A stretch of DNA of 64,000 nt from Pagrus major (taxonomy: Eukaryota; Chordata; Actinopteri; Spariformes; Sparidae). The translations under genes were made by a program, and so were the position numbers. The notes under the pieces are model-generated. The model was not told the DNA's origin, ran no database searches, and saw only the letters and a list, made by a program, of their open reading frames with translations. Shown here one piece after another: positions 1 through 64,000 of the stretch (its first letter is position 1; each line of letters starts with the position of its first letter). The DNA lies in NCBI RefSeq assembly GCF_040436345.1, contig NC_133237.1:27255861-27319860 (forward strand). The letters are read 5' to 3'.

Positions 1-210
1 TTTTGTTGATTTATTATCTGATCAGATGTTTCCTCTTTTAAATCAGGAATCTTTTGTGCGTGTGTGATGTATGTGTAAACATGTTGTAATGAGCCGTTAA
101 AACAACACTGTGTTTTCCGTACAGTCCTCCGGCTCTGACCGAGGTAACGTGAGCCGAGAGCGACACGCTGCTAAATGCCAAAAGTCCTCAGTGAGAAGAA
201 CGTCAATTAA

Positions 211-265
211 ACACACACACATACACACACAGACACACACAGAGACACACACACACACACACACT
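211..265. repeat. (CA)n-rich tract
   Basis: ACACAC with T, G interruptions (CATACACA, CAGACACA). Confidence 0.85.
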
Positions 266-602
266 AGCTGCCAGAAATGGAGGAGGGGTCCTCTCAGCTG
301 TGCAGCAGGAGGCCGGGGGAAGGACTACCGGTATATTTAGAAAAAACACACTCAGGCATGTGCACACACATAAATCACACACACACACATTTGTGAGGAT
401 GATTGTGTGACAACCAAAACAACTGAGCTGTTTCCCTCCTGAACTCTGTGTTTGGATGATGAGACACACACTGCGGACTCTGTTCCCTCCACCAGACTCC
501 ATTAACAAAACTGCAATTTCTGTAATTCATGTTAATGCAAGACTGTGAACGTTAGAAACAACAACACCTCTCATGATGCCACAGGGGGAGAACGACGACT
601 AC

Positions 603-639
603 CACACACGCACGCACACACGCACACACACACACACCA
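603..639. repeat. (CA)n-rich tract
   Basis: ACACACGCACGCACACACGC followed by pure ACACAC. Confidence 0.85.
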
Positions 640-1977
640 GTGTATAGCAGACCATTTCTATCATCAAAAAGATCTTATCGAATTGTTACCAGCGAACTCA
701 AACATGTTCTTGAACAACAAGTACTCAGGTAGCCTATCTCTGATCATTTTTAAGTAGTTTTACAACATTTAACATTTTTTAATAATCAAATAAAGACGTG
801 AGATGTGAGAGATGTTAATAAATCGATTTAACGTTATTTTGTTATCGACAGTCGTTCAGGACTCCTGTCCTTAAATAAAAATCAGATGTGGATCAGTGAG
901 TTATACGTTCGAGAATCCTTGCACAGTTTTGTCTTCACACGTCTGTTTATTTTATTGATCTGTGCTCGAGTCTATCAGTTTCTGTCTGAGACAAACTCTT
1001 CACAGTAAGAGCTCTTTCTCGGAGCCTCCTCTCTCTGTGAATTTTCCTCTGTGGTTAACTTGTTGTCAGCAGAGAGAGTTAATATTTGATTACGGTCTCA
1101 TTATTGCTGCAACACTGACTTCTTTCTCCTGCACGCTCCTCAAGGCCATCATGGAGGAGATGGATGGGGGGGGGAGCAAGAGGCCGTCCTGCAGCTGATG
1201 CTCACCCTGAGCGTCTACTTGCTTCCCTTTTCCAGTGAACAATCCTGTTCTCCCTACACACCAGAGCCTCGGGTGAGATGATGTCACTGCACTGCACCCA
1301 AAATAATAACAAACCATGGCCGCCGCCTCTCACACACTTCCTCGTTCTGTTGAGCTCCAACACGCTCCACCCAGAGAGACGGAGAGGCACGTACACCGAC
1401 AAGAGAACAGCCGGAGGAAAAAAAACTGCTTCAGACTGAAAACAAAAACACGGCTGCAGATGTTGGCGTGCTGTTTCTGCACGGTCAGGATGGGACAAAT
1501 CCCAGGATGCACTGTGGTTGGTTAGTGGGAGAAGATTCAGACTGTTAAGAAACATGGTTGCATAAGCAGCAGTGGACCAAGGACACAGACGTCTCTGTTT
1601 GCACAGTGACGCAAGTTCTGCACCAACACAGTCATTATTTGATTCATTCAAACGGAGTGAATCCTCCTCATGAGCCGATAATTATTGTGTTACAGATTAA
1701 ATGTTATTATGACTGAACACACCCTCCTTACAGCACAAAGACTCTTAATGTAACTGTGATCAGAGGCAGACACTCCCTCTGGGATCGGTTTCAGCCCAAA
1801 TGAAGTGAGTGTCTGGAGTTTCCTGCCGAAAAACTAAATTACCATAAATAATAAAGAACTTCAGTTTTAGAAGCTAAATGTGAATTTGCCATAAGAGAGC
1901 AGCAACGTTCAGAAGAGCACCGACTCTCAGCTCAGGCAAATAAACTCGTCCATCACCGTAACAAACAGACCTGATGT

Positions 1978-2220
1978 TTTTACACAAAGAAAGAAAGAAA
2001 AGTTCAAGTAGAACATTTGCTGAATTCACAAGAAGGCCCTAATAATGAAGAATTTGTCAGAGACAGCGTTTCAGAAAGTTTGTTAAGTTCCCCTCACGTG
2101 ACAACTCTTAAAATCACAACATTTGTTAAGGGAGTCGGGTGATATTGTGGTTACTGGTTCAATAGTTGGATCAGTGTGTTCACAAACATCTGCTGCTAAT
2201 AATGGCAGGTTAAGAGAGCC

Positions 2221-2255
<35 letters not shown>

Positions 2256-2345
2256 TTCTTCTTCTTCTTCAGACTGAGGTGTGATATTCTCCTCACACAA
2301 CAACTCTTAAAATCATGCAATTTGTTAAGGGAGTCTGGTGATGTT
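1978..2345 (+). repeat. Dispersed element with internal trinucleotide tract, copy A
   Basis: TTTTACACAAAGAAAGAAAG, GTAGAACATTTGCTGAATTC, ACATTTGTTAAGGGAGTCGG and GGTTACTGGTTCAATAGTTG are colinear with 32.76-33.38 kb. A (TCA)n(TTC)n tract lies at 2220-2270, followed by a second partial copy. Confidence 0.75.
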
Positions 2346-2942
2346 GTTTTATGTTGTTTTTATTGTTTATGTGTTAGCATTGAGCTAATAGAAGAGGCGC
2401 TAGTTGTATACAATTGATTCAGGAATGGTAAAAAACAGAATCATGATTCTTTAGTGAATGTATTTATTTTATTCTTTGTTTAAAGGTAATGTGGATCCAG
2501 TACAGAACGTGTGCACGGTGGGTAGTTCACAGGGCCTGGGAATTCAGAGCATTCAACAAAAGCAGTGTTTAGGAAGCTTAACACATCAGCAGCTGAGGAC
2601 AATAAGTTGTACTGTGACCGTTTTATTACACTGCATCACTCCAGTTTATTACTGACTGTAATAAAACTATTCTTTATCCGACTGTTTCACATTTCATTAA
2701 AAAAGGTTTTGATTAAAAAACTGGATGTGCTTTAAAAGCATGCTTTTAGTGCTGATCCAGTTCACTGAGCCCTGCTGGTGTGTGTGTGTGTGTGCGTGCG
2801 TGTGTGCGGACCAGCTGTGTGTCTCTGCAGGTCAGTGGGTGCATCCATCCCACCATCCTGTACAGAGGAATCAGCCTCCGCTCAGCCACACATGCCTTAA
2901 GTCAAGTTTTTTTCCCTTTTTAGAGGCACTAAATGCACTTAC

Positions 2943-10150
<7,208 letters not shown>

Positions 10151-10559
10151 TTGTACACGCGCTTTTATCCGTGTCCGTTACACTGACGTAATGTGTGTTA
10201 TTGGAGATCAGCTGAATACGGGCAGCTGATTGGCTGCTTCGCTTGGCAGGTAAACACAGGAAATATTCCAATGTTTACAAATATTTTTAGATATTTCTGT
10301 TAAATCTAATGAATCCTATCAATAGAGACCTTATGAGACAGAGCTGCAATGTTATTTTATATATTTTATAGAGATGATATATAATTATTATCATTAAATA
10401 AAGGACTATATTGAGTATTTTACAAACATGGACACATATTTATTAAATTACTCTTTAGCATGAAAATTACATGTGCTCATATGTAACAAACTACTTTTGC
10501 AAGCATAATATCTTTATACTTTATATTTATACTTTTTATTTTTTATATTTCACTATTAT

Positions 10560-10765
10560 TTAATACTCTGTTGTTTTTATTCTCATAAATATGGACCAAG
10601 TGTGTGACCCTGATCCTGGGAACCCACTTGTTGTTACTATAATATTTTATCTTTTATTTTTTTATTTGACTTTATTTTATTTTATTTTGAGCAATCTCAG
10701 GCACAAGAATTTCCTTTGGGATTATAAAGTTTCTTTCTTATCTTTATCTTATCTTATGTAGCTGT
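10560..10765 (+). mobile_element. LINE-derived 3' tail
   Basis: The text runs TTATTTTATTTTGAGCAATC, then CAGGCACAAGAATTTCCTTT and GGGATTATAAAGTTTC, ending in TTATCTTTATCTTATC. This is the typical 3' end of fish L2-like LINEs, whose tails end in short ATCT repeats. Confidence 0.6.
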
Positions 10766-10844
10766 GCATGCATTTCTAAGATATGTTGTTGTGGTTAGAG
10801 CTGCTACCAAAGATGATCTTTGTTGTTGAATAATCTGTTGTTTA

Positions 10845-11300
10845 TTTCCTCAATTAATCGATCAGTAGTTTGTTCTATAAAATGTCAGAATAAGGTGAAA
10901 AATGTCGAGCAGTGTTTCGTCCTCAAATGTCGATACCAAAGATATTCAGTTTACTTTCACAGAGGAGGAAAGAAACCAGAAAATATTCATATTTAACAAA
11001 CTGACATCAGAGAATTTAGGCAAAATTCCCAATGTAATAACTACAATAGAAAAGTAAATAAACAGGTGAATTAATACAGTTAATATCAAATCTTCTCACA
11101 TTATGTTTTTTTTCATCTTATTTTTGATGCATTTATTGGCTTACGCGTTTATTTATCGAGTCATTTACTTATTTACTTCTTTATTTGTTTTTGATTTTGG
11201 CAGCTTCAGTCCTCCACAGTCTTCCTCAAATGTCTTGTTTAATCCACGACGCAGAGATATTCAGTTTACTGTCACAGAGGAGGAAAGAATAGAAATGTTG
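10845..11300. mobile_element. hAT-like MITE fragments
   Basis: ATTAATCGATCAGTAGTTTG, TATAAAATGTCAGAATAAGG and GATATTCAGTTTACTTTCAC occur at 10.85-11.02 kb. A second GATATTCAGTTTACTGTCAC with CAGAGGAGGAAAG lies at 11.25-11.29 kb. Confidence 0.6.
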
Positions 11301-12817
11301 TGGCTGTAATCTGTAAACTCTGATTTTGTTGGTCTGTTCTGTAATGCAACATTATTTGCTGCGTGCTTTGTGATTATGGGCTGTTTAGATAAAACTGCCT
11401 TGACTTCCGCGTTGTTTTTACCGTTTTCAGCTTCAGTTTCAACATATTCAAATGATCCTGACTGTTATGTAGGTAAACTAGGACCTGGGTGGAGAACGGT
11501 TCTCCTGACAGAACAGCACTAATCTTCTTATCATGAGGCTGCAGCTCTCTTTGTGCCACCGGCCTGAATAATTCAGCTGTGGTGTAGGTGAAAGCACATG
11601 TGACAGAGGAGGCCTATTTATTATGTATTGTTGGAGGGTGTTGTTACCTGAAGGGTGTTTGGAGCTGGACCACAGAAAACTCACATCTGAAGAGATCCGG
11701 CTGACAGTCCGAGGGGTCAGATTTAATATAAAAAAATTATTCAATCAATAAAAACAAACAAATTCTATTCTTAAAAAAATGTTTTAAATAAAACTTTGTT
11801 TTTTTTAAAAACCCGCTGATATAGAAACACTGCATTCAATTATAAAATATTCTACTGACTAATCACTAAATGAGTCATTTGATAAAGACAATACACATGA
11901 ACATTGTAATGAAAAACTAACACAACAGAGTCAGTGAATCTCAGTGTCTCTTTTTTTAAATGAACTTTTATTGAAAAACATCTTTTTTGACAATACAATA
12001 TATCAGAAGTCTTCAGGGAGTGTACTGTAGCACAATATACAGAAACAATAGAATTAAAGAAAAACAAAGATATTAAGTTTCATGACAAAAATATATCAAG
12101 TTAAAAAAGAAAAGAAAACATAGATGAGAGGTTTTCTTCGTCAGGTATAACACTGAAGCATTTGCATAAATGAATAGTTTAAGTTTTTTTTAATGAAAGG
12201 TTTTGAAGTGTTCGACATGTATGTTTGGATATAATATAAGATGATGATGATGATGAATTAATTTTATGAACATAAATTTGGCTGAACCAACGTTTCCCTT
12301 TATTTCTGTTTCCTGGAGTTGTTGTTCAGTCATCCTATCACGTGCTGCTGTCTGTGAATCAGCTCTCTGAAGCTGATTGGTTAAAGGGTCACCTCAAGGT
12401 CGCTTCTCCACCATAACAACAACATACAGTAAAACTTAAAGCTCTGCGGTGAATGATTAACATGAAAACACCTCCACATGCTGGACTTTGTCACAGAGGG
12501 CCTCCTGTAGCGTCCTGTTTGTTTTATGTTGGCTCCATAACGTGACTCCACCTCCGTCCACCCGCGTGTTTATCATATATGACAGAGTCAGTTTACACAG
12601 ACACAAGTTTCTACATCAGCGTCTGACTGTCAAACACCGCTGGTTAATAATGTTTTCAGTAAAAGTTAAAGTAAACAACTTTATATCACTTTACTGCCCA
12701 AAGTTAAAGAGTTCTGTGTCTTTAAATACAGAATATTAACATTTAATATTGTCACAAACATCTAATAGGTTAGTTTACTGTCCAATACGTGCAGTACAAC
12801 ACACTACAACCAGCCAA

Positions 12818-13190
12818 CGATGGAATGTAACTGAGTACAATTACTCAAGTACTGTACTTAAGTACAAATGTGAGTACTGTCACTTTGTGCTTCTACTCTA
12901 TTACATTTCAGAGGGAACTATTGTACCTTTTACTTCACCACATTTATCTAACAGCTTTAGTTACCAGTCACTTTATAATGAACAAATACATCCTGATCTG
13001 TGATTACAGACTCAGCAGTGAGTCATCACACTGAGCTCCTCTCTCACCAGCTGCAACATTAAAGGGACGAACACGTGAAAGCATCAAAAACTGTAACTCA
13101 GTAATATAATATATACTTATTATTCAAAGTACTTTACTTCAGTGACAGGTCAGAGTACTTCCTCTACCTCTGTAACTGACTCTCTCCAGT
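12818..13190 (+). repeat. Dispersed fish element with TACTTAAGTA core, copy 1
   Basis: GATGGAATGTAACTGAGTAC, TCAAGTACTGTACTTAAGTA, CTATTACATTTCAGAGGGAA and TAACAGCTTTAGTTACCAGT are colinear with 15305-15665 and, inverted, with 37000-37520. Confidence 0.8.
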
Positions 13191-13803
13191 TATTAAATGG
13201 TGTGTGGCGCCCTCTTCTGTCCAAGAGTGAGCATTACTTCTAAACACAAACGAAAGCAGCTTGAAACACATTTATAAAATAATTAATAACGTAACAATGT
13301 GAAAATTTGATTGTGATGTTAAACTCTGTGTGGCTGTAGGTATTTTAGCCTTTTAACTATTAGGGAAGAAAGAGAAGACTGTGACGTTGTGTGTGTTCAC
13401 AGGTTTTGGGGAGAACTGCTGCATATGTGGAAACGGTAGCATGAAACATCTCTGTGGCTCCAGAAGAGGCTGCATGTCATCTGATAAACTGCCTCCAGAG
13501 ATGTCACTCAGTGGCTGTGTTGCATTGTGGGTAATGTAGGCTCCAGGTTTTAAAAAGGAAGAAGATTGCATGGAATAATAACGTTGATATCTCTGGTTCA
13601 TTTGTTTTTAAACTGTCCATAATGAGTCGGATGCAGTGTTGGACCAGTGACTGCTTTTCAGAACTGGAGCCTATATTACCCACAATGCAACGTAGCCACT
13701 GAGTGACATCACTGGAGGCAAGTTATCAGGTTACATTCAGTTTCCTCTGGAGCCATAAAAGGCTTCACACGACTTTATCTGCTCGACATGACTGTTATCT
13801 AAA

Positions 13804-13805
<2 letters not shown>

Positions 13806-13848
<43 letters not shown>
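13806..13848. repeat. (GT)n microsatellite
   Basis: A pure GTGTGT run of about 43 nt. Confidence 0.92.
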
Positions 13849-13849
<1 letters not shown>

Positions 13850-14022
13850 AGTCAAGTCCACCAGCAGACCTCTTCCTCCTCTTCCTCCTCTTCCTCCTCT
13901 TCCTCCTCTCTAATCCCTCTCCCTCCTGACCCCCCTCTCTCTCTGTGAGGTCACTGTGGTTGGCTGCTCCGGCTCTGACCTTTGACCTCTGATGGAGCTG
14001 ATGTGATGGTCCGGTGGGTGGA

Positions 14023-14066
14023 GGAGGAGGAGGAGGAGGAGGTGGAGGAGGAGGAGGTGGAGGAGT
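14023..14066. repeat. (GAG)n purine tract
   Basis: GGAGGAGGAGG units with GTG interruptions lie just before the CT-rich minisatellite, with opposite strand polarity. A CTTCCTC tract at 13870-13910 precedes it. Confidence 0.85.
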
Positions 14067-14126
14067 CTGACATGAAGGAGTTTGTCTTGTCAAGATCAAT
14101 GACCTTTCAGAGTCTGAACAATGAGG

Positions 14127-14696
14127 TTCCTCAACCTGGTCCTGGTTCCTCCACCTTGTCCTGGTTCCTCCTGGTCCTGGTCCCTCCTCCTTGTCTTGGT
14201 TCCTCCACCTTGTCTTGGTTCCTTCTCCTGGTCCTGGTTCCTCCTCCTGGTCCCTCCTCCTGGTCCTGGTTCCTCCACCTGGTCCTGGTTCCTCCTCCTG
14301 GCCCTGGTCCTGGTCCCTCCTCCTTGTCTTGGTTCCTCCACCTTGTCTTGGTTCCTTCTCCTGGTCCTGGTTCCTCCACCTGGTCCTGGTCTCTCCTCCT
14401 GGTCCTGGTGCCTCCTGGTCCTGGTCCCTCCTCCTGGTGCCTCCTCCTGGTCCTGGTCCTGGTCCCTCCTCCTTGTCTTGGTTCCTCCACCTTGTCTTGG
14501 TTCCTTCTCCTGGTCCTGGTTCCTCCTCCTGGTCCCTCCACCTGGTCCTGGTTCCTCCTCCTGGCCCTGGTCCTGGTCCCTCCTCCTTGTCTTGGTTCCT
14601 CCACCTTGTCTTGGTTCCTTCTCCTGGTCCTGGTTCCTCCTCCTGGTCCTGGTCCCTCCTCCTGGTCCTGGTGCCTCCTGGTCCTGGTCCTCCTGT
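14127..14696. repeat. CT-rich minisatellite with higher-order structure
   Basis: Short CCTGGTCCTGGTTCCTCCTC-type modules are arranged in larger units. A TCCCTCCTCCTTGTCTTGGT module begins at 14181, 14314, 14463 and 14577. The plus strand is pyrimidine-rich and the minus strand G-rich. Frames stay open on both strands, giving low-complexity Pro/Gly/Arg-rich ORFs that are not credible proteins. Confidence 0.93.
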
Positions 14697-14856
14697 CGGC
14701 ACCTGTTGATCCACAGGTGAAAAACTGAACTCTGTTTAAAACTGCAGATGAAGCGACAGAACTACATTTGCACTGAATGTGAACGCAGTGAAACCTGTAA
14801 CGTCTTTAAAGTAAAACATCTGAGGACGTTTTCCTCAAAACATACCTGAGAATCTA

Positions 14857-14860
<4 letters not shown>

Positions 14861-14907
<47 letters not shown>
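14861..14907. repeat. (GT)n microsatellite
   Basis: A pure GT run of about 46 nt, followed 150 nt downstream by a (CA)n tract at 15059-15097. The two are complementary and could pair. Confidence 0.92.
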
Positions 14908-14908
<1 letters not shown>

Positions 14909-15055
14909 AGACGTCAGCTCTGTTTATAGCTTTACAGTCGTCTTTGTGAGGCGCTTCAGGAAACCACTCAGCCACACTAACACTACGCTCGCGGGGCCAA
15001 ACCTTTTTGTTTCCCTTTTCTCCGTCTCTCTGTCGTATGAACAAAAGTACATTCC

Positions 15056-15058
<3 letters not shown>

Positions 15059-15097
<39 letters not shown>
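15059..15097. repeat. (CA)n microsatellite
   Basis: A pure CA run of about 38 nt. Confidence 0.92.
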
Positions 15098-15099
<2 letters not shown>

Positions 15100-15304
15100 C
15101 CCCCTCTGCCTGTAAGTCCAAACTCTGGGTCCAGGTTGTTGTTCATTAAATAAATTCAGACATGACAGCAGAACTCTGTTTCCTTCTTCTGCGGTCAGCA
15201 GGAACAAATATATTAATTTAAAGAAAAGCACGGATGTATTGTTCTAAAATTAGACCATCAAAAGTAAAAGTACAGCGTCTCCTGTAACTGATATCTGATT
15301 CCAG

Positions 15305-15665
15305 TGATGGAATGTAACTAAGTACATTTACTCAACTACTCAAGTAGTATTTTAAGGTACCTGTACTTTACTCGAGTATATCCATTTTCTGTTATTTTAT
15401 ACTTCCACTTCACTTTGTTGAGGCGAATATTGTTATTTTTACATTTTACTTTAGTTACTAGTTACTTTGCAGATTACATGCTGCATCAGAGCCATAAATT
15501 AATAAACCTGATCAGTAATTTACACACATGTCGGCCTAAATGTAAAATGTTTGTACCTTTAATATCAGATACTAAAACTACTTTTACTAAAGTAGGCCTA
15601 CTGTGACTTTCACTTTTACCAAAGTAATATTTTAACACTACTTACTTACTTCAGCGTTACTCTAC
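15305..15665 (+). repeat. Dispersed fish element with TACTTAAGTA core, copy 2
   Basis: GATGGAATGTAACTAAGTAC, ACTCAACTACTCAAGTAGTA and ACTTTAGTTACTAGTTACTT match the copy at 12818. Confidence 0.8.
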
Positions 15666-15779
15666 AGACACTACATGTAAAGTAATATTCAGGACTCACT
15701 CAGAGTGTTTGATGTTCTCAGATTAATCACATTTAGAGTTTAATTACTGCAGAATTAAAGTAATCCCTATTGAAAGTCC

Positions 15780-16100
15780 TCGGAGGTCCCCTGGTGAGTC
15801 CCCGGGCCTCAGTTTGAGCACCTGCAGCCACAGTTGCCTTGAGAGTGATTAAAAATGAAGCGCCATGGAAACGAGCGGGCCAATGGAGGAGCGGGAAGCT
15901 GTTTACAAGGGGGAGTCCCGTTTCTATGGCTGCAGGACAAACCTCCTGCTGCAGGTATTAAACTGCCTCCCGACGGCCTGCAGCCGCTGACAGCCGCCGC
16001 ACAGAGCCGAGCACATCCACAGGAATCCGTCTGCGTCTCTACTCACTGACCGAGTGGACAACAGGTGCACTTCACTCACACTGAGGCTGAACATCCCACA
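15780..16100 (+). promoter_or_regulatory. Candidate foxj1 promoter with X-box-like and CCAAT motifs
   Basis: This repeat-free GC-richer block lies about 0.9-1.2 kb before the foxj1 ATG. It contains CGCCATGGAAAC (15861-15872) and GTTTCTATGGCTGC (15920-15933). Both resemble halves of the RFX X-box consensus GTTGCCATGGCAAC. A GCCAATGG CCAAT box lies between them (15879-15886). RFX factors are known partners of foxj1 in cilia gene control. That this block is the promoter is inferred from position and motifs only. Confidence 0.4.
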
Positions 16101-16157
16101 ACTGCTGCAGGTTTGGATTTACAAGGTCTCCATTCAACAGAGGAGAAGGAAAAAAAG

Positions 16158-16719
16158 GTGAGTCTGGAACTTTATCATAAAGAGATTAAATCAGATTATC
16201 ACACCTGTAACACCACAGCTCTGAACAACATACAACACCTCACATGCAAGCATAATCATTGAGGCTATATAATGGAATTAAAGTATTTTTACTTTGCATG
16301 TTTTAGTGAAATTAAACGGAATCCTGGATGCCTGAATTCTGAAAAATGCGCATTTTACGCGTAAATGCGCGCTGCACATCCTCAAATATGAGGATATATA
16401 TTTTGTAACGAAATAACAAGTCGTTTTTAAAGTTTCTTTAAAAAAAGGAAAGTTGAATGCATTTCTGTGCGTCAAAACGCTTCAGGTGCAGTTATAGTGG
16501 TGACGTGCGCTCCTCCCTGCGCTCCGTGCGTAACGGAGTTTTTCGGGAAAGTTCTGTGCCAGAGGAGGCTGCTGCTCATCTCTCTTTTTTTCCTTCTTTT
16601 CTTTTTAAGGTTTTACATTTTTTTCTTGTTTTGAGTATTGAGTTTTAGTTTCTACATCTCCTCACCAGACACACACTCTCTCTCTCTCACACACACACTC
16701 TCTCTCTCACACACACACA

Positions 16720-16760
<41 letters not shown>
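16158..16760 (+). other. Inferred foxj1 5' UTR intron
   Basis: A strong donor (AAAAAAG then GTGAGT at 16158) and an AG acceptor at 16759-16760 after a long (CA)n tract would place a non-coding first exon ending at 16157. Human FOXJ1 also has a non-coding first exon. The splice is not proven from sequence alone. Confidence 0.4.
16673..16760. repeat. Compound (TC)n/(CA)n tract before the foxj1 coding exon
   Basis: Alternating TCTCTC and CACACA blocks end in CACACAG, which forms the candidate acceptor of the 5' UTR intron. Confidence 0.9.
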
Positions 16761-16763
<3 letters not shown>

Positions 16764-16950
16764 TCAGGCAGGATTTAAATGTGGATCTGAGCGTCTTTAC
16801 GCACGCACACACAGAGGCTCTGTTTTCAAATGGGGCCATCATTGTCCGGCCTTTCGCACTTTGTTGAAGTTGGGTGTATATTTTGGGTCCTGGCAGGCGG
16901 TGGCTGGAGGAAGAGGAGGAGGAGGGTGACAGAGAGAGAGAGGGAGAGCC

Positions 16951-21224
<4,274 letters not shown>

Positions 21225-21543
21225 GGAATAGTTGCTCTCCAGTTGCGAAAACTCTTGGCTACCCTACTGAGGAATAACAGACTTTTTTTTTTTTTTTTTT
21301 TTACACTTAAACAACTTTTATTGTCCTTTTCAAGATGTTTAAAGTATTTTTAGATTTACCTTTTGAAGCTGATTCATACAGGAAGTACATTCCCAATGCC
21401 TACTGAACAATGATGCCACAACGTACAGCAGCAGCTCACATCACCACAGGGAAAATGTCAAATCCTTTTCAGGTGAAGATGTAATGAATGAAAACGAAAA
21501 CTGAATATGGCCATTTTCAGAATTTAAGGCCTGGTTAATGCAA

Positions 21544-21549
21544 AATAAA
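21544..21549 (+). terminator. Candidate foxj1 poly(A) signal
   Basis: This is an AATAAA hexamer 320 nt after the foxj1 stop. It is the first canonical signal downstream on this strand. A 20-nt T run at 21283-21302 lies between the stop and the signal. Confidence 0.45.
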
Positions 21550-21829
21550 TCCGTCTTCAGAAATATTTAGTTCTAAAAGCGCAGTGATGTGGGGACTACT
21601 CGCAGGTGAACCGCTAACATGCTAGTAAGCGAGGACATGCAGCGCTGGTTGATCACGTCACATTTCTCCTTAATGGGCTGTTTACTCCCTCCTGATGCTA
21701 ACTGTCAGTTAGCGACATGCAGAATGAAGTGCATGGATGTATGAAGGTAGAACTGGATACAGCGTCGGAGGCGTCCGTTTGTTCAAGTTGCTCAGTGAAG
21801 CCAAAAAACGCGAACAATGAAATAAAACA

Positions 21830-21985
21830 GAAACAAACTCCTGCTGCAAAGAAATTCATACTGACCCGAGTGGCTAACGTCGGGTTTAGCCCCCCGCTAA
21901 CGTGACGGGATAAAATTATTCTTGACTTTCCAAATGCGATCAGACTGAAAGCATCAAACTCGGATAGTGAAATGTGTCTTTTGTA
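21830..21985 (+). repeat. Direct repeat flanking foxj1 exon 2, right copy
   Basis: It is colinear with 19560-19745: CTGCAAAGAAATTCATACTG, GAGTGGCTAAC, CGGGATAAAATTA and AGACTGAAAGCATCAAACT. The two copies bracket the exon at a distance of about 2.2 kb. Confidence 0.7.
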
Positions 21986-24479
21986 ATGTTCGGAAAAAAT
22001 TATCCACCGTTTCACAGCCACTTTTTTACCACGCAAGCTAATGACAGTGTGCGTCACGTGATGACATTTTCGGTCAATGGGCTCGGTGAGCAGTTTTTAT
22101 TCAGTTGAATAGGAGCCATCTTGGATTCTGGTATCCAGTTCTTGTAATACATCCATGGTTAGCAAGCAGTTAAAGTTAGTTAGTTCATTACTAACAGGAA
22201 AATCCTGTCTCGTGTGTGTGAGCATGTCTCTGTTGAAGAGCTAATAAACTACTAGCTTCCTCCATTTTGGATCATCTGTTTTGCTTTTGGCCAACGATGC
22301 TAATTTGTGTGTTAAACATGCTACAAGGAACTTTTAGCTGGTTATGAAACAGTTTAAAACTGACGCCTCTAATTCCCATAATCAGAACGATTTTTTATGG
22401 CCGAGTGCTGAGGATGAAATTAGGATTGAAGCTGCTCTGTAGTCTGCTGGTACGGCAGCGGATACTCCTGTATCTCCTGTCAAACTGGCTTGAAACATAA
22501 CATTTTCTGTTGACCTTGCAACAGAGCTACATCTTGCTGTTGGTTTATTATTATGAAGATTATGAAGGTTGCTTCATAATGTAGCTGTAGGACTACATGT
22601 AAATGAACCGCACTAAAACAAAGCTAATCATATTACAGTTATTAATCTTACATAACCACAAACAGATTAAAATTAAAAAAACATTACAATCTTCCACGCA
22701 CCAGCGTGATCAAAACCTTTACCACTTTCGTCCACAGGGGGCGCCAGAATCAACAAAAACAAAGTTCCTTGTCGCTGCTTTAACCAAAATTGAACTCGAA
22801 GCAAACAATTCATGTTTTACTTAATGAGCTAATCCACTAATGTAGCAACTCCATTTGATAAAAATGTCTTTTGGCTTTTTAAATGAGAATGTGAACGGGC
22901 CTTTAGGATGACACGTCATGGTCACTGTTTACATTAAGTGTGTCTCCATGTTGTTACTGTACATCAGGCTGAATTTATGGGACAAAGAAGATAAAAACAG
23001 GCGACCTGAATATTTTCAGAAGACGACCGATCTTCAGTTCTTTCTGTCTTTATAGAAGAAGAGGTAACAGCTGAGGCTGACAGAGAAGTAACTTGTTTCT
23101 TGTTTTAATATGAGTGTAAATATTGTGACAGCAGCACTACGATGATGAAAAATGAGATATTTGCCAAATGATGTTTGGTGTAGAAGTAATTTACTGTATT
23201 AGTTGTGTTTGTGTGTTTGGGGTTTTTGGTACTAACTGTTCTCTGTCTGCATTTGTCAAAAAATAATTAGGACCATTTTACCTAGAAATGTTAATTATGC
23301 AGGTTAACTTTTTTTTTTCAAGAGGAATGAAAACAGAATATTCTCATACAAGACTGAAAACATTTAGATTAACGTGGTAACAGATCTCTGTGACCCTGTG
23401 AACAGTAGATTGAAGGCAGTAGAGGAAACGTCCGAGCTTCATGGTGTAAAAGCTAAAATGGACACGAAACGGCTCAAGGCAAAATTCTCCAGCAAAGACC
23501 TATTAAGACTTTAAAATGCTGACTTTAGAAAGGACACGGCGCCTGTAAATGAATACCTGACCTTCTATGTGCCAAGAACAACACTTGGGACTCGACAGGG
23601 TGGCTGCGTTTTTATTACAGAGAAGAAAATGTCTTTTATTTGTGGCGGTGTTCATGAAGAGACGTTAACAAAAGATCTGCTGCAGCCTGGATTAAACAAA
23701 TCAGACCATATTAACTCTAAAGATGCAGTTTTTGTTGCTCCTGTTTCCTCTAAAATGTGTGAAAGTGCAATCAATGTACAGTTGTTCTATTTTACATTCA
23801 GTCTGTTCATGCAGTTTACGTTGGAGTTTCACAGGTTTGTGTATTAAGAGGTGTGAATAAGGACTCTTTATACGAACAAAGAAACCCTGAAGCGTTTGTG
23901 TATTAGCTCTTCTCGATCAAATAACACTTTTAATGTCTCTTACCTCATGATTGCTTCTGTAAAGTCAGACGCACTGTATGCATTCCTTAACTTTCCTCTT
24001 TTTATTTTATTTTCCACTTTTCTTTGTCAATAAAAAATACGTTTCACTGCATCTCGTTTGTCTAAATGATATATTCAACTTATCTTTAGTCGTGCTAGCA
24101 CAGACACGATGGAAGTCGGTCACAGATGAGTTGTCAGCTGAGCAGTCAGTCTGTATGATGATGTCATAGTGAACGGTGCATGGCATTCATGTTTTTTGTA
24201 TTAACGGTCAGGATTCGTTTTGTACCACAGCAGACAACAAACACAGAACAGGTCAAAGCATCCAGAGCAACTACACAGTACACAAAAGCAAGGAGATGAC
24301 AGGGGAAGAAAGTCACCAGACTCCTTTAGAAAAATGCTCACTTTTGTGAATTGCTGCATCAGGAGAAACTTTACAAATGTTGTTAAAGGCTATCTATAAT
24401 GAATTCTTAATTATTTGGGCCTTCTTGTAAATTCGGCAAAAGTTCTACATTTCCATCAACATGGGGGGACGAGATAATG

Positions 24480-25195
24480 ACTCCATGAATCCACTTAGAA
24501 ATCCTCAAAAAGAAAAACAATCCTTACATGCAGAACTTGCCTTAGAAACATCATGTTTTTAAGTTTTTTCAGTGTCAAAGTAATCCAGTGATAGTTGTCT
24601 GTACATCCATGATTACACTGCAAACAGGAAGAGCTAACAGCTAATTCGGCAAAGTTTTAATGGGGTTTTGGAGCATTTCTTCTGGGGTTTTTTTGGTTGT
24701 TTTTCCTTTTCCCCAGCTACTTCAAGTGTTTAGCACAATGCTGCAACGCTGTTTTGCTGTGAAGCTCCAGAAATGTTTTGTGGACTACAAAACTTCACCT
24801 GACTTTATATCAGCATGTGGGGAAGAGATGATGACCATCCACAAAAAAGACGCTCCTTACATGTGCAGAACTTGCCTTAGAAACATCATGTTTTTAAGTT
24901 TTCTCAGTGTCAAAGTAATCTAGTGATAGTTGTCTGAACATCCACAGGTTCACTGCAAACAGGAAGTGCTAACAGCTGATTCAGCATGTGTTGAATGGAG
25001 TTTTAGAGTTTTTTCTTTTTTTGGTTGTTTTTCCGTTTTAAATCATCTCCAGCTGCTTCAGTTGTTCAGCAGAAGGCTGCAACTCTGTTTTACTGTGAAG
25101 CTCCAGAAATGTTCTGTGGACTACGAGACTTCACCTGACTTTATATCATCAGGAGGAGATGATGACTGAGCCTGACTTTATATCATCATGAAGGT
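24480..25195 (+). repeat. Tandem pair of a dispersed element (period about 335 bp)
   Basis: CTTGCCTTAGAAACATCATG occurs at 24536 and 24871. Each copy goes on through AACAGGAAG-GCTAACAGCT, GCTCCAGAAATGTT-TGTGGA and CACCTGACTTTATATCA. Further copies are at 28.40-28.60 and 35.70-36.00 kb. Confidence 0.8.
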
Positions 25196-25349
25196 GAGTA
25201 CATGTGAGTTCAACCACCAACAAGCTTCTTCAAAATGTAGCTAAACTTTAATCACATGTAGTTCATTATACCCCAATGCTACATGTTAGCATTTAGCTCA
25301 AAGCAGCACTAAGTCTCGCTGAGCTGCAGACCTTCTTGTTTTCTTGCTG

Positions 25350-26330
25350 TCCTGCTCCCTCCTCCTCCCCCCGGTGCTTTAGTGTTTCTGTACGTGAGAT
25401 TTACGTTGGTCTTTTCCTGCTCATCTCTTTGGGGCTCTGGCTGTGAGCAGGCAGTGGATGGTAATAGTAGCAGGGGGTGGCTGGGTTTTCTCTTTCAGGG
25501 CTTTGTCTGTGCTCAGTCACACTCTTGTTCCCCATGGCTCTTGGATCTGTGGCCCTTCATTGGGTCGGTGTGGGGTCTAACAGGGACAAGTGTCCCACGG
25601 CCCCATATATCACCGGCTGTCTGCGCCGCTGTAGACCACACCGTCTCTCTCTGACCCTGCTGCAGATTAGCTAGGTGGCTCGCGTTCAGAGCGCCACATG
25701 AATAGCCACAGTAATCAAATGCAAATACGTAGAATTTAAGAAGGCAGCGTCCCCCCAGGGTCGCGAACAGACGGCCTCTCTGTCAGTGAGCGTGTCTGTC
25801 TGTGGTCACTGATGAGGTAATGATGGCTGAGAGATGAAGGGCGCAGATAGTGCGCTGTAATGCTACACCTCTGTATGATGGACACCCAACACTCGGCTGG
25901 AAGGCCAGGATCCTGCAGCTTCAGGCCCAGCCTCAGAGCTGTTTTCCTGGAAAGGAGAGCTGACGTTTCCCCTTCCCCCCGGCCTGAGCTCCCTGCAGGC
26001 CCCCCTGGACCGCTTTTACCTGCTGGACTGAGCTCTCCAGCTGGATTGCAGGGCTCATAATTATAATGTGGCAGGCCGGTCAGATGAGAGGCCCGCGGTA
26101 ACCTGATGCAGGTATTATTCACTGGCCCTGCTGACAGCTGCAGGTAAGAGGAGCCTCCAGGTGAAACGCTAACCCTCGCCGCTTGTTCCAACCCAGAAAC
26201 GCTGCAAACTGAAAGTGCTAAACGCCAACACCCGATGTGGCCGGGACGATGATGCAGCCATTTACAGAAGAGCTCAGCTGCTCTGGAAAGATGAGGCTGA
26301 AACCAAGAGTTTGACATTTTGTGCTCAGAG
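25350..26330. promoter_or_regulatory. Candidate conserved non-coding block 1
   Basis: This is GC-richer, repeat-free sequence with balanced words and an octamer-like ATGCAAAT (25716-25726 area). It also contains TCATAATTATAATGTGGC near 26054. A minus-strand 193-codon ORF lies here but has no recognisable domain. Its candidate regulatory status rests on composition only. Confidence 0.3.
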
Positions 26331-28560
26331 ATGATATTTACATTTACTGCCAGTTAATCCAAAGATCTCAGGGTTGAAGGAATCGTATGTTGTCTAGATC
26401 TTAAAGCTTTTTGAGGTGATGCGACATGAATAAAATCAACTTGACTTTTAAACCAACATCTGACCACGAACATCTACTAACTAGCAGTTTAGGAGCTTTT
26501 GATCGCAGAACTGATGTTCAGATTTAAAATTTTCGGACCATTTTAAAGTCTTCTCGTCCATGTCGGCTAAAACTTCTGCACAGAATCCACTGTTGGCACA
26601 AAAAACAATAATTTATGGAAAATAAATGCTAAAACTTAACAGTCAGACATTCAGTAAAGTGACCGAGTAATATACTGCTTTCTAACAGTGGTGAACATAG
26701 TCTCAGTTTAAAAGTTGAGGTTGAAAGTCTCGATCTCGTACACAAATAAACAGCACTCGACAAAAAAAGTCTCAACAAAAAGTCCATTTAGTCGGTGTTC
26801 TTGAGGAGCTTTTGATCACATCATGTGATTGTCATCAGCAGATGGAAATCAACTGGCCGACACGTTGGACACTGCCACTTCAACTGGGAAAAGAAAAAAG
26901 GAATAGATTTATTTTATGAATAAATAAACAGGACATTACAAAATGAGCCAGCTGTTGGGTATGTGATATTTAAAAAGGGTTTGAATCGTCTAATCATGAT
27001 GTACACTATTCCTCTGCTGAGATGTCAGCTTTACAACTAATCCAGACTTTTTTCCATTTTTTCTTCTTTAGCCTTTACTTTAAGGCCGTTGAGATCACAG
27101 ATATCTTTTACAGGGGAGACCTCTCCAAGAACGGCAGCAACACAGAGTTAGAACAGTAAATTAACAGAAAAACACACTGAAATGATCAGAAAAAACAGAT
27201 GTAACACAGAAAAAATGAGTTTGGTGGTGTTAACATGCGAGTAACCAAGTGAAGGAGAGAGATCTACATGTAGTGTTTAAGTTCAGACTGTGTCGGTCTG
27301 AATCCGATGAAAACATCAGCCGTTTCTCCGTCCGTTGCCCCACGACTCGTCTGGTATTCCTCTGGAGGAACTCTTACAAAACGGACGCTGGTGAAGGATC
27401 TGCTGCGACTGGGACCGAAGCTTATCTCCAGGTCCATCCACAAAAACAAAGATGTGAAAAAGTGGACGGAGGAGAGACGGGGAATACATCTTTTTTATCA
27501 CACAGCTAATGAAAGGCCTGTTGCCGGGGAAACGGCTGGTACCATTGTCATGTAGGGCCGGGGGGGGGGGGGGGATGGGTGAGGGTCTCTTACTGGTCTG
27601 ACTGGAGCTGTGGGGATGATTAGGACTGTGGAGGGAGGCTGGATGGAGCCCCAGATTTATTACAGAGCTGCTGTTTGTGAAAGTTCACTTACCTTCGCAA
27701 AGAGAGGCTCCACTCCTGTCAGAAAAACAGATCCCAGGGTCTTTGAATCGGAAATACCCCCTGCTGCTGAGTGTGATGCTTCACTCGGCTCAACTTCACA
27801 CATACAGAACTTTACACCAGATCCCGAACGTTCAGATCCTTTACTTTAAGTAAACGTCTCCACGATATAAATGTTGCCACTTTACGTTCCTGCAAACCTT
27901 GAATATGTTAAATTAGTACGTTTCATACGTATCATCAACACTTCTACAAAACATGTAAGATTACATTTATATGAGCTGGTTTACTGTCAGGAGGAGCAGG
28001 GGGTGGTGGTGCTGTGACAGTCAAGCCAGAGACCACTGTTCAAGACTGTGTTTCAACATTTGTAACAGTGAAACAACTGGACATTTTTAACGAGACCTTT
28101 GGAAATTTTTCAACCATGTTTGTGGCACAGAAACCAGATATTTAAACCAAAACCTGATCTTTTCCTAACCAGGTTGTTTTTTGTGCCTAAACCAAACCAG
28201 ACTGTCAGCACGGCGTCGTCACAACATAAAACTGACAATTGAACATAAAGAAATGTAAAGTTGCAGCATATCCTTCGTTTTCGATTCTGGTGATTTGGTT
28301 GAAAAGTGCTAATGTCACAAACTGATTTGAAAAGGTGTTATTTATGTTGTTTTTTTCGAGCCAAAATCTTCAACGTAGCTGCAAATTAATTTGGGATCTG
28401 CAGACTTGGATTACAGCAGACAAGCTGTATGGAGCCATTTTATGTTTTTGGGTTGTTTTTCCGTTTGAAATCATCTCCAGCTGCTTCAGTTGTTCAGCAG
28501 AACGCTGCAACTCTGTTTTACTGTGAAGCTCCAGAAATGTTCTGTGGACTACGAGACTTC

Positions 28561-28932
28561 ACCTGACTTTATATCATCAGGAGGAGATGATGACTGAGCC
28601 TGACTTTATATCATCAGGAGGAGATGATGGCTGAGCCTGACTTTATATCATCAGGAGGAGATGATGACTGAGCCTGACTTTATATCATCAGGAGGAGATG
28701 ATGACTGAGCCTGACTTTATATCATCAGGAGGAGATGATGGCTGAGCCTGACTTTATATCATCAGGAGGAGATGATGGCTGAGCCTGACTTTATATCATC
28801 AGGAGGAGATGATGACTGAGCCTGACTTTATATCATCAGGAGGAGATGATGGCTGAGCCTGACTTTATATCATCAGGAGGAGATGATGGCTGAGCCTGAC
28901 TTTATATCAGCATGGAGGGAGGAGATGATGAC
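28561..28932. repeat. 37-bp minisatellite, 10 copies
   Basis: Unit starts are at 28561, 28598, 28635 and so on to 28894, exactly 37 bp apart. Each unit reads GCCTGACTTTATATCATCAG then GAGGAGATGATGACTGA, with an A/G variant in GATGACTGA or GATGGCTGA. It directly follows the 3' end of a dispersed element at 28.44-28.56 kb. Confidence 0.95.
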
Positions 28933-29738
28933 TGACTGTGAACTGTTCCTTTAAATCCGGCTCTGAAATGACCTCTGATACAAGCAGACACTTTAAGAAT
29001 GTTTGATGGAGAGTTCAACAGGTTTAAAAACACTTATAAAGATCGTATCAATCAGCTGATGTAAACATTAACTTTGGTTTGTTTTTCTCTCCTGTATTTC
29101 CTGATGGGGATTTATGCTTTTATTCAGCACCACCATGTGTTTGAGGACGTCCTATTTTAGCGTATTTGTGTCTTTGTGTTGTGTCAGTATCCATCAAAAT
29201 GCACTAAAACACACTGTTGACTATAAAATCATAAATATTCTGTCAGAGCCGTACGGACGCTGGTGTCGGGGTCAGGACAAAGACCTGTAGATCATTGTAT
29301 GCAGGATGTTAAGGATGACGGTGGGTGTATGTTTGGGGAGTGTGTGTGTTTGCATGTTTGCCTCTGTGTGTGTGTTGCAGTGCAGGCTGATGCCCTCTTT
29401 GTCAGGAAGACACAGGCAGAGGGGTAATCCGACATCCATCACAGGCTTAGTGAGCAATACACACTCTGCGTAACAACCAGGAAACAATACCCGGGGAAAC
29501 AGTGGGAGGGCTTCTTTATTCATTACGCAAGGCCGGGGGACGCTCTGAATGAGGCAGCAGAACACCAGCATGACAAAGCCAATTCTAGAGCGACCAGTAA
29601 AGCTCCACTGAGAGCTGGGAAAAACACTGGGACCCCGAGAGACACGACACTGAACGCCTCCTGAAGGGCTGATAGTGTATTTCTTGCTTGTTGCAGAGGA
29701 CAGCTGGTACAGCAGGACTTATTGTGTGTTGATCTTTA

Positions 29739-30636
29739 CAGACCTGTCTCCATCACATCTTTACACAGACCTGTCTCCACCACGTCTTTACACAGACCTG
29801 TCTCCACCACGTCTTTACACAGACCTGTCTCCACCACGTCTTTACACAGACCTGTCTCCATCACATCTTTACACAGACCTGTCTCCACCACATCTTTACA
29901 CAGACCTGTCTCCATCACGTCTTTACACAGACCTGTCTCCTCCACATCTTTACAGAGACCTGTCTCCATCACGTCTTTACACAGACCTGTCTCCACCACA
30001 TCTTTACACAGACCTGTCTCCATCACGTCTTTACACAGACCTGTCTCCTCCACATCTTTACAGAGACCTGTCTCCATCACGTCTTTACACAGACCTGTCT
30101 CCTCCACATCTTTACACAGACCTGTCTCCATCACGTCTTTACACAGACCTGTCTCCTCCACATCTTTACAGAGACCTGTCTCCATCACGTCTTTACACAG
30201 ACCTGTCTCCTCCACGTCTTTACAGAGACCTGTCTCCATCACATCTTTACACAGACCTGTCTCCACCACGTCTTTACAGAGACCTGTCTCCATCACGTCT
30301 TTACAGAGACCTGTCTCCATCACGTCTTTACACAGACCTGTCTCCATCACGTCTTTACACAGACCTGTCTCCATCACGTCTTTACACAGACCTGTCTCCT
30401 CCACATCTTTACAGAGACCTGTCTCCATCACATCTTTACAGAGACCTGTCTCCACCACATCTTTACACAGACCTGTCTCCACCACATCTTCACAGAGACC
30501 TGTCTCCACCACATCTTTACACAGACCTGTCTCCACCACATCTTTACACAGACCTGTCTCCATCACATCTTTACACAGACCTGTCTCCATCACATCTTTA
30601 CACAGACCTGTCTCCACCACATCTTTACACAGACCT
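29739..30636. repeat. 27-bp minisatellite, about 33 copies
   Basis: The unit is ACAGACCTGTCTCCATCACG followed by TCTTTAC. Variation is almost confined to three sites: CCATCA/CCACCA/CCTCCA, CATC/CGTC and TACACAGA/TACAGAGA. Because 27 is a multiple of 3, several frames stay open (a nine-residue DLSPSRLYT-type repeat). These are not taken as genes. Confidence 0.95.
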
Positions 30637-31259
30637 AAAAAACTTAAGCTAACCTTAAGATATCTGGTTCTGTTGCCACAAAATTTCCTGTCGTCTCATT
30701 TAAATTATCCAGTAATTTCCATTTACAAATGTTGAAACACTGTCTTAAAAAAATGTTCTGTGTCTTGGCAGCCGTGTCATCAAACTGTAACGTGACTGCC
30801 ATCTCCTCTCTACTTCTGACATGAAGGTCAGCTCATAAACATACAATGTGAACCTGATATGACACGTTTTGTCGAAATGTGAATACGACACGTATAAAAC
30901 ATGCAATTTCAACATATCTGTGGTTTGCAGAAACATTTAATGTCAACATTTTATTCTGGCGACTGGGCTGTTGATCCACAAGTTGTAACAGGAGACATGT
31001 CAGATTAATATTATGACTTTTAACGTAAAAACCACAAAACTTTAACCTCCAATTCACTGGTCTGGTAGATGAATACTTAACAGTAATGAGTTCCAGAGGA
31101 CATTTATTTTTGTTCTTTATATTAATTTCGAGACGAACTGAAGGACAAAAACAATTCATGCTTCTGATGAAAGCTGCTGCAGACCGCTGGACTCCGACCC
31201 CCACCTGCAGCTGCAGACAGACTCTGGTCCTGACTGTGGTGATAAAACACGTCGCCATG

Positions 31260-32280
31260 TGAAATCACAAATCAGCCGGCTGCCATTAAACGGTCCGACT
31301 GCAGCAGACTGATAGCAGAGAGAGAAAGAGCGAGATGTTACAGAGCGCTGCCAGAAACATCCCGACTGTGAGCCGTTTGGGAATCGTCCTGGAGGGTCGC
31401 TCTCTCACTCTGTCCCACGTCCACTCTCATCAAGTCATTCTGTGGACGCTCTAAATGGAAACACAACAGAGACGCTGAGCAGCTCTTTGCTGGGGGTGCG
31501 AGGCTGCTCCGGTGAATGGGGTCAGCTTCTGACTGGTGCTGAGCAGCGAGGGGGTCTGAGGCTTGGACCGGGCCCGACCGGGTGTGTGTGCAGGAGGCCT
31601 TTGTCACTGTTGTCGCCACGGCAGCTCACCTATTGAGGGTAGAGTCTAAGATATGTAAAGCAGCAGCGTTTCAAAGCGTTCCCTCCGCTGTGGAACAAAC
31701 AAAGAAATAAAGAAATCAAATTAAAGTTTGGAAAGGAGTGAGTAAAGAGAGGGAATAAGAGAGAAAGTATCCTCTGTGGTAAATGCTTATGCAGCGGGCC
31801 AAGCCGTGTGTTGGAATCCGATGAGTGTTGAGAAATGGAAAAAGAAAGGAATGATTAAAAGACGGAGCGAGGTGGAGGGAGGCTGCTATGCTCTTGTTTG
31901 CAAGGAGAGGTATTTTCAGTTCTCATTGAGCCGGTCCAAGTCCTGCAGGCGGCTTGGTGAGTCTCCCACCCAGCATTGAGAGGCAGGCCTGGGCATGCCC
32001 AGCCAAGGTCAAACCGTGGCCGCCAAGAACGCACACGGCTCAGCCCGCCCCCAGCAGCCACCGCTCGCTCTGTTTATGTTTGTTTTTGTCGGTGAGTTTC
32101 CCTCCTCAGGGATCGCCTCGGCGGCTCGGCCTCTCCAGAGGGTTCAGCAGCACGCAGCAGGTGTCAGGTGACTCTTCCTCCAGGACGACGTGTCCGAGGC
32201 GAAGAGCCGCCGCAGCACTCCATCACACTGTATATAGGCCATCGGTGTAAAGTCACCTGTTCCTGTTGAGTTATTTCAGG
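31260..32280. promoter_or_regulatory. Candidate conserved non-coding block 2
   Basis: A repeat-poor block includes TGTTTATGTTTGTTTTTGTC at about 32070, which contains forkhead-type TGTTTAT/TGTTTGT words. The function is unknown. Confidence 0.25.
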
Positions 32281-32759
32281 TGAGATGTCGTGTTTTTGCC
32301 TCGTCACTGCTCCGGAAGAGAACGAGCAGCTGTATTTGGAGGAAACAATGCTCATAGCTGGTGTGAAATGTCTCAGACAGGAGTGTAAGCTGAGAATCTG
32401 TTTGGTAACTGACTCTGGTATTTAGAGACCATTGTTCTGTCACTGCAGTGAGTCACTCACCTTTATGTTACCTGGACAGCAAAACACTGCAGAACCCTGG
32501 AAAACAACACAGAGGAAAAACATCTGACGAAAGCACAGACTGGTGAAACTTATAGTTTAATAAAGGTGTTAAAACCACGTGTTAGAAAAGCTAACACCTC
32601 CGATGGATCCCTGAACCTAAACAACTGATGAGGTCGACTGCAGGTGACTCCCAACACAACATACAGTCGATGAGCGAGCCTAAAACAACATGACATCTAC
32701 AGCGGACGGGACCTTTATCATACGGTCGCAGTTGTGGTGACTTAAATCTGCCCGAAACA

Positions 32760-33395
32760 AGCACATGATGTTTTTTACACAAAGACAGAAAGAAGTTCAT
32801 GTAGAACATTTGCTGAATTTACAAGAAGGAACAAATAAGTCAGAATCAGTCAGAGACAGAGTTTCACACAGTTTATAAAGTGTCTCCAACTCAACAACTC
32901 ACTAAACTGACACATTTGTTAAGGGAGTCTGGGGACAAAGAAGTCGCCTATACTGGTTACTGTTTGGTGTATTTGTAAAATGTGACATGTTTAGCATCAA
33001 TAAAATGTTTCTTCTTTCATAAATTGAGTGTAAATGGTGAAATCAGTGTAAACAGTGTGTTCAAACAGCTGCTAAATGTTGGCAGGTCAGACTTTAGCAC
33101 TTTAGACACAGAAGCAGACAGGCTGGTGCAGCCATGCTGCCACAAACTGACACTTTTTACAAGGAAACACACAACTTACTGTTTTCATTTAATGCTGAAT
33201 TTACAAGAAGGAGACAATGATTCAGAATCTGTCAGAGACAGAGTTTCACTACATTATAAAGTTTGTTTTGACTCAACAACTCTGAAAATCACTACATTTG
33301 TTAAGGGAGTCTGGTGATGTTGTGGTTACTGGTTCAAAAGTTGGATCAGTTCAAACAGCTGCTGACACTGGAGACCAAACTTCTTCTTCTTCTTC

Positions 33396-33427
<32 letters not shown>

Positions 33428-33438
33428 CTTCTACTTCT

Positions 33439-33485
<47 letters not shown>

Positions 33486-33514
33486 TTCTTCTTCTTCTTC
33501 TTCTTCTTCCTCTT
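32760..33514 (+). repeat. Dispersed element with internal trinucleotide tract, copy B (partly duplicated)
   Basis: TTTTTTACACAAAGACAGAA, GTAGAACATTTGCTGAATTT, ACATTTGTTAAGGGAGTCTG (twice, near 32910 and 33293) and GGTTACTGGTTCAAAAGTTG match copy A. A (TTC)n tract of about 134 nt with a few interruptions occupies 33381-33514. Confidence 0.75.
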
Positions 33515-34287
33515 AAGCATGACTGTGGACTCTCGTTCTGTTTTTCTTCTTCTATCTTTCCCCATTTTTCCCAAAATAAGGATGAAAACAGTGCTGGAGT
33601 TCCAGGTTTGGGGTTAATAGTTGATCTAATAACTTGTTTAGTCGGGGAATGATTGACTTCACAGGAGGGAAGAAAAACTGACGGTTTGAAACAGTCTCAG
33701 CTGCCAGAAAATGTTTCTCCACGACCAACCTGCAGACTTTAATCATCACACAGTCAGTATTATTGATTCACACTGTCCCTTCAGATCAGACCTCAGCTGT
33801 TTGTGTTTGTTCTGTTTGGATCGTTACAACCTGCTGCTTATTATAAAAGTTCATGTCTGAGCAGCGTCTCTATGAAATTTATGACACCTCCTCCTCCTCC
33901 TCCTCCTCCTCCTCTGTTCCTCGCAGCATCACTCTTGTCGTCTTTACAGCTGGGTGAGTCCGGGGGAGGCGGGACGCTGTGTTTGTGTGTGAGGAGCTCT
34001 TTACACCCCCCGCCAGGGATCAGACAAACACTTATTAACTGAGAGGAATGCAAACAGGCCGGAGCTGCTGCTGAGACGCAGGACGGTGGAGGGTGAGGGG
34101 TCGGGGTGGGAGGTAGGGGGGAGGATGTGAGGGTGAAGAAAGGGAAAGGAGAAAAAGGAGAAGACACCTCCCTCCTCCTCCTCCTCCTCCTCTCCTCCTT
34201 CTCCTAAACTTCTTGTAAACTCCCCACCCAGGAGATCCATCCAGAGTTTTCCAGAACAATGAGGCTCCAGCAGCAGACGAGGTCCAG

Positions 34288-34552
34288 TACGGAAGAAGAT
34301 CAGGGCCACTGTGAACAGAACAAAACACTCATTGAGTTCTGACTTCTTTCTGAGAATTTACTCTTTTTTTCTTTGTTCTTTTCCCAGAACTCTGAAAGCG
34401 CAGAGAGACATAATCTGAGAATTATGAGAGAAAAGTCAGAATAAGAAAAAGACTGAAACAGAATTCTGACTTTAATCTCTAAATTCTAAAGAGAAAAGTC
34501 AGAACTCAGTGAGTGTTTGTTCTGTTTACGGTGGCGCTGATCGTCTTCTGTA
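34288..34552. mobile_element. MITE with long inverted repeats and a 7-8 bp target duplication
   Basis: The left end TACGGAAGAAGATCAGGGCC pairs with the right end GGCGCTGATCGTCTTCTGTA (reverse complement). The match continues inward through ACAAAACACTCATTGAGTTC, giving inverted repeats of about 55 bp. The direct repeat (A)GGTCCAG flanks both sides (34280-34287 and 34552-34559), consistent with a hAT-type 8-bp duplication. It carries no ORF. Confidence 0.8.
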
Positions 34553-35689
34553 GGTCCAGAGACGAGTCGGCTGTCCACCTCCTGACATGTGGACCCTGTT
34601 TATTTCAATCTGAGTTATTCTCTGAATAAATGTTTATCTTAAATGTTGATAACCTTGTTTTTCTTCAGATAAATAATAAAGATTAGCCTTTATTGATCAA
34701 ACGAGACATTTTAAAGACGTCACTCTGAGCTCTCGGAAATGTAACTTCCTGTTTGAGTCTCTTTATCCAATTAGTCCTGATGTGAACGAGCGGAGGACGT
34801 GGATCAGTGCAGAGCAGCAGGTTCCTGTAGAGGAGGGAGGGTCTGTGTCAATGAGGACAGACGACAACAGATTGAGCAGATTAGTGAGTGTGAAGCTGCA
34901 GCAGTGAGAGGACGGCTGAGGCGTCGCTGCTCTCTCTCTGAGGCTCTGTTTGTTAATGGATTTGACTTTTCCTCAACGCTTCAGATCTGTTTGCAAACGA
35001 TCCACAGCTCTCAGATGTCAGAGGACGTGAGGCGGCGTTTAGTGGGCCGTGGAGTGGGATGAGGAAGTATTCAGATCCTTTAACTAAAGATAATACGTAA
35101 GACTTCTGCATTAAAATGTCCCAGCTGTGTCTCATATTATCCTTAATCTTTCCAACAATGTTTAAACCAGAGAAATACACAAGTTTACTCAAGGTAACGA
35201 CACTTGTCCCCTTCAAGTGAGGCCTCGAGCTGTTTGTAAAGACTTCGTGGGAGGAACAACATTTTTACAGTTGTAGAAAAACACATGAAAAATGTCGTCA
35301 GTGAATGTTTCATTGATACATTAAATTAGAGAGTATGTTCTAGACCTGCTCTAAATGAAAAGTGTCACGAGGAAGCTTTGTTCTGAATTGGCACTATAAA
35401 TTAAAAATTATTGAGGTAATCAATTTTTAGGCTGCCAAGCCAGAGACCACTGTTCGAGACTGTGTTTCAACATTTCCAAAAGTGAAACCACTGAATAGTT
35501 TTGACGAGTTGTCAGGACATTTTGCAGCCGTGTTGAACAGATTATATAATTCAAGCCCCCAGACCCCAAACTGATCTGAAAAGATGTGATTTACACCCTC
35601 GATGTGGTGCATGCTAACAAAACCTCAACTGACTTTCCATCAGCGTGGAGGGAGGAGGTGATGACTCCATAAATCTGCTTAGAAATCCC

Positions 35690-36010
35690 TAAATAGACGC
35701 TCCTTACATGTGCAGAACTTGCCTTAGAAACATCATGTTTTTAAGTTTTTTCAGTGTCAAAGTAATCCAGTGATAGTTGTCTGTACACACAGGAATACAC
35801 TGCAAACAGGAAGTGCTAACAGCTGATTCTGCAAGGTTTTAAAGGAGTTTTGAGGCATTTCTTTTGGGGTTTTTTTGGTTGTTTTTTACATTTTAAATCA
35901 AGTCTCCAGCTGCTTCAGTTGTTCAGCAGAACGCTGCGACGCTGTTTTACTGTGAAGCTCCAGAAATGTTCTGTGGACTATGAGACTTCACCTGACTTTG
36001 ACTGAATTTA
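35690..36010 (+). repeat. Further copy of the CTTGCCTTAG dispersed element
   Basis: GACGCTCCTTACATGTGCAG, CTTGCCTTAGAAACATCATG, GCTGCTTCAGTTGTTCAGCA and GCTCCAGAAATGTTCTGTGG are in the same order as at 24.48-25.19 kb. Confidence 0.8.
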
Positions 36011-36099
36011 GATTTTTGAGTGAACTGTTCCTTTAGATGTGTGATGTTGGGCTGTATGAATAAAAATGTAAACTTTGAACTCTTCACTGTGTTCCTGGG

Positions 36100-36550
36100 T
36101 CGATCTCGTCTCTCTGATTCGTCCACATGTGAGCAGTATACGATGACCTTTCACCGTGACCTTGCTGGCAGTCGTCCCCTCGGTGTCTCAGCCTCTCGTC
36201 GTCCTCAGGGCTCGTTTTGCAAGTCAACAGTTCACATAAAGCAGAAGCACCCCGCCGCCCCTGGACCGAGCATACAAACGGCCGCTTTATTCAGTGCAGG
36301 ATTAAGGAATCAGGGATCCTGAAAGGCCAGCGGACTCAGGAGTTAAGCGGCCGTGAATGAGATGTGGCGACTCCAAAACAAAGATACTGTGTCACTCACG
36401 CAGCACTGAGGGGAGCGCTGACGTCACGGCTCACAAAGGAGGCTGTAAAATACTGAACGCCACCAAACACTGCTGCGCTCAACTCAAATATTCACCAGAG
36501 CTGCTGCCAGCTCGCTCCTTTCAGTCCAAACAGAAAACCTTTGCAGTGTG
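36100..36550. promoter_or_regulatory. Candidate conserved non-coding block 3
   Basis: A repeat-poor block contains AAACGGCCGCTTTATT, GCAGGATTAAGGAATC and a mirror-like AAGCGGCCGTGAATGAG. It lies between dispersed repeats. Regulatory status is a guess from composition. Confidence 0.25.
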
Positions 36551-36771
36551 ACTCTACATTTTGATCCATATTGGGTAAAATATAGGCTCGTCTCCTCATG
36601 GGTGGCCCGGTTTGGCCACAGGACTCAGGACTGTGGACCCTCGTAGTGGTCTCCATGGGGATGAGCAGGACTTGGGGAGGTATCCGGCTTTACTGGAAAC
36701 ACGGTTTATTGTTGACTTTCAGGAATGGGGAGGGGGCTGCTGCCTCAGGAGGAGGGGAGGGAGGAGGGAAG

Positions 36772-36836
36772 GGAGGAGGAGGAGGAGGAGGAGGAGGAGG
36801 AGGAGGAGGAGGAGGAGGAGGAGGAGGAGAGGAGGA
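36772..36836. repeat. (GGA)n microsatellite
   Basis: About 20 GGA units, continued by degenerate GGA/GAA sequence to 36890. Confidence 0.92.
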
Positions 36837-36999
36837 GTAGAGGGAGGAGGATGAAGAGGAAGAAGACGAGGAGGTGGAGGAGGAGTAGACGGAGTTTCCT
36901 TCCTGGTTGTGTGAACATCGTCTCAGCTGGTTCCTGCTCCCCTCACACGTCAGGTGAGACGAACTGAGGTGCTGCACACTAAACTTATAGTACAGATGT

Positions 37000-37525
37000 A
37001 TCCGGATACTTTACTGAAATTAAAGTACCAAAATGTCCATTACAAGTAAAAATCCTGCATTCAAAACATCACTCTGTAAAAGTGCAGAAGTATTATCAGA
37101 TAAATGGATCAAAGGTTAAAGAACCCAACAGCCATACTCGAGTGAAAGTAAAGATATCATGTTAAAGTCCCCCACATGAGTAGTACTTGAGTAAAAGTAT
37201 TACTAAGTACAAATAAATAATACATACATTAACATGTATGTACAAACTGTGGCCAACCAATTATTAAGTATTTTAAAACAATCTTTGTTTTTATTTTTTT
37301 ACCCGTCTGCCAAAATGTGCTTCTGATGCAGTAATCTGTAAAGTAACTAGTAACTAAAGTTATCCAATACATGTAGTGGAGTAAAAAGTTCAATATTTGT
37401 CTCAGAATTGTAGCAGAGTGGAAGTATAAAGTAGCAGAAAATGGATATACTCAAGTATAAGTACCTCAAAATTGTAAGTGCAGTATTTGAGTAAATGTAC
37501 TTAGTTACATTCCAGACAATGCTGC
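37000..37525 (-). repeat. Dispersed fish element with TACTTAAGTA core, copy 3 (inverted)
   Basis: The order is reversed: AAAGTAACTAGTAACTAAAG, AGAGTGGAAGTATAAAGTAG, ATATACTCAAGTATAAGTAC and ending GTACTTAGTTACATTCCAGA. Confidence 0.8.
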
Positions 37526-37591
37526 TGTACTTCAGAGGAGAAGTCAAGTGATGTTTGTGACAAATGTTGTGTTTTAGCTCCCTCTGCTGGG

Positions 37592-37623
<32 letters not shown>

Positions 37624-37632
37624 ACACACTCT
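37592..37632. repeat. (CA)n microsatellite
   Basis: CACACA with one CTCA interruption, next to the inverted TACTTAAGTA element. Confidence 0.88.
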
Positions 37633-38159
37633 GTCTACAGCTCACTGTGCTGCCTTCAGGGTATCAGAAGTGAATCTGAAAAAAATCATTGTATTCAAAG
37701 GTAATCAATTAAATGTATAAAAATGTCAGCTAAAGTAAAGACATGAGCACCAGTCAGTCTGCAGAGCTTCATGTTTCATTTCATTCATTGAAAACTCAAA
37801 AATATTCAGTTTACTGTGAAATAAAACTCAAAAATCTACAAATTGAGGAAACTGGAACCAGCGAATATTTTACATTTTTGCTGAATTATTTTCTCTCAGT
37901 TAACTAACTGATAATTAACTATTAATACTAATCTAACTAACTAACTACTAATCAGTTGATCATTTTTTTTGGGGGGGGGGGGATACCTCAAATTCAGTCA
38001 TTTCAGCTCTTAATGTGAATCTTTACTGGTTTTCTTCGTCTCTAATGACAGTGAATGAAACTTTTGGGGGATTTGAAGAAAACAAAACATTTAAATGTTC
38101 TTTTACTGAAGGCTGCTTTTAATAAAATCACTAGAAATATTTATTATATATTGTTATAA

Positions 38160-39220
38160 TATTATTTCATGAGTGTATTTGCACGTGACATGTTGAGCCC
38201 ACCTGAGTCTGTCTCTGTACCAGCTGCTTGTTGTTGTGATCAGCTGATCTGCAGCTCCGCTTCGTCACATGACATCCGTTTCCCCTGTTCCTGTCCGACG
38301 GACTCAGCTGAACTGGGGACAGAACCGACACCAGACAAGCACATTAACACTGGAAACACTAGTTTGGTTGTTTTTTTTGCCTGTTTCAAGCGAATTAGCT
38401 GAAGGTTAATACGGAATGTTCGCTCGCCGAACTCGGTTGAAAAACTCAGTAGTTTAATGTAGCTTAGCTCCTGTATCTTGTGGAAGAAGAGCGACCTGGT
38501 GACGGCTGGACAAGTTTAAACCTCACTTGAATAACGATTGTTTTCTGCTTTTACTGTATGCCGAATTGACAACTGGATTGTACAGATTCTCAGACGTCTG
38601 ACGGCTTTCTCTCACAAGCTATGTAAATCAGATCAGAGCCGAGGAAGTCTAAAATTGAGTCTTTTCTAGATGGATTTTCGCATTCTGCATTTTCGCGCAG
38701 AGAACGAACCAGACCCAGAAAGAATCGTGTCTTAAAGTAAAAGTGAACGTGGACAGGATTTCTAAAAAGCAGATTAATGCCTATGTGTTTCTTGGAACAA
38801 CAATAAAAACCGCCATTGGAGCATGAAGAAGATCAGAGGTCAAAGTCAGCAGCTGCACCTTCACTGATAACAGATCACAGATCAGGTTTAACACTGCTGC
38901 ATCGCTCCCTGACACTTCACATCCAGTGAAAGAAGGAAATAAAAAGGAAAGTACACAAAAATTACTTTCATGTTCTTGTCCTGCTGAGCTGCTCAATAAA
39001 GAGATTTATTGCACATTTCTTAAGTAACAAGAGATAAAAGTCCTGCAAGTGTGTAAGGATTATCTGCTAAATGTGCTCAAAGTATGAAAGTGTTCCCCGT
39101 CAGTGTCCTCATATCTTTTCCTGTTTCTGTAGCACAGAGGAGCGTTTGATTTACTCTGCTGTGTCTCCCAGTCGTCTGAAGCAGAGTGGACTGTCTCCAC
39201 CCGCCTGCTGAGGGACAAAC
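38160..39220 (+). promoter_or_regulatory. Upstream region of amdhd2
   Basis: No TATA box or clear CpG island is seen. GCACGTGACA (38181-38190) and GTCACATGAC (38264-38273) resemble the E-box-type CLEAR element GTCACGTGAC. The transcription start is not evident. The interval 38.4-39.2 kb holds no recognised exon. Confidence 0.25.
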
Positions 39221-39378
39221 ATGCCGTCCAACAAATCAGTGTCAGACGCTCCCATCACTCAGTTCATCAACTGCAGGATACTGAGAGAGCACCGGCTGCA
39301 GAGGTGACACACACCTCACCTGCTCACACACACCTCACCTGCTCACACACACCTCAGGTTAACACAGAGCAGGCAGTG

Positions 39379-39429
<51 letters not shown>

Positions 39430-41489
39430 AGAGGACCTGTGGGTGCGTGAGGGGAGGATTTTAGATCCAGAGAAGCTGTTCTTTGATGAGCAGGGCTACG
39501 CCGACAAACGTGTGGACTGTGAAGGCAGCATCATCGCCCCGGGCTTTATAGACGTTCAGATCAATGGTAACACACACACACACGCACACACGCACACACA
39601 CACAGTCGGACTCAGCATGTTGATGAGGAGCTTCTCTGCAGTTCATCTGCCACCATCATGTCATGCTGTTTTTCAGGGTTCTGGTTCATTCTCTGTGTGA
39701 AAATACACAATGCCAAACTCCATCCAGAAAAGACTCAATTTAGGACTTCATTAGCTCTGATCTGATTTACATGCCTTGTGAGAGAAAAACAAATGATCAG
39801 ATCACCAAGATTTTATAAAAATGTATAGAGATGATTATCAAATGTACCTAAAGCCAAATACTCAGCAGGTCAAGTCTCACAAATGTGGATATTTGTGACG
39901 GTCGTTGAGAGAATAATTGGCAGAGTAATCATCAGCGTGTCGTCTCCCTCCAGGTGGATACGGCATCGACTTCTCTCAGGCCTGCGAGGACGTCTGCAGC
40001 GGAGTTTCCTTTGTAGCCAAAAAGATCCTGGAGCACGGCGTGACGTCTTTCTGTCCCACGCTGGTCACGTCTCCTCCGGCTGTTTACCACAAGGTGCCGC
40101 CAACACTTCGGCTTCATGATATCCAGCTTTTTCAGAGTATTGCTGACAGAATTATTGACTTGTTTCAGAAGGATGTTCTTGTTTTTGTCTAACTGAGCTG
40201 CATCGTAATCAAACTGTGTGTTTCAGGTTCTGCCTCAGGTCAAAGTTCACAATGGAGGATCTCATGGAGCTGGAGTTCTTGGTAAGACGTCGGTGCTGCA
40301 CCAAAGCTCCTCAATAAAAATCAAGTTTAAATCCAGCTTTTAGAGTATGTCTACATTAAAGGTGTCAATATGCTAAATCCTGTTGCTAAATCCACCAGAC
40401 TCCATTTACAGAAACAGTAATTTAACATCCTGAAACAGAGTTTTGTCAGTTCTGGTGTTTTTTGTAACGTTTTGTGCTTTTGGGCACAACTTTCGCCAGA
40501 GAGGTTATATTGGCGTGACATTTGGTGTGTGAGCGTGACACAAGATTCGTCCACAAGTCCTGCTTAATTAAAAAAATAACTGGTGTTATTTAATATTTTT
40601 AAAACTGTCAAAAAAATCCCATGAAAACACCAAAACCAACAACGCGGCTGTCCGTCTCTCAACACTTCCTGTAGCTCTCAGCTCCAAGCCCATTGGTTGC
40701 TACTAACGACGTAAACCTTTAAAAACGCCTCACAAATATAAAGTTTCATGTAGATTTCATCACACAGGCAGGAGGAGATTATCATCAGACTAATCTGAGA
40801 TAATATTCTGCTCTTTGGCCGTCGCTCTGCAGGTTTCCATCTGGAGGGTCCGTTCATCAGTCTGGAGAAGAAAGGCGCTCACCCCGCACAGTTTCTCCGA
40901 CCCTTTCAGTCTGGAGGCATCGACGACCTCATGGAGGCCTACGGCAGCCTGGACAACGTTGCCATGGTGACGCTGGCTCCTGAGCTGGCCAACAGCCAAT
41001 CAGTGGTGAGGGAGCTCTCCCAGAGAGGCATCACTGTGTCTTTAGGTGAGCATCGTTTACTCAGTCACATCCACTGTGATACAAACGTGGGACTGATGCG
41101 GCTTCTTTTACACCTTAAATGTAATAAAAACACAATGCAGTTTGGTGCGTTTGTGTGACCACCTCTGACTCTGTTAACGGGATCTTCGTGCCCGTTTTCC
41201 TCATGTAGGTCACTCTGTGGCCAACCTGTCGCAGGCTGAGGACGCTGTTAAACACGGAGCCTCCTTCATCACTCACCTGTTCAACGCCATGCTGCCTGTG
41301 AGTCCTCATCCTCGTTCAAACCCTTTATCTATCTAATGTCACTGCATGATCGGAAAAATGGTCATAAATGTTGTACTGTATGCTCCAAATCATTCAACTA
41401 TTTCTTATTATGTCCACGCCCAGCAGCTTCATGTTGGGGTCCACCTGACAGTTCACTATACAGCCATATTCACTGTCTTTTTAGCTCTG

Positions 41490-41537
<48 letters not shown>

Positions 41538-43827
41538 TATTTACAAAGCACCTTTTGGCAGACAAATAGAAAGCAGGACATTCAGGAAGATAATATAACA
41601 GAAACAAGCCAGGACGAAGAAGAAATTAAAACAGACATGACATGAGATCAATTTGACTTGATTTAGATTAAAAAAATGAGAAGAGTGAAAAGAATAAAAG
41701 GATTGAAAGACTAGAAAAGATGTCTTCACATAAAAGCGAGTCTATAAAAGAAGTGTGGCCCCGACAGTAACACCTGTCACCTGTAGACTGAAGCCTTTGG
41801 GACAGAGGGGGGGGGTCTAAGGCTTTGAACAGGCTCATATGTGATCAACATTTCTGCTATTATTCTTGAGGCCAGACCCAGACGAGCTTTAAAAGTGATC
41901 AGTGAAATCTTAATCAGCGAGCGGAGGGAAGGTTTATTTTGTTTTACGTCACAAAGGAGTCAGAGCGGTCGGGTCGAGTGCAGGAACGACCTTTTCCAGG
42001 TCAAACTGTGACAGCAGCGGTTTGATTGACTTCAGACTTGTTCGGTCTTCTTGGTAAACTAACAGCTTCTTCTTCTGTCCTCTCCTGTGTTGTGTTGTGG
42101 TCCAGTTCCACCATCGGGACCCGGGTATAGTGGGTCTGCTGACCAGCGACCAGGTTCCTGCAGGCAGGACGGTCTACTATGGAATGATCGCTGATGGGAT
42201 CCACACCAACCCTGCAGCCCTGCGAATCGCTCACAGAGCTCATCCATCAGGTCAGTGAAGGTGGTCTTCACAAATCATTAGTTGTATTGTTATTATTAAG
42301 TTTTATTAAAAACCTGTGATGGGTTGAAAGGCTGGGAGTCACTTTTTATTTCAGTCAATCACTTTTTGTTTCTTCTGTGAAAATGTTTCACACAGACGTG
42401 GGGTTAAAGTGCCTGATGACACGAGGTCGTCAGGCACTCTGGTCCAATATGTTTGAAATATTCACATCAGTTTTTCCTTCAGCGTGCCCTGCTCGCCCCC
42501 GAGCTCTTCACGTCTTAGACTGTGGTGTATTAATGATCCACTCTGGGCTCAAAATCAGCTGACGTGACTGTGTTGTTTGTCGCACTGTGTGTACAGTTGG
42601 TGTTCCCAGCTGACGACGAGCTCTTTTTACAGACCAGTACACCCAGTAAGACATTACAGCGAGTGTAACAGCTGGTATTCTCTTTGTTCAGGCTTGGAGT
42701 GTTTAGGGAGGCCTGAAAAATAGAACAGGACGTCTTTCACCATCTCTATCTCCCCAAACCCTCCTTCAGTTTGTCTCCACTGAATTGACATGATGACGCA
42801 CAATGTGAAACAGTCGGATACAGTTTTTCTCTTAAACACCTGCAGAGTCGCTCTGTAGATGAAGAGAAAGATTAAATCTGGTCTTGTATTTGTTTGTCCC
42901 TTCAGGTTTGGTGTTGGTGACGGATGCGATCACCGCGATGGGTCTCCCTCCAGGTCGTCACACTCTGGGTCAGCAGGTCATTGAGATCCAGGGACTCCAC
43001 GCCTACGTAGCAGGTCTCTGATCAGTGTTTACGTCTATCAATACGTCTTTTATTGGCAATCAAACAATTTTGGTTTGAAAGAAGAAACACAAATATAGCT
43101 ATAGCCATATTTTTATTAGCCCTGCATGTTCTGAACTTTACTTCATCTCACTCTCTCTCTCAGGCACTACGACGCTCTGCGGCAGCATAGCCACCATGGA
43201 TATGTGTGTACGGCACTTCAAACAGGCCTCAGGTGAGGACAATATAATTTGTTTTTTTATATAAAAACTCTTCTTTTTCTTAATATCCTTTTTCGTGTCT
43301 ATCCTTGTGTGTTGCATGTGTGTGTTGACAGGCTGCAGTGTGGAGGAAGCTCTGGAAGCAGCGTCACTCCACCCCGCTCAGCTGCTGGGTGTCAGCAACA
43401 AGAAGGGAAACCTGGACTACGGCTCAGACGCAGGTCAGGATACGCTCACTTGAAAAAGAGTTACTGTGACTGACTGGAGATTCAAACTTCTACAAATAAC
43501 ATTCAACTCACTTGACTGATCAGCTGATTCCACTGAGGAAGAAGAAGACGAAGAAGAAGAAGATGAGGAAGAGTTTAATTCTGAGTTTAATTGGCGGTTG
43601 TCAAAAAGCTGATTCTGCATCCTGGTTTTTGTACTTTTTCTGTTTTGTGACATTTCAAAAGTTCACTGCATGTTTGCTCAACAAAAAACAACGAGTGATA
43701 TCTGTCAAATACTGATTATGTTTATTGTGTGTGTGGCTGTCTTGCAGACCTCGTGTTGCTCGATGATGCCCTCAACATCAAAGCCACCTATATATCTGGA
43801 GAGGAGGTCTGGAGAAAAGGACCATAG
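39221..43827 (+). CDS. amdhd2: N-acetylglucosamine-6-phosphate deacetylase
   Basis: Eleven coding exons: 39221-39303, 39430-39566, 39954-40093, 40227-40281, 40833-41045, 41209-41297, 42106-42250, 42906-43013, 43164-43232, 43332-43433 and 43748-43827. They join in frame to 406 aa, close to human AMDHD2 (about 409). The enzyme removes acetate from N-acetylglucosamine 6-phosphate in amino-sugar catabolism and opposes the hexosamine pathway. It is an amidohydrolase-superfamily barrel. Visible metal or catalytic residues are E143 (FHLEGPF), H211 (LGHSV), H232 (THLFNAM) and D294 (VTDAI), all at the expected positions. All junctions are GT-AG. The N terminus, [21 protein letters not shown], is chosen because the ATG has purine at -3 and leads directly into the conserved FxNCRIL strand. 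Exon 2 is tightly flanked by TG and CA tracts. Confidence 0.97.
39381..39426. repeat. (TG)23 tract forming the 3' splice region of amdhd2 exon 2
   Basis: A pure TG run of 46 nt is followed immediately by CAG and the exon, so the usual C/T-rich tract is replaced by TG. Confidence 0.95.
39569..39604. repeat. (CA)n tract right after the amdhd2 exon 2 donor
   Basis: CACACA with two ACGC interruptions starts 2 nt inside the intron (GTAACACAC). It is complementary to the TG tract on the other side of the 137-nt exon. Confidence 0.93.
41490..41536. repeat. (AAT)n microsatellite in amdhd2 intron 6
   Basis: About 15 TAA/AAT units are present. The surrounding 41.3-42.1 kb intron sequence holds no recognised exon. 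Confidence 0.9.
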
Positions 43828-44404
43828 AAGAAGAAGCCTGCAGATGGAAACTGACCCGCGGTGCCTTCAGGGGACGCTGTTCACCACAGAACCACAAATC
43901 TGTTGAATGTTTTAATTCATCAGAACACACAGTGAACTTTATCTTCATCTAAACAAATTGGATGGATTCATCCTTAAATTCAGTGCAGAAACTCACCCAG
44001 AGGATGATATCTGGTGACTTTTCTTCTAGTCCTGCAAAAAAGTCAAAACTTCCATTTGTCAAGACACATCTAAAATCTCCTTAAATACAGTGAATGACTG
44101 CAACTCCCATGAGCCTCAGCTGTACCACCAAAAAGAGTCACTTTATGTTCAAAGTGCAACTTCAGCTGATGAAAGCTGACTGAAGTTTGATGTACAGCTG
44201 AGTCAGCTCATTCAGACGGATGGGTGATAAAATATTTACCCTCCATCGTCGACATAAATCCTGTCTGAGTGGAGTTCAGATGTCCTAAAAAGGCCACCGT
44301 ACGGAGGGTTAAAAACGTGTCATGTTTCTGGAGATGATTACAACCAGTGTGGCTACAGGTTTGTAGTCTTGTTTACTTCACTGACGGCGAGTACTTTGAT
44401 TATC

Positions 44405-44410
44405 AATAAA
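44405..44410 (+). terminator. Candidate amdhd2 poly(A) signal
   Basis: AATAAA lies about 580 nt after the amdhd2 stop and is followed by a T-rich stretch. Confidence 0.4.
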
Positions 44411-44949
44411 AATACCTATTTTTTTAGTTTAAAGTCGCTTTAAATCAAATAACAGCGATCGAGTTCTGAATCGGACTGCTTGCACTCTTATCTAAATTTT
44501 GTTGAAGCTGGGAAAATGACAAATTAAGGGTTTTATAAATGCTTAAGCACTTACTACAAACGACAATTTTTTCTAAGCCTGCGTTCAGATGGTTTACTGT
44601 GTGTTTTAATCACATTTATATAAGTGGACATGATGAAACATTTTGGTATTAAACGAGATAAATCAACTTTCAGAATGTTTTTATGTAACATGATTGTTCC
44701 TCTTCCAAGCAATAATATTCACTTTTGTGACATCATCTGTTGTTTGGCTTTATGTTTTCACGTATCACACAAGTGTTTTTACATGATTTTGCCTGTTTAT
44801 TACACTTTATTCACCGTACAAGTCATAAATATGGGAAATTCAGTCCTTTTTGGAGAGAAAAAGCCAGAAAGACAATGATTTTAAGAAAGGCGTCACGAGG
44901 CAAAGGGCTGCTTAAAAGCATCGCTGTTATTTTTTATGATGACGGCCAT

Positions 44950-45800
44950 TTTACATTTCTGACGTTTAATAGACAAACGCATCTGATTGGCTGAGCTCCT
45001 CGCCGCTCTACGTCACATCAGCCTGAAGACGACGATGGCTCGCGCTCCTTCAGACCGTTATCACAATTTCAGAAAATGGCGGCAAAAGAAACAAAGAAAC
45101 ACGACCGTGAATATCCAACAGGACGAATGTAGGTTTAACTGAAGAGGAGGAGCATTATAAGTAAAGTTAGTGTTCGCAACTTATAGAAATGAGCAGCTTT
45201 GGTGAATCACGAATTAACACCAAATATCCATAGATTCATCTGATGAACTTAGCTAGGTCAGTGTTTAGCCTGTAAGCTAACTGCTAGATGTTAACTTTAA
45301 TTCAGCTGTTTTGCTAGGCAAGTTCTGACACACACAGCTAGCCATTTAAACAGCGTTAAACATCTGTGAAACCATTAACCGAGGCAAAACCAATAAATGT
45401 AGTCACATGTTCTGGTGATGAAGTGCTACTTGGTGTATTAAAGCAGCAATGATTTATAAGAAAACTTAAATTGATGTTTTACAAGGTGTACACGTGCCCG
45501 TGAGCCAGGCAAATTACTGCTGGATTTATAATGGAGTTTGGTGCGGGGAGATGGAGCCGGACAGACATGAGTCATTATCCAGCGTCCATCCTCCTGAGCC
45601 CCGATGAGGGAGGAAGATGTGCATCTTGACCGGATAAGAGGTCGATTCGCCCCGGCTGCTGCCCGGTGTCCTGTCCTGTCCTGTCCTGTCCTGTCCTGAA
45701 AATGTCCCCGGAGATGAGAGAGCCTCCGCGGCGGCGGGCTGAAGGAGAACAGCGGCAAGTTAGCAACATTAGCATTAGCCCCGGTGAGACGTTAGAGGGA
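44950..45800 (+). promoter_or_regulatory. Candidate capn15 promoter and first non-coding exon(s)
   Basis: CpG density rises here. AAAATGGCGGC at 45075-45085 is a YY1-type motif often found just after vertebrate start sites. A GC-rich block at 45.55-45.78 kb ends in CCCCG then GTGAGA (donor near 45782). Six copies of a GTCCT unit lie at 45667-45698. This is inferred to be the start region of capn15; no transcript evidence is available. Confidence 0.4.
45667..45698. repeat. (GTCCT)6 in the candidate capn15 promoter
   Basis: Six tandem GTCCT pentamers are found in the GC-rich block just before the candidate donor at 45782. Confidence 0.92.
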
Positions 45801-46861
45801 AGTGCCCTTCAAAATAAAAGAGGAACTGATGTGTGAGCATGCAGAGAAGAAGACTGTTCGGTACCAATAGTCTGATACCAGCTTCTATGAGATCAATATT
45901 TAAGTGGAATTAAATTGATAATGAGCACATGAGACACATTAATGCCTTCTGAAAAACCTCATTGATGATTTTGCACTGATTGGTTGTTTAATGGGAGTCG
46001 TAACCAGTGCTTGAACAAGAAATTGATTAGCCAATTAACAGAACATTAAATCAACAACCGCTTTGCAAATTGATTGTCTCAGTCATATTTTAAACTATAA
46101 TAAATAAAATTATAGTAATATGCCATTAAATGCACCAATAATAATAATAAAAACAAATGAAGAGGTGATAATTTTATAAAATGTGACATAAGTTGATATT
46201 CCTGTTTTAAGTCATTTGCATAATGAATCAGAAATGTATAAAGAACATAAATATGTAAATAAATACATTTTTAAAACAAATTAATTAATGAAAAAATAGA
46301 AAATAAAATGTGACAGTGTATAAATAGTTAATTTTAATAAAGAAGTAAAGCAGAATTATCAATTTATGTCATTTTTGAAAATTAAGGCCTTTGTTTATTG
46401 TCAATGTTATTTTTGGTGCATTTAATGGCATATTCATTTATTTATTGAACCATTTATTTAGTTTTTGTTTTGGCAGCTTTGCTCCTCCATACATTTCCAC
46501 TAGTTGAACTTCATTTTTACAATGTCACCACGACCATTTACCTTCATTTTCATTTAATCAATTAAATCAAATACAATTATTCTGTCACATACATTGTAAA
46601 AAAAAAAAAATTCAACACTTCTCTAACGCTAACACGGTATCTGGTTATATAAGGTCAGACTGTCTTCTTAGGGCGGATAAATACAAAGCTATAATGTAAA
46701 ATTAAAATTGTGATTAATATATTAAGTTTTATTTATATGCCATCCATTTTTGGCAATCACCAGAGTAGACCTTTTATTTCATTGTACGTGAGGAAGTTAG
46801 CATTACTCAAGGAAAGTTTTATTGTGAACAGTTTGACAGGAAGTGTGATTTATTGCCTGCA

Positions 46862-46991
46862 GCTTGACAGTGGTGATGAGAGCGTGGTGACGGTGCATCT
46901 GAGGCTGAAATGAAAGAGGATGCATGGAGACCTCAGACAGCCGGCAGGAACATTCATCCCCTCCTCGCCCAGCGTGTCCGGTCTGCAGTCG
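46862..46991 (+). other. Possible capn15 5' UTR exon
   Basis: The stretch is bounded by TTGCCTGCAG (acceptor) and GTCG/GTGAGTCC (donor). It contains an ATG at 46910 whose frame, if joined to 48725, runs to a TGA at 48778, overlapping the main start. It would therefore act as an upstream ORF, not as coding sequence. Splice-site quality is the only evidence. Confidence 0.3.
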
Positions 46992-48724
46992 GTGAGTCCG
47001 CTTCCTCACAGAGCCGCTGCTGCTTCTCATCCTCACGCTGCTCTGCAGTCTCCCAGTCAGCCACCAGCTGTACTGCAGGTGCACCGGGTTACCTGAAGTC
47101 TATGTGAACTTCAGTATCAGCAGGGATGCATCTGCATTGAGGTACAGAGGAATTCACCTGCATGCAAACCACACAGGGAGAATTTACTCAGTTTTTACTC
47201 TTGAAATTTGGATTTTTTATGCATTGATTGTTATTTTTGTCATTCAGAGACAAAACAGGCAAAGAAAAGGACAAATTCTCTGTGACGTGATTCTGGTTTT
47301 ATAAGATACAAGTTGTGGGTTTTCAGTAGAGAGCAGACAGTTTGTCTCTTCGGATCTGTGTGTCGTGTCGGAGACATGTGAAGCCGGAGCTGCTGAGGTT
47401 ACCACACAGATTTTAAGTCCTTGTTCAAGGACAAAACTGTGTTGTGAGCAGAGAGGGAGCTGAAGCAAGCAGATACCACAATACAATCCATGACATGTGT
47501 GTGTCCCCTCTGAGTCAAACCAGCAATGTCACTGTGTAATGCAGCTTTGAATGCTGCTCCTCTGCAGGGCACTGAGGTGGATTTGTCCCTGTCACTGCTG
47601 ATTACGTGATAATATCATGCAATTTTAAACTAATCAATATCAAACAAGTCATCAGTTTGATGTCTGTGTACGGTTAAAATATCAAAATGAAGATTTAGGA
47701 TGTAGATTTTCAGTATTGTATGAAATAAGTATTATTATGGTGTGAATGTGACGTTATGATAGATAATAAATCATTTAGCAGTATCACTGAATGGTGGAAG
47801 TTATAGTTTGGTTATTTTGTTGTGGCTTTATTTAAAACTATGAACCAGACGTTACAGAGGACTGATTGGTTTTAGGCTGAAAGTTAATTCTTGACCTTGG
47901 AAACAGCAGCTGGAAGAACGATCTCACCTCAGGGTCCATTTTATAGCTTTCCACTCCATCAGACGGTATTTCTCAGCAGATAATGTTTTTGTAGATTGTT
48001 GAGACTTCTGGTCCACTTTGGCTTAAAAGTTGAGATTGAAAGTTCTCTTGGTTCTCTCAACTAAATGTTGAACATCAAAATGCAGTTTTAGTGATCACAC
48101 ACTGATCTGAAACGACGTTTACACCCTTTATTAAGCTGCTGAGCTAAATGTGTTAGCGTTCACCCCGTCTGAAGTGGGTGCACGAGCTTGACCGCACATC
48201 GAGGGTGTACATCACGTCTTTTCAGATCAGTTTGTGATCTCGGGGCTTCTGAAGACTTGGATTACAGCAGACGAGCTGTATGGAGACATCTGATGTTTAA
48301 ATCATCTCCAGCTGCTTCAGTTGTTTAGCAGAATGCTGCAACTCTATTTATTCTAATGAAACTTGTTCAAACCCTATTTTGTGGTTATTTGCCAAAAATT
48401 CTAGCAGCTGTCAAATAAAACAGACCGTCATGTTTCACAGAATATCAAGCTGATGTTCTGGTTACAGAGGAGACGGATGCTCCGCTTGTTGTCTACAGGA
48501 AGTTGTTTGTGTGATATGCTTTATGTGCACACTTCTTATATAAATATTACTCATACAAATTGCTTGTTTTATCTGACCAACAGTCTAAAACCCAAAAATA
48601 TTCAGTTTCATATTATGTGACAACAAAAGCAAAACTTCTTCATAGTTTGAGACGCTGGAGAAAAATATTTTGTTGGAAAAATGATTGAAACAATGAGTCA
48701 CTCTCCTTCTGCCTCCTCCCTCAG

Positions 48725-48909
48725 GTCCCCTCCACCTGAGCCAGCAGCACCATGGGAGGGTCCACCTCCTCCCTTGTTGAGGAGGCCGAGGGCGATGCAC
48801 CCCGGGGTGCAGCTCTGCCCCCCTCCCCCATCATGGGATGTCTGAGGAGCAGCCAAAGCACCTCCATCCCTCGGCAGCTTCCCAGACCTAGCAGGCACAG
48901 AGAGCGCAG
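48725..48909 (+). CDS. capn15: capn15 N-terminal exon (coding from 48752)
   Basis: The acceptor is CTCCCTCAG (ends 48724) and the donor CGCAG/GTAAGAG. The ATG at 48752 has a near-ideal context (CACCATGG), and an in-frame TGA lies 15 nt upstream (48737), so this is a true N terminus. The 52 full codons begin [20 protein letters not shown] second in-frame ATG at 48833 (residue 28) begins [20 protein letters not shown]. Split codon 53 (AG plus C) joins in frame to [13 protein letters not shown], seven residues before the first zinc-finger Trp. No stop interrupts the junction. The human protein, as remembered, starts close to the first zinc finger and lacks this segment. The segment is Ser/Arg/Pro-rich and predicted to be disordered. 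Confidence 0.8.
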
Positions 48910-51900
48910 GTAAGAGACGAGACAGGCTGCAGACATCACAGCAGTGTTTGGGACAGTCGGCAACAACGAAGACGAATACCAGCAGAGCCAGAGGATCTGC
49001 AGAGCACGGACCGAATCAGATATTTCAGGGTTTCTCAGAGGAAATCTGTTAGCGGGGGTGGTTGATACTTTTCTTCCAGACACTGCTGTGTGCTGCTCCG
49101 ATTAATTAATGCAAAGTGATCAATCAATTACTCACCTGCTGAGCTTCATCTGATCTCATTATCAGTGAAGTTACTAGACAGAGGTTTAAACGATCTCCTC
49201 ACTCATTAAGCATCTGATCTGTTCTGTGTAATGCAGTTTCCCTGAAGCCTGATAAGGAAAACATTTGATTACATAACAGTGTAAATATATGACGCGTCAC
49301 ACTTCTGCATTAAAATGTCTAAAAACCTTTAATGTTATCAACAATGTTTAAAACCAGAGAAATCCGTATTTTTACTCAATGTAATGGTGCGTTTGATTTG
49401 GTCGCCTGTTGCTGCAGTGAAACACCAGATGATACGTCAGAGTGAGGAGGGAAGTCTCCAAACGATACTCAACGTAAAGCGAAGAAAACTTTAATACGTT
49501 ACCTCGTCTGTGCACATTTGTTTAACAATGAAGACAACAACTCCCATGATCCCACGCTACTTACGTCTGTCGTTTTGTTTTGATTGAGAGACCTCTAGTG
49601 GCCAAAATGACGTACTGTGCGTTTAAAAATCTCCTCTGATGTCGGTAAAGGTGATTCTTGTTTCAGGCTACAAAAGGATTTGAACATCTTAAACCGGATG
49701 TCTGCAGCTCCTTAAACGTCTTAAAATGTCTGACATTCAATTCTATAAATGTTCAGCCCTGAAAGTCATTAAATAGTTTTGAATTAATTAATTGTATATT
49801 TTATTTTTTCATTTATCTGTCTTTTGACTTCTTTCTGTAAACTTGAGTGAAGCTCTTCTGCCTGAGATTTCTGAATATTTAAACCTGCCACTGAGCCTAA
49901 ACTGTCCTTACTTGGACTGACTTGTTGGCAAAATGCAGATTAACCTGAGTCACTCTAATAATCATATTCCTACATGACCCTAACATTCACAGGAGCACAT
50001 ACGTTAAACTTAACTGCAATGCTCGAATAAGATGATTTTTAATGATGATTTTTCCAGAAATCAGTCTTACATTTGGTTTAAATTATCTTGACAGGTTTTC
50101 AAAAGCATTAAATGTAAGTCTGGACACATTTGACCTCTGCACTGTTTGTGCTTAATCTACCAACACTACAGTTGTTAGCTGTAAGCTAGCTTGCAGCAGA
50201 TGCCCTCACCATGTGTGTGCTAGATGGTTTATTGGAGTTATTTCTACAACATCATAATTATTGTTGCTTCAGGACGATTATTGATTATTAAAGTAGAGGA
50301 CTTTGACCCAGGAGACTGAGGTTTGTTTGTTTTTTTTGTTTTTAACCCTTTCACAATGTTAACCACGTCTTAGAAAGCTTAACTTCTGCCATGTGTGAAT
50401 TACTTTTTCCCAAATCACAAAAACCTGAGTGTTCAGTTGCAGTGATGCTCCTGAAGCAGCATCAGTTATGATGAACAGCACCAACACGCTGATATACCAC
50501 TGAGCAAAAGACTTCCAGTGGAGAGCCGGAGTGAAAGTTTACAGACGTCCGAAGTTGAAAAGATGTATAAAATGAGACTGTTAAAACTTCCCTGTCCCTG
50601 TCAGGATGTCACTTGGACATCAGTAGTGAATGTTGAAAGACAGCTTTAGCTCTGGCTGTCCTCTGGACGTCTTTCGGATGTGTTTTTGTCAGATGTGTCA
50701 GATCAGGTGTGGTGATTTGTCAGTGTGTATATGTTGAGTTCGACCTGCAACTGATCTCAGAAACTCTCCCCTCGTCTCTATACGTTTCTGATTCATAAAG
50801 CCGAGGGACACGTGGGAACGTTTTCAACATCAGGATTTCACATGATCAGGGCTCAGCTTCCTGCACTTGAGCTTCGTTCGATGTTTAAATTCAGAGCGTT
50901 TGCCTTCAGGCTCAGTTCTGTCTTCACTGCCAACTCTGTACTAATTGGTCTGTTTATCTCACACTGCATCAGCTGATAAAAAACAACCCAGAGATACTTC
51001 AGTTCCTTCACTGGGGATAGCAACCTGCTCCCAGCCACCAATCAGTCACTTTTCTGGAGGTTTTCTCGTCCAAACTGCTGCACACTGCACAGCACACACT
51101 GAAGGCCACAGTCCAGTTCAGCCTCTGTAGCTACGTTATTGCCAAAGTCAGAGGTCACCAAGCCATGAACTCCCCGACTCAGTCTGTCCATGGAAACAGA
51201 CACTGGAACTATGGAGAGAAATACGCCTCAGTGTTAGTGACAAATGTAGCTACTGTGCAGAGAAATGACGTCAACCCATCGTACTGATGTGAGTTTTATT
51301 TGAGCTTTCTCTCTTGTAAAAATTAAAGGAAAATAAAAGACATGAAAGGTTCAGAACATCACAGCATCTCTGAGTGTCCATTTTGAGAACAGTCCCAGAC
51401 AGGGGCTGTCTTTCCTCAGCAGCCATGTTGGTTCTGACCCATAATGCCACTGACCCATGACATAATCCCATAAACCTTAACCTTACCAAACCTCCCATAA
51501 AGAGGACTACATTTCTCTACCACATCATGTTAAGGTGATCCATTTTAGACATTTTAAAAAAATCATTATAACCCTTTTCAGATGTTGAAGGTGCTCAGTC
51601 ATCCAGGTCATGGTAGTTCTGTATCGCAGGCAACTGGACTTGTTTCAGTTTCTTGATCAAGTTCAGTTGCCTGTGATACGGCGCTTAGAAAAACCCTTTT
51701 AACACCTCGTGTTACATTTTTAATCACTTTTTAATGGTTGTATGAACTCAATCACAAATTTATGACACCAAACGTCTCAATGAAACATCTCTGAGGTGAT
51801 TCCAGCGTGTTTCTTGGAGCCATCTTGTTTGGTCTTGTTTGTTTGTTATTTCTACATGTAAAAATGTGATAATTATAATTTATTAATGTCATTACGCCAC

Positions 51901-54900
51901 ACATTGCACCTTAAATGTGACTGGTGTTGATGCTTCATTTATATTCTGTGCTTCTGTGGACGTCCTAGGCTCCAGTATGTGCTCATGAATTTTTTATGAA
52001 TCAGTCGATATGAAGTAAACCCCAGCCTTCCCGAGTTTTGTTCAAATCTCCACTTATTAATAATTACTGTATCTGTGTCTAATGCACTGAGTAGATTCAG
52101 TCTGCTGCCACATTGTCGCAGCCTCCATCAGAGTCGGTCCCTGCAGGAGTCAAGTTACTCTCTGACAGGAAACGTAACGCTACCAGGGAAATCCCTGGTG
52201 ATTGGACTGTCGACAGGAGTCTGGAAATGCACGTGCAAAGGGAGTTTGGGTCGGCGGATCTCCTAACATCTCGTTCGATACATAAAGATCAAAATGGACC
52301 AGAAGCGACATGAAAGCAGGAGGTTTTAAAGTATCATTTCAAAAGATGTAAAATCAACCATTTTAGTGATTAAGTGATGAGTAACTTCTTCAACTCCTGT
52401 GCAGGAAATTCTCTCAATAACAGGACTAACTGTGTTTGTGGGGTTGTTTTCCGGTTGTTGAGTTTGGGTCTTAGGCCTTCCTTCCTCTCTCTCTGTGTCT
52501 CTCTGTCTCTCTCTGTAGAGACAGGCCACCAAATGAAACGCACCCTTACCTTGCGTAAACTTGTGGATCTGGTGTGAACATTGTTGGAAACATTTGGGAT
52601 AATTTAAGAACACAACTCAACAACACGTAGAACAAAGGTCGAGTCGTTTTTAGACACTTTAATGCAGATTACATATCGTATCTCCATTAGAAGCATTACC
52701 TTTAAAACAATTGTCAAAAATATGGAAAAGAAACTTGGTGGACACGATTAGTTAAAAACCAGCTTCAGTAAACCAGTTACTGTTTTCAAAATAAAATTAA
52801 TCGCTAATTGTTTTAGTAAGTAATAAAGGAAGTTTGTGTGTTTGTATTTCTGCATCAATAATTGAGTTCTTGCCGAGCGCTGCGTCACAGAAACACCTGC
52901 ATCTCACAGACGGTTTGCACTGCAGTAACCCGTCCAGGTTGGCGCTCTGCTGGAAGTTTCAGGAGTGATGCCAAAGCCACTTAGAGCGCAGCTTCAAAAA
53001 TGTGGGCCAGCTTCCACACAGATGTCCCACCGGCTCCTCCTGTCTAAATTTCCCCCTGGATACCACCACACAGATAATCTGGGTCTGTTTTACAGTCGAG
53101 GCCTCTGAGCACAGAGAGGAACACGAGTCTTAGATGTATGACAGCGTTTCTGAAGCAAATTCAGTGGATTACAAAGAAGCCGAACACTGCACGCAGTGTA
53201 AACTGATCCGACTGGTGGAGAAACAGCTCCAATAATACACAGGGAAGGTGGAAATCATAAATATTGTATAAAACGACCAGTTGAGGAACAGTTTATTTTG
53301 TTGCTGTAGTGCAGCTTTTTACATCATTTCCATATTCATGCATTTTAATTTCCTCCCCGCAGCCACACAGGGTATAGAAACACAAGAACTGCTAATGCAC
53401 CCGTTTATATTTGGATTTTTCCTTCATCCTCCAGCTTCTTCTTCCCTTTCTCCCCTCAGGACTTTACAGTTTCATAAAACCACAGTTCAGCTGAAGACAG
53501 TGGGGATGTTTTTCACATTACACTTTTAATTAGCAGCATAGCAGATATGTGTGGTGGTTATTATCAGAGAATTTTAACACATTCACGCCAACGTCACAGA
53601 AAATACCCAAAACTGAAACTAATCATCGCTGAAAGATATTTTTGACACATTCAAGTTTTTGTATTCTCTGAAAAACTATTTCAGAGAACGGCAAAACTCT
53701 TCCAAGACCCATCATTATCATAAAAATCATTATTTACTGGAATAAATTGAAATGAAATACTTCATATGAATCAGTTATCAGGGACTCATGTCTTCATCGT
53801 TCTTAAATCCAAGTTATAGCAGCACAGACACCGGGCAATAAAATAAAAATAAGTAATTAAATAAAAAAGGCTACATGCAGTGTGTGTGTCACAATACCTT
53901 AGGCCTACGACAGCCATGATGTGTCAACTAACTGTAGTCTGTCTGTATGACCCGACCCAAAGTGAATGTAAACCGTCCCAAAACCAAAATGTTGCTTCTT
54001 TGCTCAGTCATTATCATCTGTAGTCGTTGTAGTAGCTGTGTTGTGCACCCGTAGAGCGTGCACAGTAGAGACGTCCACTGACTGAGCCGGCTAACTTGAA
54101 TGGGGATAAAATAATGTATGTATATGTGTATGTATGCATGTAGCTGCAGTTTATGAATTTTACAGGCTATACAGGAATAATACACCACCACAAAATACAT
54201 CAGAGAAAATCATATATCATACCACATAAGTGTCTTCTGAGGCTCCTGAGTGTCCTGCAGGTCTCATGTTTCACTGTTTACTCCTGTTATTATATTTTCT
54301 GTCTGTTCTTCTACTTATTTATCTGCTTTCTGCTTTATTCGCTCTCACCACGTCTCATTATTCTATTCATCTTATTTTATTGTACAGCGCCCTGGTTGTT
54401 TTTTAACGCTCTTTATACTGAAATAAACTTGATTTGATGATCATAATAGAGCGTATGATGTTATGTATAATACAGTAAAATATAAAATCTGAACTGTGAT
54501 TCTGAACTTTGGTGTTTTCTCTCCAGCTTCTCTTCTGGTTCGATGCCCATGCAGAGGAGTCAGTGGGCTTGTGGCTGTTGCACTTTCCTCAACGCAGCCG
54601 GCGCCCCCCGCTGCTCCATCTGTGAAGCTCCTCGACGAGGAACCGACCCCCGCTGGATGTGGCCCGGAACCAGCAGGGAGGAGGGTCGCTGGTCCTGCCC
54701 GCGGTGCACGCTGTCCAACTCCCCTGACAAACTGTCCTGCTCTCTGTGTAGCTACACCGGAGCACTGGACCGAACCCAGGGCTCGTCTGAGGACCAGCCT
54801 CGGCCCCAGCGCTCCAGCAGCTGCTCCGGTCCCCTGAGGCCGCCGTCGACTGAGCTGTTCAAGCAGCAAAATAAAAAACAGCCTGAAGACGCAGATAAAA

Positions 54901-57900
54901 ACAGCCTGATTTGGGAATGTTCGCGCTGCACTCTGCAGAACACTCCTACCTCCATGTCCTGCTCAGCTTGTGGCGGACCACGCAAACTGTCTCTCCCCCA
55001 AATCCCTGCAGACGCCCTGCTCCTGCCTGATGTCTGCAATCAGACCGGAGCAAAAGCAGAACCTGCAGCTGGGGCGCTGTCTCTTTCCATAACAACACGA
55101 GGGGAATGTTTACCGGTGGAGGCTTCGTACCCACACACGAGCTCCTCGGTGCTCAGCGCGGCGTCCGCAGCTCATAATAATCCTGTCCCCTGCAGCCGCA
55201 GAGAGGTGCCCCCTCCAGATGTTTGCCTCAGTCAGGCACATAACTTAAGTCCTTCTCCGTCGACGCTCGCTGTTTCACACCTCTCTGCCCAGCCTGAGCT
55301 GCTGCCCAACAGACGGCTCAGCATCCTTAAAGAAGAAACATCACCGCTGTCACCTTCAGCAGCTGTACTGTTTCCAGTCCCCGTCAACAGGACGGAGGAG
55401 TGGTCATGTCCGGCATGCACCCTCATCAACAAGGTCAAAGCCAAACACTGCCTGGCCTGCCACACTCCTCAGCAGCATGTCACGCAGCTGAAACCAGCGG
55501 CATCCCCGAAGAGGAAGGAGAGCAAGCTGGTGGAGGCGCTGCGACAGAGCGACGAAGGAGAGGCCAAAGAGCTGTGGGAGAACATCGTCAGCTTCTGCAG
55601 AGAGGTTTGTGTTCGACTCCGTTAGAGAAGCACATTCAAATCAAAGTCATCTTTGACGGGCAGTTCATCAGAAAATAAAAATAGATTTTGAGATTTCTTG
55701 TCCACTTGGCTAAAACGTTGAGATTGAAAGCCAATCTGGACAAAAGCAACGCAAAGATACAGATTATTATTTATGTTAAAATAAATACCGTCTGTCATTA
55801 TATATGTGAACATCATCTCCTCCCTCCATGCTGATATAAAGTCAGGCGAAGTTTCATAGTCCACAAAACATTTCTGGAGTTCACAGCTGCAGCATTCTGC
55901 TAAACAACTGAAGTATCTGGAGACTTAAAACAGAAACACAACCACCATACAGCTCGTCTGCTGTCATCCACGTCTCCAGAAGCCCCGAGACCACAAACTG
56001 ATCTGAAAAGACGATATTCACACCCTGAAATCTTCCCTGTAGCTGCTAAGATAAAAGTGTTAGCACACCCCCCGTCTGAAGTGGGAAAAGGAAGAAGAAA
56101 AGGACAGGACTCAAGACTAGAAATCAGATCAATCATTTTCTGTCATTTTATCATTTGAATCTGAATATTTAGCAGAGCTGAAGCCTGGAAACTCCTACAT
56201 GGCCTTTTCCTTATATTTTGTCATGAAGTCTGTTACGTTACGTTTGCTACAACATGCTTGAGGTTTTGTTGTTTCTGTTTTTGATTTACTCTTTTAGAAA
56301 GCTAAAGGACTCATCCTTTAGCCAATCTGACCTTGTTCTGTCCAGTGAATTCACTGTTACGCCTTCAGGCCGGTGTTATGTTGTCTCCCTCAGGAGAACG
56401 AAACATTACTCTTAAGTCCTTCATTTCTGCCACTATTGGCCTTCTGAATACCGACAGAAATCATTTTAGATGACTGTTACATTCTTTTACACTTGGTTAT
56501 TTTATAAACTACAATAAAATATTGTATTTGATCCACTGCTGCTCGTATGCTCAAAATATGTGGATCTGTTGCCTCTGACATAAACCGAGTCAGGTTAAGC
56601 TGCAGATGAATAATAAACTAAGTTCTCTAAGTCTGAATCTGAATCTTTCCCAGAACGCGGTGACGTTTGTGGACGACAGCTTCCCTCCTGGTTCAAAGTC
56701 TGTGGGCTTCCCTCTGGACGACAGCGTCCAACATCGGGTCAAAAAGTGGCTCCGTCCTCAAGAAATCAACTGCTGCAACCTGAGAGAGCGGGCGGTGAAG
56801 TGGTCTGTTTTCCGCACGCCTCGCCCATCTGACATCCTGCAGGGACTTCTGGGTAACTGCTGGTGAGCCAGCTCAGCCACACACAGTTACTGCTGAATCC
56901 AAACATACCAGCCCCAGGTCTGTAACAGGCTTGGGCCGACATAAGATATTACTGAACAATCACAACACGTGCCATCATATGCCATGTGTTTCACATTATT
57001 GAATATCGAACAGCTGTTATGGCATCTTTGGGCTTTTATTTTGAAAAGAACGCTGAGCTGTCATGGCATTGATATTTGACAGGGTGGGGAACCAGTGACA
57101 GACCGGCTGCACTTGATATTGTAGGCTATTCTGTTTATGTTTGCACATCATTCTTTGCACTAAAGTTCAAATTAAAAGTTCTTATTTATTTTAATTTAAG
57201 TCCCCAGAGCGCATATTTGATATTTCACTGTAACACCTGGGAGTGTCTGTCATTTAAAATGATTCCAGATGTATTAAAACACAGAAAATAAAATCCTGAG
57301 CTGTAAACAGGAGATTCATCAATGACCAGAACCTGAAATAAACATCAGAACATTGAGATCTCTGATTTCTTTACGCGTTTCCACTTAAAGTTCATCAAAA
57401 AATGTCTCTGCTGACTGTTTATAATGTAACAGATGCCGTCACGATATTTGGGCAGGACAATATTGTGATACAAAATTTTGGATATGGGATACCTGCTCTG
57501 TATGTCTCTATTTTATAGCCTGTTTTATAGTAAATATATTGTTAATAAAGAAATGTTTGTCACAAGATGACATTAAGATATTGAAGGCTGATAAAAATTC
57601 AACTCAACGATTGTTGTTGAAAAAACTGTGGCCTGCAAACAGCATATTATTCTTCTTACTTTAATAATCTACTTCAAAACATTGAAGAAATATTTGAAAA
57701 CACACTATAAATCTGTATTTCCAGTATCAGACACTGACCCCTGCAGGGCTGGTAGCAGCTGTAAGCTTCAGATGGATCCGGTGCAGTTTCACGGTGTTTC
57801 TGCCTGTCTGCATGTTTTGGAGAGCAGGTTCCTGAGTGCCTTGGCTGTCCTGGCTGAACGTCCCGAGCTGGTGGAGAAGGTGATGGTGACTCGCTCGCTG

Positions 57901-60900
57901 TGTGCAGAAGGAGCCTATCAGGTGCGTCTGTGCAAAGACGGCTCGTGGACCACGGTGCTGGTGGACGACATGCTGCCGTGCGACGAGAACGGACACCTCC
58001 TCTTCTCTCAGGTCGAACACTCAGCTCTGAACACGCAAATGTACTGTATGTTTGTGTATATGTGCATGTTCATGTATACTGGGTATTTTAGCTTCTGGTT
58101 TCCTCAACACACACACACACACACACAAACTGGGACTTCTTGCTTTAAAACAGCTACTGCGAGTACATGTAGGAACTAAGTAAACAGACTTAATTACCAT
58201 TGCGATCAATATGTTTGTACAAATGCAGCATTGAGAGTGGAGCGACTGACACAATGATCCAGAGATACTCTGCCTGTAACACCATTAACTCTGTTCTTCA
58301 GCACAGATGAATCATGATGATGCTTTCTGCTCCAAACTCCTGTGTATTTATCAAACAGACAAACCAGGCTGGAGTCAGTCTTCACTGCTTTCTGCTTTTT
58401 TATTTAAGGGAGGATTGTGCAAATAATTGGAGGAGACGTGGGTTCCCAAAGGTCCTTGAATCCTTGAAAGTGTCTGAATTCTTTGTTTTAATGACTGAAT
58501 AAACAAACTGACCTTAATGGACAACACAGTTTCGTACTGTTTTACTTTGTTTGTTTATTCGTGGCGGACCCTGCCACCTTTTTAGATTCAGTGTTCTGGG
58601 ACCTTATTTTCCTCTGAGAACAGCTTGTTTAGTTTGTAATGATACAAAGTTTGTATCATTACCTAATTAATATTGTAAAGATTAAAATTTATTTATAGAG
58701 TTTAAATTTCTTCTGAACTACACAGTTCAAAGCTTTAACTGTAATGTGTCGGCTCCAGAATTGAATTTGAAGTTCGTCTTGTCCCGAGCTGTTAAATTAA
58801 ATAAAATAAACGTGGAGTTATGTTGCTCTTCAACTCATAAATACGTCTCTGTCTCGATCCCTCAACTTATACAATATATTGTTTTGCTGTGCTGTCACAG
58901 GAGTCAGAGGACCACACAGTCTGTCGTGACTCCCACAGCAGCTCAGCTGAGACATGTCCACACGTTACAGCCTCTCTCTTTTTATTAGTTGTCTGAGAGC
59001 TTCTGTAAAACCTGCTAGTTCTCATTATAAAAAACTCTCAGCATCGTAACAGTAATTAACCTTGATCCATGAGGAAATTAGGCCTGTAAGGTCTTTGAAA
59101 AGACTTTGAATTTGATGTTTTAGAAGCTGAGCGTACCTTGATGTTGAGCGATTTGGATTTATATTGTGCTGGATTTACTGAAGCTTTCTGCAACGGTCGG
59201 GTCTCTGCGACAAGGAAGACTGGCGTGAAAACATTTTGGTTTTTTTACCTTTATGCTGCAGAAATGTAAAGGACCTGAGATACAGAGCACTCCGTAAAAC
59301 TAGAAAATAAGTAAACTGTTGAAAATATAGACCTAAAGTTACAGATGTGCGTTTAAAGAAGTTAAAATCTGACTGTATTCTTGCCACAGGCTGGAGCTGG
59401 TGTCGGATGAAATACCTGAAAAATAAGTTCTGTTTCCGTTAATCTCTTAATAGCCTGATGTTCCTCTGCTCATCAGGTTTTTAAGCTGTGGTCCAGGAGT
59501 TAATTACTCAACTATAAATTCTTCTAATCCTTTTCTCACATCTTCCCTCTGCAGGCCCAGCGGAAGCAGCTCTGGGTGGCTCTGATTGAAAAAGCTCTGG
59601 CCAAGCTCCACGGTTCATACTTTGCCTTGCAGGCGGGCCGAGCTATCGAGGGCCTGTCCACGCTGACCGGCGCCCCCTGCGAGTCGCTGGCCCTCCAGGT
59701 CAGCTCCACAAACCCCAAGGAAGAGCCCATCGACACGGACCTGATCTGGGCCAGAATGCTGAGCTCCAAAGAAGCGGGGTGAGCGTCAGGAGAGTTTCTA
59801 AATTTAATCTGTTCAACAATGAATCTTTAAACTCATTCTGTGCTCGTAGGTTCCTGATGGGGGCTTCCTGCGGAGGAGGTAACATGAAGGTGGACGACTC
59901 GGAGTACGAGTCTCTGGGTTTACGTCCGCGACACGCTTACTCTGTCCTGGATGTGAGAGACGTCGACGGTCACAGGTGAGGAGTAAACTCTGGTTTGATG
60001 AAGTTTTCTTGGGAAACGTACCGGTAGATTAAGTGATACTACCATCCACAGTAAGACCTGGAAGCAACGTGTTCAGTCGTATTTTTGAAATGAAATCACA
60101 GCAGGTTGGGATTTAGGGATTATGCTCCAGGAGGCTCTTCTCTCCATTAAGGAAGAAAACACAAACTATTCAGAGCTGCCCAATCTGACTTTTTCTCTCC
60201 TGATGACCAAACTTGAGTATCTGCCGATCCAGAATCTCCCAGAAAGAAAGGATCGATTCTTTCCCTCAGCTCAAACCAGATCACCCTCAACTATAAGTGG
60301 AAATATTCACCATTTTCCTTTTAGAGCTTGTACATACTGTGTTTTTAGATTTAATTGTTACAATACAGTATCCAACATCTGCTTCCTGCTTCAGATTACT
60401 GCAGCTGAGGAACCCGTGGGGGCGTTTCTCCTGGACTGGACCCTGGGCCGACGACTGGCCGAGCTGGCCTCCACACCTGAAGAGGGAGCTGTGCGCCCAG
60501 AGAGCCGAGGACGGCCTGTTCTGGATGGACTTCTGGGATTTCATCAGGTAGATCAGGAGTTAACAAAGCTGCATTTTTTTCCTCTTATAATCTGATTGAT
60601 TTAAAGTATAAATGCATCAATGAAATAAGGAAATTCATGAAAATCTTTTTATGTACTCAACAAAGATTTAAGCATCAGTCCACGTTGCAGAAGTGTGTTT
60701 CTCTGTTCACACATGTCTGTGAGTGTGTGTCTGACCCTGGCAGGTACTTTGACTCAGTGGATATCTGTAAGATTCATTCAGACTGGCAGGAGGTTCGAGT
60801 GCCGGGTGTTTTCCCTCGAGGGGCCGACGTCCCGGTGACGGTGGTGTCCATCACGGTTCTGGAGAGAACGGCCATGGAGCTGGCGTTGTTTCAGCAGGGC

Positions 60901-63746
60901 AGCAGGTACGACGACGCCCGACAAACACGGAGCAATCAACAAGATGTTTTAGTGTTAAGGGACGTTTATAGATGAGCTGCTGAGTTACATCAGAACTCTG
61001 TCCAACACACGTGAGATACAACAACTGTGATTCGTCAGTTTGGGCTTCATGTTTTGTTTAGAAATTTAGATTTTAACAAATTTTTGCCTCAAGAACGTTG
61101 AAAGATTTTAACATTTGCGATTTTGGACAGATTATATGCACCGTGTGCCACAGGAACTATCTAGCTGGGAACGAGTGCATTTTCTAGCATTGAAAACTAA
61201 ACAAAAATGTTTGAACGCGAGGTTACTTGTCTGGTTTTTCTCCGTCTTCTGTGGGGTCCCCCAAGGCTTGATACATGGCCTGATCCTTTTCTCCTTTTTT
61301 ATGCTCCTGTTGGGTCACATTATCTGAAAACACAACCTCTCATCAGCAAACCAATAAATCCCTTTTTGTTGTCACATTTATCTCATGAAGTAACATCCAA
61401 ACTAAACAGAGTGCAGGTCAGAAAGCCAGAGTGCAAATATGAGGTCAAAATGACTTCAGACTGATTAATGTATAAACTCAACGTATCTCCTCTCCTGTGT
61501 CGTCAGGCGATGGGACACAGCAGAGAGCCACCTGTTGGACCTGTGTGTGTTGGTGTTTCGGGTCTCCTTCGACAGCTCAGGTGTTCTGGCGCTCGGTCGC
61601 CTGCTGGCTCACAGCCGCCGCTCGGTGAGGAGGTTCGTCGGCTGCGACGTCATGCTGGAGCCCGGCGAGTACGCCGTGCTCTGCTGCGCCTTTAACCACT
61701 GGCACACCGCCGCCACGGAGGGGGCAGGTAGGAGCCGCAAAATCAGGCTGTTTGTCAGGATTAATGCTGATTTTTAAACATGTTTATTTCTTATTTAAAA
61801 CAGACTTCAACACTACGCATTCAGTAATATTCCTCGGCCTATTCTTTAGAGCCCACTTGTGTATACGGTTGAATAAGGTGAAGAAAGACTCATCTGACCG
61901 CTTCACTTTCTCCACATCTCTGTAGACCACATAAATCTAATTGTGTTTGTCACTTCAGTCTCTGTTGAGCAGCTCCTGAAACGAACCTCTTTTAAGGATC
62001 TTTGCCATCTTGATATAAAAACAGAACCAGCTGACCTGCTCAGCGGTTTGATAAAGAGCATGGTTTCATCTTGCCTGACTGATGAAACAAGAATAAAAGT
62101 GCAAACATTCAAACAAAGATGCTTTTGGAAAGCAGCAGCTCCAAATACTAATATTAAGCAGAGCGCTCTCCATCCCGTCCGTTCACTCTTGTTTTACCTC
62201 GGTTTCTGTCACTCTTCTCCATCAGCGGGGCTCTTTTTCTTTTGCAGTGTAGTTTCCACAGTTATTCCAGTTGTTCCCCCGATACCTGGAGATAGTGACG
62301 CCTCTTCAAGCTTTGTTTGAGGCGTGATTCATCCCTCGTTTCTCCTGGAATAATCCAGCTTGGTGTCAGACTGAACATCACAGTGAGAGCCAGGTTTATA
62401 GGGAACCAGCCGTTACGTGGATGGTGTCATTTCTGTGCAGACGTTACACTGTGACATCAGTATTTGGATTTGATTTTTCACCACTGTGTCCTCTCAGCGA
62501 GCTGCAGCAGGTCGGAGGTTCCTGGTTACATGCTGGCCGTCTACAGCTCCCGGCTGGTGATGGTGGAGCAGGTAACGGCCTCCAACACCACCATCGCCGA
62601 CGCCATCATCCAGCTGACAGAAACTAAAGGAGAGAGACACGAGGTAACGCTGCGTTTCATTTAGTATTTACATGTTTGAGTTTGCAACAGTTATTCACAG
62701 CTTTCTCTGCTGTTTGATGGCAAAATCCTGCTCCTGTGTTGACGAAGAGCTCCTAAACGCATCACAAGAGCCATTTTGAATTGGTTTACTCTTTGTTTAT
62801 GTATTAATCATAAATAATGGATGTGTGTCATCAGGATGTTTCTCTGCTCAGAATCAGATAAAAAAATGTTTAATTAATATCTTTTATTACCTTTCATTAG
62901 TTCTTGATGTCATTTCATCTTCTGCCTTTTTATTTTCGTTTTATTCTAGTTTACTTATTTTTCTAAATGTTTCTTATTTGTATTGTTCTTCTGTTTGGCA
63001 CTGATGTTAGTATTTACTCCTGTTACACTTTTTCTGTATTACTTTTATTGTGTTTTTGTTTTTTATTCTTATGTTACTGGGATTTCTCGGCGGTCTCTGG
63101 CACAAGAAGGATTGTTGTAGAGAACAAGACGATTAAAGTCTAACAGAGTTTGCATAAAGACGCCTTTTACTTTTGAAACTAAGCTAAGTACTTTTACTTG
63201 TAGTGGAGTATTTTCACAGTGTGGTATTAGTCCTTGTACTGCAGTAAAGTATCTGAATCCTTCCTCGTCTTTCTTTCAGGGTCGGGAGGGGATGACGTGT
63301 TACTACCTGACCCACGGCTGGGCGGGGCTCATCGTCATGGTGGAGAACAGACACCCCAAACATCACCTCCACGTGTCGTGTGACTGCAGCGACAGCTTCA
63401 ACGTGGTGTCGACGCGCAGCAGCCTCAAAGCCATCGACAGCATCCCTCCTCTGCACAGGTTCACCGCAACACACACCGCTGCTCATCGATCAGGCTGAGA
63501 CAAAGTTACTGATGACAAACGATTCATTAAGAATTCATTAACAGTTCACCGCTTTATTTGTCTCTCAGACAGGTGCTTGTGGTTTTGTCTCAGCTGGAGG
63601 GAAACGCTGGATTCTCCATCACTCACAGGCTCGCTCATCGCAAAGCCGTCCAGGCTTCTCTGGGAAACTGGAGTCCCTCGAAGGCGACACACAGCCCTGC
63701 TCTGAGCCCCGAGACAGCAGGTCTGCATCAGCCTCGACCTCTCTGA
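48752..63746 (+). CDS. capn15: Calpain-15 (small optic lobes type cysteine protease)
   Basis: Twelve coding exons: 48752-48909, 54527-55604, 56654-56862, 57828-58011, 59555-59778, 59850-59975, 60395-60547, 60744-60905, 61507-61727, 62498-62643, 63280-63458 and 63569-63746. All are GT-AG and in frame, giving 1005 aa. From the internal Met59 the protein would be 947 aa. Four RanBP2-type zinc fingers are visible (C68/71/82/85, C110/113/124/127, C184/187/198/201, C347/350/361/364). Human CAPN15 is annotated with five, as I recall. The calpain protease core carries the triad C481 (GNCWFLSALAV), H646 (RHAYSV) and N666 (RNPWG). The C-terminal SOL-homology domain ends GLHQPRPL. It is a non-classical, probably cytosolic or membrane-associated, calpain-family protease; human loss of function causes eye and developmental defects. 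The first exon is discussed separately. Confidence 0.96.
48910..54526 (+). other. capn15 intron after the N-terminal exon
   Basis: This is a 5.6-kb intron. It holds repeat fragments at about 49.29-49.42 and 52.39-52.63 kb (related to 35.10-35.21 and 3.42-3.62 kb) and a LINE/SINE-type A/T-rich tail at 54.30-54.44 kb. A GTTGCCTGTGATACGG segment at about 51667 is the near-reverse complement of one at about 51620. No exon was recognised. Confidence 0.6.
54290..54445 (+). mobile_element. LINE/SINE-like 3' tail before the capn15 zinc-finger exon
   Basis: CTGTCTGTTCTTCTACTTAT, then ATTGTACAGCGCCCTGGTTG and ACTGAAATAAACTTGATTTG resemble the common fish retroposon tail with an AATAAA-type end. It ends 80 nt before the acceptor. 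Confidence 0.4.
54527..55604 (+). CDS. capn15: capn15 zinc-finger exon
   Basis: This 1078-nt exon carries all four RanBP2-type fingers (W-x-C-x2-C-x10-C-x2-C) and a Ser/Pro-rich linker. It ends [11 protein letters not shown], which leads into the protease core. An ATG at 54543 could serve as start for a shorter isoform if the 48725-48909 exon is skipped. Confidence 0.95.
58103..58128. repeat. (CA)n in a capn15 intron
   Basis: A short CA run in the intron after the exon ending at 58011. Confidence 0.85.
58490..58600 (+). repeat. Dispersed element sharing a TGGCGGACCCTGCCACC core, copy 2
   Basis: ATAAACAAACTGACCTTAAT, TACTGTTTTACTTTGTTTGT and GTGGCGGACCCTGCCACCTT match copy 1, in a capn15 intron. 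Confidence 0.75.
61115..61450 (+). mobile_element. LINE reverse transcriptase fragment in a capn15 intron
   Basis: The plus-strand frame around 61230-61326 reads [20 protein letters not shown] and then LLGHII. This matches the non-LTR retrotransposon RT core (GVPQGS-x-LGP-x-LF-x-x-Y, then PLG-x-II, as found in L2/Maui-like fish LINEs). The fragment is short and out of context and has no endonuclease part, so it is a dead relic. Confidence 0.75.
62900..63125 (+). mobile_element. LINE-derived 3' tail (capn15 intron)
   Basis: T-rich sequence ends in GGGATTTCTCGGCGGTCTCT then GGCACAAGAAGGATTG. It resembles the tail at 10560-10765 but is more decayed. Confidence 0.35.
63165..63262. repeat. Fragment of the same element next to a capn15 exon
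   Basis: CTAAGTACTTTTACTTGTAG and TGGAGTATTTTCACAGTGTG followed by GTACTGCAGTAAAGTATCTG are typical of this family. It ends less than 20 nt before the exon 63280 acceptor tract. Confidence 0.55.
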
Positions 63747-64000
63747 CCGCTGCCGGACAACAGATCCGTTCATACACTGCACATGAGGTCACAACATGGA
63801 GGCAGCTTCCGACACTGTAGGAATTACACGTGTTCGTCTCATTTGACTGTTGCTTCGATGGAAAAACTTCCTGTAAATGTTGGACTGTTTTGCAAAGAGA
63901 CGATCATATTTAGTGAGCAGGCTGAGCGCTGTTAGAGAGTCGGAGCTCCTCTGAGACACAAATAATCTCACTGCCTCAGTTGAATCTGTGTGGGCTTTTT

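Follow-up and report, generated by a model that had tools for sequence, protein, structure and literature searches.

An upstream Met-Gly exon in a fish calpain-15 gene and its candidate N-myristoylation signal

The calpain-15 gene analyzed here possesses an upstream coding exon that gives the protein a Met-Gly N terminus, and the start, frame and junction phase of this exon are retained in a second calpain-15 gene of the same genome. The exon lies in a stretch of 64,000 nucleotides (hereafter the window, corresponding to C23:27255861-27319860 in the searched genome of 786 Mb and 25 contigs) and is, to judge from the sequence, the second exon of a presumably transcribed gene and its first coding exon, translated from the ATG at 48752. 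The sequence-only reading of this DNA had proposed such a Met-Gly start, and the exon anatomy, the chance controls and the homologue on contig C20 presented below all support it. It is plausible that this start carries an N-myristate. The account as a whole, i.e., a first coding exon whose start 1 is used, N-myristoylation of Gly2, and coincidence detection of membrane and ubiquitin, is regarded as moderately probable.

The upstream exon and its gene

From the domains that it encodes, the gene is identified as calpain-15, a SOL calpain. Nine open reading frames (ORFs) were scanned against Pfam: the finger exon encodes four RanBP/NZF-type fingers, and Peptidase C2 (PF00648) was matched in four ORFs downstream of it, while the contexts of the Cys-His-Asn triad, including RNPWG, are all readable in the calpain ORFs. 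The four other ORFs (two further downstream and two upstream) returned no Pfam match; the two downstream ones match the C20 gene at 65% and 85% and may represent the SOL-homology region. The SOL calpains human CAPN15 and Drosophila small optic lobes likewise have RanBP/NZF-type fingers before the calpain protease domain; compared with these, the fish gene has an additional coding exon upstream, which supplies the Met-Gly start. An Rfam search of window positions 44000-56000 returned no match. The features of the gene are collected in Table 1.

Table 1. Positions of calpain-15 (capn15) features within the window
Feature	Positions	Strand	Basis
Candidate first exon of capn15, untranslated (its start is set arbitrarily; the donor following 45783 is CCCCG/GTGAGACG)	45540..45783	+	Inference only
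Internal coding exon of capn15 (probable): 27 nt of 5'UTR, then the coding part from codon 1 to the second base of codon 53	48725..48909	+	Splice scores of 13.4 and 11.0 bits; random-copy control; homologous exon at C20:13254628-13254847
Conserved N-terminal block beginning at start 1 (codons 1-16); candidate N-myristoylation signal	48752..48799	+	Residues 2-16 identical to the C20 start at 8/15, ungapped
Second conserved block, residues 23-36; holds ATG 28 at 48833, absent in C20	48818..48859	+	Alignment with C20
Zinc-finger exon of capn15 (residue 53 onward)	54527..55604	+	Pfam PF00641, E 1e-23, 4 stretches
Remaining capn15 exons in the window: calpain protease domain and putative SOL part at the C terminus	56655..63786 (approximate span)	+	Peptidase_C2 in 4 ORFs; exon-by-exon C20 matches

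The anatomy of the exon was confirmed as first described, with the ATG at 48752 situated in agcaccATGGGA and an in-frame TGA at 48737, 15 nt before it. From this ATG to 48909 there are 158 nt, followed by the donor CGCAG/GTAAGA, and the frame continues into the finger exon (acceptor TCTCCAG/CTTC, 54527 being the first exon base) through the split Ser codon, AG/C. Stops interrupt both other frames of the exon. The splice sites proved as good as had been claimed: with general splice matrices applied to the whole 64 kb, the acceptor ranks fifth of 4244 and the donor ninth of 3982 in the window. The donor at 55604, which ends the finger exon, is weak (4.0 bits). The strong acceptor at 48725 (CTCTCCTTCTGCCTCCTCCCTCAG/G), absent from the earlier reading, makes 48725-48909 most likely an internal exon of 185 nt, with an untranslated first exon expected upstream. 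The low CpG observed/expected ratio of the exon (0.25, i.e., not a CpG island, at a G+C content of 66% compared with 43% for the window) fits an internal exon. The candidate first exon in Table 1 is a guess: the region 45500-45799 is richer in both G+C (0.57) and CpG (observed/expected ratio of 0.70), and the donor at 45783 is one of three scoring above 7 within 43400-48720.

With 24.3 bits, the 48725/48909 pair is second on the + strand, after the pair at 43164-43232 (25.4 bits), and above all pairs on the - strand (best 23.5). As a chance control, the + strand was randomized 60 times at matched composition, and pairs with a summed score of at least 24 were counted; 0.05 such pairs were obtained per copy, and none had an ATG frame of 50 codons that stayed open as far as the donor. 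Two such pairs occur on the real + strand, and the one with a 50-codon open ATG frame is 48725-48909. A chance origin of the exon was considered and rejected on the basis of the splice ranks, the random-copy control and the genome match of the C20 exon.

A second calpain-15 gene on contig C20

When the 167 residues that begin at Met59 were searched against the whole genome, a single further gene was identified, at C20:13268996-13269532 (E 1.5e-31, with 45% identity), and four ATG-Gly starts with a donor were found in the 27 kb upstream of this finger match. The C20 Met-Gly exon has its ATG at 13254669, ends in phase 2 at AG/GTAAGAG and joins in frame to a finger exon 14 kb downstream, which begins at 13268959 (SHSHSPGSMAAAVRGSEWSC). 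The phase 2 junction is common to the window and C20 exons, their donor regions are alike at 19 of 20 bases, and the encoded N termini read MGGSTSSL in the window and MGSSASSL in C20. Two acceptor candidates of the C20 exon score alike: 13254628, which lies 41 nt ahead of the ATG, reaches 10.7 bits, and 13254409, which lies 260 nt ahead of it, reaches 10.8 bits. The nearest in-frame stop lies 153 nt upstream of the ATG, so that with the nearer acceptor no stop would stand between the C20 start and any exon further upstream; two of the three frames of the C20 exon are open.

The reciprocal genome search with the C20 exon returned six matches at E values up to 10, namely the exon itself, the window exon and four partial others (E 1.3-4.6). 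The best non-self match was the window exon, aligned end to end over residues 1-59 with 52% identity and no stop, at an E value of 0.66. This value is not significant alone; what is significant is the location of the top non-self match, which in 786 Mb coincides exactly with the window exon. The presence in C20 of an exon homologue with frame, phase and start retained constitutes the decisive evidence that the exon is real.

The two joined segments align over 82 residues with 42 identities, and among the 39 identical residues other than Met and Trp the codon differs at 26 and is the same at 13. The identity at residues 2-16 (Table 1) was reached in 4 of 200,000 shuffles. Gly2, Ser4, Ser6, Ser7 and Leu8 are common to both starts, each with a synonymous codon change, and six of the eight residues shared within positions 2-15 are encoded by different codons. 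Across codons 2-15 the two genes agree at 9/14 first, 11/14 second and 4/14 third positions (Fisher p 0.01), and in the 27 nt before the ATG at 7/27 positions. That residues are shared while their codons differ indicates that selection acts on the protein. Retention of the open frame and of Gly2 in other teleosts had been set beforehand as a test that could refute the exon; for start 1, both were found retained in one relative, the C20 paralogue.

Twelve matched stretches of the window and C20 genes are identical at 644 of 974 residues, while 187 of 323 fourfold sites differ, which argues that the split of the two genes is old and that the exon has long been kept. For synteny, 1256 window ORFs of at least 30 residues were compared with 240 kb of C20 (of which 5,000 bases are N). 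The coherent matches were the calpain-15 exons, and thus synteny cannot date the pair to the teleost genome duplication; many other matches were repeat-like, and several were single and short. Just upstream of calpain-15, ORFs at window positions 39929-41158 resemble N-acetylglucosamine-6-phosphate deacetylase (AMDHD2 type); they include the upstream pair that lacked a Pfam match, and the two AMDHD2-like ORFs had no match in the 240 kb of C20 at E 1e-4. The stretches at about 5609-8341, 24645-28594 and 58378-58667 each have several matching places in the same 240 kb and are apparently dispersed repeats.

Alternative starts and N-myristoylation of Gly2

The N-myristoylation rule asks for a Met-Gly start, a small residue at position 6 and no Pro at position 7. 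MGGSTSSL had been said to fit this rule, which it does by a PROSITE-type pattern, as does MGSSASSL of C20; the pattern is permissive, since of 258 arbitrary Met-Gly peptides taken from this DNA 28% fit it as well. A motif profile of 32 NMT substrates was read against these substrates and, as background, the 258 arbitrary peptides. Start 1 of the window scored 1.22 (top 6.6% of arbitrary peptides, 12th percentile of the substrates) and the C20 start 3.33 (top 2.7%, 47th percentile). Three NMT loci are present in the genome, on C17, C20 and C23. Residues 1-27 include one Arg/Lys and four acidic residues in the window copy, versus one and three in the C20 copy, and cysteine in neither. A single myristate of this kind should bind a protein to the membrane only weakly, and the acidic, cysteine-free region after start 1 suggests that any tether is probably weak and reversible.

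The moderate motif score, the permissiveness of the pattern and the lack of a cysteine or basic cluster after start 1 count against lipidation. They would suit a protein that uses start 1 without a lipid on Gly2, and whose conserved segment recruits partners as a short site of binding or phosphorylation, as would the Ser-rich N terminus and the second conserved block downstream, which contains Ser and Arg (SPxxGxLRxSxS). This explanation is possible though clearly less likely than myristoylation, since the five residues shared at positions 2-8 include Gly2 and Ser6, both of which are asked for by the rule.

Two or three nested starts, with start 28 (MGCLRSSQ) yielding a Src-like form that carries two acyl groups and is confined to this lineage, are improbable. 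The ATG at 48833, in cccatcATGGGA, is confirmed to encode residue 28 and to have A at -3 and G at +4, and residues 28-52 comprise six Arg/Lys, one acidic residue and Cys30. The claim of a second myristoylation-type start nevertheless did not survive comparison with C20, which reads VGWLRNSH, i.e., Met28 and Cys30 are replaced by Val and Trp. Furthermore, start 1 sits in a strong context in each gene (+4 is G and -3 is A or G), which leaves little leaky scanning, and start 28 scores below start 1 in the profile (0.51 vs 1.22), in the top 8.5% of arbitrary peptides and at the 12th percentile of the substrates. Start 28 as a conserved second anchor, with Met-Gly-Cys kept in relatives, was accordingly rejected, C20 having Val-Gly-Trp. 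From Pro23 to Ser36, 8 of 14 columns are identical between the two copies (PxSPxxGxLRxSxS), and this stretch looks like a conserved internal motif with a chance Met in the window copy, which fits the alignment better than a start does.

Residue 59 corresponds to the ATG at 54543 in ggttcgATGCCC, a weak context that argues against its being the main start of a form that contains the exon; in its C20 counterpart, as read from the sequence, position -3 is T and position +4 is G. The three N-terminal forms proposed earlier, from starts 1, 28 and 59, are consequently upheld for start 1, which is conserved, and weakened for the others, start 28 being absent from C20 and start 59 having a weak context. 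The mammalian CAPN15 start adjoins the first finger, which counts in favour of Met59. That the exon is a pseudo-exon or untranslated, with calpain-15 beginning at Met59 as in mammals, is nonetheless highly improbable: exon 4 is given as the first coding exon of human CAPN15 in PMC12805371, yet the splice-site ranks and random-copy controls favour a real exon, the paralogue keeps frame, motif and phase with synonymous changes, and the Met59 context is weak.

Possible role at membranes and relation to known proteins

We infer that the start-1 form is transcribed, myristoylated and active at membranes, as follows. Translation from the ATG at 48752 would place a 52-residue, probably disordered segment ahead of the zinc fingers, and removal of Met would expose Gly2, which would probably be N-myristoylated by NMT. 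One myristate followed by an acidic, cysteine-free stretch would provide weak, reversible membrane binding, by which the fatty acid would retain the protease close to the membrane. Some 65 residues downstream, the NZF fingers could then catch ubiquitin on a membrane protein. By such coincidence detection, only myristate and ubiquitin together would hold the calpain long enough for it to cut a cytoplasmic tail, a cut that may be likened to that made by human CAPN15 in the juxtamembrane segment of E-cadherin. According to PMC12805371, the fingers of human CAPN15, chiefly the first, bind ubiquitin, and the protease cuts ubiquitinated surface E-cadherin near the plasma membrane, in the juxtamembrane segment. 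The same paper reports that a construct written FLAG-CAPN15 rescues knockout cells; if the tag is N-terminal, a lipid would be unnecessary in human CAPN15.

A conserved lipid signal would be a direct answer to how a soluble protease finds membrane substrates, and constructs that begin at the first finger or are tagged at the N terminus would be without it. The N terminus of the fly SOL protein, which we take to be MGTISSV, fits the myristoylation rule, so that lipid anchoring could be ancestral to the SOL family. It is a tentative and rather doubtful suggestion that vertebrate SOL calpains have long had the Met-Gly exon, which would make the protease myristoylated and membrane-sampling, and that this was overlooked since the annotated mammalian start adjoins the first finger; mammalian exons called untranslated may hide, or may have lost, a Met-Gly start.

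Partial precedents exist among other proteins. Src-family SH4 segments combine a Met-Gly start and Ser at position 6 with a flexible linker after them, and differ in that no basic cluster lies behind fish start 1. The kinetoplastid calpain-like proteins of the trypanosomatid CAP5.5 type have acylated N termini, are cytoskeletal and, to our knowledge, lack zinc fingers. Acylated calpains are already known in protists, as is also described in PMC2746569 for the Plasmodium falciparum calpain, which has a long N-terminal extension and is myristoylated at Gly2; this protein is not a SOL calpain, is nucleolar and is also palmitoylated at Cys3 and Cys22, whereas fish start 1 has no nearby cysteine. 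Zebrafish globin X (PMC3176823) also has an N-terminal extension, and its localisation to the membrane depends on the sites for myristoylation and palmitoylation in that extension; its fold is unrelated to that of calpain-15 and palmitoylation is needed too. The literature searched, including small optic lobes and N-terminal motifs as text and 30 of the 83 papers that contain CAPN15, contained no report of a myristoylated calpain-15 or other SOL calpain, the one paper that combines CAPN15 with myristoyl being a review on polyglutamine disease; the available portions of PMC5650170, PMC12805371 and PMC12002525 do not use the word myristoyl, nor do the main texts, as far as available, of zebrafish-related myristoylation studies name a calpain.

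Two further internal-exon candidates were observed near the gene. The pair at 43164-43232, the top candidate of the + strand, lies between the deacetylase ORFs and calpain-15, and the pair at 50605-50706 (20.3 bits, with a 25-codon ATG frame), within the 48909-54527 intron, is possibly an alternative exon.

The copies also differ in finger number. The window copy has 4 matches (54527-55604) and the C20 copy 6 (L006 6960-8627; Pfam PF00641), a middle-finger stretch being missing in the former and present in the latter. Human CAPN15, described with five fingers, resembles the C20 copy after the first C20 finger. On this sequence difference, the window and C20 copies may differ in ubiquitin binding.
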